Source of the DNA: Candidatus Nanohalococcus occultus
Lineage (GTDB): Archaea; Nanohalarchaeota; Nanosalinia; Nanosalinales; Nanosalinaceae
DNA: 64,000 nucleotides
Assembly (NCBI RefSeq): GCF_029207735.1
Contig: NZ_CP104395.1
Coordinates: 310,001 to 374,000 of the forward strand
Reading direction: 5' to 3'
Shown: in pieces, positions 1 to 64,000 of the stretch
Position numbering within the stretch: the stretch's first letter is position 1
Layout: every line of letters starts with the position of its first letter
Made by a program: the position numbers and the translations under genes
The notes under the pieces: generated by a model
What the model was told of the DNA's origin: nothing
Databases searched by the model: none
What the model saw: only the letters and a program-made list of their open reading frames with translations

Positions 1-53
1 ATTGTCGTAACGGAACCGACAGTAATTCAAACAACCCTCTACAATTCAAACCC

Positions 54-644
54 ATGGACCTGCTCGGAAAACAAGCAGAGGAAGCCAAACAGGGAGTTCA
101 ACAGGTATCGGATCAGATCGACCAGCTGGAATCACATCTCAACGCGGTTGATTCCGCATTACAGGATTACATGGAGAACTCGGGAGCGGTCCTGAACGCC
201 GATCTGAAGGTCGAAGAATCCCAGACCAGTGAGATAGACCGGGAGAAAACTGAGATCCAGAGGCTTGAATCCAAGATTGATGAAATGTCCGAACAGATGA
301 GCAGGATCCAGAAACACCAGCGAAAAAACACGGAGATGATAAAACAGATAACAGACTCTCAGCTGCTTGATACGATACAGAAGATCCGTAAACTGGTCAA
401 CACATCGAACAAACGGTTCTACAACCTTCAATCAGACTTCACCGATCTGGAAGACCGGCTGAACGAGCTGGAAAACGACTTTGTTATGGAGGTAAACTCA
501 CGGGAGTTCGACTTCGAGAAAAAACTGGACGCCCGGAAGTTCAAAGAAGAACGAAAAGAGGTTCGGGAAGAGCTAAGCAAGCTTAGAGCCTCGGTAAACT
601 TCCTCGCAGATGACGAAGAGGAAGATGAGTTAAGAATAGACTAG
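54..644 (+). CDS. Coiled-coil hypothetical protein
   Basis: 196 residues, not recognised as a known family. Almost the whole chain is heptad-like and rich in Glu, Lys, Gln and Leu, so it should form long coiled coils. There is no signal peptide, no membrane segment and no cysteine. Residues about 1-45 and 60-110 form the most regular helices and the C-terminus is very acidic (a run of Asp/Glu near residue 186). A structural, chromosome-associated or membrane-peripheral scaffold is possible, but the sequence does not decide this. It converges with the TFS gene, whose stop lies 6 bases away. ATG at 54 is the first start in frame. Confidence 0.7.
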   Translation: MDLLGKQAEEAKQGVQQVSDQIDQLESHLNAVDSALQDYMENSGAVLNADLKVEESQTSEIDREKTEIQRLESKIDEMSEQMSRIQKHQRKNTEMIKQITDSQLLDTIQKIRKLVNTSNKRFYNLQSDFTDLEDRLNELENDFVMEVNSREFDFEKKLDARKFKEERKEVREELSKLRASVNFLADDEEEDELRID

Positions 645-650
645 AATAAT

Positions 651-1004
651 CTAGTCGTATTCCTTGTGAACGTTCCCACACTCTGTACATTCATAGAAAC
701 GTGTCGGTGGCTCATCTGACGCTCTTGTCTGTTCCATCCACCATTCATGGTCTTTCTCATCGTCGTTGTTCTTGCTACATGCCGGACAGACCTTTTTTGT
801 GGTGGCTCGAACAGTTTCCTTATCATCGCTTTTCGATACGTTCAACCGGTCCATCGGATCGTCTTCTTTCTCCTCGGTGATCTTCAAGGACTCTCCTTCA
901 GCATCATGGATTTTACCGCAGTTCCTACATTTCATGACGGACTCTCCCTCGTGTTTCTCTGAGACGAGCATTCCGCCACAGCTTTCATCTTCGCAGAACT
1001 TCAT
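651..1004 (-). CDS. tfs: Transcription factor S (TFIIS/RPB9-like transcript cleavage factor)
   Basis: 117 residues with two zinc ribbons. The N-terminal ribbon has a C-x4-C (Cys4, Cys9) and a later C-x2-C (CRNC); the C-terminal ribbon has CPAC and CTEC. The C-terminal ribbon carries the acidic DE pair (in ASDEPPTRFYEC) that in TFIIS-family factors reaches through the RNA polymerase funnel to stimulate cleavage of backtracked RNA. Known family role: rescue of arrested polymerase. The linker is rich in Asp, Glu and Lys and makes it slightly longer than the usual 104-110 residues. Monocistronic on the minus strand. Confidence 0.9.
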   Translation of the reverse strand: MKFCEDESCGGMLVSEKHEGESVMKCRNCGKIHDAEGESLKITEEKEDDPMDRLNVSKSDDKETVRATTKKVCPACSKNNDDEKDHEWWMEQTRASDEPPTRFYECTECGNVHKEYD

Positions 1005-1092
1005 ATGAAGAAAAAATAGTCGGACGCAGCTTTTTAAACCAATTCATCAACCGGTCGAACCAGTTTTGAAGCTAACACTCGTCCAATAATAT

Positions 1093-1659
1093 ATGGATTT
1101 TAAGCAAAAGTACAGCGAGTTCTTCGAGAACCTCGATCCCAAGTATTTCAACGAGGAGCGTTTCGTACCGGCTGTCGGACCGGAAGACGCCAAGTTCGTC
1201 CTGATAGGTGAGGCTCCTGGCGCAAACGAGGTAGAGGAGGGAGAACCTTTCGTCGGACGCGCAGGAAACCGGATGGATGAGATTCTTCACAAGATCGGGG
1301 TCGACCGTGATGAACTATACATTACAAATCTGGTTAAGATCCGGCCGCCGGATAACCGAGATCCGAAAAAAGACGAGATAAAGGCGTGGGCGCCGCTACT
1401 GGAAAAGGAGCTGGAAAACATCGAGCCTGAAGCCATTGTAACACTTGGAAACTTCGCATCCAGAGAGATGCTCGATACCTCGAAAGGCATCAGCAAGATT
1501 CACGGCCGAACTTTCAGGAAAAACGGCTGGAAAATAATGCCGGTCTACCATCCCGCAGCCACTTTATACGATCGGAGCAAAGGCCCGGAGCTGGAAAAAG
1601 ACCTGCGGAAAGCCTTCGGAAAACGAGATGCCGGACAGCAGAGCCTGAAAGACCTGTAA
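1093..1659 (+). CDS. udg: Family-4-like uracil-DNA glycosylase lacking cysteines
   Basis: 188 residues. Family 4 UDG motifs are clear: GEAPGANEVEEGEPFVGRAG (phosphate-binding loop and active-site motif 1), a VKIRPPDNRDP segment, and VYHPAA near the C-terminus (motif 2). The enzyme removes uracil produced by cytosine deamination. Family 4 enzymes normally hold a 4Fe-4S cluster with four cysteines; in the usual VKCRPP and EAC positions this protein has VKIRPP and KAW, and the whole protein contains no cysteine. The uracil-binding residues appear retained, so activity without the cluster is likely but inferred. ATG follows a TATA-poor upstream region; the frame has no better start. Confidence 0.88.
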   Translation: MDFKQKYSEFFENLDPKYFNEERFVPAVGPEDAKFVLIGEAPGANEVEEGEPFVGRAGNRMDEILHKIGVDRDELYITNLVKIRPPDNRDPKKDEIKAWAPLLEKELENIEPEAIVTLGNFASREMLDTSKGISKIHGRTFRKNGWKIMPVYHPAATLYDRSKGPELEKDLRKAFGKRDAGQQSLKDL

Positions 1660-1702
1660 AAATTTAGAGGGTTATAGAAAACTTTCCAGACAGAGGGTTT
1701 CT

Positions 1703-2578
1703 ATGGAGAGATACAAATCTATAATCGATGACTGGGAGGGTTTCAAACAGGCATGTGAGACCCACGCGGTCAACATTGCCAGAAGAAACCGGGTCAAGTC
1801 CTCCGATGATTTCTTAGAGAAGCTTTTCAAGGACTTCGATGTTATAGAAAAGCCTTCCTGGAATGAAAACATTCACAGGCTTTCGAACACCGAAGAGCCG
1901 GGCAAATCCTTGCTTCACTGGCGTGGAGACTACTACGTCCAGGAAGAATCAGCGGCCATACCGGTCCACGCGATGAACCCACAGGAAGGCGAGAAGATAC
2001 TTGATATGTGTGCCTCGCCGGGCGGGAAAACAACACAGATAGCCTCCCGGATAGAAAACAACGGGGTCGTGATTGCCAACGATAAGACGGCTAAACGGCT
2101 TCAGAGCCTGACAGCGAATGCCTACCGGACCGGCAGCACTTGCGTTACAACTACCAACTACGATGGCCGGAACTTTCCTGGCCGAGAGGACTTTGACCGA
2201 GTCTTAGTTGATGCTCCATGTAGCGGAGAAGGAGATCGGGCGCGAAGAACCTTCGAGCCAGCGGAAAAAGAGGAAAGAGAAAGTCTCTCAGAGCTTCAGA
2301 AAAAGTTGATTGTTAGAGGCGCAGAACTTCTCATAGATGACGGTGTCTTAGTTTACTCTACATGTACTATCGCACCGGAGGAAAACGAAGAGGTTGTAAA
2401 ACACGCCCTGGAAAACACAGAGCTTGAATTGGAGGGAATAGAGATCGATCTTCCGCACAGTAGCGGCCTCGAAGAGTTCGAAGACAGCAAATTCGGAGAG
2501 GAGCTTAGAAAAACCATCAGGATGTATCCACACCACTTTAACTCGGGTGTTATCTATGTCGCAAAGTTCAGAAAGTAA
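1703..2578 (+). CDS. NOL1/NOP2/Sun-family RNA m5C methyltransferase
   Basis: 291 residues. S-adenosylmethionine-binding motif I is ILDMCASPGGKT, motif IV is VDAPCSGEGD with the first catalytic-type cysteine, and motif VI is VYSTCTIAPEENE with the second (nucleophilic) cysteine. These are diagnostic of RNA cytosine-5 methyltransferases acting on tRNA or rRNA. The C-terminus (MYPHHFNSGVIYVAKF) matches the family end, so the catalytic domain is complete. The following gene overlaps it and encodes a PUA-like domain that in other archaea is often fused to such enzymes. Target RNA cannot be told from sequence. Confidence 0.9.
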   Translation: MERYKSIIDDWEGFKQACETHAVNIARRNRVKSSDDFLEKLFKDFDVIEKPSWNENIHRLSNTEEPGKSLLHWRGDYYVQEESAAIPVHAMNPQEGEKILDMCASPGGKTTQIASRIENNGVVIANDKTAKRLQSLTANAYRTGSTCVTTTNYDGRNFPGREDFDRVLVDAPCSGEGDRARRTFEPAEKEERESLSELQKKLIVRGAELLIDDGVLVYSTCTIAPEENEEVVKHALENTELELEGIEIDLPHSSGLEEFEDSKFGEELRKTIRMYPHHFNSGVIYVAKFRK

Positions 2579-2993
2579 GGCATGGAACTTCTTGGAAGAA
2601 CGGTTCGGTGTGGAAAGAGCCGACCTGCCGCATCTTGAGATTGAAAGACGGTCCGGCGACTACTGGCTTGTGCCTAAAGATTCCGTCGAAGAGTATGAAA
2701 CGGAAGTCTCAGGTCTCCGGGCTTTGAGAGATCTGGATATCGGCTTGAAGCCAACGACTTACCTCATCCAGCTTCTCGGCGATAAGGTTCAGAAGAACCT
2801 AGTTGAGCTATCCCGAGAGGAGTTCCGGAAGCTGCTTGCGCGCGAGGAAATGATTCCAAGGGACTTAGAAGAGGAAGGTTATGTGGCTCTCAGGTACAGA
2901 GGTCTTGTGGTGGGCTGTGGTTACTTCAAGGGCGGTGTCGTCTCATCAAGAGTGCCAAAAGGCCGAAGCAACGAACTGCTCGATATTGTTTAA
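2556..2993 (+). CDS. PUA-like RNA-binding protein, partner of the NSUN methyltransferase
   Basis: 145 residues from ATG 2556; a GTG at 2547 would add three residues. The C-terminal half (GYVALRYRGLVVGCGYFKGG, then RVPKGRS) resembles the PUA-like domain found at the end of archaeal NOP2/Sun proteins. The reading frame overlaps the upstream methyltransferase by about 20 bases, implying translational coupling. The probable role is to bind substrate RNA for the methyltransferase. Family assignment rests on motif resemblance and context, so function is inferred. Confidence 0.65.
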   Translation: MSQSSESKAWNFLEERFGVERADLPHLEIERRSGDYWLVPKDSVEEYETEVSGLRALRDLDIGLKPTTYLIQLLGDKVQKNLVELSREEFRKLLAREEMIPRDLEEEGYVALRYRGLVVGCGYFKGGVVSSRVPKGRSNELLDIV

Positions 2994-3247
2994 TCGCTGC
3001 TGTCAACCATCGCGTTAACTATCTTTACGAAAATTAATCCTGCCGTGGCCTGGGCTGCCAGAATATCTATGCTTGGCGGCGGGAAGCTCGTTATCGAAGC
3101 ACGACCAAATGTTCCGGCGGTCTGCTGTAGAAGATAAGCATCCAGTGCCAGCACTCCGATCACTATAACATCGAATATAACTGACTTATCCAGGAACTTC
3201 TTCAGAAAACCTCCATCGTCGTTTCCGACACTTATTCCTCCGCTCAT
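2990..3247 (-). CDS. Small membrane protein, hypothetical
   Basis: 85 residues with two likely membrane helices, about residues 23-43 (VIFDVIVIGVLALDAYLL) and 60-78 (DILAAQATAGLIFVKIVNAM). A glycine-rich N-terminus is followed by a short basic stretch (LKKFLDK). No family recognised. It converges with the PUA-like gene, overlapping it by 4 bases at the stop codons. Confidence 0.6.
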   Translation of the reverse strand: MSGGISVGNDDGGFLKKFLDKSVIFDVIVIGVLALDAYLLQQTAGTFGRASITSFPPPSIDILAAQATAGLIFVKIVNAMVDSSD

Positions 3248-3306
3248 CTATATACCCGAGTTCGCTGTTCTGCTTGAAAAAAGTTTCAGTTCGCGGCTTC
3301 CAACCC

Positions 3307-3318
3307 TTTATAAATTTT
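3307..3318 (+). promoter_or_regulatory. TATA-like box of the 5S rRNA gene
   Basis: TTTATAAATTTT sits about 25 bases before the 5' end of the 5S rRNA, the expected distance for an archaeal TBP site. Confidence 0.6.
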
Positions 3319-3337
3319 AACCCTGTTTGTAACCATA

Positions 3338-3449
3338 CTGGCGGCCAAGGCGAGGGGGCAACACCCGTACCCATTCCGAACACGGAAGTAAAGTCCCTCA
3401 GCGATCTGGCTAGTACTGCCTTTCGGCGGGATCTCCAGGACGCTGCCAG
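3338..3449 (+). rRNA. rrf: 5S ribosomal RNA
   Basis: The conserved loop region CCCGTACCCATTCCGAACAC followed by GGAAGTAAAG is a strong 5S rRNA signature. The ends pair: TGGCGGC at 3339-3345 with GCTGCCA at 3442-3448, forming helix I. The length of about 110 bases is a little under the usual 120. The gene stands alone; no 16S or 23S gene is next to it, as often seen in reduced archaea. A T-rich stretch (CTATTTTTCCC) follows and may end transcription. Exact ends are estimated to within a few bases. Confidence 0.92.
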
Positions 3450-3525
3450 ACTATTTTTCCCTTAGTTATCTACTCGTTTACAATAATCTAGTTAAGTTTC
3501 CTGAGCTATATTGGCTTAGGTAAAA

Positions 3526-3798
3526 ATGTATGAACTAGATGATCTGTGGTCCTCGGTCCAAGAATATGAGCCTAGCGATTCGGAGTACGCTCTCGATCCT
3601 TTAGAGGTCGAGACATGGTATGATCTAGAGGCGGATAGTTCATCTGTGTCCATTGAATATGCGCTTGAGTCTTCAGGCTTCGGCGACAATCCTTCCGGCC
3701 CTGAGCCTTACAAGGTCCCTACGGCAGGGCCGTCGATATCGGATTGTGGAGGCTATTCCGCACCGGGCGGATCTTCAATGCCCATGTACGGCGAGTAA
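3526..3798 (+). CDS. Acidic Ser/Gly/Pro-rich hypothetical protein
   Basis: 90 residues, not recognised. It is rich in Glu, Asp, Ser and Tyr, with two repeats of a Tyr-Ala-Leu motif (EYALDP near residue 20, EYALES near 46), and ends in a Gly/Ser/Pro tail with one cysteine. No signal peptide or membrane segment. Low complexity suggests a disordered protein. It sits alone between 5S rRNA and a secreted protein gene. The open frame and upstream AT-rich promoter-like sequence support it moderately. Confidence 0.5.
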   Translation: MYELDDLWSSVQEYEPSDSEYALDPLEVETWYDLEADSSSVSIEYALESSGFGDNPSGPEPYKVPTAGPSISDCGGYSAPGGSSMPMYGE

Positions 3799-3912
3799 AC
3801 CATATATATTCTATAAGCTGTTTTGTTGTGTGTAGAAGGCTTTTTATCTAGTTATAAATCGATGGAAGGGTGGAACAAACGCCTTATTTAAAGAAACCTA
3901 TTGTAAGGCTGT

Positions 3913-4425
3913 ATGGTATCACTCCATAGCTTGCGACAGAGCAAGGTTGTGCTTTTTGTTTCGGTTTTATTGCTGAGCATAGCCATGACTGGCTCTGTGT
4001 CCGCACAATCAGAAACAAGAATCGTAGAAGGTCAGACGCATGAAAATGCTTTCAGATGCGAGCCAGGTAGTATTCCTGAGACCTCACTGCTTGAAGAGTT
4101 CAGAGAGGATGTACGACGAGTAGTTAACCCGGAATACGTCCAGAAATACCCAGATGACTGTATTTCATGGGCTAAAAACACTATGGTGGAAGCTAACGGT
4201 GAAACTCACAGCTACACTGTAAGCGTTGTCAAATACCAGGGTGAAAACCAGCCTGCTATGATCACAGTTCTCAGAGATGGCAGAGGACTTGGCTACGTCG
4301 ATATGAGAGTTGACGGCCAGAATATTGGCAGCACCAACTCCGATGGCCGCGTCAGAGCCGAGCTTTCCGACGAGTTCGAACTCGTCGTCGAGACATCTGA
4401 CGTTGATCTAACGCTCTACGGTTAA
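3913..4425 (+). CDS. Secreted hypothetical protein
   Basis: 170 residues with a classical signal peptide: basic start, hydrophobic core VVLFVSVLLLSIAM, and a likely cleavage after VSA at residue 31. The mature part has two cysteines (about residues 49 and 78) that could form a disulfide, and the C-terminal 60 residues (VDMRVDGQNIGSTNSDGRVR) look like an all-beta, carboxypeptidase-regulatory or Ig-like fold. A TATA-like CTTATTTAAA lies about 25-30 bases before the ATG. Function unknown; cell-surface or extracellular location is inferred. Confidence 0.7.
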   Translation: MVSLHSLRQSKVVLFVSVLLLSIAMTGSVSAQSETRIVEGQTHENAFRCEPGSIPETSLLEEFREDVRRVVNPEYVQKYPDDCISWAKNTMVEANGETHSYTVSVVKYQGENQPAMITVLRDGRGLGYVDMRVDGQNIGSTNSDGRVRAELSDEFELVVETSDVDLTLYG

Positions 4426-4451
4426 AACCTTCTTTCCGGGGGTCGAGGCCT

Positions 4452-5414
4452 TTAGAACTTTGTATGCGCGCCTATGACCGCGCCTTGAAGCTCTGAGTCC
4501 TCGATCTCTGTTTTCTTATCAATCAAGGAGCTTCGTATCTCCGAGTTCTTGACTTCTGCCTCTGGGAATACGATGCTGTTTTCGATTTCCACGTTCTCAA
4601 GACGAGCGCCTTCCATAACTACGACGTTCTCGCCGATCTCACAGTTTTCAGTGTCTCCGCTGATGACTGCTCTATCTATGACGGCTTCTGTTGCCTCAAG
4701 GTAGCCTTTACGGGTGCCTACATCGTGCCATTCGCCTGAGAAGCTGAAAGCATACATTTCCTCGCGTTCATGCGCCCATTCGATCAGACGGCCTGGTTCA
4801 TCGAGGTACTGTTCGGCTGGAACATCCGTCTGCTTGAAATGGTCTTCGTACTGGTTGAAAAGCGATACGTTCCTTTTAGGGAAGTAATAGCAAGCAGTGG
4901 ATGCCAAAGTGCTTGGAGGTTCCTCTGGTTTTTCCTCGAAGCCTACAATCCGATCCTCTTCCGTATCAACAATACCGAACTGTTTGGCGTGTTCGAAATC
5001 GTTGATGTCATATACTACGTTTACCGGGGCGTCTTTCTCCCGGCAAAAATCCAGTAAATCCGAGAAGCTGAATCCGAAGTAGTTATCGCCTCCGACAACC
5101 AGCAGATCGTCGTCCAAACCTTCTTTTTCGATCAGTTTGATGATTGCGCCGATTGTCCCTGGTTTTTCCTCTTCGCTGTCCTGCTGTTCGACTACGACGC
5201 GGGCGTTCCGGTCGTATTCTTCGATGTAGTCCTCGAAGTCTCCTGCGAACTTTGCGTTAGTTGAGATTATAGTTTCCTCGACTTCGTCATCGAGTTCTTC
5301 AAGCATGAAATCGATTATAGGTTTCTCTCCGAGCGGCAAAAGCGGTTTAGCCCGGTGCTTTGTAATCGGCCATAGCCGTGTTGCGTGTCCTCCAGCTAGC
5401 ACAATAGCTTTCAT
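4452..5414 (-). CDS. Sugar-1-phosphate nucleotidyltransferase
   Basis: 320 residues. The N-terminus MKAIVLAGGHATRLWPITKH and the KPLLPLGEKP motif define the NTP-transferase domain; VVGGDNYF is the metal-binding GGD region. From about residue 240 the chain changes to left-handed beta-helix hexapeptides (ENCEIGENVVV, ARLENVEIENS). The enzyme should couple a sugar 1-phosphate to a nucleotide (glucose-1-phosphate thymidylyl- or UTP-type) for surface glycan synthesis. The exact sugar and nucleotide cannot be read from sequence. Convergent with the secreted protein gene. Confidence 0.85.
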   Translation of the reverse strand: MKAIVLAGGHATRLWPITKHRAKPLLPLGEKPIIDFMLEELDDEVEETIISTNAKFAGDFEDYIEEYDRNARVVVEQQDSEEEKPGTIGAIIKLIEKEGLDDDLLVVGGDNYFGFSFSDLLDFCREKDAPVNVVYDINDFEHAKQFGIVDTEEDRIVGFEEKPEEPPSTLASTACYYFPKRNVSLFNQYEDHFKQTDVPAEQYLDEPGRLIEWAHEREEMYAFSFSGEWHDVGTRKGYLEATEAVIDRAVISGDTENCEIGENVVVMEGARLENVEIENSIVFPEAEVKNSEIRSSLIDKKTEIEDSELQGAVIGAHTKF

Positions 5415-5460
5415 AATACACTGTAATACTTCACGGTTTTTATCCGCACCGGATGGTTAT

Positions 5461-6393
5461 CTAATCAGAACGAATATCTTCCAGCAGTTGACACTTCCGG
5501 CATACATCGTTGCTACAAGGTTCTCCGCATCTTTCACATTCCTGTATCTCATCGACGTTGTTCTCCCAGTCAATGCTTTCATCCACGATATCCGATAGAT
5601 CTCGTCCGTGTGAGACAATCTTGTTTTTAGTTCCAGGCATCTGAGCCTCGAGCTTGTTCAAGAACGATTTGACCATCGGCCGCAGCGATCCTTCCTGGAC
5701 GTGCGGACACCGATCGATCACGCCTAGATCATGTAGACGCGAATAAAGTGCGATCTCCTTTTCACGGACATCAAGCAATGGCTTGATTCTTGGAACAAAC
5801 ATTTCGTGGGTGTCCGAATCGCTCATCGCGCCCATGCGCGCCAGCTTCTGCATGTTGCCTTTCAAATGGTTCATCATGATTGCCTGGGCTTCATCGTCCA
5901 AGTTGTGGCCAATTGCGAGCTTGTTGGCATCGACTTCACGTGAGAGCTTGTTCAAGAGATCTCTGCGTATAATCCCGCAGTAAGTACAGTTTCCAAGCTC
6001 TCCGGTATCGGCCACATCATCCATCTTCAAATCGTAGTAGTCTTCATACCGGCCAACCTCCAGACGTACATCCAGCTGTTCGCACAGCTCTTCTGCGGCG
6101 CCGATCGATTCATCGCGGTAAGGATCGATTCCCTCATGGACTGCGATCGCAACTATCTCAACGTCAGGGCGTTCGCCGAAGATCTCGACGAGCTGTTCGA
6201 GCATTACAGCCGAGTCCTTCCCGCCGCTTAAACCCACGGCGATCGTGTCCCCGGACTCAACCAGGTTGTGTTTCCGGATAGTCCGTTTGATCTTCTTGTT
6301 AATATCTATCGAGAAATGTTTCTCACATAGAGACCGTCCTTCGTACTCTCTGGTTATGACGGCTTCTTCATCGCATTTTGTACAGGTACTCAT
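5461..6393 (-). CDS. tRNA 2-thiolation protein, TtuA/Ncs6 family
   Basis: 310 residues. It has an N-terminal zinc finger (CTKC then LCEKH), the PP-loop ATPase motif SGGKDS (residues about 55-60) that adenylates the tRNA uridine, a conserved CTYCG cysteine pair, a later RCPH cysteine, and a C-terminal zinc finger (CERC, then C-x3-C, C-x2-C). This pattern is that of the TtuA/Ncs6/CTU1 proteins, which add sulfur to uridine of tRNA with an Fe-S cluster bound by the central cysteines. The acting position (wobble U34 or T54) is not certain. Gene stands between the nucleotidyltransferase and the HAD pair on the same strand. Confidence 0.88.
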   Translation of the reverse strand: MSTCTKCDEEAVITREYEGRSLCEKHFSIDINKKIKRTIRKHNLVESGDTIAVGLSGGKDSAVMLEQLVEIFGERPDVEIVAIAVHEGIDPYRDESIGAAEELCEQLDVRLEVGRYEDYYDLKMDDVADTGELGNCTYCGIIRRDLLNKLSREVDANKLAIGHNLDDEAQAIMMNHLKGNMQKLARMGAMSDSDTHEMFVPRIKPLLDVREKEIALYSRLHDLGVIDRCPHVQEGSLRPMVKSFLNKLEAQMPGTKNKIVSHGRDLSDIVDESIDWENNVDEIQECERCGEPCSNDVCRKCQLLEDIRSD

Positions 6394-6416
6394 GGAAACT
6401 CAAGAGAAGGTGGAAG

Positions 6417-7079
6417 TTAAGAAAGACCCGGTACTTCCAGTAAGCCTTCCAGTGAGTCAAAACGGTACTCCGGATCGTGGTTAACATATGGCTTGTACGG
6501 GTTAACTAGACAGCAGTCGATCCCTGCGTTTTCAGCGACCTCCATGTCATCCGAGGTGTCTCCAACCATCAAAGGATTGTCCGCCTCCATCTTCTCGATA
6601 GCCTCACGTACCATTTCCGGGTTCGGCTTTTTCCTCTTAACGTACTCTTTCATGTCGTCGGTTGTAGGAGATAGAACCGTCTCGAAATGATGATCAAGGT
6701 TGTAGTACTGTACGACGAACTCTGTGGTCATCAACGGTGCGTTGCTGACAACGGCTTTCGGCTGATCGATCTGGTCAAGTACTTTTTCGGCCGCAGGGTA
6801 TAGACTTATCTCTCCGTCCTTCAAGCGCTGGATTTTTCGTTCAGCGACTTTCCTCTCTAGGCTCTGTAAATCCTCCCAGGTCAGACCGTGGTTCTGTAGC
6901 ATTCTGTTTAGATCAGAGGGTTTTTGCGCTAGAATGATGTCTTTCAGATCCTCTGCGGTCAGCTCGATCCCTCTTTCTCTCATAAGTTTCTGTCTTAGCC
7001 TGTCAGCCCAGGCGAATCCGTCTTCCATGGAGTCGATGAGAACTCCGTCCTTGTCGAAAATCACTGCGTCGTACTTCAT
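6417..7079 (-). CDS. HAD-family phosphatase (second of tandem pair)
   Basis: 220 residues. HAD motif I is FDKDGVLIDS (nucleophile Asp), motif II is VVSNAP, motif III a lysine near KKPNPE, and motif IV MVGDTSDDMEVAENAG. The alpha-helical cap between motifs I and II places it with phosphoglycolate phosphatase/beta-phosphoglucomutase-like enzymes; substrate unknown. It overlaps the upstream HAD gene by ATGA (7076-7079), so the pair is translationally coupled. The two share motif layout and presumably arose by duplication. Confidence 0.82.
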   Translation of the reverse strand: MKYDAVIFDKDGVLIDSMEDGFAWADRLRQKLMRERGIELTAEDLKDIILAQKPSDLNRMLQNHGLTWEDLQSLERKVAERKIQRLKDGEISLYPAAEKVLDQIDQPKAVVSNAPLMTTEFVVQYYNLDHHFETVLSPTTDDMKEYVKRKKPNPEMVREAIEKMEADNPLMVGDTSDDMEVAENAGIDCCLVNPYKPYVNHDPEYRFDSLEGLLEVPGLS

Positions 7080-7750
7080 TCCGAAAGTACAATTCCAGGA
7101 ACATCTTTTAACGTCTGTCGCTCGTAGGTCGGCTCAGCCTCGATACTCCAGTCGTGCCGGTTCACCCAGTAACTATCCATCTCCGCGGCAATAGCTGCCT
7201 CAACATCGGATTCATGATCGCCAATGTACAGGAACGGATCCCGTTTTAACTCGGCCCTCGCAAAGTTCAAGTGATCCGGATGAGGTTTCTTGTCCGAAAG
7301 ATCCTCGAAGTCCTCGATCCCACGGTAGAAATCAAAGTATTTTTTCAGATCGAAGTACTCAATGGTCTCCTTGATAGCCATCTCAGGGGCGTTACTGATA
7401 ATCCCTAGCTTGACCTCCTGTTCATGGAGATTTTCTATAACCTCTCGGACATCATCGAAAAGCACGAACTCTTCGGTTTTAATTCTTTTAGCACGTTCTT
7501 TTGAGGTTTCCTCGGCCATACCGGTCCAGATAGTTTCAGCGTCCACACCGAAATCGTTACAGGCATCAACACATTTTTTCACGCCTTCAACTCCCAGAAA
7601 CTCCTTTAACTTCTTACGGGAAAGCCCGCTGGCATCCACGCCGTTTCTCTCCAAAACTCTGCGAGCAGCATCATACTGCCAGCTCATATTATCGCCCTCG
7701 TAGTTGAGGATCACTCCGTCCATGTCAAAAACAACCGATTCGTACTTCAT
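7076..7750 (-). CDS. HAD-family phosphatase (first of tandem pair)
   Basis: 224 residues. Motif I FDMDGVILNYEG, motif II IISNAPEM, motif III at KKPHPDH, motif IV YIGDHESDVEAA. Same architecture as the downstream gene with a helical cap. The substrate is unknown; phosphoglycolate phosphatase-like is a reasonable label. The start ATG is followed by MKYESVVFDMDG, which aligns well with MKYDAVIFDKDG of its neighbour, supporting both starts. Confidence 0.82.
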   Translation of the reverse strand: MKYESVVFDMDGVILNYEGDNMSWQYDAARRVLERNGVDASGLSRKKLKEFLGVEGVKKCVDACNDFGVDAETIWTGMAEETSKERAKRIKTEEFVLFDDVREVIENLHEQEVKLGIISNAPEMAIKETIEYFDLKKYFDFYRGIEDFEDLSDKKPHPDHLNFARAELKRDPFLYIGDHESDVEAAIAAEMDSYWVNRHDWSIEAEPTYERQTLKDVPGIVLSE

Positions 7751-7788
7751 ACCTAGAAAACAGGTCTCCGGGTTTAAACCGGTTGGAG

Positions 7789-7796
7789 TTATTAAA
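7789..7796 (+). promoter_or_regulatory. TATA-like box of tRNA-Ser
   Basis: TTATTAAA lies about 33 bases before the tRNA-Ser 5' end, fitting an archaeal promoter. Confidence 0.45.
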
Positions 7797-7825
7797 CAGT
7801 TGCCACGGAAAAACAGGATACCAAA

Positions 7826-7914
7826 GCCGGGATGGCGGAGTCTGGCCGAACGCGGTAGATTCGAAATCTACTGACCTGTGATGGGTCTCCAGGGTTCAAA
7901 TCCCTGTCCCGGCG
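7826..7914 (+). tRNA. tRNA-Ser (anticodon CGA)
   Basis: The acceptor stem GCCGGGA (7826-7832) pairs with TCCCGGC (7907-7913), followed by discriminator G. The anticodon stem GTAGA/TCTAC encloses loop TTCGAAA, giving anticodon CGA. A long variable arm (TGACCTGTGATGGGTCTCC region) marks a type II tRNA, as expected for serine. The T arm is GGG-TTCAAAT-CCC. CCA is not encoded and no intron is seen. Confidence 0.95.
7892..7914 (+). repeat. 23-base direct repeat, copy 1 (tRNA-Ser 3' end)
   Basis: The T arm and 3' acceptor strand of tRNA-Ser, starting GGGTTCAAATCCC and ending CCCGGCG, recur exactly at 7966-7988. Duplicated tRNA 3' ends are typical attachment-site scars. Confidence 0.85.
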
Positions 7915-7965
7915 TATTCCTCAAATATTCAGGATTTGATGCGAGAAGCACTCTACGACTGCTTC

Positions 7966-7988
7966 GGGTTCAAATCCCTGTCCCGGCG
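7966..7988 (+). repeat. 23-base direct repeat, copy 2 (tRNA 3'-end duplicate)
   Basis: Exact copy of 7892-7914 placed 74 bases downstream. It is directly preceded by a hairpin (GAAGCA/TGCTTC with a 9-base loop, about 7945-7965). No integrase gene lies between the copies; only 51 bases separate them. Possible att remnant, or the 3' part of a decayed tRNA gene. Confidence 0.85.
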
Positions 7989-8018
7989 AAACTTTCCGGC
8001 TAAGTTTCATCAAGCCTA

Positions 8019-8036
8019 AGCCGCATAAAAGCGGCT
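8019..8036. other. Short hairpin in the tRNA-Ser downstream region
   Basis: AGCCGC and GCGGCT form a 6-bp stem around an ATAAAA loop. It lies in the otherwise gene-free 7989-8105 stretch and could be a transcript end or structured leader. No T-run follows, so terminator status is doubtful. Confidence 0.4.
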
Positions 8037-8090
8037 CTCAGCCACATTTTCTGTAGTGGTTATAATCGTTCAATTCTAAAATACTCCGAT

Positions 8091-8100
8091 CTAAATTTAG
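8091..8100. promoter_or_regulatory. Palindrome before the DUF4258/DUF2283-like pair
   Basis: CTAAATTTAG is a perfect 10-base palindrome ending 5 bases before the ATG at 8106. A TATA-like TTATAAT lies at 8060-8066. The position suits an autoregulatory operator, but the site is short and could be chance in AT-rich sequence. Confidence 0.35.
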
Positions 8101-8105
8101 CTTAG

Positions 8106-8447
8106 ATGTCGGCAAGTATAGAGGACGAAAAACAGCTGAAGAACGTGATAGAGTCGCGGGATCTAGAGTTCAGCGACCATGCTGAGATAAAGCTGAAAAC
8201 TCGTTCCAATGTATCATCGGAGCTGGTTAGCCGGTTTTTAGAGGATTTTTCCAGGCTTGATTCATTCGAGTTTCAGCCCAGCGAGTACGGCGGCGAGAAA
8301 TATTCGCTGGTATTTGATAAGTCCTCCACATATTACCTCCATATAGTTCTATCGGTGTATAGTGACAAGATCGTAGTGGTTACAGCATATCAAGCAAATA
8401 AAAATAATCAAGATAAAGACAACTTACACTCCTACAGGCGATCCTAA
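8106..8447 (+). CDS. DUF4258-like protein, putative toxin of a two-gene module
   Basis: 113 residues. The N-terminal FSDHAEIKLKTR resembles the His-Ala..Arg start of DUF4258 proteins, and the later strands (YYLHIVLSVYSDKIVVVTAYQ) resemble their beta-sheet. Such proteins are small RelE/BrnT-like domains commonly encoded beside DUF2283 proteins, exactly as here: the next gene starts 2 bases after this stop. The pair sits just after a duplicated tRNA-Ser end, a usual landing site for mobile DNA. Toxin activity is inferred from family context only. Confidence 0.55.
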   Translation: MSASIEDEKQLKNVIESRDLEFSDHAEIKLKTRSNVSSELVSRFLEDFSRLDSFEFQPSEYGGEKYSLVFDKSSTYYLHIVLSVYSDKIVVVTAYQANKNNQDKDNLHSYRRS

Positions 8448-8448
8448 A

Positions 8449-8787
8449 ATGGATAAGATAATCAGATATGATTCCAAGGAAGACGTCCTATTCTACAACG
8501 AAGGGCGTAAAAGTAAGTACTCCGTCCAGGTAGGCGATTTTGTCTTGGATGTAGCAAATGGCTCGGTTGTAGGCATGGAAGTGATGAATGCTACTGAGAA
8601 CATATCGTTCCAGACAAGCGATGAGATCGCTGCTGAAGACTTGGAAAAGATCATCGATGCGTCTATATCGGTCCGGTCTGGGAAAAACGAGGTCTTCATC
8701 GCTTTGATTTTCACTTTACAGAGAGACGGCAAGGAGATACAGCAGAAACTTACACTGAATCTCGATAAAGAGGCAGTCGAGGCTTGA
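8449..8787 (+). CDS. DUF2283-like protein, putative antitoxin partner
   Basis: 112 residues. The N-terminal half (IRYDSKEDVLFYNEG, then VGDFVLDVANGSVVGMEVMNA) closely follows the DUF2283 pattern of a small beta protein with a Y-D-x-x-x-D-x-L-Y start and a G-x-V-V-G-x-E-x-x-N-A core. The second half is a longer beta-rich extension not usual for the family (normally about 70 residues). It is tightly linked to the DUF4258-like gene and its stop overlaps the TTG start of the DUF1405 gene, so all three may be co-transcribed. Confidence 0.65.
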   Translation: MDKIIRYDSKEDVLFYNEGRKSKYSVQVGDFVLDVANGSVVGMEVMNATENISFQTSDEIAAEDLEKIIDASISVRSGKNEVFIALIFTLQRDGKEIQQKLTLNLDKEAVEA

Positions 8788-9365
8788 AGGCTCCATCTGA
8801 ACTGTTTTTCAAACTCAGAGAATACGTTCTAACTACTCGACTCTGGATTTTACTCGTAGCAGTTAATCTTGTTGGCACGGCTTACGGCTTCTATTTTTAC
8901 GGCGATCAGCTCCGAGAAACATCCGTTCTGCTCTGGATTTTTGTAGCGGACTCGCCGCTTTCAACCCTTGGAATCGCAGCCGCAGTAACCCTGCGTAAAA
9001 TCGGGAGGCAAAACAAGTACGTCGATGCTTATGCCTTTCTAGCGAATCTAAAATACGGCTTGTGGACTGCCATAGTTCTTTTGATCTACTTCCGGGGCTT
9101 TACCTCGATTAACTCGACGGGAATGTATCTGTTTCTCTTTTTCTCCCATCTTGGGATGGCTGTACAGGCGTTTTTGATCGAAGACATCGATCTAAAGGCT
9201 TTGGCTGGCGTCGGAGGGTTTTTCATCGTCAACGATTTCTTTGATTATGTCTTTGGCGTTCATCCGTTCATTCCGTCGGACAATATAGTTTATGCGGGAC
9301 TAACAGCAGTTTCCTTGACGTTAATCGGTCTTCTAGTTGCTTGGAAGAATAAAGACGGAAAATAA
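8784..9365 (+). CDS. DUF1405-family integral membrane protein
   Basis: 193 residues with about six membrane helices. Motifs of DUF1405 are visible: a WILLVAVNLVGTAYGFYFYGDQL start and WIFVADSPLSTL (the usual W-x-F-V-x-D-x-P). The start is a TTG at 8784 overlapping the previous gene's TGA (TTGA), which suggests translational coupling. Function of the family is unknown; a membrane-embedded carrier or enzyme is possible. Confidence 0.75.
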   Translation: MKAPSELFFKLREYVLTTRLWILLVAVNLVGTAYGFYFYGDQLRETSVLLWIFVADSPLSTLGIAAAVTLRKIGRQNKYVDAYAFLANLKYGLWTAIVLLIYFRGFTSINSTGMYLFLFFSHLGMAVQAFLIEDIDLKALAGVGGFFIVNDFFDYVFGVHPFIPSDNIVYAGLTAVSLTLIGLLVAWKNKDGK

Positions 9366-9390
9366 AATGTTGTGAATATGTGAGACTTTC

Positions 9391-9714
9391 TTACATCGGA
9401 GGCATTCCGTCGTCGTCTGGACCGCCCATTCCTCCGCCGGGTCCGCCGCCCATCATGTCTCCTTCGTCCATCATTCCGCCGCCCATCGAATCAGTTTCCT
9501 TCATATCGTCCATGAGGTCTCTGATCTCGTTGATCTTCTTGTTCAGCGATGACTCGGAGTCAGGGTCCTGTAGTTCGTTCCGGAGCTGTTTTACCTTTGT
9601 TTCAAGCTCTCGGGCTGTTTTCCCGGTGCTTCCGTATGTTTCAAGCATCATTTCAGCAGAGTCCAGTACTGCCTCGGCTTCCTCTTTCTTATCAGCGAGT
9701 GACATATTCACCAC
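9391..9714 (-). CDS. DnaK C-terminal lid-like small protein
   Basis: 107 residues. Two amphipathic helices (about residues 5-40 and 55-73: KKEEAEAVLDSAEMMLETYG, NKKINEIRDLMDDMKE) are followed by a Gly/Met/Asp-rich tail (GGGPGGGMGGPDDDG). This order resembles the alpha-helical lid and GG-rich tail at the end of Hsp70/DnaK, without the ATPase and peptide-binding domains. No DnaK gene is in the window. It could be a stand-alone lid paralogue or simply a convergent helical protein; the resemblance is by eye. Confidence 0.6.
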   Translation of the reverse strand: MVNMSLADKKEEAEAVLDSAEMMLETYGSTGKTARELETKVKQLRNELQDPDSESSLNKKINEIRDLMDDMKETDSMGGGMMDEGDMMGGGPGGGMGGPDDDGMPPM

Positions 9715-9749
9715 CAGAAACTCCAGCGTTTTTAAACTCTTCGGTGGTA

Positions 9750-10328
9750 CTACAGTCTTCTTCCACGTGAGGCCTCAGGGCTGTAAGCACGCGGCAGCTG
9801 CTCGGAGTAGTAATCGGAAAGAGTCTGGTTGAAGCTGTCGCCGAGTATTATGAACATTCGATCGCCCTGGCTGATCTCAGCTTCTATCGAGGCGCTTCTC
9901 TCACCGTTCAGCCAGACGGTTCCGTTCCCACACTGGGAGATGTTTTTCGCGTTCACACAGAGTTTCTCTCCCTGGCTGACTGTGACGTCTATGCTGGTCA
10001 GAAAGTCTTTCCAGGTAACGCCGGTTGCGTGTTTGTGTACTATATTTGAGTTATTGTTCTCCAGGTGGACGTAGTCTTCCTCGAGCTGTTTGTCAAGAAA
10101 GCTTAGCTCGGAGCCGTTTACAACCATGTAGAAAAGAGCGTGTTCATGTGTTGTTCCGAACTCGAAGTCTCCAGAGCTTTCGTGGCTGTGATCTGTATGG
10201 TTGTCCTCTAAGTTATTTTGTTCGGGAAACATGTTGGATGCGCTGGCTCGCAAATCATCGTTTAACGCCAAACCTGCTCCTCCTAGGACCGATGCGATCA
10301 GTATCGAGGCGGTAAGCAGGTTTTTCAT
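9750..10328 (-). CDS. Secreted or membrane-anchored hypothetical protein
   Basis: 192 residues. The N-terminus (MKNLLTASILIASVLGGAGLAL) is a signal peptide or anchor. It is followed by an acidic His/Asn-rich linker and a beta-rich domain starting at THEHALFYMVVNGSELSFLD and running through VHLENNNSNIVHKHATGVTW, a His-containing pattern I associate with exported proteins of small archaea. Two cysteines (about residues 123 and 132) could form a disulfide. The function is unknown; the paired histidines might bind metal. Confidence 0.65.
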   Translation of the reverse strand: MKNLLTASILIASVLGGAGLALNDDLRASASNMFPEQNNLEDNHTDHSHESSGDFEFGTTHEHALFYMVVNGSELSFLDKQLEEDYVHLENNNSNIVHKHATGVTWKDFLTSIDVTVSQGEKLCVNAKNISQCGNGTVWLNGERSASIEAEISQGDRMFIILGDSFNQTLSDYYSEQLPRAYSPEASRGRRL

Positions 10329-10369
10329 CTTTAGTATAAGTTAATAGAAAAGGGTTTGGAGAGAGGGAT

Positions 10370-10744
10370 TTACTCCTCGATCTCTCCGAAGGCGAACTTC
10401 CGTCCAACGGATGTAATCTCGACGTCGTACTTTTCGCCGACTTCTCCGCCAGGTACGAAGACTACGAATCCTTCAACGCGAGCAATACCATCGCCCTTGG
10501 ATCCTAGGTCTTCGATCTCTAGTTCGACTGTCTCTCCTTCTTCTACAGGCTTATCGTAATCGTTGTCGTCGCCTGAATCATCGGAGTTGTCTTCGAAATC
10601 GTCGGATTCTTGCTGTGGCTCGTCGTCGAAGCCATCTTCTTCCTCGAATCCGTCTTCTTCGTCGAACTCTACTTCATCTTGGGTTTCGTCTTCGAAGTCA
10701 TCTTCGAAATCCTGTTCAAAATCGTCTTCAAAATCATCTGTCAT
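10370..10744 (-). CDS. TRAM-domain RNA-binding protein with acidic extension
   Basis: 124 residues. The C-terminal 60 residues form a TRAM domain ([20 protein letters not shown], then [18 protein letters not shown] and KFAFGEI), a small beta-barrel that binds RNA. Stand-alone TRAM proteins are abundant in archaea and have been proposed as RNA chaperones. The first 65 residues are almost wholly Asp/Glu with Phe at intervals ([17 protein letters not shown]), an unusually long acidic tail. Its codons are repetitive GAA/GAT/TTC, so replication slippage may vary its length. Confidence 0.8.
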
Positions 10745-10841
10745 TGTGATAAGACACCTTTAAGCTGTAAATTCGATAGAGTCTGCCAGCTTTAAATACC
10801 TCGCCTCCAGCTGTAATAAATCCATTTTACAAGTATAAACT

Positions 10842-11606
10842 ATGCCGCAGCAAGGAGGACAGTGTCCGTTCTGCCAGCTCATCCAGAACCCGGATCAGCT
10901 GATGCTAGTCGGAGAGTCCGAAAACTTCTACGCATGGCTCGAAGTAAATCCGCGGGCCAAAGGTCACTCGATGATCGTACCTAAAGAACACAAGGAAAAC
11001 GTATTAGAGTTTTCAAGCAAGGAGTGGACGGAAGCGTTCAATTTAACACGTGAGGTCGTAGAAAAAGCCAAGAAAGGCATAGGAGCTGACGGCGCATCGA
11101 TAACAGTTAACATAGAGGAAGCAGGCGGCCAGATGCTGCCTCACGCATACATACAGGTATTCCCTCGTTTCCAGGGAGAGGAAACAGCAGGTACTCCGAC
11201 GGGCGCGATCTTCCCGCAGCGTGATGAGCTTCAACAGCAGCTTGACTCGATCGCAAGCGACATGAACTCCGCATCGGTCGATATCGGCGGTGGAGAGGAG
11301 ATCGAAGCCCATCCGGAAAGCCAGAGGTTCAAGGATCCGGAACCCGAGCCAGAACCGGATGACTCAGAGGACGAAGAACAGGAGGCTGAAGAGCCGGAGA
11401 CTGAGCAGAAGGTTGTCGAAAAAGAAATCGAGGTTAAAGATGCCGGAGAGCTTTCGGAAGACGAGCTTGTCCAAGAATTAATCAACCGGCATGGCTCACG
11501 TGAAGGTTTTGTCAGCTCGGAGACTTTCGAGCAGATCATATCGGGGACAGGTTTCAGTCTGAAGAAGTCCTCGAACTACGAGAAAAAGAGCTTTGACTGG
11601 ATCTGA
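10842..11606 (+). CDS. HIT-like protein with degenerate active site
   Basis: 254 residues. The first 130 follow the HIT fold: CPFC at residues 8-11, NPRAKGHSMIVPKEH (30s-50), and an active-site strand at residues 100-108. The canonical H-x-H-x-H is here H101-A-Y103-I-Q105, so the nucleophilic second histidine is Tyr and the third is Gln. The zinc ligands expected for the branch (C8, C11, H50, H101) appear kept. Residues 155-200 are an acidic linker, and the last 50 form a separate helical domain (LVQELINRHGSREGF). It is probably a binding or regulatory protein rather than a nucleotide hydrolase (inferred). Confidence 0.75.
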   Translation: MPQQGGQCPFCQLIQNPDQLMLVGESENFYAWLEVNPRAKGHSMIVPKEHKENVLEFSSKEWTEAFNLTREVVEKAKKGIGADGASITVNIEEAGGQMLPHAYIQVFPRFQGEETAGTPTGAIFPQRDELQQQLDSIASDMNSASVDIGGGEEIEAHPESQRFKDPEPEPEPDDSEDEEQEAEEPETEQKVVEKEIEVKDAGELSEDELVQELINRHGSREGFVSSETFEQIISGTGFSLKKSSNYEKKSFDWI

Positions 11607-11681
11607 ACAGGTTTCTCTACTTTTGTCAGCTGAAAAGGGGCTGGCTAGATTCTTTTAACTTTCAGTCCACGCACATATGTT

Positions 11682-14600
11682 ATGACTGAATACAATCCTC
11701 AACAGCTGGAAGAAAACGTCAAACAGTTCTGGGAAGAAAACGACGTAAAACAGAAAGTAAGAAACTCGACGGAAGGAAACGATCCTTTCTACCTTGTCGA
11801 TGGCCCTCCATACCTGAACGGTGCGCCCCACGTTGGCCACATGCAGGGAAAGGTTCTGAAAGACGTTATGCTGCGTTTCAAGCAGATGCAGGGCTTTGAC
11901 GTCTGGGATCAGGCAGGTTTCGATACCCATGGACTTCCCAACGAGCTTGCTACCGAGGAAGAACTCGGTGTTGAGGACAAAAACGAGATAGGGAAAAGCA
12001 TTTCCGCAGCCGAATTTATCGAAAAATGTAAGGAACGGGCTACATCCGCACAAGACTTGTGGAAAGGGGTTATGGGGGATCTTGCGATCTGGCAGGACTT
12101 CGAGGATCCGTACATGACTTACGATCCGGAGTATATCGAAAGCGAGTGGTGGCTTGTCTCACAGGTCGAAGAACAAGACTTGCTTTACAAGGATCTGAAG
12201 CCTATTCACTGGTGTCCGAGATGTCAGACATCGCTTTCAGGGTACGAGGTCACCGACGCATACAAGGACGTCGAGGACTTAGCGGTTTACGTCAAGTTCC
12301 CGCTGGCCGGACGAGAGGAGAAAGTGGTTATCTGGACGACAACGCCTTGGACGATCCCGGCGAACATGGCTGTGTTCGTACATCCAAACATTAGATACGC
12401 GCGGGTTGAGCTAAACGGAGAGAAACTAATAATCGCAGAAGAGCTTGTCGGTGAGGTTCTCGGCAAGGCAGGTTACAGCGCTGAAGACTACGAGATACTT
12501 GATACGATGGTCGGAAGCGACCTCGAATCCATGAAGTACGAGCATCCGATGGTCGAGGAAGCACCGAAACAGAAAGAACTGGACGAAGAGAACAACGTAC
12601 ACCGGATCCATACCTCGGATTCGCTTGTAACCTTGGAAGACGGTACGGGACTGGTTCATGCCGCAACAGGACATGGACAGGAAGATTTCGAGGAAACCCG
12701 GCACCTGGATATACCGATCTTCTCACCGGTTGATAGGGAAGGAAAGTACACCGAAGAAGTTGAGGCGTACGAAGGAGAGTACGTACACGATGTAAATGAA
12801 AAGATAAGAGACAGACTGGATGAGAAAGGTCTTTTGCTCAACAGCGAGGGCTTCCAGCACGAGTACCCTCACTGCTGGCGTTGTAAAACTAAACTGGTCT
12901 ACCGTGCGGCCGAACAGTGGTTTATCGAAAACAACGAAGTTAAAGAACGGATGCTGGAGGAAAACAAAGACGTTGACTGGATACCGGATGAAATCAAAAA
13001 ACGGTTCTCGAACTTCGTCGAGGACTCACCGGACTGGTGTATCTCCAGACAGAATTACTGGGGTGTCCCGGTACCTATCTGGGAATGTAGCGAATGTGGA
13101 GATTACGAGGTAATCGGTTCCTTCGAACAACTGGAGGAGAAAGCTGGAGGACTACCGGAGGACTTCGATCCTCACAAACACCACGTCGATCCGATAACCT
13201 GGAGCTGTGAGTGCGGCGGAGAAAAACAGAGAGTCGAAGACATTCTCGATGTATGGTTTGATTCAGGTTCCGCGCCTTTCGCATCACTACATTATCCTTT
13301 CGACGAGGAGCCTTTCGAGTCGATGTTCCCGATGGATTTCATCACAGAGGCATCGGATCAGATCCGTGGATGGTTCTACTCTCTGATGTTCTGTGGAATC
13401 CTCGGATTTGATGAGGTGCCTTACGAGAAAGTTCTTTTCCAGGCACACGTCCTGGATGAGAAAGGAAAGAAGATGAGTAAATCCGTAGGAAACGTCGTCG
13501 ATCCCGTAGAACAGATCGAAGAGTACGGAGCGGACCTACCACGGTTCTACTCGATGAGGGTCGCACCGGCATGGGAGCAGACAAAGTACGATGAAACCGA
13601 GATAAGACAGGAGATCTACCGGTTGTTCAGCGTCTACTGGAACACGGTAAACTTCCTGACAGGACACGGACTCGAGGTAAACGAAGAGCCGGAAAGCCTC
13701 GAAATCGAGGATAGATGGATGCTTTCCCGAATCGAAAGTATAACAGAAGAAGCACAGGAACGAATGGAAAACTGTGTTTTCCACAAGCAGGCCAGAGAAC
13801 TCGAAGAGTTCGTCTTGGATGATCTATCCCGCTGGTACGTAAAGAAGGTCCGTCAACGCGTCAAAAACGGAGACCGAGCGGCTTCATGGACCTTGAGACA
13901 GGTACTTGAGAAGGTTAACAAACTGTTCGCGCCTTTGACGCCGTTCATCTCCGAGAAAGTCTACCAGGAACTAGAAGGTGAGAAATTATCGGTTCACATG
14001 GAAAGCTTCCCGGAAGCCGACCAAGAGCTGATAGATGAATCGCTTGAGGTTGGAATGGATCTGGCCCGTGAAGTTGTAGAGGAATCGAACAAGATCAGGG
14101 ACAAAAACGAGTACAACCTTCGATGGCCGGCCAAGAAACTCACGGTCTCGACAGGTAAAAGAGAGGATTTAGAGCGGTTCGTTCCGCTGATCAAGGAGAT
14201 GGCGAATGTCAAAGCCGTGGAGTTCGGAGACGTAGAATCACGAATAACGGCTTCTCCTGATTACTCGTCTCTCGGACCGAAGTTCGGTGGAGATGCCGAT
14301 AAGGTCGCAGGGCTGATCGAGGACATGGAAAACGAACAGGTAAACCAGTTGAACTCGACAGGAACTATTATCTTGGACGATTACGAGATATCCGAAGAAG
14401 ACGTAGAGTTCGAGAGCCATACCGTCGGCGATGTCAATCAAAGGTCTTTTTCGGCAGGAGAAGTATTCCTGGATCTCGAGGTAACACCGGAGATCGAACA
14501 GGAAGCGTTTGTATCGGAGGTAATCCGTGCTATCCAGCAGAAAAGAAAGGAGGCTGGACTCGAGATGGAGGATGCCGTTGAAATCTCGTTCGAAGGCGAC

Positions 14601-14768
14601 TACGAGCCTGTCAAGGAACACGAGGATTCGCTGAAGGAAAGAGTCAAGATCGAGTCCGTAGAGTACGGATCAGCCGACAAGGAATTCCAACAAGAGGTAA
14701 ACTTCGAGGATGAAAGACTTTCCGAGCCGAGAACCCTAAAGTTCTCGTTCTCAAAACCAGTGGCTTAA
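11682..14768 (+). CDS. ileS: Isoleucyl-tRNA synthetase
   Basis: 1028 residues, a full-length class I synthetase. The HIGH motif is HVGH at residues 50-53 after DGPPYLNGAP, and the KMSKS motif occurs in KKMSKSVGNVV (about residue 600). The CP1 editing domain (WTTTPWTIPANMA, with LVHAATGHGQED) is present and would remove mischarged valine. ILDVWFDSGSAPF and the DQIRGWFYSL segment are IleRS-specific. The C-terminal anticodon-binding and extra domains are of the archaeal/eukaryotic type. Zinc-like cysteine sets occur at HWCPRC, HCWRCK and CSECG. Charges tRNA-Ile in the cytoplasm. Confidence 0.97.
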   Translation: MTEYNPQQLEENVKQFWEENDVKQKVRNSTEGNDPFYLVDGPPYLNGAPHVGHMQGKVLKDVMLRFKQMQGFDVWDQAGFDTHGLPNELATEEELGVEDKNEIGKSISAAEFIEKCKERATSAQDLWKGVMGDLAIWQDFEDPYMTYDPEYIESEWWLVSQVEEQDLLYKDLKPIHWCPRCQTSLSGYEVTDAYKDVEDLAVYVKFPLAGREEKVVIWTTTPWTIPANMAVFVHPNIRYARVELNGEKLIIAEELVGEVLGKAGYSAEDYEILDTMVGSDLESMKYEHPMVEEAPKQKELDEENNVHRIHTSDSLVTLEDGTGLVHAATGHGQEDFEETRHLDIPIFSPVDREGKYTEEVEAYEGEYVHDVNEKIRDRLDEKGLLLNSEGFQHEYPHCWRCKTKLVYRAAEQWFIENNEVKERMLEENKDVDWIPDEIKKRFSNFVEDSPDWCISRQNYWGVPVPIWECSECGDYEVIGSFEQLEEKAGGLPEDFDPHKHHVDPITWSCECGGEKQRVEDILDVWFDSGSAPFASLHYPFDEEPFESMFPMDFITEASDQIRGWFYSLMFCGILGFDEVPYEKVLFQAHVLDEKGKKMSKSVGNVVDPVEQIEEYGADLPRFYSMRVAPAWEQTKYDETEIRQEIYRLFSVYWNTVNFLTGHGLEVNEEPESLEIEDRWMLSRIESITEEAQERMENCVFHKQARELEEFVLDDLSRWYVKKVRQRVKNGDRAASWTLRQVLEKVNKLFAPLTPFISEKVYQELEGEKLSVHMESFPEADQELIDESLEVGMDLAREVVEESNKIRDKNEYNLRWPAKKLTVSTGKREDLERFVPLIKEMANVKAVEFGDVESRITASPDYSSLGPKFGGDADKVAGLIEDMENEQVNQLNSTGTIILDDYEISEEDVEFESHTVGDVNQRSFSAGEVFLDLEVTPEIEQEAFVSEVIRAIQQKRKEAGLEMEDAVEISFEGDYEPVKEHEDSLKERVKIESVEYGSADKEFQQEVNFEDERLSEPRTLKFSFSKPVA

Positions 14769-14793
14769 AACCGTTGGAGACGTGAAGGAGAAC

Positions 14794-15888
14794 ATGGAAT
14801 CCGAAAGCTTAGAACCAGCAGTAGAGTACTTGAAAAACATAGATGAAGACGATCAAGTGGCGATAATCCATCACTGGGACATGGATGGAACCTCTTCCTC
14901 GGTTATCATCTCGAAGATTCTCGAGAAACTGAGAGGCTGTCCCGCCGATGAAGTCACAATCCCGGCGAAAAGAGCCTACCATTTAAGCGATGAAGACCGC
15001 CAGATGCTCGAGGACAAGACAAAGATACTAATCTTAGATTTCAACCTCGCAGCAGACGAACTGGAAGATCTTAACGAAAACTACGGGGACGTATTGGTTG
15101 TAGACCACCACAACTTCGATAGAGTGCCTGACGTACCGTTCGTTAACCCGAGAGAAGCCGATGCCGATGCCTACGTGCCTTGTAGTAAGATTTGTCTGGA
15201 TATCGCCTCGAACTTCGGCCTGGAAGATGATCTGCGATGGATCGCAGGCCTTGGGGTCATACAGGACTTCGGAGTCAGCTCATGTAAAGACCTTTTCGAA
15301 GACCTCGAAGAGGACTACGAGGCATACCTTCCTGAGACCCTTGAACAGCAGGAGTTGGCTAAAAACTGTGAGTACGGCCGTTACTCAAGTGTTTTGAACA
15401 TCAAGCCGTACAGGGACTCGGCGCACTTCGCAAAGCTTGCCTACCAGGCATTGATGAGTTCAAACGATCTCAAGGAGCTTGAAGCACAGGAAGCATACAG
15501 GAAAATTTATGAGGTCTACCTGGAGATGCAAGACGAGTTCAACATCGCTGTAGAGGACTACGATGAGGACCGTGAGATCGATCGCCAGAAAATGGTGATC
15601 TTCTTCGAGCTTGAAAGCGACTTCCATATCACTTCAAGCATTGCGACCAACATGTCCGCGAAGACACCTGAATGGATCCATCTAGTTGTTCAACGCGGCG
15701 AGGAAATCAATGTATCGGCTCGATGCCAGTCAGGACGCGTAGATCTCGGCGAACTGATGCAGGAAGCTCTTCCCGAGGAATCATTGGAGGATGGAGCAGA
15801 AGCCGGCGGTCATCGGAAAGCAGCAGGAGCCTCAATGCAGCCAGAGTACTACGAGGAGTTCAAGGACAACTTCAAGCACCTGATCTAA
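14794..15888 (+). CDS. DHH-family phosphoesterase (RecJ-like)
   Basis: 364 residues from ATG 14794; a GTG at 14782 would add four residues, but AAGGAG lies just before the ATG and fits a ribosome-binding site. DHH motifs are visible: IIHHWDMDGTSS (motif I), LDFNL (motif II), VVDHHNFD (motif III, the DHH) and a C-terminal DHHA1 glycine signature AGGHRKAAGASM. Such archaeal proteins are single-strand nucleases or nanoRNA/cyclic-dinucleotide phosphodiesterases; RecJ-like archaeal members act with the replisome (GINS-associated nuclease). The exact substrate is not settled by sequence. Begins 25 bases after ileS, likely same transcript. Confidence 0.83.
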   Translation: MESESLEPAVEYLKNIDEDDQVAIIHHWDMDGTSSSVIISKILEKLRGCPADEVTIPAKRAYHLSDEDRQMLEDKTKILILDFNLAADELEDLNENYGDVLVVDHHNFDRVPDVPFVNPREADADAYVPCSKICLDIASNFGLEDDLRWIAGLGVIQDFGVSSCKDLFEDLEEDYEAYLPETLEQQELAKNCEYGRYSSVLNIKPYRDSAHFAKLAYQALMSSNDLKELEAQEAYRKIYEVYLEMQDEFNIAVEDYDEDREIDRQKMVIFFELESDFHITSSIATNMSAKTPEWIHLVVQRGEEINVSARCQSGRVDLGELMQEALPEESLEDGAEAGGHRKAAGASMQPEYYEEFKDNFKHLI

Positions 15889-15927
15889 ACGTAAGCTGTT
15901 TAAACCCAGCGCGGGTAAGTTGTAGAT

Positions 15928-16086
15928 ATGAACAAAGACGCAGCTGACAAGCAGAAAGAGAAGGCAAAGGAAATGCTAGGAATTGACGACGAACGCGCAA
16001 AGGAAATCTTCAAAGAGCAGCCAGACCGCAAGCAGCAGAAAAAGAAAGAGATCGAAGAGAAAAGAAAGGAGCTAGACGGGAAATAA
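15928..16086 (+). CDS. Small charged helical protein, 52 residues
   Basis: A short open frame with ATG at 15928 and TAA at 16084-16086. The product is almost entirely Lys, Glu, Gln, Asp and Arg (starts MNKDAADKQKEKAKEMLGI, ends RKELDGK) and should be one or two charged helices. A TATA-like TTTAAAC lies at 15899-15905, about 25 bases upstream, matching leaderless archaeal promoters. Codon use matches neighbours. No family recognised; possibly a nucleic-acid or ribosome-associated peptide. Confidence 0.5.
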   Translation: MNKDAADKQKEKAKEMLGIDDERAKEIFKEQPDRKQQKKKEIEEKRKELDGK

Positions 16087-16103
16087 AGCTCCTATCCTTT
16101 AAC

Positions 16104-16125
16104 CTTTCACGTCCAATTCTGAGAC
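16104..16125 (-). repeat. Very decayed CRISPR repeat fragment
   Basis: CTTTCA and AATTCTGAGAC flank a short gap, like the two ends of an array-1 repeat with its middle deleted. It lies just beyond the better-preserved fragment at 16154-16168, at the oldest end of the array. Confidence 0.35.
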
Positions 16126-16153
16126 CATTTCATTCGCGCATTAGGTACCATAA

Positions 16154-16168
16154 TCTGACTTCTGAGAC
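16154..16168 (-). repeat. Truncated terminal CRISPR repeat of array 1
   Basis: TCTGACTTCTGAGAC is identical to the last 15 bases of the array-1 repeat as read on the plus strand; the rest is lost. A 37-base spacer separates it from the first full repeat. Terminal degeneration marks the leader-distal end. Confidence 0.8.
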
Positions 16169-16205
16169 TTATTCTTCTCTTCCTTGATCTCTTGAAGGGC
16201 TTCAG

Positions 16206-18484
16206 CTTTCAATTTGTTCTTAATTTTCTGACTTCTGAGACGGAGGTGAATGAGAAGATGGTACATAGATACGTGACTTTCAATTTGTTCTTAATTTTCT
16301 GACTTCTGAGACGGTTCAAGACGTTTCTTACAGCAATATTTACAGACGCCTTTCAATTTGTTCTTAATTTTCTGACTTCTGAGACAATATCCCAGAAAAC
16401 ATCGTAACCCTCGTTGACCTCTTTCAATTTGTTCTTAATTTTCTGACTTCTGAGACCCGGTGATTTAGAGAATCGTTCCTTAAATCAAAATTCTCTTTCA
16501 ATTTGTTCTTAATTTTCTGACTTCTGAGACCAGCTAGAATGATGATGCTATAGGCAAGGATCTTTCCTTTCAATTTGTTCTTAATTTTCTGACTTCTGAG
16601 ACTCAGCGGTAATAGTTAAAGCGTTAGCTTCAAATGAACTTTCAATTTGTTCTTAATTTTCTGACTTCTGAGACGGGAATGTGGGAACTGGAAATCTACA
16701 TGACCTTCGCCTTTCAATTTGTTCTTAATTTTCTGACTTCTGAGACCCTAATGAACTACTAGGCGGAACATTCGGCATACTTTCTTTCAATTTGTTCTTA
16801 ATTTTCTGACTTCTGAGACGAATCGGCCTGTTTCCTGTGATACCTGCCAGGCTTAACTTTCAATTTGTTCTTAATTTTCTGACTTCTGAGACTCCACTTA
16901 ATATTGTCTTCCGAGCCATACTGCATTCTTTCAATTTGTTCTTAATTTTCTGACTTCTGAGACCCGGCATAATAATCGGCCAGAAGAAGCATTACTACCT
17001 TTCAATTTGTTCTTAATTTTCTGACTTCTGAGACTATGCTTTATATTCGAGTTCTGAGAATTGAAACTTGCTTTCAATTTGTTCTTAATTTTCTGACTTC
17101 TGAGACCTGACGTAACCCTCTACGATCAGAACGATACAAGCCTAGCTTTCAATTTGTTCTTAATTTTCTGACTTCTGAGACCTCTGGTTGGTTACAATTA
17201 CGTTGCCGTCCTCTCGCTTTCAATTTGTTCTTAATTTTCTGACTTCTGAGACACTCTTGAGATAAAGGATCAAAATGTATTCGGAGACTTTCAATTTGTT
17301 CTTAATTTTCTGACTTCTGAGACAGAACGGGTTTCACCGCAGTACAGACGCTCAGCCGCCTTTCAATTTGTTCTTAATTTTCTGACTTCTGAGACTTCAA
17401 GACGTCTTGAAGGAACTGTCAAAGATTCAAACGCTTTCAATTTGTTCTTAATTTTCTGACTTCTGAGACTTCATACACTTCCGATGTATTCGTGTCAGTA
17501 AATCTCTTTCAATTTGTTCTTAATTTTCTGACTTCTGAGACTCTCTTGAGACATTCCATTCAGATTTAGCAAGATCAGACTTTCAATTTGTTCTTAATTT
17601 TCTGACTTCTGAGACACCGTTGAAACTGACGGTGTAGTCCGGATCTACCGTCTTTCAATTTGTTCTTAATTTTCTGACTTCTGAGACGCTTTTGATCTCG
17701 CGGTTTTGACTTTTCAATCTGTCCTTTCAATTTGTTCTTAATTTTCTGACTTCTGAGACAGAGTGTTGAACGAACTGATTAAAGATGCGGCTATCTTTCA
17801 ATTTGTTCTTAATTTTCTGACTTCTGAGACCTCGCCTTTGATTTGATTGGTGAGTCCACTAGTGATGACTTTCAATTTGTTCTTAATTTTCTGACTTCTG
17901 AGACCGATAATTATGCCTACTATACATCTCGTACCACAGGCTTTCAATTTGTTCTTAATTTTCTGACTTCTGAGACTTGAGGCCACGGCTTACGACAGCC
18001 AAGGGAACCCTTCACTTTCAATTTGTTCTTAATTTTCTGACTTCTGAGACCTGAGAGAATACCAACTACCAGACCTATAAGCAAAGACTTTCAATTTGTT
18101 CTTAATTTTCTGACTTCTGAGACCAGTCCGCATCCCCCAGACAAGCCTATTGATGCGACTTTCAATTTGTTCTTAATTTTCTGACTTCTGAGACCCCCGG
18201 GTTCTGGGTCGATACGTCCACGATCTCCGGGCTTTCAATTTGTTCTTAATTTTCTGACTTCTGAGACTGCCTATATCGGATTCATTGATGCTTTTGATCG
18301 TAGCTTTCAATTTGTTCTTAATTTTCTGACTTCTGAGACGCTACCCCCCATCGTATGTAGTCCATGCTGCTTGGACTTTCAATTTGTTCTTAATTTTCTG
18401 ACTTCTGAGACATTTCAGTCAGATGAAGAAGGCTGGACAAATCCAGGACTTTCAATTTGTTCTTAATTTTCTGACTTCTGAGAC
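16206..18484 (-). CRISPR. CRISPR array 1 (32 full repeats, type I-D locus)
   Basis: 32 full repeats of 36 bases separated by 31 spacers of 35-39 bases. On the plus strand the repeat begins CTTTCAATTTGTTCTTAATT and ends TTCTGACTTCTGAGAC; on the transcribed minus strand it begins GTCTCAGAAGTCAG and ends AAATTGAAAG, the usual archaeal 3' handle. First full repeat is at 16206, last at 18449-18484. The leader lies at the right (18485-18588), directly after cas2, so new spacers enter at the right and the left end decays. One spacer (18340-18375) is identical to one in array 2. crRNAs would be cut by Cas6 and loaded into the Cas10d/Csc1/Csc2 complex. Confidence 0.98.
18340..18375 (-). other. Spacer shared with array 2
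   Basis: This 36-base spacer (begins GCTACCCCCCATCGTATG, ends GCTGCTTGGA) is identical to the spacer at 22933-22968. It is the second spacer from the leader in array 1 and fourth in array 2. Confidence 0.95.
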
Positions 18485-18588
18485 CGGTGGTTGATATAGT
18501 GTTATATTGGTTATTAACGTTTTTGAGTTCTTGATTTTGGATTTCTTTTTCGTGGAGAGGGGTTGTACAGTTGACTTTTATAGGTCGG
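18485..18588 (-). promoter_or_regulatory. Leader of CRISPR array 1
   Basis: This AT-rich region between the first repeat and cas2 shares blocks with the leader of array 2: GGTGGT next to the repeat, CTTGATTTT, TTTCGTGGA, then GAGGG-TGTAC-GTT-ACTT. On the minus strand CCTATAAAAG (18575-18584) is a good TATA box, so the array transcript would start about 60 bases before the first repeat. Spacer-integration signals are expected in the conserved blocks. Confidence 0.8.
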
Positions 18589-18855
18589 TTAAACTACTGT
18601 TGATTGTTCGTCGTCTGTGGTCTTGCCAATTTCTTCGATGTTGTCGACGTTGGTAGGTGTGAGTGGATATATTCGGATATGTTCTTCGCTGGAGATTATT
18701 TCTTTCAGCTTGTGTTTGAGTTCGGTGTACTGTGTTTTAGATAGGTCGACTTCGAAGGCGGAGTACTGTTTCCAGGCACCGTAGCTTTTCAGTGCTTTAC
18801 GGGTTTCTTTGCGGGATTTGTCGTCGCTGATGTCGTAGATTATGATGTATCTCAT
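18589..18855 (-). CDS. cas2: CRISPR adaptation endonuclease Cas2
   Basis: 88 residues of ferredoxin-like fold. The start MRYIIIYDIS places the conserved Asp at residue 8, and SAFEVDLSKTQY plus IRIYPLTP match Cas2 strands. Cas2 forms the bridge of the Cas1-Cas2 integrase. Its ATG overlaps the HEPN gene's stop (ATGA, 18852-18855), so it is the last gene of an MNT-HEPN-cas2 operon and not adjacent to cas1. The C-terminal tail after residue 75 is unusual and acidic. Confidence 0.93.
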   Translation of the reverse strand: MRYIIIYDISDDKSRKETRKALKSYGAWKQYSAFEVDLSKTQYTELKHKLKEIISSEEHIRIYPLTPTNVDNIEEIGKTTDDEQSTVV

Positions 18856-19295
18856 TTTTGGTCTTGTATCCGGGGTTTTAGCTGGTTTAGAAGCTCTTGG
18901 TAGAGTTGTCTTATGTTTTTGGCTTCTTCTGTGGTTGCGATTTCTCCTCTGTAGGATATGTCGTTTCTTAGCTTACGGTATCGGTTTAAAGTGTTTGCGT
19001 TTACAAGGTCTATTTCTAGTTTGTCTATGGCGTAGGCGATGATTGCTTCGTGGCTGTAGGGTTTGAATCCTTCGGCGGCCATAAGGCTTTGTACAAGCAT
19101 CTTACATGATTCGTATACGTTTTCCAGGTAATCGGTTGCGGTCTCGTCTTCTATACCCAGTCTTTCCATGGTCTCAAATTTTGATTCAGAACGTCTTAGG
19201 AGGTTGGATGCCTGAGCAGGGTCTTTTCTGTTATCTCTTACCTTGCCGCGTTCAATGTAGTCTTGGAATCTGTCGATTTCGTGAGGTCTATTCAT
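18852..19295 (-). CDS. HEPN-domain protein upstream of cas2
   Basis: 147 residues, mainly helical, with the HEPN signature region RYRKLRNDISYRG near residues 105-117. HEPN domains are often RNases with an R-x4-H motif; here R110 is followed by N-D-I-S-Y115, so His is replaced by Tyr and catalysis is doubtful. It overlaps both the nucleotidyltransferase gene (19293-19297) and cas2. HEPN plus MNT pairs are a common archaeal toxin-antitoxin type in which the MNT modifies and silences the HEPN. The tie to cas2 is unusual. Confidence 0.8.
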   Translation of the reverse strand: MNRPHEIDRFQDYIERGKVRDNRKDPAQASNLLRRSESKFETMERLGIEDETATDYLENVYESCKMLVQSLMAAEGFKPYSHEAIIAYAIDKLEIDLVNANTLNRYRKLRNDISYRGEIATTEEAKNIRQLYQELLNQLKPRIQDQK

Positions 19296-19822
19296 TACGA
19301 GGTCACATCCAGGTATCCGGCCAATACCATTCCATTTGCCAGCGTGTTTTTGAACTCTTCATTTTCGTTCCCTAGATCTTCAATCCGTGTGAGCTGGATT
19401 TTTCTTCCAAGCTCTTTTTCAAAACTCGTTAGATCCAATCTTTTTTCGCGTCCGCCGATCACCGCTATATCTATATCGCTTTCAGCCCTGTCTCTCCCGT
19501 CCAAATAAGATCCGAATAACACCACAGCCTCAGGTTTCAGCTCTTTTTCCAGGAACTCTGAAACTTTTGACTGCTCTAGCTTCTCGAGATTAAGTACTTT
19601 CTTCGCCTTCCTAAATCTCTGTTCTGTTGGATAATAGAAAGTCATCTTCGATTCCTTGTTACTTTCCAGAAAACCTTTCTCCTCCAATCCGTTTAAAGCA
19701 GACCTGGTGCTGGAATAAGGCACCTCAATCTTCTTCGATAAGCCACGAACATGGATTTCTTCAGGCATTCTCACAAAATAATCCAACACCTCTCTCTCAG
19801 TTTTGGTTAGATCTTTGATCAT
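19295..19822 (-). CDS. Winged-helix plus minimal nucleotidyltransferase (MNT)
   Basis: 175 residues. Residues 1-75 form a winged helix (LTKTEREVLDYFVRMPEEIHV, then SSTRSALNGLEEKGFLE), suggesting DNA binding. Residues 95-125 hold the nucleotidyltransferase motif LFGSYLDGRDRAESDIDIAV, with G104-S105 and the D116-x-D118 metal pair. In the HEPN/MNT systems the MNT adenylylates or polyadenylylates the HEPN toxin. Here it probably also acts as autoregulator, since an 18-base palindrome covers its start codon. First gene of the MNT-HEPN-cas2 operon. Confidence 0.85.
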   Translation of the reverse strand: MIKDLTKTEREVLDYFVRMPEEIHVRGLSKKIEVPYSSTRSALNGLEEKGFLESNKESKMTFYYPTEQRFRKAKKVLNLEKLEQSKVSEFLEKELKPEAVVLFGSYLDGRDRAESDIDIAVIGGREKRLDLTSFEKELGRKIQLTRIEDLGNENEEFKNTLANGMVLAGYLDVTS

Positions 19823-19831
19823 ATGATCAAA
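19814..19831. promoter_or_regulatory. Palindromic operator over the MNT start codon
   Basis: TTTGATCATATGATCAAA is a perfect 18-base palindrome that contains the start codon of the winged-helix/MNT gene (19820-19822). A second, imperfect palindrome (TAATCACATGGTTA, 19836-19849) lies just upstream and matches 10 of 14 positions to its own complement. A TATA-like TTATTTAA on the minus strand is at about 19847-19855. The layout suits repression by the N-terminal winged helix. Confidence 0.6.
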
Positions 19832-19860
19832 ATTCTAATCACATGGTTAAATAATTGTCC

Positions 19861-19879
19861 ATTTTCTGACTTCTGAGAC
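19861..19879 (-). repeat. Truncated terminal CRISPR repeat of array 2
   Basis: ATTTTCTGACTTCTGAGAC matches the last 19 bases of the array-2 repeat. It marks the leader-distal end; the first full repeat follows after a 35-base spacer at 19915. Confidence 0.85.
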
Positions 19880-20244
19880 CCGCATTTGCTCGATTGTATG
19901 TTGGCATTGCTTAAGTTTCAATTTGTATTCAATTTTCTGACTTCTGAGACTAAACTACATTCAGAAGATTACAGCGTGGAGAAAATGGCTGTTTCAATTT
20001 GTATTCAATTTTCTGACTTCTGAGACTCTATCTGTTCAGCTATTTCCCCTCCGATTTCTTCCGTTTCAATTTGTATTCAATTTTCTGACTTCTGAGACAA
20101 CTTTCAGCAACCGGATTTCTATGTTCGTCCTTCCAGTTTCAATTTGTATTCAATTTTCTGACTTCTGAGACGCTGAGATGGCAGAGCATCTCGAAACGCT
20201 TCCTTTTGGTTTCAATTTGTATTCAATTTTCTGACTTCTGAGAC

Positions 20245-20354
20245 ACTGTGCCTGTGGCCGGATCGTAACTTGCTTCAGGGCGTTTCAATTTGTATTCAAT
20301 TTTCTGACTTCTGAGACACTGTGCCTGTGGCCGGATCGTAACTTGCTTCAGGGC
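20245..20354 (-). repeat. Tandem duplicated spacer unit in array 2
   Basis: The same 37-base spacer (begins ACTGTGCCTGTGGCCGG) occurs twice in a row with one repeat between, as from slippage or unequal recombination between repeats. Confidence 0.95.
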
Positions 20355-22932
20355 GTTTCAATTTGTATTCAATTTTCTGACTTCTGAGACTTTCATGGAT
20401 TCCATCTCACAGGCGCACTGCGTTCCGGTTTCAATTTGTATTCAATTTTCTGACTTCTGAGACTCCTCAGTCATTGTGATTTATCAGCCTCATTGCTCGG
20501 TTTCAATTTGTATTCAATTTTCTGACTTCTGAGACGCAGCTCGGAGTATCTCCCTGTTCAATCACGTTTTTTGTTTCAATTTGTATTCAATTTTCTGACT
20601 TCTGAGACGAACTACGAGGAAGCGAAACAGAATTTGAAGGAGAGTTTCAATTTGTATTCAATTTTCTGACTTCTGAGACACACCGGAGACCATATCATCA
20701 TCCGGCATTAGCTGCGTTTCAATTTGTATTCAATTTTCTGACTTCTGAGACCTCATAGCCTTTTTTTAAGTCTGATTTTTTAACCTCGTTTCAATTTGTA
20801 TTCAATTTTCTGACTTCTGAGACTTGAGATGGAAAACCCGGAAACAGGGGAAAATGTGTCTGCGTTTCAATTTGTATTCAATTTTCTGACTTCTGAGACC
20901 AAGCGGATCTTTAGTTGCAGGTTTTCCACTGATTAGTTTCAATTTGTATTCAATTTTCTGACTTCTGAGACGTTGCCTATTATTTCCATGTGAGTGTATT
21001 CGCCGGGTTTCAATTTGTATTCAATTTTCTGACTTCTGAGACCTTCAGCTGCTCTGAGAAGCCAACCCATTAGGCATCGTTTCAATTTGTATTCAATTTT
21101 CTGACTTCTGAGACCTCCTGATGCCGTGAATGTTGTAGTAGTGCCTTTCTGTTTCAATTTGTATTCAATTTTCTGACTTCTGAGACACTTTTGTAGAAGA
21201 AGTCTGTCTAGTGGCTATAATGTTTCAATTTGTATTCAATTTTCTGACTTCTGAGACATTCAGGTGCTACTGGAACGAACGTGTTTGCACCTTGTTTCAA
21301 TTTGTATTCAATTTTCTGACTTCTGAGACAAAACGAGTCCCTTTTTTCAGGGACTTTTCTTTTACGTTTCAATTTGTATTCAATTTTCTGACTTCTGAGA
21401 CCTACTGCTTCAGTCCCTTCCTCAACAGTATCTTTGTTTCAATTTGTATTCAATTTTCTGACTTCTGAGACGACTAGGTGTGGTAATGTCAACACTCATG
21501 AGCTTTTGTTTCAATTTGTATTCAATTTTCTGACTTCTGAGACCTGGGGTCATGGGAGACGGAGCAGATATTCTGATTATGGTTTCAATTTGTATTCAAT
21601 TTTCTGACTTCTGAGACTTCGTAGAGGAGAATCCACGTAAACAGGCGAGCGGCGAGTGTTTCAATTTGTATTCAATTTTCTGACTTCTGAGACCCTTCAG
21701 TCTCACTATTTATCGAAGGCTTAAACTTGGTTTCAATTTGTATTCAATTTTCTGACTTCTGAGACATTACTAGGAACGAGTTCCGTACTCAGCTAGGTTA
21801 CGTTTCAATTTGTATTCAATTTTCTGACTTCTGAGACTTTCGAGTTAGCGCACTAGGCGCCTTGCTCAAGGTCGTTGTTTCAATTTGTATTCAATTTTCT
21901 GACTTCTGAGACGTCAGGGCTTTCTACTATTACGTTTTGTTCGTTTTCGTTTCAATTTGTATTCAATTTTCTGACTTCTGAGACCCCTGAAGGAAGCCCT
22001 GGAAAGTGGACAGGACACAGGTTTCAATTTGTATTCAATTTTCTGACTTCTGAGACCAGTTAGCTCTAGCTGCGTCGTTTTTTTCTCTTTACCGTTTCAA
22101 TTTGTATTCAATTTTCTGACTTCTGAGACACTATATGATGTTGCTCTAAACAAGCTCGGTCTTTTTGTTTCAATTTGTATTCAATTTTCTGACTTCTGAG
22201 ACATAGTATTATTTTCTCACCTCTTTCATCGGTTCATTATGTTTCAATTTGTATTCAATTTTCTGACTTCTGAGACTCTCCAGCTTCATCTGGGAGCAAT
22301 ACATCCACCAACGTTTCAATTTGTATTCAATTTTCTGACTTCTGAGACCGGATGATGTTCAAGCGTTTAACACTCGCAGAGTCTTGTTTCAATTTGTATT
22401 CAATTTTCTGACTTCTGAGACAGCCTGGCTGAGCATCCAATGTTCTGATTGAGAGATGGTTTCAATTTGTATTCAATTTTCTGACTTCTGAGACAGAATA
22501 ATCGACTTTCTTCATCGCAGAGTTAGTCAAGTTTCAATTTGTATTCAATTTTCTGACTTCTGAGACGTTGGAACATACAGTCAGCCTCAGATAACTAGCT
22601 TTGTTTCAATTTGTATTCAATTTTCTGACTTCTGAGACCTAGGCCGAGAACTTCTAATTCTCTAAAAATCTCTGCTAGTTTCAATTTGTATTCAATTTTC
22701 TGACTTCTGAGACCTTTCGTCTCAAATTCTCCGAGTTTTGTCATAGTCCAGTTTCAATTTGTATTCAATTTTCTGACTTCTGAGACAAGAGGAGAAGCTA
22801 TTAGCTCCCAGACCATTATCTCGGTTTCAATTTGTATTCAATTTTCTGACTTCTGAGACTAGTTCTGACCGCACCATGAACACTTTCTCATGATTGGTTT
22901 CAATTTGTATTCAATTTTCTGACTTCTGAGAC

Positions 22933-22968
22933 GCTACCCCCCATCGTATGTAGTCCATGCTGCTTGGA
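22933..22968 (-). other. Spacer shared with array 1
   Basis: Identical to 18340-18375 over all 36 bases. Its position near the leader in both arrays suggests recent acquisition by each or transfer between arrays. Confidence 0.95.
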
Positions 22969-23225
22969 GTTTCAATTTGTATTCAATTTTCTGACTTCTG
23001 AGACATCACATCGTTGGTCTGAGTACGGTATTCCTCCAATGAGTTTCAATTTGTATTCAATTTTCTGACTTCTGAGACCCGATGTTCATCGGTTCTTCCC
23101 TCCGGCTAGAGCCATCAGTTTCAATTTGTATTCAATTTTCTGACTTCTGAGACACGGTACAACTTTTTGTTCACCGACCGCTATTCTATGTTTCAATTTG
23201 TATTCAATTTTCTGACTTCTGAGAC

Positions 23226-23334
23226 TGGTGGTAAATCATGTTCTATATGCGCTCTTATTTGTTCTGGTTGCTTGATTTTTGAGAGGTGTTTCGTGGATGA
23301 GGGCTGTACGGTTTACTTATATACGTCCTTGAAT
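23226..23334 (-). promoter_or_regulatory. Leader of CRISPR array 2
   Basis: Related to the array-1 leader (same order of GGTGGT, CTTGATTTT, TTTCGTGGA and GAGGG-TGTAC blocks). On the minus strand ACGTATATAAGT (23315-23326) is a TATA-like box overlapping the region just after the cas1 stop. Confidence 0.8.
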
Positions 23335-24348
23335 TCAGCGGTTGAAAACCAGGGGGTGGTATTTCTGGTTTTCGCCTGTAATCACTTTCCTCAAGAGTAT
23401 GGACTGTAATCGGATTGCTTTTCTGCGTGTTACTTGGTACTCGAATTTTGGGTGTCGGAACTTTTCGTTCATGTAGTCTTCCCATTTTTCGAGGTATGTT
23501 GAGAATTTTTCGTCTTTCAGGTGGTTGTCTTTACGGAAGTCTTCGTGGGTGAGTGTCTGCCGGTTGATTAGTCGCATTGTGAATGTGTCGGCGAATAGGG
23601 GTCGGAACTCCTCCATCAGATCCAGTGCCAGGCTTGGTCGACCGTGTCTGTCGACATGCATAACTCCGAGGAACGGATCCAAGTTGTACTGTCTCAGTCC
23701 GCTCAAGACCTCGTTTTTCAGAAAGGTGTAGGTCAGTGATAGCAGCGAGTTTATGTGATCCTCTGGAGGCCTTCTCGTCCGTTTTTCGAAAGTCCAGCCG
23801 TCTCGAAGTGTTTGATCGATTTTTTGGAAGTAGTAGTCCGAGGACTCGCCTTCCCGCGCCCGCAACGTGTCTTTCCCTGGTTTTTCGTTTTTCAGTGTGT
23901 CAAGTACTTTTCCGATTTTTTCGGTTTCTTTCACTCCTTTACGCATCAAGATGGTTTTCATGTTCCGAGCTTTCGCACGTGTTATCTCATGGACTATGTC
24001 TCGTTCTTTTTCTTCAGAGAGCTGGTACTGTTTACGTCTGACTCGGGCGATCGTATTCTTTTCTGGTAGAAAGCTTCCTTCGTAGTTGCCGTGGATTGTG
24101 AAGTAGTTGACGGTGATCTCTTTCCTGTTACAGTTCTTGAAGAAAGGTGTAGTCAAGTTAACTCCGCCAAACACATTGATTGTATCGACCTGCTCGACAG
24201 GAAAACTCTGCAAAACCTCTCCTTTTTCTCTGACCTCGATACGGCCTTCATCAAGCCCTATCTGGGTTCCCTGCTTTTTAACATAGATAACTGACTGGTC
24301 CATCAGGCCTTCCGAGGCCTTTATTTTCTGCCCGTCTTTCTCACTCAT
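23335..24348 (-). CDS. cas1: CRISPR integrase Cas1
   Basis: 337 residues. Metal-binding active-site residues are visible: Glu in RAREGESSDYYF (E166), His in GVMHVDRHGRPSL (H231) and the acidic DLMEEFRP motif (D243-E246). Cas1 is the catalytic subunit of spacer integration. Its start overlaps the cas4 stop (ATGA at 24345-24348). It is followed by a leader and array 2, not by cas2, which lies about 4.5 kb further on behind the whole array. Confidence 0.96.
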   Translation of the reverse strand: MSEKDGQKIKASEGLMDQSVIYVKKQGTQIGLDEGRIEVREKGEVLQSFPVEQVDTINVFGGVNLTTPFFKNCNRKEITVNYFTIHGNYEGSFLPEKNTIARVRRKQYQLSEEKERDIVHEITRAKARNMKTILMRKGVKETEKIGKVLDTLKNEKPGKDTLRAREGESSDYYFQKIDQTLRDGWTFEKRTRRPPEDHINSLLSLTYTFLKNEVLSGLRQYNLDPFLGVMHVDRHGRPSLALDLMEEFRPLFADTFTMRLINRQTLTHEDFRKDNHLKDEKFSTYLEKWEDYMNEKFRHPKFEYQVTRRKAIRLQSILLRKVITGENQKYHPLVFNR

Positions 24349-24923
24349 TTTCCGTCCACCAGGTTTCCCTGACCGTCTTCCCCAAGCTTTTCAGTCTCCT
24401 CCGGCATACAGTAGCTCCTCGCGCTACAGCCCTTACATTTGTTCCTGTTATCAATTAGCGGTGGAGGATTATCCGGGTCGAGGTTTTGGATTTTCTGTAT
24501 TATCTGTTTGAGTTTTTCGATATGGCTTTTTGTTATCTGTATTCTGTGGCGTTCGTCGGTTCCGTGAAGGTAGAGTGTGCCTGTTCGTACTCTTTGGCCT
24601 GTGTTTTCTTCGAGTAGGAGACAGTATGCGGTTAATTGGATTACATCGTTTTGCCGGTAGTAATCTCCTCTTTTTCTTTCCACAGGGATATTATTCTTTG
24701 ACTCCATGATGTCGATCTTGCCGTGAATTCCAAGGTCTTCGCTTTCAAGGTATATTTCTTCCGTCCAGCCGCCGCGTTCTCCTTTATGCTCGTGTTTCAG
24801 CTTTCCATCTGTGAGAAAATAGTTGTTTCCGGTGGTATCGTAGAATTTCTGATACCAGAGCCTGCGCGGACAGTAGAGGTACTGGTTCAAACTGTTTACA
24901 TTTATCAGGTCTTTGTCTTCCAT
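24345..24923 (-). CDS. cas4: CRISPR-associated exonuclease Cas4
   Basis: 192 residues. The RecB-type nuclease core has GKIDI (D71), VERK (E82, K84) and QLTAYCLLLEE (Q96). The 4Fe-4S cluster ligands are C18 (QYLYCPR) and the C-terminal C163, C166, C172 (NKCKGCSARSYC). Cas4 trims prespacers and fixes PAM choice and orientation. The gene begins 13 bases after cas3' and overlaps cas1, in one long operon. Confidence 0.93.
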   Translation of the reverse strand: MEDKDLINVNSLNQYLYCPRRLWYQKFYDTTGNNYFLTDGKLKHEHKGERGGWTEEIYLESEDLGIHGKIDIMESKNNIPVERKRGDYYRQNDVIQLTAYCLLLEENTGQRVRTGTLYLHGTDERHRIQITKSHIEKLKQIIQKIQNLDPDNPPPLIDNRNKCKGCSARSYCMPEETEKLGEDGQGNLVDGK

Positions 24924-24936
24924 AGGTAGTAGTCCT

Positions 24937-26955
24937 CTAGAACTTGTTATCGTTTATTCTACGCGCCAGATAGAATGCGTTCAGCCCGAAGGCCGTACTC
25001 ATTTCTGATAAGTCTGTAGGTGTTTCAGTATAGTAAAGCATCAGGTAGTCTGAGGTATCGTAGATGGACTGAATCTTGCTTGGGAAGCCTGCTGTAGACT
25101 TGACAGCCATCTTCCTGTCACGTGTATAATTATTCAGTTTTCCGATCGACTCTATTTCAGGATCTGTCTGGAAAGCAATACTGTCCAGGATTTCAGGTCC
25201 TTGTATAGGATTTGTATTATTCTTCCGTAGGTGCTGTATAAACTTCCCGCCGTTGAAAGGTCTTACTCTAACCTTTCTTGGCTCTTCTCTTTTTCCATGA
25301 TATCTACAGTAGCCTTCGACATAATCTTTCAATCCGTCGAACTCCTTCTTATCGTCGTCTGGGATTATGTCGCGAAGCTCTTCTCTCTTCAGGAACTCTA
25401 TTTTGCCCCATGTTAGTAGGTGTCGAAGGTTGTATGCTTTCATTTCTTTTTCCTTTTCATCGTAGAGTAAGGCCTGAAAGTTTTCTCCTCGGTACGTTTC
25501 CAGTGATCTCAAGGTCTCTAGGAGTCGAGGATTTTCGTTAATAAATTCTATTTCATTTCCTAACTCCTTGTCAGATAGTTTGTGTTCATTTGTGGAGAAA
25601 AGGTTTTTGATAAGCTGGAAGGATCTTTTCTGGAATTCTGGTGTCTGTGAGTCTGGAAGTTTTTCGCTTACATTTAAGGTGTGGAAAAGCCATTCCTTGA
25701 CAGAGTATGTTCGAGTAAACGATTCAGGTCTCTCATTTTCATCAAGTTTCTCTTCTACAATAGTTTCCAACTCTTCACGAGTTAAGCTGTCTTTTTTCTC
25801 TGTTTCAATAAGTTCTTTTTCTGTAAAGCAAAGTATTTCGTGTTCTGTCTGTTTTTCTGGGTTTCTGAGGCGTCCAATTCTCTGTATGAATGTTGGTGCA
25901 TCGAACGCTGAGAAGATCAGGTTTTCCACATCGAAGTCAACTCCTACTTCTACTGCTGAGTTACTTACGAGGACATCGAAGTTTTCCAGTTTTTCTCCGA
26001 TATTTTCTCTGTGGAATCCGTCTATCCGCTCTACCTGTAAATCAAGTTTTTCTTCAAGGTAGCTGTAAACGTCATCTACTTCCTTCAGTCCATCAAGCAT
26101 CACAACAGTTCTGCCAGAATTACAAATCTCCAGGATTCTTTCCTGTATCTCTTCCTTTTCTTCACTTATTATTTCTTGACTGGTCTTAAACAGTTCTGCG
26201 TCTCTCAGTTCTAATTCAGCTTCCGGCATTATCTTGGTCGAGTCTTCAAACTCTAGATTGGACGTATCGGAATCTACGATTTCAACGCTGTCAAAAACAT
26301 TTCTTAGTGGTTTAGTTGCTTTTTCATCTGGTGTTGCTGATAGAAAAACTCCTTTCTGTATTTTAGAGGCAGGTTCTTTCATCAAGTAGGATACAGCGTA
26401 CAGCAGATCGTTTCTCTGTTTGACCTCGGCCATGTGAAACTCGTCTACCACCACTATATCGCTACCATTTATCAGAGATTCAAGATTTTGGCCCTGAGGC
26501 CCATAAAGATGCTTTAGAATGAGAATAAGGGTGTCGGGATTAGTGAAAAGAATTGAAGGTTCGTTTTCTAAGAAATCCAGTTCTCGTATTATATGCGCTG
26601 CTGCTTTTCCGTTGCTGTCTGTTCCTATCTCTTTTTTCTTCTCTGAAACAGATTCGCGGGTTAGCTTATCATATTTGAATTCTTTATCTGAAAAATAGTC
26701 ATTGTGAAACTTTCTAGCGGCGTCAACCTGGTCCTCTACTAGTGCGTTTGTTGGGTATACTGCTATTGCGGAAAGGTTATCTTCCAGCACCGGTTTCATC
26801 CAGGAAAAAGTCTTCCCTGAGCCTGTGGGAGATGTGTTGAATAGTATTTTCTCTCCGTCTTCCCGAATTTTTTCCTGTAGCTCCAGTTGATGGCTGTATG
26901 GATTGATTTCAGGGAGATAATTGGCCTGTTTTTGTTCAATATGGAGGCCTGACAA
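24937..26955 (-). CDS. cas3: Cas3' helicase (no HD domain), type I-D
   Basis: 672 residues, superfamily 2 helicase. Walker A TSPTGSGKT (41-49), DEFH box (171-174), motif III LSATP (205-209), and motif VI QRIGRLRNPE. There is no N-terminal HD nuclease; in type I-D that domain sits in Cas10d, which matches this locus. The helicase unwinds target DNA after Cascade binding. It starts 2 bases after the csc1 stop. Confidence 0.93.
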   Translation of the reverse strand: MSGLHIEQKQANYLPEINPYSHQLELQEKIREDGEKILFNTSPTGSGKTFSWMKPVLEDNLSAIAVYPTNALVEDQVDAARKFHNDYFSDKEFKYDKLTRESVSEKKKEIGTDSNGKAAAHIIRELDFLENEPSILFTNPDTLILILKHLYGPQGQNLESLINGSDIVVVDEFHMAEVKQRNDLLYAVSYLMKEPASKIQKGVFLSATPDEKATKPLRNVFDSVEIVDSDTSNLEFEDSTKIMPEAELELRDAELFKTSQEIISEEKEEIQERILEICNSGRTVVMLDGLKEVDDVYSYLEEKLDLQVERIDGFHRENIGEKLENFDVLVSNSAVEVGVDFDVENLIFSAFDAPTFIQRIGRLRNPEKQTEHEILCFTEKELIETEKKDSLTREELETIVEEKLDENERPESFTRTYSVKEWLFHTLNVSEKLPDSQTPEFQKRSFQLIKNLFSTNEHKLSDKELGNEIEFINENPRLLETLRSLETYRGENFQALLYDEKEKEMKAYNLRHLLTWGKIEFLKREELRDIIPDDDKKEFDGLKDYVEGYCRYHGKREEPRKVRVRPFNGGKFIQHLRKNNTNPIQGPEILDSIAFQTDPEIESIGKLNNYTRDRKMAVKSTAGFPSKIQSIYDTSDYLMLYYTETPTDLSEMSTAFGLNAFYLARRINDNKF

Positions 26956-26957
26956 GT

Positions 26958-27647
26958 CTATCTTTTCTGTTTCAGGAATTCCAAGTCACCTGGCAGAACA
27001 GCCTTTTCGTTTTCTCCATAGTTTAGTTCGTAGTAATTTCCTTTGTATCTGGCCTGAAGGATCAAAGGCGCAGGACGTATCTTGCGGGTCAAAAGATCGC
27101 CTTTAGGTTCAAGGCCTGTATCATAGGCGCCGATCGGATGACTGCTTGTAAACTCTCCGTTTTTCTTCTCTATCTCTATTTCCTCTATTTCCAGACTACA
27201 TTTACCCCGTTTCTTACCCAGTCGGAAATATTTTGGAAGTTCGATGTCGTCTTCCGCTATTAGGAAGGTCTCGAATCTGTTTCCGCTTGTGACAACTTTC
27301 TCTGTACCTACTTTTGGAAAGTTTTTGTCTGCTACCTCGTTTTCCGGATCCTGAGCGGACAGATTTCTTTCAGCATACTTGTTCCCTGAAACTGTTGTCA
27401 AGAGATTTGTGTATTTGGTCTCGTTTACAGGTCTTGCTGGAGCCACATAGATGTCTTTTTGGTCTTCTGTGTCTTCTGTGTATGTGGGTTTTCCTAGTGT
27501 GTCTGCGTAACGGGATTTTGAGATTCCGAGCGCATAGTAGAGAGAGGTATTGGAGATGTAACTCCCTGTCTCTACCAGTCTACCTATCTCTCTTGCTGCA
27601 CCTCTTACTATGCCTTCAGTCCTGATTTCAAGTCTGTAAGCCTTCAA
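26958..27647 (-). CDS. csc1: Csc1 (type I-D Cas5)
   Basis: 229 residues. The start MKAYRLEIRTEGIVRGAARE and the later TRKIRPAPLILQARYKG fit the RAMP-fold Cas5 of I-D systems. It would hold the 5' handle of the crRNA. The assignment rests on the RAMP-like pattern plus its place between csc2 and cas3'. Overlaps the csc2 stop by ATGA (27644-27647). Confidence 0.87.
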   Translation of the reverse strand: MKAYRLEIRTEGIVRGAAREIGRLVETGSYISNTSLYYALGISKSRYADTLGKPTYTEDTEDQKDIYVAPARPVNETKYTNLLTTVSGNKYAERNLSAQDPENEVADKNFPKVGTEKVVTSGNRFETFLIAEDDIELPKYFRLGKKRGKCSLEIEEIEIEKKNGEFTSSHPIGAYDTGLEPKGDLLTRKIRPAPLILQARYKGNYYELNYGENEKAVLPGDLEFLKQKR

Positions 27648-28573
27648 CTTTCAACACTTTCCACGAACTCTCGAGATTTTTCCTCCTGGCTTTCCAGATA
27701 ATCTTCAATGTTTTCCCTGACCTCATCCAGAACATCCTCCAAGCTGTCAACTTCCTCACAGTCAAGCCTATCTTCTTCAACAAGCTGATCGAAGGCCTGC
27801 TTCACTGTTTCCTGTACTGTCTCAGAGTCTAGTGTGTCCTGCTCGACAGCTTCTTCTCCAAGTAGTTCGATTGTCTTCTTGGTTACTGCGAGGTTGGAAG
27901 GACCTTCTTCATCTCCTGTGTAAATTCCGAGGATGTGGTTTTTGGTTCGTCCCTGTCGTGAACTTGTTGCGCCGTACCGCTTGTTCTTCATCGTGGTTGA
28001 TAGGAAGAAGGCGACTTCCTCAGGAGTAGCGTCCTTCAAGGTTATGACCGAAGGGAACATTGTTCCAGGTTGGACAAAGTCTGGTTCTCTGATGCCTGTC
28101 ATGGCTTCTTCTCCAGATGTTTCCTGGCTGTAGTTATCGCCCGGAGCGTTCTGGAACTTCTCCTCGACAACTTTCTTCGCATCTCGGAGACTGTAGGCTG
28201 TGTCGTACATGACGCGTGAGGTGATTGAAATGTTTCTGTCGCTGCTGGATGCTGCAGATCCGTACATGACGCATTCAGGGCATTCCTGGCACATCTCGTT
28301 GACATCCATTGTGCATTCGACATCTTCCAGCATTTCTCGTTGCATGGACTTTGCGAACCTGCGGTCGCTTCCACTCTGCTTCCTCATGAACATGAGAACA
28401 GGATTGTATTCGTCATCCTCGAGTCCTATGGTTCCAAGGTCTGCGTCCTGGCCGTTTGTCGTGAATACTGCGTTGCTTTCCAGTTCTCGCAGCACCAGGA
28501 TTGAGACATAGTTGTTTTCTGGTTTGTTTGTAAGTTCTTCTACCGTACCGTTGTCAAGTTGTTCTAAGCTCAT
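27644..28573 (-). CDS. csc2: Csc2 (type I-D Cas7 backbone subunit)
   Basis: 309 residues. A zinc-binding set C87, C95, C98, C101 (in NEMCQECPECVMYGSAA) is characteristic of Csc2. VFTTNGQD near residue 36 and the thumb-like TMKNKRYGATSSRQGRTKNH motif are as in the family. Several copies would form the crRNA-binding backbone. The last 70 residues are an acidic coiled tail, a likely halophile addition. Confidence 0.93.
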   Translation of the reverse strand: MSLEQLDNGTVEELTNKPENNYVSILVLRELESNAVFTTNGQDADLGTIGLEDDEYNPVLMFMRKQSGSDRRFAKSMQREMLEDVECTMDVNEMCQECPECVMYGSAASSSDRNISITSRVMYDTAYSLRDAKKVVEEKFQNAPGDNYSQETSGEEAMTGIREPDFVQPGTMFPSVITLKDATPEEVAFFLSTTMKNKRYGATSSRQGRTKNHILGIYTGDEEGPSNLAVTKKTIELLGEEAVEQDTLDSETVQETVKQAFDQLVEEDRLDCEEVDSLEDVLDEVRENIEDYLESQEEKSREFVESVES

Positions 28574-28601
28574 CTAATTTACACCTTTGAATCTGATAAC
28601 A

Positions 28602-31439
28602 TCAGTTTCCACTATTTTTCCTCTTCAAAATGCCTGAATAGTAGGCATCCGCAAAGTTGTTGGATTTGCGTTTCATCTTTCCAGGCTTGCCGTCGCATAG
28701 ACTGTAGAAAATCTCATCCACGAAGAAATCAGCGAATTCATCTATCCGTTCGCCGAAACCTTTCTCCGTGTCCAAGTCGTCTTTCGACTTGCTGAAAGTT
28801 TGGTCTGTTCTCTCAAGTCCTTTCCTGAGACGACCGGATACTAGATTCTTGTAGTCCTCTTTCCCGAGATCGTTATCCGTCTTAGTCACAGCTTTCACTG
28901 CTTCCCGGAAAGGTCTTTCAACGGCGTATGCCTTGTAGGATTTTGGAATAGCGATTCTGTAACCTAGTTCTGATAAGTGGTCTAATTTATTTTCCGTCAT
29001 AGTATCACCTAAAATTTTATCGACAACCTCAGCCTCTCTGAGATGGTAACCTGCGTTTTCAGGACCTTGATCTCTTACAATCATCTTCAACAGCTTTGAA
29101 CCCGGAAGCTCGTTATTCCTACATACGCGTAGATACTTAGCAAACAAACTATCTTTGCGTTCAACAGCGTATCCAAGCCTGATCAGGCTGGCAAACGCTT
29201 TCAGTTTTGCTTCCAGCTCCGAACTGTAATCTAAACCTCCGTATTCTTCATCAAGTTTCTGGATGCTGACTGTCTCACCTGTGACGCTGAGAACCTGGCT
29301 CTTACCACAGTCAATCTTCACCATTTCATCGAAGTTCGAACCATCTGTGTTCACAGGTTTCTCACTAATAACAGCTCTTGAACCCGAAATCTGTGCGGTA
29401 AGAAGGCCTGTAAATATTGAGAGGAAATGAACTGAGGTATCGTTTAATGAGCTTCCACTGTTGCTTCGCTGATATTCAAGGATTTGTACTCCGAAGTTGT
29501 TCTTGAATTCTCCCATAGTCGAGTGGAGTACATCCCATCCGTCATCGTCAGCCATGTTTCCAAAGTAGTCATCTGATTCCGTAAATTCGTCATCGATAAC
29601 TTTCTCAGCTATTCTCTCAAGCTGTAGTTTCCCGTTTCCAAGCTCCTGAACAATGTTTTCGGCCAGACTCCAGCTCTCTGGTGTGTAAAAATAGTCTGGG
29701 ATCAAGTGGAAGAAGATCCGGTAATCCGATGATGGGCTTCCTTCAATATTTCTCAGACCGAACTCTACCTGACACGGCTTACAGAGGATCTGGCTCTCTG
29801 GCTTTGAAGCTCCAAGATTCTTGAAGTTACTGAATCCTGACTGAAGGCCTGTATCGCTTTTGTTTGTCTCCATATCGCCTTTGTTTCCAAAAGTCGATCT
29901 ATTACAGATGTTGCAGACTTTGCTCCGGCTTTTGCCAGTGTACTCATCGAAAACATCTGGCTGTTCAATTTTATGATCTGTAGAGTTCAGTACGATGAGA
30001 TCGGAAAGGTAGGCCTTGATTTCTTTCTGGAACTCTCCCATAAGTTCTTCTTCAAGCTCCTGCTCGTCGATTTTATCCAGCAGTCTCTCGGAAAGGTTTT
30101 CGGCAAGCTTTACTGGTTCAAAATCTTCGACTTCTTTCCCATCTATCTCTGAGTTAAGGAATTCCTGGGCTATTGGAAGTGAGTAGTTCCACTTTCCTCC
30201 AGTAGTAAGCTCACTGTCTTGTTCATCGCTGATGTCCTGAAGTCTGGAAGCCGAGTCCTCTGCGTTAAAGATTTCGCCTAGAACTTCAAGACCGTCATTT
30301 AAACCCATTTCTTCGCTAAGTATTTCTTTGTAAAAAGTAGCCACTATACGCCCATAGCCGATAACTTTTCTTCCTTCCTCTATTTCTATACCTGAGATCT
30401 CTGAAGCAGTCTGAATGTCATTTATCATCGCATCTGTGGCGCTGTTATCACTTTCTGCGGCTCCGATACCTTTTACAACGAATCCCTTTGCTATGGTTTC
30501 AAGACCTGCGTAAAAGTAGTATTCTGGGCTTGCGTTGTATGATCCGAGCCGACCGCCTGTAATAGAATCGGAGAGTTTTACCGGGTTGGAGAAGTTATCA
30601 TGTGCTTCCTTGATATCATCCATGAAATGTCCGAGAATTTCTTTGAAGACTTCTTCATCAAGTTCAATTTCTTCTTTCTCTTTCTCGGTTATGTATAGGC
30701 ATCCATCACTGTAAATTGTTAGTAAAGGCCTTTCTTTTTCTTTCATGTACTGGGAGATCGACCGATTGATGATGTTGGTTAAGACACCTTTCTCTTCTCT
30801 TAACTGGTGGTGTCTGAACTCCAAATCTGTGAATTTTTCCTCCAGAACCTTTTGGCTTCTGCTACTTGCTGCGTCTTCTGGAGTTGGGCTTGAGGCTATG
30901 CTGTCAGCTAAACGGACAAAAGGCGACAGATTTCCGAACTCGGGTGAACGAGCAATTTTCGCATTCCACGATTTGTGAGAGGCCTTTACAGCAGAATAAT
31001 AGGCTTCAGTGTTCAGATCACAGAACTCTTCCAGCCCAGAGTCTTCAACTATCTCAGTTACTAACCTCTTATCTACGTTGAACTCTTCCTCTGCGCCATC
31101 TACAGTCCTTAACTTGTGGATATCATGGACAACGAAAAGTGCGATACTTTTACGAAGTTTTGAATCAGAAAAATCTCTGTCAAGTTCTGTAAGCGTTCTC
31201 TGAAGCTGTGAAAGAAAAGTAACGCCGTTTCTTATGTGATTAAGCAATGACTGGTCGGTTTTCCCAAAATCTACAGATTTAGATGGTTTATAACCCCATT
31301 TCATTTTCCGTAACTTAGGATCTATGATGCTATAGTATTCTTTCAGTATATCAGAAGATTTTTCCTCCTCATATTCAAGAGTTACTTCCATAGCTTGTTC
31401 AACAAGATCTTCCATCCCAAATTCTTCTTCGTTGCTCAT
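28602..31439 (-). CDS. cas10d: Cas10d (type I-D large subunit with HD nuclease)
   Basis: 945 residues. The N-terminal HD domain shows H68 (LLNHIRNG), H105-D106 (VVHDIHK), H155 (ASHKSWN) and D179 (RLADSIASS), the nuclease that cuts target DNA in I-D systems in partnership with the separate Cas3' helicase. A zinc finger lies mid-protein (CNICNRS ... CKPCQVEFG). The polymerase-like GGDD motif of type III Cas10 is not seen, as expected for I-D. This gene and csc2 identify the system subtype. Confidence 0.93.
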   Translation of the reverse strand: MSNEEEFGMEDLVEQAMEVTLEYEEEKSSDILKEYYSIIDPKLRKMKWGYKPSKSVDFGKTDQSLLNHIRNGVTFLSQLQRTLTELDRDFSDSKLRKSIALFVVHDIHKLRTVDGAEEEFNVDKRLVTEIVEDSGLEEFCDLNTEAYYSAVKASHKSWNAKIARSPEFGNLSPFVRLADSIASSPTPEDAASSRSQKVLEEKFTDLEFRHHQLREEKGVLTNIINRSISQYMKEKERPLLTIYSDGCLYITEKEKEEIELDEEVFKEILGHFMDDIKEAHDNFSNPVKLSDSITGGRLGSYNASPEYYFYAGLETIAKGFVVKGIGAAESDNSATDAMINDIQTASEISGIEIEEGRKVIGYGRIVATFYKEILSEEMGLNDGLEVLGEIFNAEDSASRLQDISDEQDSELTTGGKWNYSLPIAQEFLNSEIDGKEVEDFEPVKLAENLSERLLDKIDEQELEEELMGEFQKEIKAYLSDLIVLNSTDHKIEQPDVFDEYTGKSRSKVCNICNRSTFGNKGDMETNKSDTGLQSGFSNFKNLGASKPESQILCKPCQVEFGLRNIEGSPSSDYRIFFHLIPDYFYTPESWSLAENIVQELGNGKLQLERIAEKVIDDEFTESDDYFGNMADDDGWDVLHSTMGEFKNNFGVQILEYQRSNSGSSLNDTSVHFLSIFTGLLTAQISGSRAVISEKPVNTDGSNFDEMVKIDCGKSQVLSVTGETVSIQKLDEEYGGLDYSSELEAKLKAFASLIRLGYAVERKDSLFAKYLRVCRNNELPGSKLLKMIVRDQGPENAGYHLREAEVVDKILGDTMTENKLDHLSELGYRIAIPKSYKAYAVERPFREAVKAVTKTDNDLGKEDYKNLVSGRLRKGLERTDQTFSKSKDDLDTEKGFGERIDEFADFFVDEIFYSLCDGKPGKMKRKSNNFADAYYSGILKRKNSGN

Positions 31440-31440
31440 T

Positions 31441-32250
31441 TCAGTATCGTACCTCTGTGTAAGTATTACCTAGTCCTCGGGCTGTGTGGCTGCCGAGGCC
31501 TGCGTGTTTGGCGTACCGTGTTAGTATTGCGAGTTTTTTCTTGAGTTGGTCGGATGCGTTTTTGAAGCCGTATTCTGTTTTGCCTGTGAATCCGAAGGCT
31601 TTGATCTGTTTTTTGGATTCTCCGTCTTGTTTGCGTGTCACGACGGTGTTTGCGGTATCATGGGAGTATGATTTTTCTATAACGTGTTTTTTCAGTTCTT
31701 CTGTTTCTAGCTTGAACTCCATGTTTTCAGGTGCGTTCCTGTTCCACGAGTTTTCCAGTGCTTTGAAAACGGCCTCTCGGTGAGGGAACATCTCAGTTAC
31801 TTCAGAGTCTTTGTACTGTATTGAGGCAGGTGAAAGGAAGTGGAAGTAAAGTCCGTTAGGGGTTTTCTTTTCCATAAGCTCTTTCCAGGTGATTTCTTCC
31901 GTGTTCATGCCTGTTATTTCGAAGCTTTCTCCGGCGATATCTAGTTTTTGTCCTTTGAGAATGAGGTCGTTGAACAGTTCCTGGAATCCTTCGGAGTCGA
32001 TAAGGTTGATGAAGAAACTGTATTCGGTATCGGAGAAAACGCGTTTCCTGTTTCTGTCTTTCCTGTCAAACTCTCCGTTAAGCGGGCTGACGGTCATCTC
32101 TGCGTTTTCAGATCTGTGTATCTTTTCACTGAGTTCGGGGTTCGTTTTCCGTATGCTACTGAGTGCGGCAGAGTAGAGGAGGTGGCCGGTTGAGTGAGGT
32201 ATCAACGTATTATTCTCCGGCCTACATCTGATCTCTATTGAATTAATCAC
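31441..32250 (-). CDS. cas6: CRISPR RNA endonuclease Cas6
   Basis: 269 residues. Two RAMP ferredoxin-like domains end in the glycine-rich loop region KHAGLGSHTARGLGNTYTEV, the hallmark of Cas6. His residues near the N-terminus (IPHSTGHLL) are candidates for the active site. Cas6 cuts the array transcript inside each repeat. First gene of the cas operon; it starts 1 base before cas10d's ATG. Repeat ends of both arrays (ATTGAAA) fit Cas6 products. Confidence 0.9.
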   Translation of the reverse strand: MINSIEIRCRPENNTLIPHSTGHLLYSAALSSIRKTNPELSEKIHRSENAEMTVSPLNGEFDRKDRNRKRVFSDTEYSFFINLIDSEGFQELFNDLILKGQKLDIAGESFEITGMNTEEITWKELMEKKTPNGLYFHFLSPASIQYKDSEVTEMFPHREAVFKALENSWNRNAPENMEFKLETEELKKHVIEKSYSHDTANTVVTRKQDGESKKQIKAFGFTGKTEYGFKNASDQLKKKLAILTRYAKHAGLGSHTARGLGNTYTEVRY

Positions 32251-32275
32251 GGTTACAGTAATGAAAATCGGTTTT

Positions 32276-32307
32276 TATGTAGCCCGTTGGTTGTAAAGTA
32301 CTACATA
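32276..32307. promoter_or_regulatory. Inverted repeat in the cas6/csa3 intergenic region
   Basis: TATGTAG (32276-32282) and CTACATA (32301-32307) are perfect inverted half-sites 18 bases apart, in the divergent promoter between cas6 and csa3. On the minus strand an ATAAAAA box (about 32271-32277) serves cas6; on the plus strand TATTTTTA (32313-32320) lies about 28 bases before the csa3 ATG. A plausible binding site for the Csa3 regulator. Confidence 0.5.
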
Positions 32308-32347
32308 GGTGGTATTTTTAGAAAAATTGCTGTTTAATTGGGAAGTA

Positions 32348-32986
32348 ATGTCTAAGAGCTTTATTTTTAACATGGGTTATGATACGTCTCACGTACACTC
32401 AGTTCTTTCCAAGGAAAGTCTGGAGCCGGGTTCCTCGGTGATTCTGCTGGTGCCGCCCGGCAAAACAGGGTCTCAAAGCAGCGATAAAAGACAGGAAAAT
32501 GCTATACATGATATTTCGAATTACCTTTCCAGTCTGGACTTGAATGTAGAGCTGGAGACCATGCGTCTCAAAGGAGTATTTGATCAGGATCTCTTAGCCC
32601 TCAACCGTTTTCTATCTGGATTGGAGGGCGAGGTATGTTTAAGTCTCTCTGGAGGTTCTAGAGATATACTTATACCACTGACACTGGCAGCCTCATATAA
32701 TTCCCAGAATATTGAGAAAACGTACTTCAGAAGTGATCTGAATTCCGGTCTTAATACTTTCGAACTGCCCGATTCTCTTTTTGGCGCTGATTCTGTTGAA
32801 AAAGAGCTTCTTGAACTAGCTGCCGGAGAGCCGAAAACCGCCGATCAGTTGTCTCAACGCAAAAATACTTCCAAGTCTACGGTTTATCGTAAACTAAGAG
32901 GCCTCAAGGAAAATGGTTTAATCGAGAAAACTGAGGAAGGCTACCAACCGACGCTTCTAGGACAAATACTTATTGAGAAACTGTAA
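32348..32986 (+). CDS. csa3: Csa3-like CARF/winged-helix transcription regulator
   Basis: 212 residues from ATG 32348; upstream in-frame codons from 32309 would overlap the promoter and are not counted. The N-terminal CARF domain (FIFNMGYDTSHVHSVL, VILLVPPG, then LSLSGGSRDILIPLTLAAS) binds cyclic oligonucleotides in relatives. A C-terminal winged helix (TADQLSQRKNTSKSTVYRKL) binds DNA. Csa3 proteins switch cas or adaptation genes. It is divergent from the cas operon and shares its promoter region. Confidence 0.88.
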   Translation: MSKSFIFNMGYDTSHVHSVLSKESLEPGSSVILLVPPGKTGSQSSDKRQENAIHDISNYLSSLDLNVELETMRLKGVFDQDLLALNRFLSGLEGEVCLSLSGGSRDILIPLTLAASYNSQNIEKTYFRSDLNSGLNTFELPDSLFGADSVEKELLELAAGEPKTADQLSQRKNTSKSTVYRKLRGLKENGLIEKTEEGYQPTLLGQILIEKL

Positions 32987-33019
32987 AGAAAGAAGATTTT
33001 TGGGCGCACAGTCGCGCCT

Positions 33020-34441
33020 CTACCGGTACCAGACCGCTCCGTCCTCACGGTCTTCTATCTCGAAACCAAGCTCGCTTAGTCTGTCACGGATGTAATCGGA
33101 GGTCTCCCAGTCCTCGTTTTCACGGAACCTCTCACGTAGCTCAACGAGCGTGTCGGCCATCTCGGATTCGGTTTTCGAGACATCTGATTCCATGTTGACG
33201 CCAAGCACTCCGAACAGTTCGACCAAAACGTCTGCGTACTCGTCTTTTACCGAGTCTCCGCCGCTTAAAGCAGAGCTAAGCAGGCGTACTTTCTCCATCA
33301 AAAACTGTTTGGCTCTTGCTGTGTGAAGATCGTTGTCCATGTAGGATTCGAAACCGTCCCTGATGTCTTCCGGTGACTCGTTGAGGTCCAAATCATTTCC
33401 ATCGGATTTTCTGATCTTCTGTACTGTGCTTCTTATCGCTGAAAGCTCTTTTTCAGCCTGCTCTAAGCCGTCTTTCGAGAAATCGGTTTCGCTCCTGTAA
33501 TGGGAGGAAATCACATACATCCGGATGGCATCGCCGCTGTATCCTTCCTCAATCAGATTTCGGACTGTGTAAAAGTTCCCTTTGGATTTAGACATCTTCT
33601 CGCCTTCGACCGTTATGAACTCGTTGTGAAGCCAGTAGTTTGCCTGTCCTTTGCCTGTGGCGGCAAAACACTGTGCGCGCTCGTTCGGATGGTGCGGGAA
33701 GATATGGTCTTTTCCGCCGGCATGGATGTCGAACTCGTCGCCGAGGTATTTCTGGCTCATAACCGAGCATTCGAGATGCCAGCCTGGGTATCCTTCGCTC
33801 CAAGGACTCGACCACTTCATCAAATGACTTTCATCGGCGTTAATCCACAGTGCGAAATCGTACTGGTTTCTCTTCCTGTCATCGTGTTCGACCCGAGCCT
33901 GTGCTTCTTCCTTTAGCTGTTCGAGATCTTTGTTTGCCATTTCTCCGTAAGGATAGTCTTCAGCGAACTTTTCAACGTCGAAGTAGACGTTGCCATCGAT
34001 CTCGTAACCGTACCCGTTTTCAATTATCTTTTTGACGTACTCAATCATCTCATGGATGTGTCCGGTAGCACGCGGAACAATGTCTTGGCGTTCAACGTTG
34101 ACTGCTTTCGTATCCTCGAAGTAACGTTCGATCTGATCTTCAACTAGTTCCATCGGCTCGATACCAAGCTTGTTCGCCCGTTTCTCGACTTTGTCCTCGC
34201 CTTGGTCTCCGTCATCGGTTAAGTGTCCGACGTCGGTGATATTTTGAACGTGCCGTACATTGTGTCCTTTGAATTCTAGGTAACGTCTTAGTGTGTCCCA
34301 GAAAATGTAGGCTCGGGCGTTTCCGACGTGTAGGTCATCGTAGATTGTCTGCCCGCAGCTGTAGAACTTGACCTTTCCTTCCTCTAATGGTTTGAACTCT
34401 TCCTTTTCTCTAGTCAAACTGTTGAACAGCTTCAGGCTCAT
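33020..34441 (-). CDS. cysS: Cysteinyl-tRNA synthetase
   Basis: 473 residues, full length. HIGH-like HVGN is at residues 38-41, with zinc ligand C29 (SCGQTIYDD) and LECSVMS later. The KMSKS motif appears in [13 protein letters not shown]. Charges tRNA-Cys. Convergent with csa3, so it ends the CRISPR region on that side. Confidence 0.97.
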
Positions 34442-34478
34442 GAAACCTTTTTGCGGCCGTAGTCGTTAAAACTCTTCT

Positions 34479-34922
34479 TTAGATTGAAGGCATCTTCTTC
34501 AGCTTCTCAAGGAACTTGCTTTGTTCTTCCCTATTTTCCAGTCGTTCCACTTCGAAACCGACCAGTTCGTCTTTTAGCTCGTCAGGCATCAGCCACTGTA
34601 CGTCTGCTAAATCGTCCTGTGCTTCAGCATCACTCGTTTTCGCTTCGCAGTGATAGAGGAACTGGATGCTGTTCTTTTCCTTCTCGCCGTGAGTGTAGGT
34701 CTGGGCGTCGATCAGCTGGTGTACATTTACCTCCAGGCCGGTTTCTTCCTTGACTTCTCGTAAAAGCGCTTCTTTCAGGTCTTCTCCGTGTTCGACATGT
34801 CCGCCCAGGAAATGCCACTGGCCGCCGATCGGATGGTCGGGATCTTCCTCTTTCTTACCTATCAAGGTCTTGTTTTTCCGGGTTATCCATGCTTTGACTA
34901 CCACGCGGAACTTGTCTCTCAT
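34479..34922 (-). CDS. Nudix hydrolase
   Basis: 147 residues. The Nudix box [26 protein letters not shown] has the G-x5-E-x7-R-E-x2-E-E-x-G pattern. Substrate not determinable; family members clean oxidised or modified nucleotides. Overlaps the upstream Nudix gene (ATGA at 34919-34922), forming a tandem pair. Confidence 0.88.
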
Positions 34923-35302
34923 TGTATATCGAGTGCCTCCATTTCCTGTTCGACTCCTATTACTGTATCAAGCTTTTCCAAATCCTTTTTCTCGATCCAT
35001 TTGAACTCGGTGTGTTCTCGGGAAAGCTCCACTTCTTCGTTGTCGACCGCGAAGAGAAACGGGTTGACCTCTAGTTTTTCGTAAACTCCTTTCTCTCCGG
35101 TCCGGATTGGCTCTGAGACTATACCGGTCTCTTCTTTCAGTTCTCTGGCGGCTGCCTCGATCGGTTCTTCGTTTTCCTCGACGTATCCGCCGGGAAACTC
35201 CCACTGTCCGGGATGCTCGTCTTTTGTATCGGCTCTTTTCACGACCAGAAACTTCTTCGTAGCTATGTTGAATACGACAGCGGAGGCAGCTCTCTCTTTC
35301 AT
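34919..35302 (-). CDS. Nudix hydrolase (MutT-like)
   Basis: 127 residues. Nudix box [24 protein letters not shown]. The start [23 protein letters not shown] gives the usual first strands. Possibly an 8-oxo-dGTPase-like sanitiser. Divergent from sufB, with 81 bases between start codons. Confidence 0.87.
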
Positions 35303-35383
35303 CGAAGACGAATTCGGACCGGAATCTTAAAGCTCTACCTGCGAACCTCTTGGGATAAAAAGCTTCAACGAGCCTCCAAGTTT

Positions 35384-36778
35384 ATGACAGAAGTCGAGAA
35401 AAACCAAGAGCGTTTTGATCACAAAACCGATGCGAAAATAGACTACCAGGCGGAAAAAGGGCTTTCAGAGGAGCTAATCAGAAAGATCTCCGAACACAAA
35501 GACGAGCCGGAATGGATGCTGAAAAAACGGCTACAGGCTTTCCGACACTACCAGAAACGGCCGATGCCGGACTGGGGACCGGATCTATCCGAACTGGACG
35601 TAGAAGACATCGTTCCTTTCATGGTCGCAGAAGGAGGACAGACAGACGACTGGGAGGAAGTCCCGGAGGAGATACGGGATACCTTCGACAAACTAGGAAT
35701 CCCGGAGGCTGAAAAAGAAGCTCTCTCCGGTGTAGGCGCCCAGTATGAATCACAGGTCGTCTACCAGAACATGAAGGAAGAATGGGAGGAAAAAGGAGTG
35801 ATCTTCTGTGATATGGACAAAGCTGTCCAGGAACACGAGGACTTGGTCAAAGATTATTTCATGAACAAATGTGTGCCTCCACAGGACAACAAGTTCGCAG
35901 CTTTACACGGAGCGCTCTGGAGCGGAGGATCGTTCGTCTACGTACCTGAAGACGTTGAAGTCGAGATCCCTGTCCAGGCTTACTTCCGTATGAACTCGAA
36001 AGGCATGGGCCAGTTCGAACACACCTTGATAATCGCAGAAAAAGGAGCTACAATCCATTACATCGAAGGCTGTTCTGCTCCACAGTACACCAGATCTAAT
36101 CTACACTCTGGATGCGTTGAAGTCTTCGTAAAGGAAGATGCGCACGTCCAGTACTCAACGGTCCAGAACTGGAGTAAAAACACCTACAACCTGAACACTA
36201 AGAGAGCGAAAGTTGATTCCAACGGCACAATGGAGTGGGTATCCGGATCCATGGGGTCAAAGATCACGATGCTTTATCCAAGCTCCCATCTAAACGGCGA
36301 AGGCGCAAAAGCCAACCACATAACAATCAGCTACGCCGGTGAAGACCAAGACATCGATACGGGCGCAAAGGTCGTTCACAACGCACCGAATACCAGTTCT
36401 ACCATCGAATCCAAGTCCATCAGCCAGGAGAACGGCAGAACTAATTACAGAGGTCTTGTCAGGATCGCTGAAGGCGCGGAAAACTCGAAGACGTCAATTG
36501 AATGCGATGCGTTGATGTTCGATAAAGAGGCAACAAGCGATACGGAACCTTACATTGAAGCGAAGGAAGATGACGTAGAGATCGCCCACGAGGCAACCGT
36601 TGGAAAGATCGGCGACGAAGAGATCCATTACCTCCAGTCCCGTGGCATAGAAGAGGAGGAAGCCAAAGAAATGATCGTCCGAGGGTTTATCGAACCGATC
36701 GCAAAGGAACTGCCGCTTGAGTACGCAGTCGAACTTAACAGACTGATTCAGCTGGAAATGGAAGGAAGTCTGGGGTAG
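35384..36778 (+). CDS. sufB: SufB, Fe-S cluster scaffold subunit
   Basis: 464 residues from ATG 35384. Earlier in-frame starts would reach into the divergent Nudix gene and a GGATAAAAAG box lies about 25 bases upstream of this one. VAEGGQTDDW, the central right-handed beta-helix, SIECDALMF with a conserved Cys, and the C-terminal HEATVGKIGDEEIHYLQSRG are SufB hallmarks. Works with SufC and SufD to build and transfer clusters. Its partners are 5-10 kb away here. Confidence 0.95.
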   Translation: MTEVEKNQERFDHKTDAKIDYQAEKGLSEELIRKISEHKDEPEWMLKKRLQAFRHYQKRPMPDWGPDLSELDVEDIVPFMVAEGGQTDDWEEVPEEIRDTFDKLGIPEAEKEALSGVGAQYESQVVYQNMKEEWEEKGVIFCDMDKAVQEHEDLVKDYFMNKCVPPQDNKFAALHGALWSGGSFVYVPEDVEVEIPVQAYFRMNSKGMGQFEHTLIIAEKGATIHYIEGCSAPQYTRSNLHSGCVEVFVKEDAHVQYSTVQNWSKNTYNLNTKRAKVDSNGTMEWVSGSMGSKITMLYPSSHLNGEGAKANHITISYAGEDQDIDTGAKVVHNAPNTSSTIESKSISQENGRTNYRGLVRIAEGAENSKTSIECDALMFDKEATSDTEPYIEAKEDDVEIAHEATVGKIGDEEIHYLQSRGIEEEEAKEMIVRGFIEPIAKELPLEYAVELNRLIQLEMEGSLG

Positions 36779-36796
36779 AAAAAAGAAAAGGTCTTT

Positions 36797-37429
36797 TTAG
36801 AAGACCTGATCTCTCGTCCCGTAGAATTTTTCTCCACGTACTTCTATTCCTTGTGTCTCAAGTTCTTCTATCTGGGTTGATAGCTCGTTGCGATCGTAGA
36901 CTTCGATTTTCTGATTTTTACTGGCGTAAGCATCTAATCCTTGCCTGATTTCCTCTGCTAGCTCTCTGATAGCTGTTTCCTGACCTTTCCGTGCTAAATT
37001 GTGTAGTTTGTCTGTGTTATTTTCCTCAAGGTATTCTAAGATGTCTTCTGTCGAGTCCGAAGTCTCTGGTTGCTCTGGCTGGTTTTCGGGTTTAAGGCTG
37101 CTGTCTTCGGATTCTAGTGCTTTTGCTGCCATCTGTACGTCGGACGGGCTTCTGTCCCAGACATCTTCTGCGATCTGTAGAGCAGAGAAAACTTCTCCGG
37201 GCGTGTTCTGGAGGTAGCGGACTGGCTCTCGGGCCATATCCTTTGTTTCTTCTATGTCTCGTTCGACCTGGCTGCTGTAACGCTGATCAGAGTCTGTGTT
37301 CAGCTGGCTGAACGGGCGTCCGCAGAACTCATAGGTTTCGACGTTCGCAACTGTTGGCTCAAGTTCCTCGGTGTCTTCACTGGTTTTTTCTGCGTTGTTT
37401 TCGGTGTCTTCAGGCATTTGAAGTCCCAT
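36797..37429 (-). CDS. Acidic hypothetical protein
   Basis: 210 residues, not recognised. Acidic N-terminus, one cysteine (EFCGRPF near 36), a helical middle and a C-terminal region predicted as alternating helix and strand (KIEVYDRNELSTQIEELETQGIEV). No signal peptide or membrane segment. The pattern NTPGEVFSALQIAEDVWD could be a helix-turn-helix, with low confidence. It converges with sufB. Confidence 0.6.
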   Translation of the reverse strand: MGLQMPEDTENNAEKTSEDTEELEPTVANVETYEFCGRPFSQLNTDSDQRYSSQVERDIEETKDMAREPVRYLQNTPGEVFSALQIAEDVWDRSPSDVQMAAKALESEDSSLKPENQPEQPETSDSTEDILEYLEENNTDKLHNLARKGQETAIRELAEEIRQGLDAYASKNQKIEVYDRNELSTQIEELETQGIEVRGEKFYGTRDQVF

Positions 37430-37516
37430 GGTATGAGTTAGAATCTGCGGTAAAAACTAAAGTAGCTGAAAAACAGGAAAAAGGAATGTAAAATGAATCA
37501 GGCGGTGTACAGAGAG

Positions 37517-38518
37517 CTATAAGTCTCTGTAACCTGCCTCGTCTCCTTTTATCGGCGCACCTGCCACAATGAAACATGTATCTTCTTCAGAATCAATTCT
37601 TCTCAGTGCGTAAGGCTTTACACGGACTGCGGTTCCTTCTTCGTACTCTATGTTCTCGTTGTCGACCTTCATGGTGCCTGATCCCTCGATAAACAGGTAT
37701 ATTTCCTCTTGCCGGGTGTGGAAATGTCCTTTTTCCGGGTCATCTCGCGCGCCGTGTTTCTCCCCTGCCGGAAGCTCGAAGCTGGAAAGACCTATTTTCT
37801 CGGTTCCAAGCTCTCTGCGGAGGAAAGCGGTTTTCTCTACCTGTTCTGCGGTGAATGCTTCGAGTTTATCCCGGTAGCTTTCGAATACGTCCGTTACTTC
37901 TTTTGTTCCTTCTTTTACGTGTCCTCCGTGGAAACAGTGGGTTTCTGTAAACTCCAGGGTTGAAAGATAGAATACGGATTCGTATGCCTGGCTTATTTCA
38001 GGTGTGAACTCTTCCCACGGTCCTGCTAGCTTTCCTTCAGCGGATGTAAGTGCGTCTCCAGCTATAAGCAGATCTCCGATTACCAGAGAGATATGTCCGG
38101 GTGTGTGGCCGGGAGTGTTGTGTACTTCGATCTTCCCTGTCTTCGAGTTAAGTTTCTCTCCTCCTGTTAGCTCGATGTCTATTTTTACCTCTGGGTAGCG
38201 TTGTTCGGCTTTGATCGGGTCTTCTTTGCCGCTGATTGCCGGTACATCGTTTTCGTGGGCGAGGACTGTTGCTCCGGATCTTTCAGCTACCTCGCTTAAG
38301 GCTCCACAGTGATCAGGGTCTTGATGGGTTAGAACTATTTTCTCTACGTCGTTGAACTCGAATCCTTCCTTACTCAGCTCTTCTTCCAGTACATCTGTCT
38401 GATCGGACATACCGGTATCTACAAGTATCAGACCGTCTTCGGCCTCAATGCCGATAGGATGGATTTTCTTTTCGCCCATGTGCTGCGGGAAGCTGTAAAC
38501 TCCGTCGGTCAGTTTCAT
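37517..38518 (-). CDS. Metallo-beta-lactamase-fold hydrolase fused to a cupin
   Basis: 333 residues. Residues 1-200 are an MBL fold with THQDPDH (an HxDxDH variant of the metal motif), TPGHTPGH and GDALTS. Residues 245-330 are a cupin barrel: GHFHTRQEEIYLFIEGSGTM and GTAVRVKPYALRRI, with paired His and Glu ligands. The fusion suggests two steps on one metabolite, perhaps a glyoxalase II-like thioester hydrolysis plus a cupin isomerase, but this is inference. Divergent from the alcohol dehydrogenase gene. Confidence 0.8.
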   Translation of the reverse strand: MKLTDGVYSFPQHMGEKKIHPIGIEAEDGLILVDTGMSDQTDVLEEELSKEGFEFNDVEKIVLTHQDPDHCGALSEVAERSGATVLAHENDVPAISGKEDPIKAEQRYPEVKIDIELTGGEKLNSKTGKIEVHNTPGHTPGHISLVIGDLLIAGDALTSAEGKLAGPWEEFTPEISQAYESVFYLSTLEFTETHCFHGGHVKEGTKEVTDVFESYRDKLEAFTAEQVEKTAFLRRELGTEKIGLSSFELPAGEKHGARDDPEKGHFHTRQEEIYLFIEGSGTMKVDNENIEYEEGTAVRVKPYALRRIDSEEDTCFIVAGAPIKGDEAGYRDL

Positions 38519-38624
38519 ACTTTACCCGAGGTCTTTCTGTACTCAAAAACGTAACTGTTCGTCGAGGAGACGCCCGCAAGCCCGGGGTATAGAACTTAAA
38601 AGACCGGATTTCCCGTTTACAAAC

Positions 38625-39638
38625 ATGGCAGAAATGATGAAGGCGGCGGCTGTATCTGAACCTGGTAAAATCGAAATAGTTGAAAAACAAGTCCCGGAAC
38701 CGGCCGAGGATGAAGTATTGATCAAGGTGGAGGCCTCAAGCATCTGCCACAGCGATGTCTTCACAGTCGAAGCCCAACGCCCGGGAATTGAGCTGCCGAT
38801 CACTCCTGGCCACGAGGTAATCGGAGAGATCGTCCGGCTCGGAGACGAGGTATCGAACTGGAGTGAAGGCGAACGTATCGGAGTAGGATGGCACGGAGGC
38901 CACTGCTTTGAATGCGAACAGTGCCGGCAAGGTAATTTTCTACAGTGTGAAAACCAGGAAGTCACAGGTCTCACCAGAGACGGCGGACACGCCGAGTACA
39001 TGACCGCCCGGAAAGAAGCCCTTGCCGCAGTACCGGATGATTTGGAATCAGTTGATGCCGCACCGATGATGTGTGCGGGAGTTACAACCTTCAACGCTCT
39101 TCGTCACACGGATGCGAGACCCGGCGATCTCGTAGCAGTCGTCGGAATCGGAGGACTCGGACATCTCGGAGTACAGTACGCATCAGAAGCAGGATACGAA
39201 ACCGTAGCAATCAGTCACTCGGCGGACAAAGAAGAGTACGGTTACGAGCTAGGAGCCGATCACTTCATTGACTCAAGTGCCGAAGATCCGGCACAGGCCC
39301 TCAAAGAGCTGGGCGGAGCTGACGTAATACTTTGTACTGCTCCGGTCGCTGAATCGATTGAAAACGTTGTCGGCGGATTAGCAACCAACGGAGAGGTCTC
39401 GGTTGTCGGGGTTCCGGGAGAAGAGATCTCGGTAAACGTCATGGATTTGATAGGCTCCCGTGGAAAGATCTCCGGTTGGTCTACAGGCCATGCCAGAGAC
39501 AATCAGGATACACTCGAGTTCGGCTCGCTTAGAGAAATCCGGGCTGAGACCGAGACCTTCGATCTTGACCAGTACGCGAAAGCCTACGATAAGATGATGG
39601 ATGGAGAGGTAAGATTCAGAGCAGTAATTGAGTTCTGA
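38625..39638 (+). CDS. Zinc-dependent alcohol dehydrogenase
   Basis: 337 residues, MDR superfamily. Catalytic zinc ligands are Cys in SSICHSD and His-Glu in TPGHEVIGE; the structural zinc site is the C-x2-C-x2-C-x7-C-like run HCFECEQCRQGNFLQC. The Rossmann loop is VVGIGGLGHLGVQYA. Oxidises alcohols or reduces aldehydes with NAD(P). Substrate not resolved. Product of the divergent MBL-cupin gene could be linked metabolically. Confidence 0.92.
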   Translation: MAEMMKAAAVSEPGKIEIVEKQVPEPAEDEVLIKVEASSICHSDVFTVEAQRPGIELPITPGHEVIGEIVRLGDEVSNWSEGERIGVGWHGGHCFECEQCRQGNFLQCENQEVTGLTRDGGHAEYMTARKEALAAVPDDLESVDAAPMMCAGVTTFNALRHTDARPGDLVAVVGIGGLGHLGVQYASEAGYETVAISHSADKEEYGYELGADHFIDSSAEDPAQALKELGGADVILCTAPVAESIENVVGGLATNGEVSVVGVPGEEISVNVMDLIGSRGKISGWSTGHARDNQDTLEFGSLREIRAETETFDLDQYAKAYDKMMDGEVRFRAVIEF

Positions 39639-39709
39639 GTCTTTCTATCCTCTCTTTCCCTTTTTACCTGATTAAATGGTTATAAACGCTAGGATGTTCT
39701 ATAAGATAC

Positions 39710-40027
39710 ATGTCTGTCAGAACGGATTTCGACCAGGAGCTTGATTTAAACGTTGGCGTAGCCGAGTATGTAAGATACTTTAACGCGCTTGAGAGCGAGG
39801 AAGATAACTCAGTTGAGCTACACAGGCTTTTAGCTGAGATGCCTTACACCACAGACCAGCTAGCCGAAGACATCCTGGAGATGAATGAACAAGAGTTCAT
39901 AAAGACTGATGATAAGCACAGTATGCCGAAATACCGGCTATCCGAGGACGCACAGTCCTGGTCTCGTGATGTTCTAGGCATTAACGAAAACTACCGGGAC
40001 TCTTTCAGATATGCTCTGGCCGATTAG
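39710..40027 (+). CDS. Hypothetical protein, HTH-like
   Basis: 105 residues. A helix-rich protein with TTDQLAEDILEMNEQEFIKTDDK, which looks like a winged-helix recognition segment, and a PKYRLSEDAQ wing-like strand. It may be a small transcription factor. A TATA-like GGTTATAAAC lies about 30 bases before the ATG. No family recognised with certainty. Confidence 0.6.
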   Translation: MSVRTDFDQELDLNVGVAEYVRYFNALESEEDNSVELHRLLAEMPYTTDQLAEDILEMNEQEFIKTDDKHSMPKYRLSEDAQSWSRDVLGINENYRDSFRYALAD

Positions 40028-40084
40028 ACAGCCGAGCTATGTTTTCATATTCCTTTTTTACAATTTTCTCGCCACTGGTAGCAT

Positions 40085-41170
40085 ATGAGTTTAGAAACTT
40101 TCAAACAGAAGGCAAAAGAGCTTGTTGAACAACTTGATAACCCTGCGTCGATCCGAACCCCGGGACGGACTTGGACTCGTTACCCGGAACTAAGTGTTGC
40201 GGAAAAAGATGATGCCTTCGAACCTGAGATAAAGGCGAAGGGAGAAATCGAGGTCAAAACAGGTGCCGAAGCCTTCGAGGCCGCAGAAGAGAAGTTCATG
40301 GAGCTACTGGAAGTTGATGAGAACAAGTTAAATGCGGTACATGTAGCGAACCTGAACTCTGTTATCTATATCCGCGCAGAGGGCCGAGCAGAAGTCAGTA
40401 TAAAATACAGAGCCGAATCCGATCTTTTCAACCATCTAGTAGTTGAGACCGAGGAAAGCGCCGAACTCCAGATAACGGAAAGCTTTGAAGGTTCTGCGGA
40501 AAATGTTACATCTTTTGATGAGTTTTACCTATCTGAGAACTCGACGGTTAACTACGGCTGCGTACAGTCGATGAACGCGGAGTTCATCTACTCGCGGAAA
40601 AAAGCGGTTCTGGAAGATTACTCGAAGATCAACTGGCTGAACTCAAGTTTCGGAGGCCAGCTAGCCCGTACGAAGATAGAAACAATACTTAAGGGGGATG
40701 GCACCGAAACCGAGAAACTCGCCACCTGGTATCCGACCGGCCAGCAACACATAGATACCTCGCTTCACGTGAGACACATGGGTGAAAATACCAAGTGCCA
40801 GATGGATTCACGGGCGGTAGTCGACGGTGAAGCCAGATCTGTCTACGAAGGCCTCCAGAAAGTTGAAGAGGTCGCAGAGGATACCTCCAGCTTCCAAGAC
40901 GAAGAAGTCCTAGTTCTATCCGATAAAGCAGAGGTAGATGCTTCACCGAAACTCATGATCGAGAACCCGGACGTCGAAGCATCCCATGCCGCATCAACAG
41001 GCAGCATCGACGATAAAAAACAGCATTACATTCAGAGCCGTGGGCTGGACGATAATGCGGCCGAAAAACTTATCGTGAAAGGATTTTTCGAGCCTGTGCT
41101 TCAGGAGATCGAGCTACCGGAGCTAAAGGAAAAAGTAAGACGGCAGGTAAGAAAAAAGCTCAAAGAATAG
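40085..41170 (+). CDS. sufD: SufD, Fe-S assembly subunit
   Basis: 361 residues. Sequence shares the SufB/D beta-helix core: NSVIYIRAEGRAEVSI and the C-terminal SHAASTGSIDDKKQHYIQSRGL, with a conserved His in SHAAS. It pairs with SufB as a scaffold complex energised by SufC. Lies 3.3 kb after sufB and 3.2 kb before sufS, on the same strand but in a separate unit. Confidence 0.92.
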   Translation: MSLETFKQKAKELVEQLDNPASIRTPGRTWTRYPELSVAEKDDAFEPEIKAKGEIEVKTGAEAFEAAEEKFMELLEVDENKLNAVHVANLNSVIYIRAEGRAEVSIKYRAESDLFNHLVVETEESAELQITESFEGSAENVTSFDEFYLSENSTVNYGCVQSMNAEFIYSRKKAVLEDYSKINWLNSSFGGQLARTKIETILKGDGTETEKLATWYPTGQQHIDTSLHVRHMGENTKCQMDSRAVVDGEARSVYEGLQKVEEVAEDTSSFQDEEVLVLSDKAEVDASPKLMIENPDVEASHAASTGSIDDKKQHYIQSRGLDDNAAEKLIVKGFFEPVLQEIELPELKEKVRRQVRKKLKE

Positions 41171-41229
41171 CTGTCTGAGCTATTCTGACTGTATTTTTGT
41201 TTATTCCTGAACTTACCTCGCCGATCGAT

Positions 41230-41266
41230 GTAAAGTTTATAAGACTTTAGGTAAAGTATACTTTAC
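41230..41266 (+). promoter_or_regulatory. Tandem inverted repeats before the DUF2178/HTH operon
   Basis: GTAAAGT-N7-ACTTTAG (41230-41250, 6 of 7 paired) surrounds a TATA-like TTTATAAG (41236-41243). Immediately after it, GTAAAGTATACTTTAC (41251-41266) is a perfect 16-base palindrome ending at the start codon of the first gene. Two similar operators over TATA box and start would let a repressor, likely the XRE protein at the end of the operon, shut it off. Confidence 0.7.
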
Positions 41267-41659
41267 ATGAAGAGTCTATTTGAGTACGGCAGAAAACTGT
41301 ATTTTGCGGTTTTGATAGCAGGCATAGTTGGATCGGTTGTTTTGTTCAATACAGGCTATGAGCTAGAGGCGGCTGTAGTAACTGCGGTTGCGGTAGTTTC
41401 CCTGCTTCTGATTGGTAGAAAAAGCACTAAACCTATATTTGACGAACGTGATACTGCGCTCGCCGAAGAATCAACTCATGCCGCTGTTATGTGGTCTGGA
41501 GCTTTCGGCGGCGTTGCGATGATCGTTATATCGATCGGAATCGGACTCGGTCGATGGAGCTACCCGGACTGGGCCGCACCGTATTACCTTTCCTGGGGAG
41601 CTATAATATCACTAGCGGCTCTTATAGAGGTCTTGAAACGTTATCGGGTGATAGAGTGA
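41267..41659 (+). CDS. DUF2178-like membrane protein 1
   Basis: 130 residues with four membrane helices. Between the second and third helices it has a conserved motif KPIFDERDTALAEESTHAA; the two downstream proteins share the RPIIDERKQQIATEA or [15 protein letters not shown] version. DUF2178 proteins are of unknown role and are often encoded with a small XRE regulator, as here. Confidence 0.75.
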   Translation: MKSLFEYGRKLYFAVLIAGIVGSVVLFNTGYELEAAVVTAVAVVSLLLIGRKSTKPIFDERDTALAEESTHAAVMWSGAFGGVAMIVISIGIGLGRWSYPDWAAPYYLSWGAIISLAALIEVLKRYRVIE

Positions 41660-42045
41660 GGAGAGCTGACTTTCTTCCGGCAAGGATGAATGCGCTGTGG
41701 TTTACTTATGTCGCGCTTTTCCTGTTTTCGCTGATGCCGAACTGGGGCCTGTACCTTGATATGTTTGAGATCGCTGCGGTATCAGGTTTCTGGATTGTAT
41801 TAGTTAATCTCTGGAGCTGGTATAGCGGTCGGCCGATTATAGACGAACGCAAACAACAGATAGCAACTGAAGCAATGTCATGGGGTTTTGTAGTGGTTTC
41901 ACTTGCCTTGATACCGGCAGGAACCACAGGTATCGAGTTAAATCCGCAACTGATAAGATCTACGGCAGAACTAGGTCTATGGGCGTGGCTAATAGTTTTT
42001 TCCCTGAAGAACCTAGTTCAGTTGAGGGGCGGTTCTGATGAGTGA
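41656..42045 (+). CDS. DUF2178-like membrane protein 2
   Basis: 129 residues from GTG 41656, which overlaps the previous stop (GTGA); an ATG at 41686 is an alternative. Four membrane helices and the shared RPIIDERKQQIATEAMSW motif. Overlaps the next gene by 8 bases. Confidence 0.7.
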   Translation: MRRADFLPARMNALWFTYVALFLFSLMPNWGLYLDMFEIAAVSGFWIVLVNLWSWYSGRPIIDERKQQIATEAMSWGFVVVSLALIPAGTTGIELNPQLIRSTAELGLWAWLIVFSLKNLVQLRGGSDE

Positions 42046-42472
42046 TTTCCCTGAAGTGATGCGTCTGGCAACTATGCTTTTCGTACTGCCGATCTGGCTG
42101 ATAGTAACCGGATTTTTCGCAGTAGAAGGTATGTATCTTTACGCCTTAGCATCCGTTCTTTTCGGACTCATGATGGCTTACGGAGCTTATCAGAACATAG
42201 ATAGTCTTCGGAGAGAGGATAACCTCGATGATGAACGCGCCGTTGAAATAAATAGGAAGGCTGCTTCCAGCGCGTTCTGGACGCTTTTCAACATCGGTCT
42301 GATCTGGAGCCTGGCCACAGGATTTTACGCAGAAAGCATTTCCGGCCTGGGAACTCTCCAGACTTACGATGCCTATGTAGCCATCCCGGCAGCCCTGATA
42401 ACATACCTGTGTTTTAGAGTTTACTACCGAGTTTATGGACTGGAGGCTGACTTCTGGAAGCTGAAGCTATGA
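42038..42472 (+). CDS. DUF2178-like membrane protein 3
   Basis: 144 residues, four membrane helices and the diverged motif [15 protein letters not shown] between them. Overlaps its neighbours on both sides by a few bases, so the three membrane proteins and the regulator form one translationally coupled operon. Confidence 0.72.
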
Positions 42473-42669
42473 GTGTAGAAAACAAACTGAAAGTATACCG
42501 GGCGGAAAAAGACATCACACAGAAAGAACTGGCGGTCAAGATGGATGTGTCCCGACAGACAATCAACGCAATCGAGACCGGAAAATACAGCCCAAGCCTC
42601 GAACTCGCGCTGAAAATAGCAGAGTTCTTCGATACAGACCTAGAGAACATATTCTGGTATGAAAACTGA
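42469..42669 (+). CDS. XRE-family helix-turn-helix regulator
   Basis: 66 residues, only an HTH_3 domain: [41 protein letters not shown]. This small Cro/CI-type protein resembles regulators paired with DUF2178 membrane proteins. Overlaps the third membrane protein by ATGA. Presumably binds the palindromes at 41230-41266 (inferred). Confidence 0.9.
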
Positions 42670-42746
42670 AAAACAATGCTCCGGTGAATACATTCATCCA
42701 TCGGTTTCCGCGGCGGTTAAAAACTTTTTGAAAGACTACATTCTTA

Positions 42747-44252
42747 GTGTTTTCTAAAATTAGACAGAAATTCCAGTCGGTATTCAAGACTAAAGACGAA
42801 CTCGATCTGACAAACGGACCGGTAGGGAAGAACTTATTTTACCTCTCGCTACCTATAATTGTAATTAACCTTTTACAGACAATGTATAACCTTGCGGATA
42901 CTTTCTGGCTTGGCCAGCTAAGCGAAGAAGCACTCGCCGCAATCACATTCGCGTTTCCACTTGTCTTTTTCCTGATCTCGCTAGGAATGGGGCTTTCGGT
43001 CGCAGGAAGCGTTCTAGTCGCACAGTTCGAAGGGAAAAACAAAAGTGAGAAAGTAGATTTCGCAGCATCCCAGACTATCACCTTCAGTCTCGTAGCGTCC
43101 GCCATACTCGGCGTTATAGGCTACTTCTTCATCGGAGATGTCGTATCGCTACTAGGAGCGTCTCCAGAAGTGGTTCCTAAAGCAGCAGGTTACATGCAGA
43201 TAATCTCGCTCGGACTGTTTTTCATGTTCGGATTCTTCGTATTCATGGCTTTGATGAGAGGCTACGGAGACACAGTAACGCCAATGCTGTTGATGCTAGC
43301 TACAGTGATACTAAACATCGTTCTCGATCCATTCCTGATCTTCGGATGGTGGATCTTCCCTTCAATGGGAGTACAAGGAGCAGCCGTAGCCACAGTCGCC
43401 TCAAGAGCGCTGGCAATGTTCATAGGACTAGCGATACTGTTCAGCGGGAAAAGAGGGGTCAAGCTATCCCTGTCAAACATGGTGCCGGATCTTGATTTCT
43501 TCAGAAAAATGCTGAAGATCGGCTTACCGGCAAGCTTCGAGTCCACAACGCGCTCCATATCGGTGAACTTGTTGGTGGCGGTTGTAGGATACAACTTCCT
43601 AGATCCAGTGGTCGCAGGATACGGTATAGGGGTTAGAGTGTTCTCTCTGATCTTTTTGCCTGCTATAGCTATAGGTAAAGGCGTGGAAACAATGACCGGC
43701 CAAAATCTTGGAGCCGGAAAACCTGACCGTGCTGAAAAGGCCGCTAAAATCGGAGCCAAATATACATTAGCTATTCTAACAGGTGTCGGCGTGGTTGTTT
43801 TCTTCACTGCTCGTCCTATCGCATCAGTCTTTACAACAAACCCTGATGTGGCCGCGACTGCCGCAGAGTTCCTCAGATACGTCGCATTCAGCTTTGGGTT
43901 TATAGGTGTTTTAAGATCGTTCTCAGGAAGTTTCCGGGGCGCAGGTAAAACCATGGTGGCTGCCGCTGTCTCAATAATGACTCTGGGAGTAATCCGATTA
44001 CCTATAGCGTACTTCGGAGCTATAGAACTGGGTACAGTCGGTGTATGGATAGCTTTCTTTGTATCAAACATTTTGGGAGCTATAATCGCATATCTATGGT
44101 ACAGGCGAGGTACGTGGCGTAAAGACTTTGATCCGGAAGAAAGCAAAAAAGGAGAGGTTGCTGAAGAGCTTGATGACTTCGGGCAGACAATTACAGATCA
44201 TTTCAAGTCTGTGCTGCCTGGAAAAGAGCTTTTCAGCTCTTTAAGTGGGTAA
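42747..44252 (+). CDS. MATE-family multidrug/sodium exporter
   Basis: 501 residues with 12 membrane helices in two similar halves; each half has the MATE helix 1 pattern (NLLQTMYNLADTFWLGQL in the first). Exports organic compounds in exchange for Na+ or H+. The GTG start at 42747 is the best in frame. An acidic C-terminal extension of about 50 residues is typical of halophiles. Single gene. Confidence 0.93.
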   Translation: MFSKIRQKFQSVFKTKDELDLTNGPVGKNLFYLSLPIIVINLLQTMYNLADTFWLGQLSEEALAAITFAFPLVFFLISLGMGLSVAGSVLVAQFEGKNKSEKVDFAASQTITFSLVASAILGVIGYFFIGDVVSLLGASPEVVPKAAGYMQIISLGLFFMFGFFVFMALMRGYGDTVTPMLLMLATVILNIVLDPFLIFGWWIFPSMGVQGAAVATVASRALAMFIGLAILFSGKRGVKLSLSNMVPDLDFFRKMLKIGLPASFESTTRSISVNLLVAVVGYNFLDPVVAGYGIGVRVFSLIFLPAIAIGKGVETMTGQNLGAGKPDRAEKAAKIGAKYTLAILTGVGVVVFFTARPIASVFTTNPDVAATAAEFLRYVAFSFGFIGVLRSFSGSFRGAGKTMVAAAVSIMTLGVIRLPIAYFGAIELGTVGVWIAFFVSNILGAIIAYLWYRRGTWRKDFDPEESKKGEVAEELDDFGQTITDHFKSVLPGKELFSSLSG

Positions 44253-44325
44253 GAACGGAAGGGTTGTCTGCCTGGTTTATCGGAGATGGATCTAGGTAAA
44301 AAAGATTCAGCTCAATTAACTGGTT

Positions 44326-45495
44326 ATGGAAACCGGTAAAATCAGAGACGACTTCCCGATATTTCAGGAGCGAACAGAACTCAGCTATCTGGATAATGCG
44401 GCAACCACTCAGAAACCAGCGCAGGTAATTGAAGCCGTAGAAAAGTTCTACAGCCAGAATAACTCGAATGTCGGCAGAGGACTCTACGATCTAGCAGCGG
44501 ACTCGACGAAAGCATACAGCCAGGCCAGAAAAAACATAGCGGAGTTCATAGGAGCAGACGCGGATGAAACAGTGTTTGTCCGCGGATGTACCGAGGCAGT
44601 GAACTTGCTGGCTTCCTCGCTTGATATCGAAGGACGTATGGCTCTTCCAGAATTAGCACATCACTCCGAGCAACTGCCTTGGAGGGAAAACTTTGAGGAA
44701 ATAGATTTCATACCTGTAAAAGACGGTAAAATCGATATAGATGCCGCAGAAGAACTGATAACTCAAAAAACGGCTGTTGTATCTGTTCCGCATGTATCAA
44801 ATGTATATGGTACGGTTCAGCCGGTCGAGCAGTTAGTCGAACTCGCACACGAAAACGATGCCTTGGTTGTTCTTGATGCCGCTCAGTCCGTCCCGTCCAT
44901 GCCGGTCGATTTCCACGAGCTGGACGTGGATTTCGCGATGTTTTCCGGCCACAAAATGCTTGGGCCGACAGGAATCGGAGTACTGTACGGTAAAAGGAAT
45001 TTGCTTGAAGAAATGACGCCTTACCAGGTCGGAGGGGGCATGGTAGACTCTGTGACCAAGCAAGAAGTTGAGTACAAACCTGCTCCTGAAAAATTTGAGG
45101 CAGGGACTCCTAACATCGCAGGAGCTGTTGGTTTATCCGCGGCCGTCGATTACTTACGGCAGTTCGAACCCGAAGAAATTCTAGAACACGAACGAGAGCT
45201 AAACAGGCATCTAGTCAAGCAGTTGAGAACTATTGAAGGCATAAAAGTTCTTTCACCTGTAGAAGCAACGATCACATCGTTTACAGCGGAGTTCGCACAT
45301 CCGCATGATATAGCAGAAGTTTTGAACCAGAACAATGTAGCTGTCCGGGCTGGGAATCACTGCGCACAACCTTTAATGGAAAAACATGGTATAAACGGAA
45401 CGGTCAGAGCATCTCCTTATATTTACAATACTGAAAAAGATGTTCGCAGACTCGTCCGCGCGGTAAAGGAAGCCAAGAGGGTTTTCGATGTATAG
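44326..45495 (+). CDS. sufS: SufS cysteine desulfurase
   Basis: 389 residues. PLP-binding Lys in FSGHKMLGPTG, and the catalytic Cys in RAGNHCAQPLM. LDNAATTQKP near residue 22 is the family start. It takes sulfur from cysteine and passes it to SufU. Overlaps sufU by 8 bases, and sufC follows 54 bases on; these three form one operon. Confidence 0.95.
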   Translation: METGKIRDDFPIFQERTELSYLDNAATTQKPAQVIEAVEKFYSQNNSNVGRGLYDLAADSTKAYSQARKNIAEFIGADADETVFVRGCTEAVNLLASSLDIEGRMALPELAHHSEQLPWRENFEEIDFIPVKDGKIDIDAAEELITQKTAVVSVPHVSNVYGTVQPVEQLVELAHENDALVVLDAAQSVPSMPVDFHELDVDFAMFSGHKMLGPTGIGVLYGKRNLLEEMTPYQVGGGMVDSVTKQEVEYKPAPEKFEAGTPNIAGAVGLSAAVDYLRQFEPEEILEHERELNRHLVKQLRTIEGIKVLSPVEATITSFTAEFAHPHDIAEVLNQNNVAVRAGNHCAQPLMEKHGINGTVRASPYIYNTEKDVRRLVRAVKEAKRVFDV

Positions 45496-45835
45496 AGAAG
45501 AGATACTTGATCTCTATAGAAAACCTGTTAATGTCGGGGTTATAGAAGATGTTAAACCGGCGAGTGGAGAAAACGCCAGTTGTGGGGACTCAACGGAGAT
45601 CTATGTAAAGACGGTCGACGGCGAGATAAAGGATGTAAAACATCAGTCTGATGCCTGTGCTATTGCTACGGCCTCTATCTGTATTTTATCGAGTAAAATT
45701 CAGGGGATGAGTGTTGAAGAACTCAGAGATCTTGACAAAGAATGGATGCTTGATCAGTTAGGCGTTGAGATTTCTCCAATGAGATTGAAATGCGCCTTGT
45801 TAGGGCTAAATACAGTTCAGGATGCCATAGAGTAA
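45488..45835 (+). CDS. sufU: SufU sulfur-transfer protein
   Basis: 115 residues, IscU/SufU fold. Conserved C32-G-D34 (SCGDSTEIYV), C57 (SDACAIATAS) and C102 (KCALLGL) bind zinc and accept sulfur from SufS. Somewhat shorter than bacterial SufU. Begins before the sufS stop. Confidence 0.93.
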   Translation: MYREEILDLYRKPVNVGVIEDVKPASGENASCGDSTEIYVKTVDGEIKDVKHQSDACAIATASICILSSKIQGMSVEELRDLDKEWMLDQLGVEISPMRLKCALLGLNTVQDAIE

Positions 45836-45889
45836 GGGTTTCGCTGCTCGCTGGGATAAGTTAAGAAACTTCTGATCAATGATTTTTCT

Positions 45890-46633
45890 ATGAGTCTAGA
45901 AGTCAAGAATTTGGAAGCATCCGTAGAAGATGAGAAGATACTAAGAGGAGTCTCTCTAGAGGTCAATCCTGGAGAGATCCACGCAATAATGGGGCCGAAC
46001 GGTTCCGGTAAGTCCACTCTCTGTAAGTCCTTGATGGGCAACCCGGTCTATACGGTCGATGACGGCCAGATCCTTATCGACGGAGAGGACGTAACCGATG
46101 AGGAAACAGACGAGCGCGCACGGAAAGGCCTTTTCCTAGCCTTCCAGTATCCAAGTGAGATCTCCGGTATCAAGGTAGCAGAGTTCCTGAAGGAAGCGCT
46201 CGATGCCCGCCGTGAGGAAAAAGGCGAGGAGCCGATGCCTCAGACAGAGTTCAACGAACTGCTGAGAGAGAAACTTGACCTGCTGGATATGGATGAAGAG
46301 TACGCCCGCAGATACCTGAATGAAGGATTTTCCGGCGGAGAAAAGAAGAGAAACGAGATCCTACAGATGGCGGTACTCGATCCAAAGTATGCGGTGCTGG
46401 ATGAGATTGATTCCGGGCTAGACATCGATGCGTTACAGGTCGTAGCCAAGGGAATCAACAAACTAGCCAACCAGGATCAAGGCGTTTTGATGATCACACA
46501 TTACCAGAGAATTCTTGATCACGTCAAGCCAGATCACGTCCACGTCATGATGGACGGAGAGATAGTGGAAAGCGGTGGATCGGAGCTAGCCGAGAAGCTG
46601 GAAGATGAAGGGTATGAATGGCTCACGGAATAA
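45890..46633 (+). CDS. sufC: SufC ATPase
   Basis: 247 residues. ABC-type ATPase with Walker A MGPNGSGKS, signature EGFSGGEKKRNEI and Walker B YAVLDEIDSGLD. SufC drives conformational change of the SufBD scaffold. The gene is the last of the sufS-sufU-sufC set and its end overlaps the convergent hypothetical gene by 11 bases. Confidence 0.95.
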   Translation: MSLEVKNLEASVEDEKILRGVSLEVNPGEIHAIMGPNGSGKSTLCKSLMGNPVYTVDDGQILIDGEDVTDEETDERARKGLFLAFQYPSEISGIKVAEFLKEALDARREEKGEEPMPQTEFNELLREKLDLLDMDEEYARRYLNEGFSGGEKKRNEILQMAVLDPKYAVLDEIDSGLDIDALQVVAKGINKLANQDQGVLMITHYQRILDHVKPDHVHVMMDGEIVESGGSELAEKLEDEGYEWLTE

Positions 46634-47195
46634 CGTGTTCAAAAGGGTAGTCCTTGTCTGAGGGAGGCTGGAAGCGGTAGACGTCCGCAGCTATCCTTGC
46701 TTCCTCTCCGTCCGAGACTGCTTTTTCAATCCCGTTTTCTACCTTCGAGAAATCCGTCCTCGGATTCTTCACTCCGGAGGGATGCGCAACTACAAGAAAC
46801 ATGTCTTCGATGTTGTCGTAGACATCTGTCTCCATAGTTCTGAACTCTGCGGCAAAGTCATAGAGCTGATTTCTTCCGAACTCCAGATCTGACTCCGAGT
46901 TCCCGTAGGACTTTCCCTGTACAAGATAGTGGCTATTATTTTCTTCATCGGTCAGCAGCCAGTCTTCGACCGTCACCGGTTTTTCCCCAATAGCTGTCTC
47001 TTCCCTCATGGAGTCGATATTTAATTCGGGGAACTCCGGAGGAAAGTAGCTTTCCTGTTCTTCAATGCCGTAGACAAAAGCCGGTCCGATCGAACCATGT
47101 AGGTTTCCCCGGTAAGTATCCTCATTTATCTCCAGAACAATTTTGAGCGGTTCCTCGAAGTCTTCCCGAAATCCCATGTATGTGGTATAGAACAA
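46623..47195 (-). CDS. Hypothetical protein
   Basis: 190 residues, not recognised. Mixed alpha/beta with many Glu and Asp, no cysteine, no signal peptide or membrane segment. Motif-like GSIGPAFVYGIEEQESYFPPEF and FLVVAHPSGVKNPRTDF may belong to a nuclease or binding fold, but this is not secure. Stands alone, convergent with sufC and 26 bases downstream of fibrillarin on the same strand. Confidence 0.55.
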   Translation of the reverse strand: MFYTTYMGFREDFEEPLKIVLEINEDTYRGNLHGSIGPAFVYGIEEQESYFPPEFPELNIDSMREETAIGEKPVTVEDWLLTDEENNSHYLVQGKSYGNSESDLEFGRNQLYDFAAEFRTMETDVYDNIEDMFLVVAHPSGVKNPRTDFSKVENGIEKAVSDGEEARIAADVYRFQPPSDKDYPFEHVIP

Positions 47196-47220
47196 GGATT
47201 CAAAACTGTTTCTGACCTGT

Positions 47221-47871
47221 CTATTTCTTCGCCAGCTTCAAAAACATGTGATCGGTCTCGTAAGGCTCTAAAGTCGTTCTATCGACTATCTCCATTTCCT
47301 TTTCGAGCTTCTCGATTACCTCCTCGTATATTTCCTCGGGTTCACGTGAGCTTGAGATTGATTTGGCTTTAACCGCCAGCAAACCAACTCCATCTTCTTT
47401 CAGGAACTTTCGGCAGTTTTTCAAAAATATCTCCGGCTGATCGCTTTGGGATATATCCTGGAAGACAATATCTGCCTTATCGAGGTATTGTTCGTACTCT
47501 CCCGGTTTTCTAGCGTCTCCGAGGATTGGAGCGATGTTCTCACGTTTTTCAGCCAGCTCCAGGAGTTTCCGGGCGACGGTATCAGAATACTCTATGCCTA
47601 CCAGAAAGCCTCCGGTGAGTATGTCTGAAAAATGCGATACCGTTGTGCCTGAGGCCGCTCCCAGATAAAGAACAGTTGAATCAGGTTTTAACTCGATGTC
47701 GATGTCTTTCGCGATTGCACCGCCCGCCTTCGAACGGTGCGGATTCCACTCACGGTACTCGAGGCCATCTACTTCCAGCAGCTCCTCTCCATAAACTTTC
47801 TGTCCTTCAACAGCGTTTTTCGTGAAAATCTTCGAGCCTTTCCTGAAAACTCCGGGTTGAATCTCTTTCAT
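47221..47871 (-). CDS. flpA: Fibrillarin-like rRNA/tRNA 2'-O-methyltransferase
   Basis: 216 residues. SAM motif LYLGAASGTTVSHFSDI, VGIEYSDT and DIVFQDISQ are fibrillarin motifs, and the RSKAGGAIAKD segment is diagnostic. With Nop5 and L7Ae it forms the C/D box RNP that 2'-O-methylates rRNA and tRNA under guide RNA. It is the last gene of the 49522-47221 minus-strand cluster, after an inserted Nudix gene. Confidence 0.95.
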   Translation of the reverse strand: MKEIQPGVFRKGSKIFTKNAVEGQKVYGEELLEVDGLEYREWNPHRSKAGGAIAKDIDIELKPDSTVLYLGAASGTTVSHFSDILTGGFLVGIEYSDTVARKLLELAEKRENIAPILGDARKPGEYEQYLDKADIVFQDISQSDQPEIFLKNCRKFLKEDGVGLLAVKAKSISSSREPEEIYEEVIEKLEKEMEIVDRTTLEPYETDHMFLKLAKK

Positions 47872-47901
47872 AATACTCTTTGAGCGCTACAACTGATTTA
47901 A

Positions 47902-48366
47902 CTACCGGTCTCTTGCTAGTCTAAGTGCTTTCCGGGCGGCAACTCTAGCGTTTTCCGGAGTCTCAATCTCTTCGATCTCCTCGATTGTGAACCATTCGAG
48001 GCCATCGTGTTCGTGTCCATGGCTCGCATCCTGTTTTTCGATAGGCTCTCCGAGAAACTGGAAATCACAGTGAAGATGATCATCGGAGATAGGATGAATG
48101 TTTACGTTAAACGGTCTGGGAAGATCTTGGGATACAGAATCGTAGCTGGTCTCCGGGACAAAATCTTTACTTATTCTTACTTTCCATCCAGTTTCCTCTA
48201 ATGTTTCACGTAAAGCAGCCTCATCAGGGGTCTCATCCGCTTCTATATGTCCGCCGGGAGGCAGCCATTTTCCAAGCTTCGAGTGTTTCAGAAAAAGAAC
48301 CTTCCCGTCCTCTACTATAAAACAGCTTGCGGTAAAGTCCCTGTCCGCCTCCTCAGGAACTCTCAT
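47902..48366 (-). CDS. Nudix hydrolase
   Basis: 154 residues. Nudix box GGHIEADETPDEAALRETLEETGW. The rest (DLPRPFNVNIHPISDDHLHCDFQFLG) resembles the Nudix family that includes ADP-ribose or sugar-nucleotide hydrolases. Located between nop5 and flpA and overlapping nop5 (48363-48366), an unusual place in an otherwise paired operon. Confidence 0.85.
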   Translation of the reverse strand: MRVPEEADRDFTASCFIVEDGKVLFLKHSKLGKWLPPGGHIEADETPDEAALRETLEETGWKVRISKDFVPETSYDSVSQDLPRPFNVNIHPISDDHLHCDFQFLGEPIEKQDASHGHEHDGLEWFTIEEIEEIETPENARVAARKALRLARDR

Positions 48367-49109
48367 TCTTTCAAGCTCTGGTACTTTTCCTGTGCCTCGT
48401 CCCGCAAGCTCTTTCCTTTATCCTTATCGCCGTAGACATCGAGCCGGGCGGCGATAGCGGCTTTGTTCCCGATGAACCTGGCCATCTTGCCTCTCTTATC
48501 TTCCGGCAGATCGGAGACGAAAGGATGTTCGAATATCACTCCGTGTTTCGGAGGCGTTCCTTCTCCACGAAGGTAACGGAACAGTGCTTTCTCCGCGCCA
48601 AGCATCTGAATGGTTGAAGCCGGCTCTTTGGCTAAGCCTTCAAGCGATCCTTCAATAGCTATTACTTTAGCGGCCAGTATAGGATCGAGCAGCTTCGATA
48701 GGTTCGGCATAACCTCTAAGGCAGAGTCTTTTACATACTCTCTGATCTCCTCTCTGATCTCGTGACTTGATTCTATGCGTTCAAAGGCAGTTTCAAGCAT
48801 CTCTCTGTCCTTCCCTTCCAGAGGTGAGCCAGTGGATTTTTCTGCCATCTCTTGGAAAGGATCCAGCTCGTCTCTGTGAATCCCTCTTTTCAGCAGCTTC
48901 ACGAACTCATCGTCGTCCTGAATCTCCTCTTCCAGTTCTGGGAAGTGGATCGCATACCAGTCTCTGAACCGTTCAACCTCGTTGCTGTAACCTCTCTCAA
49001 CTTCTTCCAAGTATTTGACAGCTTTCACGATGAACTGATCGCGGTCAGCCTGCTTTAGGTTCTCACGGGTTTCCTCTAGGGCTTTTTTCCTTAAATCTTC
49101 TTTATCCAT
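48363..49109 (-). CDS. nop5: Nop5/Nop56-family C/D box RNP core protein
   Basis: 248 residues. Coiled-coil start RFRDWYAIHFPEL, then the Nop domain signature SLEGLAKEPASTIQMLGAEKALFRYL and PPKHGVIFEHPFV. Bridges fibrillarin and L7Ae. The N-terminal fibrillarin-binding domain seems much reduced: only about 45 residues precede the coiled coil, versus longer in most ~400-residue archaeal Nop5. Starts by TAATG overlap with the upstream gene. Confidence 0.92.
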   Translation of the reverse strand: MDKEDLRKKALEETRENLKQADRDQFIVKAVKYLEEVERGYSNEVERFRDWYAIHFPELEEEIQDDDEFVKLLKRGIHRDELDPFQEMAEKSTGSPLEGKDREMLETAFERIESSHEIREEIREYVKDSALEVMPNLSKLLDPILAAKVIAIEGSLEGLAKEPASTIQMLGAEKALFRYLRGEGTPPKHGVIFEHPFVSDLPEDKRGKMARFIGNKAAIAARLDVYGDKDKGKSLRDEAQEKYQSLKE

Positions 49110-49522
49110 TATTCTGTACCCTGGATGCCCATCATTATCTTTTTAGCTTCTATCTCGGGCTTGGAACGATCCATTTCCTCAGCTAGATCCTCGATCTCCT
49201 TGTCAACGTTCTGTAGAAGGAACCGTTCTTCCCATCGGGCGAATCCTGTCCATTCATCGATCTCCTCCATTTTCTCATGAAGCTCGGAGTCTTTGTCCAT
49301 GAAGTTCTCGAGTTCCTTGTTTGTCATCGACTTTCTGTTCTTCGCAAGATGCTCTACCTCGCGTGGATCCCAGGCGAAAGGTATCTTCGATTCCGATTCT
49401 TTTTCAGCCCTGCTCTCAAGTTTCTCCTTCTTTTCAGGTGCTTTCCCTACATCACTTGTCTGTTCGTTGAGGATCTCCTTTGCCTTATCGGCCAGATAGT
49501 CCTTGAACTCTTCATCTTCCAT
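49109..49522 (-). CDS. Hypothetical protein upstream of nop5
   Basis: 137 residues. Highly charged N-terminal half, then two helical segments each starting with a Trp (WDPREVEHLAKNRKSMTNKELENF and WEERFLLQNVDKEIEDLAEEM) that resemble SANT/Myb-like or HTH units. Overlaps nop5 by one base (TAATG), first gene of the operon. Role unknown. Confidence 0.6.
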   Translation of the reverse strand: MEDEEFKDYLADKAKEILNEQTSDVGKAPEKKEKLESRAEKESESKIPFAWDPREVEHLAKNRKSMTNKELENFMDKDSELHEKMEEIDEWTGFARWEERFLLQNVDKEIEDLAEEMDRSKPEIEAKKIMMGIQGTE

Positions 49523-49707
49523 AATAACTATTTGATCGGCGAAGTTTCAAAACCTTGTCTGAGCGCCTCCCATTTCTTTAAGAAGCTAACCACGATTACT
49601 ATCTATAGGAAGCCGTGCTTGCCGCGGCTTATTGCGCGATCCTCGAAACTCAGTCGAGTTTCTGTGAACGCAGAAAAAGGAGGTTTTCGAGTGTAGCGTA
49701 ACACGAT
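49523..49707. other. Gene-free interval with two hairpins before tRNA-Gly
   Basis: No open frame of merit on either strand. AAGCCG/CGGCTT (49610-49630 region) and GAAACTC/GAGTTTC (49645-49662, a perfect 7-bp stem with a 4-base loop) can form hairpins. It may hold a small RNA or a processed tRNA leader; nothing recognisable. Confidence 0.4.
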
Positions 49708-49779
49708 GCGGCGATAGTCCAGTGGCTAAGACATGTGCTTGCCATGCACATAACCCGGGTTCAAATCCCGGTCGCCGCA
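49708..49779 (+). tRNA. tRNA-Gly (anticodon GCC)
   Basis: The acceptor GCGGCGA (49708-49714) pairs with TCGCCGC (49772-49778), then discriminator A. Anticodon stem TGTGC/GCACA holds loop TTGCCAT, giving GCC. T arm CCGGG-TTCAAAT-CCCGG. 72 bases, no intron, CCA not encoded. Confidence 0.96.
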
Positions 49780-49808
49780 AACTGCTGTCAGTTTGATCAA
49801 CATAAGCC

Positions 49809-50252
49809 ATGGCGAGCATGGCTTTCAGAGGTTTTGTAAGATTGCTAAAAGAAAAAATTGATTCAATTACCGAGGAACAGGCTAGAAACGCCAACCTGGT
49901 TTTCTCCACGACGGCCGGCTTGATCTATTTCTGGCTCGCGTTCAACATGAACTTGCTTGGACCGATGGCGTTTCTCGCACCGATTCTGGTAGCAGCCGCA
50001 TTTGACTGGAGTACGGTTTACTTCGTACATTCAGGAGTTCTATCCGGCACTTTAACCAAGATTATGAGCGAGGAAAACGCCGATAGTTTCATGAAGATGC
50101 ATCTGTGGCCTGGAATGGTTGGCTACCTACTACTCGTCGGATTCAGTGTCTCGCTTTTCTTCACGAGAATCGAACCGCTTTACTACGGACACCTAGCGGG
50201 CTGGACGGTAATGTATCTGTCAGGACTTTACCCTTACTCGAAGCTGAGATAA
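49809..50252 (+). CDS. Membrane protein, hypothetical
   Basis: 147 residues, about four membrane helices (LVFSTTAGLIYFWLAFN, MAFLAPILVAAAFDW, GYLLLVGFSVSLFF, LAGWTVMYLSGLYPY). Not recognised. The first ATG at 49809 follows the tRNA-Gly by 29 bases; ATG at 49818 is equally possible. Confidence 0.65.
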   Translation: MASMAFRGFVRLLKEKIDSITEEQARNANLVFSTTAGLIYFWLAFNMNLLGPMAFLAPILVAAAFDWSTVYFVHSGVLSGTLTKIMSEENADSFMKMHLWPGMVGYLLLVGFSVSLFFTRIEPLYYGHLAGWTVMYLSGLYPYSKLR

Positions 50253-50297
50253 CTCCGGCCGGTTAGCTCAAAAAAGATTCCGTCCAAACTCGTTTCT

Positions 50298-50915
50298 ATG
50301 GATAAGGAAAAATTCGTAGTTGATACATCAGCTTTCATGACAGAGGACGCTCGGGAAAACAACGAGTCGATGGCAGAGGCTGTAGAGAGAATACTGGATA
50401 CGTTGAAACGCGCCGAGCAAGAAAAGGGATTCAAGTTTTACATGCCGGATTCGACCTTCGAGGAGCTTGAGAAAATAATGGAAGGCAGTGTCAGCGACGA
50501 AGTTCTCAGTAAATTAAATACCTGGGTCAGGTGCCGTAGCCCGTCTCGCCACGAGGTAAAGGTCCCTGGCGATATGATGTACAAGTTCGTCGAGGAAATG
50601 CGGAAAAGAGTCGATAAAGGCTTGAGAGATTCGGAGAAAGCACTTCACAAGCTCGATGAGATGGAAGAAGAGCCTGAACACGAGTACTACGATCAGGTCG
50701 ATGTAGCAGTCTCCGATCTACGTGATGATTACAAACAGACCATGAGAAAGGGCATAGTTGATTCAAAGGAGGATCTGGATCTACTTTTACTTGCCAAAGA
50801 ACTTGATGGGACTCTGGTCTCCGAAGACCGCGGGGTTTTGAACTGGGCCGATGAGTTCGGAATAACTCACTTGGAGGGCAACAAGCTCGCAGACGTACTG
50901 GAAGAAAGGCTTTAA
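50298..50915 (+). CDS. HARP-type PIN-domain protein (protein-only RNase P homologue)
   Basis: 205 residues. PIN fold acidic residues: FVVDTSAFM (first Asp, residue 9), the acidic patch around SKEDLDLLLLAKELDG and VSEDRGVLNWADEFG. A helical insert (about residues 80-150) sits between the PIN halves, as in the family once called RNA ligase partner protein and later HARP (homologues of Aquifex RNase P). Such proteins cut tRNA leader sequence in Aquifex and in archaea act beside the RNA-based enzyme. Lies close to tRNA-Gly. Confidence 0.82.
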   Translation: MDKEKFVVDTSAFMTEDARENNESMAEAVERILDTLKRAEQEKGFKFYMPDSTFEELEKIMEGSVSDEVLSKLNTWVRCRSPSRHEVKVPGDMMYKFVEEMRKRVDKGLRDSEKALHKLDEMEEEPEHEYYDQVDVAVSDLRDDYKQTMRKGIVDSKEDLDLLLLAKELDGTLVSEDRGVLNWADEFGITHLEGNKLADVLEERL

Positions 50916-50977
50916 CTGTTCGAAAGCATTCGAACAGCTCATAAGTGTTTAAAACAAGGCGGTGTGAATAATCCTGT

Positions 50978-52081
50978 ATGAGAGTTCTCGAGAAAACTGC
51001 TTTAATCGTTCTATCAGCTGTTTTACTTTCTTCTATGGCGCTGGCGTATTCCAACACTGACGATCTCAAGGTCTATAAGGGGGAGAAAGCCGATCTAGGC
51101 AACTACAGTTTCAGTTATATTGATGTGCCGGATCGAAGACTTGAGATTTCCGAGGAAAGACAGGATTCTCGTTTCATACTTGAACAGGCTACTTTCGACG
51201 AGCTTTACGGTCAGGGAGAGCGGATGTTCGATTTCCCGACTGAAAACTTATGGGTCAGGTTTAATGGGCTTGGATGGTCTGATAGAGGAAGCTACATGAA
51301 CTTAACTGTTAGCTCCGATGAAGATATTTTCTCTGATGCGAAGTTGACTGCGGATGTGCCTCGAAGAGTTATTGCCGCCCGAGGCGATGAGATATCGGTT
51401 CCGTTAACCCTTGAAAACAGTGGAACTCAGAACAAAACATACAATTTGTCCGTAAATGATCTTGAGGGTATTCTCGTAACTTACAATTATCAGGGGTTTA
51501 ACGTTTCAAGTATTGAGGTTCCGGCAGGTGAAAAATTCGATATTACAGCCACTATAGAGGTACTTGAGTCGGCTAAAGCACAGAGAACTGGTATTGTCTT
51601 CAGAGGAGAATCTTCCCGTAATGTCACTGAGGAGATCAATTTAGAGGTTAGAGGCGCGGAGAAAACCAGGCAGCTGGACTTCGAGATAAGTGAAAACTAT
51701 ATTACGACCTGGCCGGGCAAACAGGCCAGTTTAAACGTTGAGTTCAGGAACCGCGGTCAGGCGCCGATCACCAACCTGGAGACGGATATACAGGCACCTG
51801 AAAACTGGGAGGTCGAATCCAGAGGTCTTGAGAGACCTAAAGATGTACTAGCACAGTACGATCGGTATAGCGACTATTATACTGTAAAGGTTCCGGGCAA
51901 CGTTGAGGCAGGTGACTACTACATAACGGTTGATCCAAGCTCCGATAACCTGGATATCGAAGCTAAGGAGATCCGCGTACATGTCAGGACGAAAAGCGGT
52001 CTTAGTTACATCGGTGTGGGGCTGATCTTTGTAAGCCTGCTTGGGATGGGAGGGACGTACTGGAAACTCGGGAGGAGGTAA
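50978..52081 (+). CDS. Membrane-anchored extracellular protein of an ABC operon
   Basis: 367 residues with an N-terminal signal (ALIVLSAVLLSSMALA), an extracellular part of repeated Ig-like/NEW3-type domains (KTYNLSVND, SIEVPAGEKFDITATIEV, ENWEVESRGLERPKD) and a single C-terminal membrane anchor (YIGVGLIFVSLLGMGGTYW). It is followed 3 bases later by an ABC ATPase, so it is probably the extracellular part of that exporter. Confidence 0.75.
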   Translation: MRVLEKTALIVLSAVLLSSMALAYSNTDDLKVYKGEKADLGNYSFSYIDVPDRRLEISEERQDSRFILEQATFDELYGQGERMFDFPTENLWVRFNGLGWSDRGSYMNLTVSSDEDIFSDAKLTADVPRRVIAARGDEISVPLTLENSGTQNKTYNLSVNDLEGILVTYNYQGFNVSSIEVPAGEKFDITATIEVLESAKAQRTGIVFRGESSRNVTEEINLEVRGAEKTRQLDFEISENYITTWPGKQASLNVEFRNRGQAPITNLETDIQAPENWEVESRGLERPKDVLAQYDRYSDYYTVKVPGNVEAGDYYITVDPSSDNLDIEAKEIRVHVRTKSGLSYIGVGLIFVSLLGMGGTYWKLGRR

Positions 52082-52084
52082 AAA

Positions 52085-52963
52085 ATGGCTTCTTTGAAGA
52101 TTGAAGGTCTGGAAAAAAGCTATGGCAGTTTCAAGGTTCTGAAAGGTATTAATCTCGAGGTAAAGGAAGGGGAGGTCTACGGTCTTCTCGGTCCGAACGG
52201 AGCCGGTAAAACCACGTTGTTCCGGACTATTATCGGACTCTTGAATCAGGACTCTGGAGAGGTCACGTTGGAAGGCATAGAGGACTCGAAAGACCTCAGG
52301 CAGGAACTAGGATATTTGCCATCTGATATTAACTTCTATGAATCGATGGATGCTAGAGAAAACCTCAGATTTTTCTCTACACTTGTAAAGCAAGATCCGG
52401 ATATCGAAGAACTGATTGAACTTGTAGGACTGAAGGATGCAGCAGACAAAAAAGTAGGAGGATACTCTACAGGCATGAAAAAACGGTTAGGGATCGCACA
52501 GTCCTTGATAAAGGATCCAAGCGTGATTATTTACGATGAGCCGACAACAGGACTTGATCCAGAGGGAAAAAAGAGTTTTAGAGAGCTTATACAGCGAATT
52601 AACCAGCAGAAAAACAAGACAATTATTCTCTCGTCCCACGTTACAAAAGAGATCGGCCCGCTATGCGACCGGTTCGGCGTGCTGAACGATGGCGTTATAA
52701 AGGCCGCAGGCACTCGTAAAGAGCTTGGTGAACACGCAGAAGACGGATTAGTGGTTGAAGTTAAAACAACGGATATTGAAGCTCTTGAAAACGTCTTACA
52801 GGACTTCGACTATGAGATCGAGAAAGGTTATGCGAAGGTCTCCTTGAAGGATCGTCCGCGCAGACAGCTTTTAGAGAGAATCCTGGACGAAGATCTTGAG
52901 ATCGAGCGGTTTGAGATCAGCGGTCAAACACTCGAAGACGCGTACATGAGGCTGACCTCCTGA
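52085..52963 (+). CDS. ABC transporter ATPase
   Basis: 292 residues. Walker A LGPNGAGKTT, signature STGMKKRLGIAQ (variant of LSGGQ), Walker B VIIYDEPTTGLDP. C-terminal regulatory strand region (GLVVEVKTTDIEALENVL) as in ABC-2 exporters. Partner of the membrane permease that starts at its last base. Confidence 0.93.
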   Translation: MASLKIEGLEKSYGSFKVLKGINLEVKEGEVYGLLGPNGAGKTTLFRTIIGLLNQDSGEVTLEGIEDSKDLRQELGYLPSDINFYESMDARENLRFFSTLVKQDPDIEELIELVGLKDAADKKVGGYSTGMKKRLGIAQSLIKDPSVIIYDEPTTGLDPEGKKSFRELIQRINQQKNKTIILSSHVTKEIGPLCDRFGVLNDGVIKAAGTRKELGEHAEDGLVVEVKTTDIEALENVLQDFDYEIEKGYAKVSLKDRPRRQLLERILDEDLEIERFEISGQTLEDAYMRLTS

Positions 52964-53850
52964 TGGGTTCTAAGTGGGACATAGCATCTCAGGAGGTATC
53001 TAACTATTTTTCAAGCCGCAAGTTTCTGCTTGTGCTAGGCATATTCACAATTTTCTGTCTTGGATCTGTTTACGTAGGTTACGATAACTATCAGTCGAGT
53101 TTAGAGCGTTTTGCCTCGGGCAATACTTACGGTGAAGCTCCAAGCCCTCCTGAACTTATAGAAGTTTTTACTCCGCTGATCAGCTTTAATTTCCCTTTAG
53201 CTGCTGGGTTGCTCGCAATTATTTTGAGTTATGATGCGATATCCGGTGAAAGAGAAAAAGGAACCTTCGAGTTACTTCTATCTTATCCAGTTTACCGTGA
53301 TGAGGTTATAAACGGTAAGTTCATCGCTTCGGGCTTTATGGTCGCGCTGTGCCTACTTTTCTCACTGATGGCTTCTTCAGGTCTTGCTATATACTTAACA
53401 TCGAAGATTCCTGGTGTTTCTGATATCATACGTCTGGGTCTTGTATGGGTAGGTACATCGACTTACATGTTTTTCTTCCTAGGACTTGGAGTTCTTACAT
53501 CGACTGCTTTGAAGACTAGCTGGAGGTCTTTGATCGCCTCTGCTTTCATACTGCTTGTTTTCGTAGCTATGCCGCTCTTAAGCAATTTGGTCGCGGGTTT
53601 TGTGGTAGATAGCGGGCCGGAGGCTGAGAACGTATATGAGAGAAGGCAGGTTTTCTCTGAGTCGGTATCGAAGTATTCGCCGTCTGTGGCTTATACAGAG
53701 TACTCGAAGAAAGTTATGGCTATGGAGACGGAGAACTCGACTTTGAGAGAGAGTTTTAACTCATCGGTCGGTAACTTGATCTATCTTCTCGGAGTAACTA
53801 TGGTTTCGTTTATGCTCTCGTATCTGTTTTTCATGAGGCAGGATATCTAG
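52963..53850 (+). CDS. ABC-2 type transporter permease
   Basis: 295 residues with about six membrane helices and a large loop between helices (ISGEREKGTFELLLSYPVYRDEVI, the conserved coupling segment of ABC-2 permeases). It shares one base with the ATPase stop. The operon exports an unknown substrate, possibly surface or peptide material. Confidence 0.88.
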   Translation: MGSKWDIASQEVSNYFSSRKFLLVLGIFTIFCLGSVYVGYDNYQSSLERFASGNTYGEAPSPPELIEVFTPLISFNFPLAAGLLAIILSYDAISGEREKGTFELLLSYPVYRDEVINGKFIASGFMVALCLLFSLMASSGLAIYLTSKIPGVSDIIRLGLVWVGTSTYMFFFLGLGVLTSTALKTSWRSLIASAFILLVFVAMPLLSNLVAGFVVDSGPEAENVYERRQVFSESVSKYSPSVAYTEYSKKVMAMETENSTLRESFNSSVGNLIYLLGVTMVSFMLSYLFFMRQDI

Positions 53851-54272
53851 GAGTCGTCCGTTCCCTCAGGGTGCTTGCCGATGAATTTCTCGATGTCTTC
53901 AATCGCTGGCTCTTTTTTCAGGTATCCGTAGCCGGGCTGGTCGATAGTTAACGTGATGTTATCGCCAAGAACTTTGTAGTTTCCTGTTTCAGCTTCGATG
54001 ATGCGTATAACTGCTTCTGTCTTTGAATGGTGCCATCGGTCTCCGTCTCTGATCCATTCGCCGACTTTCCGCAGATTTTCCACGAGACTTGAGTACTGTT
54101 TTCTCTCGTTTTTCGATGTCAGGACTACATCGTCTTGCTCGTAGAGCAGGTACTGGCCGCCGTTCGGTCCTTGAACCCAGATGCCGTTGTCGGTCTTTTC
54201 CTTTACCGTCAGAGGGGTTTTCTTATCGTTGTAGAGGATTTTTTCACCTTCCTCGAGATCTTCCAGTTCCAC
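53847..54272 (-). CDS. Hypothetical protein
   Basis: 141 residues. Two short beta domains: an N-terminal KILYNDKKTPLTVKEKTDNGIWVQGPNGGQY fold and a C-terminal WHHSKTEAVIRIIEA strand set. Seemingly nucleic-acid or small-molecule binding; no known family. Overlaps the permease end by 4 bases, convergent. Confidence 0.6.
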   Translation of the reverse strand: MELEDLEEGEKILYNDKKTPLTVKEKTDNGIWVQGPNGGQYLLYEQDDVVLTSKNERKQYSSLVENLRKVGEWIRDGDRWHHSKTEAVIRIIEAETGNYKVLGDNITLTIDQPGYGYLKKEPAIEDIEKFIGKHPEGTDDS

Positions 54273-54308
54273 GGTACATGGGTCTTCTGGAAGAGTTAAA
54301 TCTCTTTT

Positions 54309-54737
54309 TTAGATCAGGTTGTCGGCGGTCGCAGCGCCGATAACTGAGAAAACGGATATGATTGAGACTGTTTTCAGAATCTCGGCTGTTGATGCGCCAA
54401 AGGTCTGGGCTGTGGCTGTAAGAGTTAAAACCAGTAGTACTGAGCCGAAGCTTACGGCCATAAGTGAGATGTAACGCAGTGTTACTCCGAAAACTTTTCT
54501 CTCGGTTTCAAAATCTCTATCCTGCTTTGCTACGTAAAGTATTCCGTGACCTAAAAGCAGTGTGACCGCTATGCTTGCTAAAGATTGCTGTGTGGAGGTG
54601 TTGGATGCGATAGTCCATACTTCTTCCGTGAAGATGAAAGGAGCTGAAAGCAGGGCGCTTCCCACTATCTGCTGGAAGAAATCGTCTCCTCCGAAAGGAT
54701 ACTTTGAGGACGCTTCCTGTACCAGTTCGCGGATCAC
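54309..54737 (-). CDS. Four-helix membrane protein, hypothetical
   Basis: 142 residues, with four hydrophobic segments (AL LSAPFIFTEEVW, SLASIAVTLLLGHGILYV, YISLMAVSFGSVLLVLTL, VSIISVFSVIGAA). Not recognised. Stands alone on the minus strand. Confidence 0.6.
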   Translation of the reverse strand: MIRELVQEASSKYPFGGDDFFQQIVGSALLSAPFIFTEEVWTIASNTSTQQSLASIAVTLLLGHGILYVAKQDRDFETERKVFGVTLRYISLMAVSFGSVLLVLTLTATAQTFGASTAEILKTVSIISVFSVIGAATADNLI

Positions 54738-54820
54738 GGTAGCTCAAGATTTATCTCTTTAGTTTATAAGCTGACGGCCCTTCGAAGGGTTTGATAAATC
54801 TGGCATGTTCCTCTGATAAT

Positions 54821-55831
54821 ATGAATTACAAGCGAAAACTTGCCAAGCTGAACAACAAGTATATTTGGTTCTTTATCTCGACGGCGATCATAGCAGGCAT
54901 AATCTACTTCTCTGATTTCTCCCAGTTCGTGGACTCGATTCAGAACGCAGACCTTATGCTCTTAGTCCCTGCTTTCATCCTCGGGCTTGCCGTGTTCCCG
55001 GTCTGGAGCTATGTCTGGTACCGCATATTCCATAAGATGGGTATCGGCACCAGTTACACTACTGCGCTCGAAGTCTTCATGTCCGGGTTCTTCATGAACT
55101 CGGTTACTCCGCTCGGACAGTTCGGAGGAGAGCCTGTAATGGCATACATAGTCAAGGACTCACAGGACGTCGAGTACAAGAAAGCTATCTCCAGTGTATT
55201 CTCCGCAGATGTAATCAACACTGTTCCTGTACTCACCTTCGGGATCGGAGGAGCTATCTACGCGTTTTTCTTCCGTTCCGTGAGGCAGATGATGTTACAA
55301 GGACTTTACATCGCGTTAATAGTTGTAGCTATCGGCGGGCCGCTAATGTACCTTCTATGGTTCGAATCTGACAAGCTCAAGGATGTTCTGAGAGTCATAC
55401 TTGACAAGCTGAAGGTTTTCGGCCTTGACCAGGTCAGGATAGATTCGTTAATGGAAAACGTCGATGACACACTCGCCTCCTTCCAGATAATCGGCGAGGA
55501 CCCGGCATACCTTTTCAAGACGGGCTTGGTCGCACATTTCGGATTTGTAATCCAGGTCTTCTGTCTTTACTTCGTACTCTGGTCTCTCGGCCACCAGCCA
55601 GATATCACTCCGCTTTACTTTATAATCGCTTTCAGCGGACTGGCTAACTTCTCACCGACTCCTGGAGGTTCAGGAACCTTTGAAGCCGCTATGGCGGGCT
55701 TGGTCTCGCTATTCTTACCTGTCTCGTTCGCAACCGGGATTTCAGCAGCTATAATTTACAGGATGACGACCTACTGGCCGGGACTGATCATCGGTTACTT
55801 CACACTCAACAGGGTAAACGGCGGAAAATGA
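54821..55831 (+). CDS. Flippase-like (UPF0104/LPG synthetase TM) membrane protein
   Basis: 336 residues from ATG 54821; the in-frame codons from 54791 lie upstream of the AT-rich promoter and are left out. Eight or so membrane helices, with SVTPLGQFGGEPVMAYI and the FSPTPGGSGTFEAAMAGL motif typical of the lysylphosphatidylglycerol synthetase/dolichol-flippase-like family. Likely handles membrane glycolipids or lipid precursors. Overlaps the TrmG10 gene by ATGA. Confidence 0.82.
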   Translation: MNYKRKLAKLNNKYIWFFISTAIIAGIIYFSDFSQFVDSIQNADLMLLVPAFILGLAVFPVWSYVWYRIFHKMGIGTSYTTALEVFMSGFFMNSVTPLGQFGGEPVMAYIVKDSQDVEYKKAISSVFSADVINTVPVLTFGIGGAIYAFFFRSVRQMMLQGLYIALIVVAIGGPLMYLLWFESDKLKDVLRVILDKLKVFGLDQVRIDSLMENVDDTLASFQIIGEDPAYLFKTGLVAHFGFVIQVFCLYFVLWSLGHQPDITPLYFIIAFSGLANFSPTPGGSGTFEAAMAGLVSLFLPVSFATGISAAIIYRMTTYWPGLIIGYFTLNRVNGGK

Positions 55832-56748
55832 GCTACGTATACTTACTTGCCGGAGAGGACCTGGAGCTGGCAAAAGCCGACCTCCAAGGATTCCTGAGAT
55901 CGCAGAAAATAGAGGAAACCTCTGACGTGGTTTCAAGACTTGCTTCCACAGAAACCGAGCCAGAGCAGCTCAAAAGACTCGGTCTAACCCATGAAGTCTC
56001 AAAAATACTCTACAGAGGCAAAAAGGAAAGTATAGACTTTGATTACCGACCTCAACACTCTTATGCGGTCAGAGCCGAGAATATAGACGCAGAGATTGAA
56101 GGAGCAGAATCTGAGATAGGAGAGTATCTTTCCACTGAAGAAAACTCTGTGGATCTCGAGAACCCGGTTGAAACCATCAAAATCTACGTCTTGGAAGATG
56201 AGATAGTTGTTGGAAAAGTTATAGAGGATATAGATCGTTCGCTTTTCCAGGAAAGAACTAATGATAACAGAGAGTTTTCCTCCCCGGTCTCGTTAGATCC
56301 TGTACTTGCCAGAGTACTTGTAAATCTCTCCGAGGCGCCTCCTGGCAGCCATGTAATCGATCCGTTCTGTGGAACCGGCGGCATACTGATCGAGGCCGGT
56401 CTATGCGGAATAGGAGTTCATGGGAGCGACATACAGAAAGAGATGGTCAAAGGCACGAGAAAGAACCTCGAAGAGTATGGAATAATTGTTCACGACATCA
56501 AAGAGTGTGCGATCGATGAGGTCAGTGAAGAGTTCGGAACAAAGTTCGATGCTTTGGTGACTGATCTGCCATACGGTCAGTCCTCGAAGTCGGAAAACCG
56601 CCCGATTCAGAACTTCCTTCAATCAATGGATGAGATAGCTGATACCAAGGTCTTCATGTACAACGAACCCGAACTGGCCGGATATGAGGCCAGCTTCGAG
56701 GTCTACGTTCACAAGAACCTGACTCGTTATATCTATGTGCTAGATTGA
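55828..56748 (+). CDS. tRNA guanosine-10 N2-methyltransferase (TrmG10)
   Basis: 306 residues. The N-terminal 130 residues are THUMP-like; the catalytic part has DPFCGTGGILIEAG (SAM motif I) and TDLPYGQSS (the DLPY catalytic motif). The enzyme methylates G10 of tRNA. The gene follows the flippase-like gene, overlapping ATGA. Confidence 0.88.
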   Translation: MSYVYLLAGEDLELAKADLQGFLRSQKIEETSDVVSRLASTETEPEQLKRLGLTHEVSKILYRGKKESIDFDYRPQHSYAVRAENIDAEIEGAESEIGEYLSTEENSVDLENPVETIKIYVLEDEIVVGKVIEDIDRSLFQERTNDNREFSSPVSLDPVLARVLVNLSEAPPGSHVIDPFCGTGGILIEAGLCGIGVHGSDIQKEMVKGTRKNLEEYGIIVHDIKECAIDEVSEEFGTKFDALVTDLPYGQSSKSENRPIQNFLQSMDEIADTKVFMYNEPELAGYEASFEVYVHKNLTRYIYVLD

Positions 56749-57258
56749 GTTCTGAATCTTTCCTTCGATCATCCAGTTTTCCGCATTTCTGGCTTTCTCA
56801 CATAACTCGTTGAACTGCTGGAAATCCGTCTTGCCGTCTTCACTGTGGTTCTCAGGGACTCCTTCGTATACACCGAGTTCTGCTTTTTCAACGTCATAGC
56901 CTCGTTCAGATAGTTCTCTTGTTATCGCAGCAGGATTCAGGCTGAATTTATCAAAAATAGGTGAGTAAAGACCTTCGTTTTCGTCCTGGTCTATTATGAC
57001 ATGATAGTCTCTACTTTCAGGAGACGGGTTATCGTTTGGCAGGGTCTGTAGCCAAGGCGAGTGTGTTACGATGAAACGTCCGTTTTCACCGACCTCTTCA
57101 GCTGAAAGCGTGTCCTTCAGGTGTTTCCATATCTGGAATTTTTCTCCAGACGTCTCGTCGGACTCGGCTAGGTTTTCCTCGCCGTATCCTCCGAGAGTTT
57201 CCCGCGGGTTCCTCCCGTAATCGGCTTTGTCGCTTCTATAATCGTCTTGAGTAGTCAT
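56740..57258 (-). CDS. Hypothetical protein
   Basis: 172 residues from ATG 57258. The frame opens further upstream to 57465, but that part (VLHRNSWDDSRT...) has codon use and composition unlike the rest and overlaps the promoter region of the divergent gene, so the shorter start is preferred. No family recognised; mixed charged and aromatic residues (WLQTLPNDNP, HVIIDQDENEGLYS). Confidence 0.45.
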   Translation of the reverse strand: MTTQDDYRSDKADYGRNPRETLGGYGEENLAESDETSGEKFQIWKHLKDTLSAEEVGENGRFIVTHSPWLQTLPNDNPSPESRDYHVIIDQDENEGLYSPIFDKFSLNPAAITRELSERGYDVEKAELGVYEGVPENHSEDGKTDFQQFNELCEKARNAENWMIEGKIQNSI

Positions 57259-57474
57259 CTGTTTGTCCGGGCTTGGAACTCCTGCCCACGCACAAACCTC
57301 GTTAACTCCGCTGCTTTCACTGGGTTGAGTTCTGGAATCGTCCCAAGAATTGCGATGTAGTACCACTATGATTGACAAGTAACAACTATAATTCATATAC
57401 TTTTCCCTATACGTTTTCTGAGCTGTTTTTCTAACCGCCGGGTTGCTTAAATCTTCAGCTGACAAGCTTTGTTT

Positions 57475-58380
57475 ATGGATGTCTGGACAGTAGGAACCTC
57501 AAGTGCGGTGCCGACAAGAGACCGCGGACTAGCATGTAACATGGTAAACTTCGATGGGGAAAGAATACTATTCGACTGCGGTGAAGGAGCGCAGAGAAGC
57601 ATAATGGAAAACAAGCTCGGGCTTATGAAAATCAGCAAGATCTTCATCTCCCACTGGCATGCCGATCACTTTTCCGGACTCCTAGGCTTAATCCAGACAA
57701 TGGAGATGGAAGGCCGGGAACATCCGCTTTATATCTACGGGCCGCCACGGACAGAAGAGTTTACGGAAAAAATACTTGATACAGGATACTTCAACCGCAG
57801 CTACGATATCTTCGTCGAAGATCTTATCGAAGGAGATGTAATTGCGGGCCAGGGATACGAAGTACGGCCGTTCGAGGTTGAACACGGCATAAACGCGTTT
57901 GGATTCGTCTTCGAAGAACAGAAACACCGAAAGGCCAATAAGGAGAAGATGAAACAGCTCGGACTCGAATCATCTCCGAAGATAGGAGATTTGAAACAGG
58001 GAGAGACCATAGAGTACGAAGGAAAGACCATCGAGCCGGAGGAAGTGATCGAGGAGGTCTCAGGTCGCAAGGTCGTATACTCCGGAGATACTCAAAAATG
58101 CGATAAAATGATCGAAAACGCGGCAAACGCCGATCTCTTGATCCATGAAGCGACCTGTCTACACGAGATTATCGAGGATCGTCATGGCCACACTTCGGCA
58201 AGACAGGCCGCAGAGATAGCCAAGGAAGCCGGTGTAAAACAGCTAGCTATGACCCATCTCTCCAGAAGATACCTTGGACAGGAAGATGAACTTGAGAAAG
58301 AAGCAAAGCAGGTCTTCGAGAACTCAGTTCTAGCCGATGACGGGATGCGTTTCGAGATAAGCCCGCATAGACCGGAATAA
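57475..58380 (+). CDS. rnz: Ribonuclease Z (tRNA 3' endonuclease)
   Basis: 301 residues. MBL fold with HWHADHFSG (HxHxDH), GTSSAVPTRDRG near the start, YSGDTQKCDKM and HTSARQAAEIAKEAGVKQLAMTH. The exosite loop region is present between residues 145 and 175. Cuts the 3' trailer from tRNA precursors, needed since CCA is not encoded. A TTG at 57469 is an alternative start; ATG 57475 is preferred. Confidence 0.95.
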   Translation: MDVWTVGTSSAVPTRDRGLACNMVNFDGERILFDCGEGAQRSIMENKLGLMKISKIFISHWHADHFSGLLGLIQTMEMEGREHPLYIYGPPRTEEFTEKILDTGYFNRSYDIFVEDLIEGDVIAGQGYEVRPFEVEHGINAFGFVFEEQKHRKANKEKMKQLGLESSPKIGDLKQGETIEYEGKTIEPEEVIEEVSGRKVVYSGDTQKCDKMIENAANADLLIHEATCLHEIIEDRHGHTSARQAAEIAKEAGVKQLAMTHLSRRYLGQEDELEKEAKQVFENSVLADDGMRFEISPHRPE

Positions 58381-58383
58381 ACC

Positions 58384-58908
58384 CTATTCTGGACGTGAGC
58401 GGTTGTCTTCCGTCAGCTTCCGGTCCTCGCTCGGGACGACTTCGATATCGGCGTCTTCGAAATCATGTTTGATATCTGTAAAACGATCCATGAAAACGGC
58501 TAAGGCAGCTATCTCGCTGTGAGGCTGGTGGCCGATGCCTACGTTGTAATCAACGTTTGTATAGACCTTTCTCGGGACTTTTTCCGCTCCGACAACGACC
58601 AGTATGTCCTCGTCGAACTCGGCGTCTATATCATCTATCTTTTCCTCGATCGGTTCGCCGTACATAGTCAAGTGGACTTTGAGACCGTCGAACTCCTTGA
58701 TCACGTTCCCGAAATCTTTACGGTAGGACACCTTGAACTCTCCGCCCCAGCGATCTGCGATATCTCGGACGCTTTCCATCATCTTCGAGTCTTTCTCACC
58801 GCTGTATACGATCTCTTCGGCACCCCACTGTCTGGCTGTCAAGGCCACGTGGGTTGAAATCCTATCATCTCGTCCGGCACGATGACCGATCCTAAGTATC
58901 TTAATCAC
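58384..58908 (-). CDS. trm56: tRNA cytidine-56 2'-O-methyltransferase Trm56
   Basis: 174 residues, SPOUT fold. Start RIGHRAGRDDRISTHVALTAR, LVVVGAEKVPRKVYTNVDYNVGIG and the final QPHSEIAALAVFMDRF match Trm56. It methylates C56 of tRNA and is archaea-specific. Ends convergent to RNase Z with 3 bases between. Confidence 0.93.
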   Translation of the reverse strand: MIKILRIGHRAGRDDRISTHVALTARQWGAEEIVYSGEKDSKMMESVRDIADRWGGEFKVSYRKDFGNVIKEFDGLKVHLTMYGEPIEEKIDDIDAEFDEDILVVVGAEKVPRKVYTNVDYNVGIGHQPHSEIAALAVFMDRFTDIKHDFEDADIEVVPSEDRKLTEDNRSRPE

Positions 58909-59000
58909 AACTCAAGATTCTTCCGCAAATCTTAAACGTCCAGACCTGGCTAGGAGTCTTCACCGACATTATTTTAACTATCGGTTCTCGAATCTGGAAT

Positions 59001-59582
59001 ATGAGAGAACAGCTTGACGACTGGTTCCAGGATCTGAAGTCTGTCTTAACAGGTCCTTCAGAGTTCTTCGAACAGCTCGAAGACTACAGTCTGGGACAGT
59101 CCGCTAAGTTCGCAGGTTTGATGGGCGCGCTGATCGGAGGCCTAATCGGTCTTGTGGTAATTCTCTTCGGAGTCGTAAGTCCGGGAGCCACAGGAACTTC
59201 GGCAGTCACCAGCGTAGTCATCGGATTACTGATGCCCGTACTTCTCGGGGTTTTCTACATCCTAAACGCATTTATCTCAGGAGCGCTTATGCATGTAGTA
59301 GCATACGCCCTTGGAATGAGAGATGTAGAAAAGACTGTTTCCGCATTCACTTATTCGCTCTCAATCACAGTCATCAGCTGGATCCCGCTGATCAACTTCC
59401 TAGCCGCTATATACTCGCTTTACATCCAGTACGTAGGAATCAAGAAGCTACACGATACAACGCCTTTCAGAGCGTTTATAGTAGCGATTTCACTTCCTGT
59501 AGCTGGAATGTTGCTTTATATAGCGCTTCTGGTTATGGTTCTGGCTGGTTCGACGGCTCCGGCTACAGTTCCAGCCCAGTAA
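59001..59582 (+). CDS. Yip1-domain membrane protein
   Basis: 193 residues. After a soluble start (WFQDLKSVLTGPSEFFEQL), four or five membrane helices with the Yip1-type core (AYALGMRDVEKTVSAFTYSLSITVISWIPLINF). Family of unknown exact role, membrane organisation in other organisms. Confidence 0.78.
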   Translation: MREQLDDWFQDLKSVLTGPSEFFEQLEDYSLGQSAKFAGLMGALIGGLIGLVVILFGVVSPGATGTSAVTSVVIGLLMPVLLGVFYILNAFISGALMHVVAYALGMRDVEKTVSAFTYSLSITVISWIPLINFLAAIYSLYIQYVGIKKLHDTTPFRAFIVAISLPVAGMLLYIALLVMVLAGSTAPATVPAQ

Positions 59583-59692
59583 ACCTCGACCTTTCCTTCT
59601 TTTTTCTTTCTTACCGAATCCGAAGCTTGATTTCAGAGACTTCTGGTGTTCGCGCCAACAGCTATTCAAAGTTACTTCTGAAAAACTAGGAT

Positions 59693-61612
59693 ATGATTGA
59701 AGTAGAGCTTCCAGACGGCTCCAAACTAGAAATGGAGGAAAACTCAACAGTAGAAGATGTAGCATACAAGATCGGAGAAGGCCTAGGAAACGACACCAAA
59801 GCCGGAAAGATCAACGGAGAGCTAGTCGCAAAAGAAGAGACCGTAAGCGACGGAGATAAAATACATATCGTCACTCCAAGCAGCGAAGAGTACCTGGAAG
59901 TTCTACGCCATAGCGCCGCACACGTATTCGCACAGGCACTGAAACGAATCCATCCGGAAGCAAAGCTTACAATTGGGCCTTCCACGGATGAAGGATTCTA
60001 CTACGATGTAGCCGATGTAGAACTCGAACAGGAAGACCTGCGAGAGATCGAAGAGGAGATGGAAAAGATTATCGAAGAAGACCTCGAGATCAAAAGAGTT
60101 GATGGGATGCTTAGGAGTAAAGCACAAGCATTCTTCTCAGATAATAAGTACAAGCGGGAAATCCTTGAAGAAGAGGCAGCTGGAGGGAACCGAGTCACGT
60201 TCTATGAACAAGGAGAGTTCAAGGACCTGTGTAAAGGCCCTCACGTCGATTCAACCGGGGAGATCGGCGGCTTCAAGTTATTGAATATCGCAGGTGCTTA
60301 CTGGCGCGGCGATGAAGAAAACGAGATGCTAACAAGGGTTTACGGAACCGCTTTCGCAGACGAAAGCGATCTGGATGAGTTCCTTGAACTGAGAGAGGAG
60401 GCTCAGAAGAGAGATCACCGTAAGATCGGGAAGGAGATGAATCTTTTCTCAATACCGGAGGTTACAGGTCCAGGTCTTCCGCTTTACCATCCGAACGGCC
60501 AGACAGTTATCTCGGAGCTGAGAGGCTTCGTTGACAACATGAATAAAGATCAGGGCTATGACTTTGTGGAAACACCTCATCTGTTCCGAACGGAGCTGTG
60601 GAAAGAGTCCGGTCATTACGAAAACTACCGGGACGATATGTTCCTGCTGGAAGTAGGTGACGAAGAGTACGGTCTGAAACCTATGAACTGTCCGGGTCAT
60701 GCCACAATTTTCAAACAGCAGTCCTGGAGCTACAAGGACCTGCCGGTCCGGTACGCAGAGAACGGGAAGGTCTACCGGAAGGAACAGCGCGGCGAACTGT
60801 CCGGTCTCTCAAGGGTCTGGTCGTTTACAATCGATGATGCTCACCTGTTCGTACGGCCTGATCAGATCAAACAGGAGATTCTACAGATAATGGAAAACAT
60901 CGAGAAAGTCTTAAAGACCTTTAATATGGAAGCTGAGTACTTTCTCGCGACAAGACCGGAAAAATCCGTTGGAAGCGATGAGATCTGGAACAAGTCAGAA
61001 GACGCCTTACGTGAGGTACTAGAAGAACTAGATCTCGAGTACGGCGTTGAGGAAGGAGACGGGGCCTTTTACGGTCCAAAGATCGATGTGGCCTTCGAAG
61101 ACGCTCTCGGAAGGGAGTGGGATGGTCCGACAGTACAGCTTGACTTTAACATGCCAGAAAGATTCGATCTAACTTACACAGGGGAGAACAACGAAGATCA
61201 GCGACCGGTCATGATCCACCGTGCGCTTTATGGAAGCTACGAGCGTTTCATGATGGTATTAATCGAGCAGTTTGAAGGAAGTTTCCCAACATGGCTGGCA
61301 CCGGAACAGGTTAGAATTCTGCCGGTCAGCGATGACTCACTTGAATACGCCAGAGAAGTCAAGGAGAAACTGGATGGGTTCCGCGTTGAAGTCGAGGACC
61401 GTTCATGGACGGTCGGCAAGAAGATCCAGAACGCTCACGACGATAAGGTTCCTTACATGCTGATCGTTGGAGATGACGAGGAAGAGAACCGAACGGTTTC
61501 CGTCAGGGACAGGTTTGAAAACGAAGAGTCCGATGTTCCGATCGAGGAGTTCGGAACCCACCTAGCCGAGGAGGTCGCGGACAAACGCTTGGAACCGGAT
61601 TTCATCGAGTAA
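59693..61612 (+). CDS. thrS: Threonyl-tRNA synthetase (TGS, editing and catalytic domains)
   Basis: 639 residues. Residues 1-60 TGS domain; 70-220 N2 editing domain with [12 protein letters not shown] and [17 protein letters not shown]; class II catalytic motifs follow: motif 2 [18 protein letters not shown], motif 3 in [15 protein letters not shown]-terminal anticodon domain. The editing domain is the bacterial/eukaryotic type rather than the archaeal D-Tyr type. Charges tRNA-Thr. Confidence 0.96.
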
Positions 61613-61654
61613 AGTGCCGTAAAAGTTAAACGCGGGGCTGAGTAAAGCCCATGA

Positions 61655-62392
61655 GTGGAAGAGTACAACAGTCCCGCAGAGGCTTTGAAGTCCTACAGCC
61701 AGGAACTGGCTGGTTACAAACAGAGAATAGGAAAGGTCCAAACCGTCCTCAGAAGCTATAACAATAAGATTGAGGAGCTTAAGGACGGCGAAATTCCAGA
61801 AGAGGAGTTCGAAAAGTATCTTGAATCCGTCTCCCAGCACCTTCTGGGCTTGAAGGATCACGGTCAGCGACTCAGTAGTTACGATTTAGACTTCGAGTCC
61901 GAACCCGACATTCTACCCGAACTAGCCTCGTATCTTGCCGATCAGCACGGGTTCGAGATCCCGGAAGATGAGGTAGGTCTAGAAGAATACCGGTCCCTGA
62001 GAGATCAGATGCTCAAGGACTCGGAGGGTGCGATAAAAACCGCGTTAAGACTTGATTCAGATTTCTTACAGAGCAAGCTGGGGAAGGATCTAGCCGAGGT
62101 ATACGAGCAGAAACTTGGACCAGAGGAAAGACGGGATCTCAGACGGTTCCTAGATGCCGAGAAAGCCCAGCAACTAATGGAAAATACACGGGAACGTCAG
62201 AATCCTTACATCAAAGATACAGGAACCAAGAGCATCGAAGAGGCCATGAAGCGTGTTCGGAAGCAAGGCCCTCGGTTTCCGCTCAGCCAGGAAAGCCGAG
62301 AGGTCTCTGAAAAAGAGTATGAGGCAAACAAGAAATCTATCGAGGAGGCCTTGGAAAGACGTGAGGGAAGACGCCCTCGGTACATCCAATGA
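61655..62392 (+). CDS. Coiled-coil hypothetical protein
   Basis: 245 residues, starting at GTG 61655. Long helices (residues 1-60 and 130-230) rich in Glu, Lys, Gln and Arg. A linker has FEIPEDEVGLEEYRSLRDQMLK. Not recognised. The end KSIEEALERREGRRPRYIQ is basic. Could be a nucleic-acid- or ribosome-associated protein. Confidence 0.55.
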   Translation: MEEYNSPAEALKSYSQELAGYKQRIGKVQTVLRSYNNKIEELKDGEIPEEEFEKYLESVSQHLLGLKDHGQRLSSYDLDFESEPDILPELASYLADQHGFEIPEDEVGLEEYRSLRDQMLKDSEGAIKTALRLDSDFLQSKLGKDLAEVYEQKLGPEERRDLRRFLDAEKAQQLMENTRERQNPYIKDTGTKSIEEAMKRVRKQGPRFPLSQESREVSEKEYEANKKSIEEALERREGRRPRYIQ

Positions 62393-62428
62393 GTTAACCG
62401 TAAAAAGCACCGGCCGAAATTAGATTCT

Positions 62429-62734
62429 ATGAGTAAGAAAACGCTTTCCAGAATCGATCCTGTCTCCCTAGGTAAGTGGAGTGCGCTGGTTTCCACAGTT
62501 TTCAGCCTGGCAACTCTTTTGATCTACGTACCGTTCCTTTTCATCGGGCTTTCCACGGTGGATGTCGCGTTGACAGGGCTTTTAGCTGCGATTGTAGGAG
62601 GCATCTTCTTTGTTGCTTTCCTGATAGCGGTTTACGCGGGAATGGGATTCGTCATGGGCGTGGTTATAGGGCATGTCTATAACTGGTTTGCCGGAAGGTT
62701 CGGTGGTCTAAAGCTGGAATTTGAGGACTGGTAG
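62429..62734 (+). CDS. Small membrane protein
   Basis: 101 residues, two strong membrane helices (ALVSTVFSLATLLIYVPFLF, LLAAIVGGIFFVAFLIAVYAGMGFVMG). Not recognised; spacing suggests its own promoter. Confidence 0.65.
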   Translation: MSKKTLSRIDPVSLGKWSALVSTVFSLATLLIYVPFLFIGLSTVDVALTGLLAAIVGGIFFVAFLIAVYAGMGFVMGVVIGHVYNWFAGRFGGLKLEFEDW

Positions 62735-62784
62735 CCGCCCGATATTGACTTTGTTTTAAAAGCTTCACCTCGATTAACCAGTAT

Positions 62785-63192
62785 ATGGTAAACGTATACG
62801 ATGTCAAAGCCGAGCCTCTAATCAACGCAGCGGCAAACGATCTAGAGGATGATTTCGAAGCACCTGACTGGACGGAATTTGTAAAGACAGGTGTGGGAAG
62901 AGAAAGAACTCCGGAACAGGACAACTGGTATCACATTCGTTCCGCAGCAATCCTCAGAAGAATCTACACAGATGGACCTCTTGGAGTATCCAAGCTAAGG
63001 ACTATCTACGGAAAACGAAAGAACAACGGACACGCACCAGAGCATCATTCAAAGGCTTCTGGAAAGGTTATCCGAACCGCTCTTCAGAACCTTGAACAAG
63101 CAGGTTACGTTGAGACAGAGGAAGGCGAAGGACGAAAGATCACAGACGAAGGAAAGAGCTTTCTGGACGAAAAAGCATCAAGCCTAGTTTAG
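62785..63192 (+). CDS. rps19e: 30S ribosomal protein S19e
   Basis: 135 residues. WYHIRSAAILRRIYTDGPLGVSKLRTIYG and APEHHSKASGKVIRTALQNLEQAGYVE are strong S19e signatures. First gene of an archaeal operon continuing with PDCD5, L39e, L31e and aIF6. Confidence 0.95.
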   Translation: MVNVYDVKAEPLINAAANDLEDDFEAPDWTEFVKTGVGRERTPEQDNWYHIRSAAILRRIYTDGPLGVSKLRTIYGKRKNNGHAPEHHSKASGKVIRTALQNLEQAGYVETEEGEGRKITDEGKSFLDEKASSLV

Positions 63193-63199
63193 ACTAGCT

Positions 63200-63532
63200 A
63201 TGTCAGACTCCGAGGACGAACTGGAAAAGCTCCGTGAACAGAAACGCGAGCAGCTCCAGAACCAAGACGGTGAGGATCAAGCTGAGCAACAACGCCAGCA
63301 GATCAAAAACCAGGCCTCGAAGTACCTGACCTCAGAAGCACAGTCAAGACTGGGAAACATTCGAGCAGCGGATCCTGAGAAGGCATCCGCCATCGAGATG
63401 CAACTCGCCCAGATGGGACGCGCAGGACGCGTCAAGGAAAACTCGGTCACGGATGAACGACTGAAAAACATCCTGGAACAGCTCAGCAACGAGCAGTCGA
63501 AAAATCAAGGAAGTATAAAGTTTAGAAGGTGA
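63200..63532 (+). CDS. PDCD5-family DNA-binding protein
   Basis: 110 residues. Helical core with ASKYLTSEAQSRLGNIRAADPEKASAIEMQLAQMGRAGRV, the archaeal PDCD5 pattern. Typical archaeal gene order S19e-PDCD5-L39e is followed here. Confidence 0.93.
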   Translation: MSDSEDELEKLREQKREQLQNQDGEDQAEQQRQQIKNQASKYLTSEAQSRLGNIRAADPEKASAIEMQLAQMGRAGRVKENSVTDERLKNILEQLSNEQSKNQGSIKFRR

Positions 63533-63542
63533 AACAAATAGT

Positions 63543-63716
63543 ATGAGTTCCAACAAGTCAAAGGCAAAGAAGATAAGATTGGCGAAAGCTAAAAAGACAG
63601 CTAAGTCCGCACCAAGATGGGTTTCCATCAAAGCATTCGGTATGGACAAGGCACGGAAGAAGACGATCAAGCCACGCAAAAGCCGACATTGGAGAAGAAA
63701 CGACACTGACGAATAA
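63543..63716 (+). CDS. rpl39e: 50S ribosomal protein L39e
   Basis: 57 residues: MSSNKSKAKKIRLAKAKK ... SIKAFGMDKARK, ending KSRHWRRNDTDE. Very basic, with the RHWRR end of L39e. Stop overlaps the L31e start (TAATG). Lies at the polypeptide exit tunnel. Confidence 0.95.
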   Translation: MSSNKSKAKKIRLAKAKKTAKSAPRWVSIKAFGMDKARKKTIKPRKSRHWRRNDTDE

Positions 63717-63943
63717 TGAGAATGAACATTTCACAGGCTTACGCATACCCGCGTAACAAGAGAGCAAGCAAAGCACTAGCTGTTCTGAGAAGAAAGCTAG
63801 AAACTAAAGAAGGAGAGATCAAGGTCAGCAACGAGCTGAACAACGTTATCTGGAAACGCGGAGTTCAGAAGCCTCCGAAACGGATCGACGTAGTCGTTGA
63901 GGAAAACGACGACGGCGAAAAAGTCGCTTACCCAGAAGAATGA
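63716..63943 (+). CDS. rpl31e: 50S ribosomal protein L31e
   Basis: 75 residues. The core AYAYPRNKRASKALAVLRRKL and NNVIWKRGVQKPPKRIDV mark L31e. Its stop overlaps the aIF6 start (ATGA). Confidence 0.95.
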   Translation: MRMNISQAYAYPRNKRASKALAVLRRKLETKEGEIKVSNELNNVIWKRGVQKPPKRIDVVVEENDDGEKVAYPEE

Positions 63944-64000
63944 TTGAACGTTACAACTACGAAGGCGAGCCAACCGTTGGCTTCGCCGCCACAGTAACGC
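63940..64000 (+). CDS. eif6: Translation initiation factor aIF6, partial (5' end)
   Basis: Runs off the window end. The visible start MIERYNYEGEPTVGFAATVT resembles the start of archaeal aIF6, and the L39e-L31e-aIF6 order is conserved in archaea. Prevents early joining of ribosomal subunits. Confidence 0.85.
   Translation, partial: MIERYNYEGEPTVGFAATVT

Follow-up and report, generated by a model that had tools for sequence, protein, structure and literature searches.

In the window (the whole 64,000-nucleotide stretch of DNA analysed here, taken from the 0.95 Mb single-contig genome of Candidatus Nanohalococcus occultus) we observed a gene for a protein of the HIT (histidine triad) family that no longer carries the residues of the catalytic triad. 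Our preferred reading, to which we assign a probability of roughly 0.55, is that it encodes a conserved non-hydrolytic HIT pseudoenzyme that acts as a ligand-responsive adaptor rather than as a hydrolase, since its zinc scaffold is under purifying selection, both histidines of the chemistry are gone and an aromatic C-terminal tip has been kept. The initial annotation had suggested that this gene may encode a new regulatory derivative; a non-catalytic, regulatory role does appear likely from the comparisons below, but the gene is no one-off, as it is found phylum-wide. That annotation also left out the loss of the third His, the conserved tip and the recurrence of nucleophile-less HIT proteins elsewhere.

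Nearly all organisms have HIT enzymes, housekeeping hydrolases whose cellular role is debated, partly since an inactive HINT1 mutant still functions. A free-standing HIT lineage that was stripped of catalysis and yet kept its zinc site and tip would represent a natural separation-of-function experiment, and would indicate that a binding role alone can merit keeping such a gene in genomes of about 1 Mb. It also offers two specific candidates, IleRS as the partner and SFEWx as the peptide.

Table 1. Features of the HIT locus, in window coordinates.
Feature	Position	Strand	Basis or remark
Acidic TRAM-domain protein, divergent neighbour	10370..10744	-	Pfam TRAM, 1.3e-16
HIT-fold protein without catalytic triad, whole ORF	10842..11606	+	ATG start, 254 aa
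Zinc ligands C8 and C11 (CPFC)	10863..10874	+	Cys at both in 20/20 orthologs; best fold match is Zn-bound 3o0m
Pfam HIT domain, residues 22-111	10905..11174	+	Pfam, 5.5e-11
H42, His of GH motif	10965..10967	+	drifts in orthologs: 12 H, 5 Q, 3 Y
H50, zinc ligand	10989..10991	+	invariant in orthologs
H101-A-Y103-I-Q105, in place of HxHxH	11142..11156	+	zinc ligand H101 retained; both the nucleophile and the third His gone
GTPTGAIF motif, C-terminal to the HIT core	11190..11213	+	kept in orthologs; P119, A122 and F124 invariant in 20
Acidic, low-confidence linker	11289..11456	+	model confidence, ortholog sequences
Two predicted helices, residues 206-217 and 226-234	11457..11543	+	weak prediction, pLDDT blocks 61-68
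C-terminal tip KSFDWI	11586..11603	+	family pattern G-K-S-[FYI]-[ED]-W/F-x, extreme C-terminus
Isoleucyl-tRNA synthetase (IleRS), downstream neighbour	11682..14768	+	Pfam tRNA-synt_1, 5.7e-117

Fold, zinc site and active site

The window protein belongs to the HIT superfamily both by its Pfam match (Table 1) and by its predicted fold. Solved HIT proteins are matched by sequence (best PDB relative 3l7x, 1e-15), and in an AlphaFold2 model made from an alignment of 28 sequences residues 11-110 adopt a HIT fold with block mean pLDDT values of 90-98. The top fold match of this model is the Zn-bound HIT protein 3o0m of M. smegmatis (Z 19.2 and rmsd 2.1 over 133 residues); next come 3lb5, 2eo4 and the Ap4A phosphorylases, with HINT1 and FHIT ranking lower. 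The model of a shorter ortholog, L033, gave the same top of the ranking. The protein therefore shares its fold with the zinc-binding HinT/Hit type (3o0m, 3lb5, 2eo4 and 1y23): the whole HIT domain is matched, and the Cys-x2-Cys and two His positions are equivalent. In contrast to that type, it has neither the nucleophile nor the third His, and it adds the conserved GTPTGAIF motif, an acidic linker and a C-terminal tip. The C-terminal HIT-like domain of CwfJ/Cwf19 (CwfJ_C_1, PF04677) also scored above its cut-off in the window protein (28.2 bits against 21, model positions 10-84 of 122) and matched 10 of the 20 orthologs at E-values up to 1e-3. However, the HIT profile gives the window protein a higher score and is found in every one of the 20 orthologs, and archaea have no splicing context; the PF04677 match likely reflects only the signal common to the superfamily. 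Kinship with CwfJ/Drn1, which was considered on account of this match, found no support other than similarity at the superfamily level.

At the active site the ORF translation bears out what the initial annotation had read, namely HAYIQ in place of HxHxH with C8, C11, H50 and H101 intact. These four residues, the Cys, Cys, His and His ligands of zinc-binding HIT proteins, are invariant in the alignment of all 20 orthologs, and the ligands suggest that the window protein binds zinc. Conservation of the Tyr and the Gln in relatives, which had been named as a check, came out as Tyr in 18 orthologs and Ala in two at the nucleophile position, and as Gln in 11, Ile in five, Ser in three and Leu in one at the third position, with His at neither position in any of the 20. 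Thus neither HxHxH nor HxHxQ, the catalytic forms with a nucleophilic central His, occurs in the window protein or in its orthologs. This cannot be a matter of chance, since all 69 HIT loci outside the clade, obtained in a genome scan whose search motif leaves out the triad, have His at both positions. Relatives with a normal triad, which according to the initial annotation would speak against its reading, are absent from the orthologous group, but do exist as distant homologs and as two paralogs in the same genome, with HxHxH and HxHxQ triads. One of these paralogs (L112, G000:C1:110697-111017) reads HLHVQ, the HxHxQ form of the GalT/Ap4A phosphorylase type. Altogether, we regard the loss of catalysis in the window protein and its orthologs as well supported by the sequences.

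Whether the pocket still takes up a ligand has to be judged from residues that we take to contact the nucleotide, with roles as in HINT/FHIT: the presumed ribose-contact acid E/D34 is kept in all 20 orthologs, Q97 in 19 and N90 in 17, and the GGQ loop is also kept. Since N90 and H42 vary in some of the orthologs, nucleotide binding may have been lost as well, and one may consider a pure scaffold, in which all that is left is a platform for the tail, dimerised and stapled by zinc. We hold this alternative to be less likely than the adaptor reading: the change of H42 to Gln or Tyr in eight orthologs, the loss of N90 in three and the replacement of the third His by Ile, Leu or Ser in nine favour it, whereas the constancy of the acid, of Q97 and of the loop argues against it. 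Considerably less probable is an active enzyme with altered chemistry, in which Tyr103 would be the nucleophile or the pocket would use water directly. Tyr is indeed the prevalent residue there, but two orthologs have Ala, the third His is gone throughout, H42 drifts and the same genome has paralogs with HxHxH and HxHxQ triads; moreover, HIT enzymes are not known to use Tyr as the nucleophile.

Distribution, selection and the C-terminal tail

The orthologous group has 20 members in the 60 related genomes searched, 19 within the phylum and one outside it, and counterparts that carry organism names are Nanohaloarchaeota, such as Nanosalina J07AB43 and Nanohaloarchaea M3_22. Its profile finds the gene in 19 of the 28 phylum genomes and in 11 of the 12 that are of good quality (completeness at least 90%, contamination at most 5%), G005 (96% complete) being the sole good-quality phylum genome in which this profile finds no copy. 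The reading frame is open in all 20 orthologs, and the codons of the HIT core gave dN/dS values of 0.078 (L014/L015) and 0.076 (L035/L012) in two pairs with unsaturated dS; three more pairs gave 0.046-0.077 with dS above 2, and three further pairs were saturated. Because dN/dS is about 0.08 and the zinc ligands are invariant across orthologs, these data indicate a maintained gene under strong purifying selection and not a decaying copy; the triad change in the phylum is old. That the gene is a relic under relaxed selection, on its way to being lost, is highly improbable: nine of the 28 phylum genomes do not have it (eight of these are less than 90% complete), but the dN/dS values, the open frames, the invariant zinc ligands and tip, and the presence in nearly all good-quality genomes contradict such a scenario for the clade.

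The Aenigmatarchaeota T1Sed10 copies nest within the Nanohaloarchaeota family in a tree of 123 rows, two of which (L012 and L035) represent them, and this suggests that a lateral transfer is the likely explanation. The copies in this lineage (L012, L034, L035 and L037) have another C-terminal tip and other neighbours; L012, L034 and L035, all from outside the phylum, end in QWK[RK]MKRG[SG]Y.

Beyond the core, the long acidic linker that the initial annotation had described is real, and the tail of the orthologs likewise consists of a charged linker, mostly acidic, followed by a short tip. The acidity could be ordinary halophile composition. The C-terminal helical domain of that annotation fared less well, for it is weakly predicted in the window protein but is no family feature: residues of about 204-240 (window 11451-11561) form an insertion found in the window protein only. 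Since the orthologs have no helical segment, the sequences point to a species-specific linker insertion.

When this helical segment alone was searched against the 28 genomes, matches were obtained in 12 of them at E-values up to 0.1, including its own, with E-values of 0.0015-0.073 in the other 11. Five of the 11 matched ORFs were inspected and all turned out to be one protein, the B12-type ribonucleotide reductase, with the match falling between the Pfam Ribonuc_red_lgC and TSCPD domains (identified in the one ORF tested). The corresponding reductase segment in the window's own genome, between barrel and TSCPD, lies at G000:C1:484090-484227. In the reverse search, a profile of the reductase segment (five rows) hit two places in that genome at E-values up to 10, the ribonucleotide reductase itself (1.5e-10) and the HIT protein (0.012). 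This is suggestive, though not proof, of a mini-module common to the HIT insertion and the reductase linker.

At the tip, the penultimate residue is aromatic in all 19 sequences compared (Trp in 14, Phe in five), with Ser at -5 in 15 and Asp or Glu at -3 in 14; the out-of-phylum member L012 was left out of these counts. The possibility that the tip is a tag common to several proteins was rejected, as no second real ORF in the window's genome carries the pattern: [FY][ED]W-x-stop (TAA or TGA only) has three matches there, of which the HIT gene is the one real ORF and the other two belong to frames only 23 and 14 aa long. Docking of the tip into the protein's own pocket was looked for in the L033 model, in which the tip was not placed (pLDDT 52-56); in the window protein, too, it is placed without confidence (residues 239-254, pLDDT below 50). 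Triad-intact archaeal HIT proteins also have aromatic-ended tails, for example KFR, KFK, EWVFR and DFDF, and the tail is therefore probably older than the loss of catalysis.

Gene neighbourhood and the proposed partner

Neighbourhoods were counted at the 20 ortholog loci, some of which lie on short contigs. IleRS follows on the same strand within 1 kb in 13 of them and farther downstream in two more, and is out of view in five (one of these on a short contig), while a TRAM-domain gene is near 15 and directly divergent in 11. FtsY is found near four loci, and prefoldin is also among the neighbours. Stand-alone archaeal TRAM proteins are described as RNA chaperones (PMC6705878). A small acidic coiled-coil-like protein (9391-9714, minus strand) is near 11 of the 20 loci; it has a conserved end (DDMPPM, DDVPPF, DEMPPL) and matches no Pfam family above cut-off. 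The segment of the window from 16001 to 32000 (about 16 kb) has a lower G+C content (0.39-0.44) and a strong AT skew (-0.21 to -0.29).

The IleRS beside the HIT gene comes in two types that are about 40% identical, one at L001, L003, L006-L008, L010, L011, L013 and L016 and the other at L002, L005, L009, L014 and L015. L001 and L002 share 83% identity over their HIT cores even though their IleRS neighbours differ in type, which indicates that the synthetase has been swapped in place, repeatedly, while its neighbours were retained. Relative to HIT relatedness the two types (window 11682-14768, L218-L231) interleave. IleRS also follows L146 and L147, two HIT genes from another family that have a tail and an intact triad, and a gene of the EF1_GNE type (aEF1B; Pfam-tested for one of the two) precedes two of the nucleophile-less group C HIT genes described below; most other HIT loci examined have no neighbour of this kind. 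Overall, the neighbourhoods of nucleophile-less HIT genes lean to translation (IleRS, TRAM, FtsY/prefoldin and aEF1B), although the IleRS adjacency may merely be inherited synteny, which can persist without function.

If the pseudoenzyme reading is correct, the folded form would be a zinc-stabilised HIT dimer whose pocket may still bind an adenine nucleotide of the AMP, aminoacyl-AMP or Ap4A type, with the covalent His-AMP intermediate being neither formed nor hydrolysed. With its flexible charged linker, the protein would dock on a partner by means of the tip (SFEWx), and gene context suggests that this partner most likely comes from the translation machinery, with IleRS as the first candidate.

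Other HIT proteins offer partial precedents. HINTW/Wpkci of birds is a HIT paralog in which active-site residues have been lost and which presumably acts by binding; it is a recent, sex-linked copy, whereas the archaeal gene is phylum-wide, single and equipped with a conserved tail. The likeness to HINT1 is that of a HIT protein whose regulatory role needs no hydrolysis: HINT1 is an Ap4A-controlled binding protein, its H112N mutant retains a non-enzymatic function, and LysRS, which makes Ap4A, ties it to an aminoacyl-tRNA synthetase (PMC6789022). Aminoacyl-tRNA synthetases produce Ap4A (PMC10148737). HINT1 differs in having kept its catalytic triad, and any Ap4A binding or partner of the archaeal protein is putative. 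Our literature search returned no paper joining Nanohaloarchaeota with the histidine triad or HIT family, DPANN with the histidine triad, or archaea with a catalytically inactive HIT protein, and the papers that combine isoleucyl-tRNA synthetase with the histidine triad appeared to be unrelated.

Nucleophile-less HIT proteins in other small genomes

A wider profile search covered 394 genomes, from which selected matches were inspected, the best-scoring first together with those from small genomes. Among these selected matches there were three more kinds of nucleophile-less HIT protein: group B (HF/HY-[ASV]-x-H, nine rows), group C (HFMIH/HFMLH, HVIVN or HTLIN, six rows) and one HMYFH protein. 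Groups B and C are carried by small archaeal genomes. In the 123-row tree, which has few columns, the label changes at least four times, but the starred branches force only one change and by themselves leave a single origin possible. In a tree of 56 rows, groups A (the Nanohaloarchaeota orthologs), B and C each form one clade (100/99), with four label changes. One origin for all nucleophile-less rows was rejected by the AU test (p 0.011, the grouping being post hoc), whereas one origin for groups A and B was not (p 0.116). These trees and tests indicate that HIT proteins without the nucleophile originated repeatedly among archaea with small genomes.

A broader and rather speculative scenario, which we think doubtful, is that dwarf archaea repeatedly turned a HIT enzyme into a translation-linked sensor, in which a dead, zinc-stapled dimer would read aminoacyl-AMP or Ap4A and signal to an aminoacyl-tRNA synthetase or the ribosome via a linker-borne C-terminal peptide. 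In some lineages such a sensor might possibly be a heterodimer of two adjacent dead HIT genes. At four group C loci (L162, L168, L169 and L170) another HIT gene that likewise lacks the central His is directly adjacent, with the motifs HFAIN, HFAIE, HAMVH and HVLIH, and starts within about four bases of the first gene's end; such pairs could possibly form an obligate pseudo-HIT heterodimer. Each gene of these four pairs has its own tail, and the second genes mostly end in a basic, QLxRxP-like stretch.

Follow-up and report, generated by a model that had tools for sequence, protein, structure and literature searches.

Why should the cas2 gene of a type I-D CRISPR-Cas locus lie behind two overlapping genes of toxin-antitoxin (TA) appearance, 4.5 kb from cas1? 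This question is raised by Candidatus Nanohalococcus occultus SVXNc, with a genome of 948,351 bp, of which one stretch of 64,000 nucleotides (here called the window) was analysed. It has been reported that the CRISPR locus sits in a horizontally acquired island, and cas2 was figured together with "two hypothetical genes" between both arrays (PMC10266531). The gene layout is thus already published (PMC10266531), and the identity of the two hypothetical genes is new. The reading developed below, to which we give a probability of about 0.62 as a whole, is that a mobile, self-regulated wHTH-MNT/HEPN module would have come to stand before cas2, at the trailer of a duplicated leader-array, in an ordinary I-D locus.

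Layout of the split locus and its arrays

The order on the minus strand is cas1, leader 2, array 2, a truncated repeat, wHTH-MNT, HEPN, cas2, leader 1 and array 1. The features of the window are as follows.

16206..18484, minus strand: CRISPR array 1, 32 repeats GTCTCAGAAGTCAGAAAATTAAGAACAAATTGAAAG and 31 spacers
18485..18588, minus strand: leader 1, immediately behind cas2
18589..18855, minus strand: cas2 (type I-D), 88 aa, from profile matches
18852..19295, minus strand: HEPN gene, 147 aa, putative toxin, from profile matches and conserved residues
19295..19822, minus strand: wHTH-MNT gene (SVXNc_0337 or 0338), 175 aa, putative antitoxin and autorepressor, from profile matches and GSX10DXD
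19814..19831, minus strand: palindrome of 18 bp without mismatch, TTTGATCATATGATCAAA, with the MNT start codon at its centre; predicted operator for autorepression
19846..19857, minus strand: TATA-like box CAATTATTTAAC, between -35 and -24 relative to the MNT ATG, scoring 11.5
19861..19879, minus strand: last repeat of array 2, truncated to its first 19 nt, adjoining the MNT promoter upstream
19915..23225, minus strand: CRISPR array 2, 46 repeats GTCTCAGAAGTCAGAAAATTGAATACAAATTGAAAC, 45 spacers and one more ahead of the truncated repeat
23226..23334, minus strand: leader 2, homologous to leader 1, immediately behind cas1
23335..24348, minus strand: cas1 (type I-D), from profile matches
24345..32250, minus strand: cas4, cas3', csc1, csc2, csc3/cas10d and cas6 (I-D effector and processing), from profile matches
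32309..32986, plus strand: csa3, gene of a CARF-HTH regulator, divergent from cas6, an orientation shared with the I-D loci of haloarchaea

The type I-D gene set is complete in the window according to profile matches (cas10d/csc3, csc2, csc1, cas3', cas6, cas4, cas1 and cas2), and cas1 is the final gene of the series csa3 // cas6-cas10d-csc2-csc1-cas3'-cas4-cas1. The wHTH-MNT gene ends at 19295, where the HEPN gene starts (1-base overlap, TAATG), and the HEPN gene ends at 18852, within cas2, which starts at 18855 (4-base overlap, ATGA). Both overlaps had been given correctly in the preliminary description of this DNA, as had the position of cas1 about 4.5 kb away behind the whole of array 2; leader 2 (about 110 bp) also intervenes.

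The two leaders share 73% identity over 137 nt, repeat included, and the homology of leader 2 to leader 1 begins 7 bp past the cas1 stop codon, which points to a duplication of the leader-array. In the simplest account of the split, the duplicated leader-array would have been placed behind cas1 and the TA-like module would have entered at its trailer before cas2; the order of these two events cannot be told. All 46 repeats of array 2 are perfect and 36 nt long. Near its trailer end a repeat-spacer unit is duplicated, spacers 40 and 41 (about 20240-20350) being identical. Array 1 ends (about 16100-16170) in two remnants of degenerate repeats, GTCTCAGAAGTCAGATTATGG and GTCTCAGAATTGG.

One 36-nt spacer, TCCAAGCAGCATGGACTACATACGATGGGGGGTAGC, is common to both arrays, as spacer 2 of array 1 (about 18370) and spacer 4 of array 2 (about 22965), and the repeats that flank it are array-specific in each case. 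The best explanation of the shared spacer is that one prespacer was integrated twice, near each leader; a recombination restricted to the spacer is the alternative. The same spacer near the leader of both arrays suggests that both were fed by adaptation, and therefore that adaptation was possible in the split locus or in its direct forerunner. Unique spacer targets were sought in phages and none was found. Protospacers of array 2 spacer 39 were present on plasmids of two haloarchaea, Haloplanus sp. GDY1 and Natrinema versiforme, with 2 and 3 mismatches, and both (L135 and L136, at 601-645) were preceded by GTT, which was taken as the PAM for this system on the basis of this one spacer, the one with protospacers found. 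GTT agrees with GTN, the motif known for type I-D.

The wHTH-MNT/HEPN pair and its predicted promoter

The first gene of the pair encodes a Polbeta/NTP_transf_2 domain with an N-terminal TrmB/MarR-like winged helix. Among PDB profiles, its nucleotidyltransferase part matched MntA antitoxins and its N-terminus matched winged-helix regulators such as BlaI/MecI; PADLOC PDC-M05A, a profile without curated cut-off, was matched at E 2.9e-10, and the match to NCBIfam MntA_antitoxin was below the family cut-off. The GSX10DXD motif is kept (G104-S105...D116-x-D118) and is invariant in 12 members. The second gene matched PADLOC PDC-M05B, likewise without curated cut-off, at E 1.2e-5, and HEPN/UPF0332 profiles of the PDB at E 1e-5 to 1e-4; no Pfam HEPN match up to E 1 and no NCBIfam family was obtained, and its single-sequence AlphaFold model was poor (pLDDT 46). 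It is the single such HEPN found in this genome. The canonical RNase motif RX4HXY is absent, and R107-x2-R110-N111-x3-Y115 (Rx2RNx3Y), with no His in the motif, stands in its place. Residues Y61, G76, H82, R107, R110 and Y115 are invariant across 11 members, H82 lying outside Rx2RNx3Y. By these profile matches the MNT-HEPN identity proposed earlier is real, and on its sequence the pair is assigned to an archaeal MNT-HEPN family resembling PADLOC PDC-M05, with a weak match.

Pairs of class II HEPN/MNT without RX4H but with the conserved Tyr have been described, their activity being unproven (PMC7641770), and an antiviral role for PDC-M05 still awaits confirmation (PMC12988326). It has also been stated by Anantharaman et al. 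that toxicity is possible for HEPNs of MNT pairs even where the motif is missing (PMC3710099). In our reading the HEPN protein would be a growth inhibitor restrained by MNT, probably via AMP transfer to Tyr115.

The TATA-like box before the MNT gene scores 11.5, against 8.5 at the 99.99th percentile of the window, a value slightly flattered since the matrix was built from 33 sites of the wHTH-MNT family, the window's own included. The 18-bp palindrome occurs only once in the genome, also when 3 mismatches are tolerated. The start regions of the 33 family members have TTTATATAA at -32 to -24, CAnnTGT at -23 to -17 and AACATATGTTA around the ATG. Palindromes centred on the start codon, with each arm 6 or longer, were found in 6/33 members and in none of 169 control starts from the same loci. 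With arms of at least 4 the counts were 11/33 and 0/169, and for any palindrome near the start with arms of at least 6 they were 17/33 and 9/169; each of these two comparisons gave a Fisher p of about 1e-9, which is optimistic because the family members are related. In archaeal wHTH-MNT genes the start-codon palindromes are predicted to be operators for autoregulation, and the mRNAs to be leaderless. The arms in the window are GATCAT/ATGATC, whereas the usual arms of the family are TAACAT/ATGTTA; the arms have changed yet the symmetry is perfect, as expected of an operator under selection. As a separate observation, archaeal wHTH-MNT genes have in common a TATA box near -28 and inverted repeats that surround the start codon (consensus near TAACATATGTTA), and these were seen, for example, upstream of MNT genes in L083, L096, L102, L119, L122 and others.

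The strong TATA box together with the start-codon palindrome suggests a leaderless, self-repressed promoter. A promoter of cas2 itself was not detected, the best TATA score being 2.7 in the 60 nt upstream and 3.0 when 300 nt are considered. Judged from the sequence, cas2 is probably co-expressed with the MNT-HEPN pair. The three genes would be transcribed as one leaderless mRNA from at or near the MNT ATG, and the winged helix of MNT would bind the palindrome and repress the operon. It had been proposed that the pair controls or supplies Cas2 activity. The part concerning supply stands, in that the tight three-gene operon and the lack of a promoter signal before cas2 make it probable that Cas2 supply follows the self-regulated promoter of the pair. 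Read-through from array 2 could be another source of expression of the operon. The intact open frames and the perfect operator indicate that the pair is not decaying.

The third-position GC skew was +0.35 for MNT, -0.55 for HEPN and -0.67 for cas2, and -0.23 to +0.19 for the long genes of the window. All three values are outside the range of the long genes, and the jump between MNT and HEPN/cas2 may come from different histories or from strand effects; the contrast between MNT and HEPN implies that the two may not have arrived together.

Repression of this promoter might instead be CreTA-like: a crRNA would direct the I-D effector against the MNT promoter, and the operon would be freed once the effector is lost. 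The first 11 nt of array 1 spacer 28 match exactly the MNT promoter just upstream of the ATG (19816-19826), where about 0.003 such 11-nt sites would be expected in so short a stretch, and the truncated repeat lies just upstream of the promoter. However, the match came from 77 spacers compared with three genes, and shuffled spacers reach equal maxima; outside the seed the agreement (22/38) is close to what chance would give; and the CreTA toxin is an RNA, whereas both SVXNc partners are proteins. The site is preceded by ATT and not by the GTT of the only protospacers found in this system, those of array 2 spacer 39. We consider such regulation extremely doubtful and set it aside because of this ATT flank where GTT is expected.

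Conservation of the arrangement and the role of Cas2

Relatives of Cas1d were gathered from plasmids and genomes, and their loci were scanned with Cas1, Cas2, MNT and HEPN profiles. In all 50 I-D loci having both genes (about 48 distinct), cas2 was located no more than about 30 bp behind cas1, and in almost every locus where an array was found, it began some 100-210 bp after cas2. The earlier premise that cas1 and cas2 are normally neighbours is thus confirmed, and the split in SVXNc is more than a chance departure. An MNT or HEPN gene was beside cas1-cas2 in 0/50 of these loci, the sole MNT match being weak and about 9 kb off in one locus.

The wHTH-MNT gene was present in 91 of the 394 archaeal genomes searched, and cas2 was present in 14 of the 80 wHTH-MNT-positive archaeal genomes searched, the window's own included. 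No MNT-cas2 adjacency was found among the matches listed for the other 13 archaeal genomes with both, in which the two genes were separated by at least about 21 kb; some weaker MNT matches stand outside the list, so a rare second case is possible. The comparison leaves out E09 (GCA_012927765) and Nanopetraeus SG9, two other nanohaloarchaea reported with CRISPR. The search for MNT-HEPN-cas2 adjacency in relatives that the preliminary description had suggested therefore gave a negative answer, and a conserved MNT-HEPN-cas2 unit was rejected, none occurring beyond the window in the 50 I-D loci and 80 wHTH-MNT genomes, among the matches listed. Neither the MNT-HEPN pair (sought in plasmids and IMG/VR) nor Cas1d (sought in IMG/VR) gave a match.

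The MNT-HEPN family stands alone in three genomes (G007, G009 and G014) and across archaea. In other nanohaloarchaea the pair is either alone or heads unrelated genes, with a likewise tight junction (-4 or 0 bp). The genes following HEPN there encode an alpha/beta hydrolase (-4 bp), a 154-aa unknown protein (-4 bp) and a NUDIX-like protein (0 bp). A gene for a 359-aa protein (0 bp) is a further unrelated neighbour of HEPN outside SVXNc.

The Cas2 protein matches Pfam Cas2 (E 1e-21) and PADLOC Cas2d (E 3e-29) and retains D8. It has lost the CxxC that is present in all 47 I-D Cas2 relatives compared, being the sole exception among 48, and its mean identity to relatives is 0.42, against 0.54 (SD 0.04) for pairs of similar Cas1 distance. 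This divergence and the CxxC loss may reflect a long lineage branch, relaxed constraint or a changed partner, and could mean new constraints. Origin of cas2 from a foreign lineage was also considered and rejected, as the protein is an I-D Cas2d, 36-45% identical to I-D Cas2s; its position in the tree was unresolved.

These properties of Cas2, together with translational coupling and a common promoter, speak for a reading in which MNT or HEPN would sense cell state or infection and raise, lower or nucleotidylate Cas2, thereby switching spacer uptake. We regard such dedicated control as improbable. The arrangement occurs in one genome only, the pair heads unrelated genes elsewhere, and the usual I-D regulator csa3 is in its normal place. 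Dedicated control is unsupported, given that no second case of this coupling was found and that unrelated genes elsewhere are coupled to the pair just as closely; it would also be unnecessary in our reading. The suggested new regulatory layer of adaptation is consequently not supported as an evolved system, the adjacency being unconserved and the pair abutting unrelated genes elsewhere. It is more doubtful still, and in our view quite improbable, that Cas2 is a functional third member of the TA operon, with the operator setting Cas2 supply and uptake opening only once the antitoxin runs low or is titrated away, as in the course of an infection, which would couple adaptation to dormancy. If this were true, the loss of CxxC would reflect the new setting.

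An alternative already proposed is that the pair protects the CRISPR-Cas locus by addiction. In this case deletion of the region would remove the antitoxin first, and a cas2 gene sharing the operon would make loss of an adaptation gene costly. A similar help in maintenance was proposed for vapBC pairs amid Sulfolobales cas cassettes (PMC4390879). The antitoxin-first gene order suits a TA, the locus lies in an acquired island (PMC10266531), and CRISPR is rare in the lineage, cas2 being present in 2 of the 28 genomes of the phylum that were searched. However, the HEPN protein is a putative toxin only and lacks the known RNase motif, the pair does not recur at CRISPR loci, and the authors of a TA census saw no strong link between TA and CRISPR (PMC2701414). 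A role of the pair in addiction is possible, but unlikely as the explanation of the arrangement; in the mobile-module reading any aid in keeping CRISPR would be a side effect of linkage.

Altogether, the arrangement has the appearance of a single rearrangement through which Cas2 happened to come under new control, and not of a widespread new CRISPR regulator. Cas2 would be a passenger, its level following the MNT feedback loop and not the cas6-cas1 operon.

Comparison with known systems

The locus offers a clear natural case in which the core adaptation genes are on separate promoters, one apparently that of a self-regulated TA-like module. As SVXNc is kept in binary culture and its RNA-seq data are public (PMC10266531), it can be used for testing the need for Cas1/Cas2 co-expression in adaptation. 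Furthermore, the family-wide start-codon palindromes predict self-regulation of the very common, little-studied wHTH-MNT module.

Haloarchaeal and methanogen I-D loci, such as that of the Natribaculum luteum plasmid (NZ_CP095398), have the same csa3 // cas6-cas10d-csc2-csc1-cas3'-cas4-cas1 order, a Cas1 57-62% identical to that of SVXNc, and a leader directly after the last cas gene, as in SVXNc. In contrast to SVXNc, their cas2 follows straight after cas1, with a single leader-array behind cas2.

The pair itself resembles the type VII TA HepT/MntA of Shewanella (SO_3166/SO_3165; PMC7641770) in that the MNT gene is first and overlaps the HEPN gene, GSX10DXD is present in MNT, and a conserved Tyr lies near a conserved Arg in HEPN. 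Unlike class I of that system, the SVXNc HEPN lacks RX4HXY and the SVXNc MNT carries an N-terminal winged helix. In HepT/MntA, AMP transfer from MNT neutralises HEPN toxicity, as may also be the case for the SVXNc pair. Class II HEPN/MNT (PMC7641770) and PADLOC PDC-M05 (PMC12988326) are likewise archaeal dyads of a nucleotidyltransferase and a HEPN protein in which RX4H is absent and the conserved Tyr is present, as in the SVXNc pair. However, class II is defined by a PF05168 HEPN, to which the SVXNc HEPN gave no match up to E 1, and the SVXNc operon is extended by cas2.

Two systems combine a TA with a CRISPR-Cas locus in a comparable way. In CreTA (PMC9458426, PMC8501985), a toxin-antitoxin likewise lies beside cas genes and degenerate repeats, whereas SVXNc has a protein pair, with no RNA toxin and no PAM-supported guide to its promoter. 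The vapBC genes in Sulfolobales cas cassettes (PMC4390879) likewise form a mobile TA pair lodged inside a CRISPR-Cas locus; in SVXNc the pair is instead MNT-HEPN, and cas2 overlaps the toxin-like gene and apparently shares its promoter.
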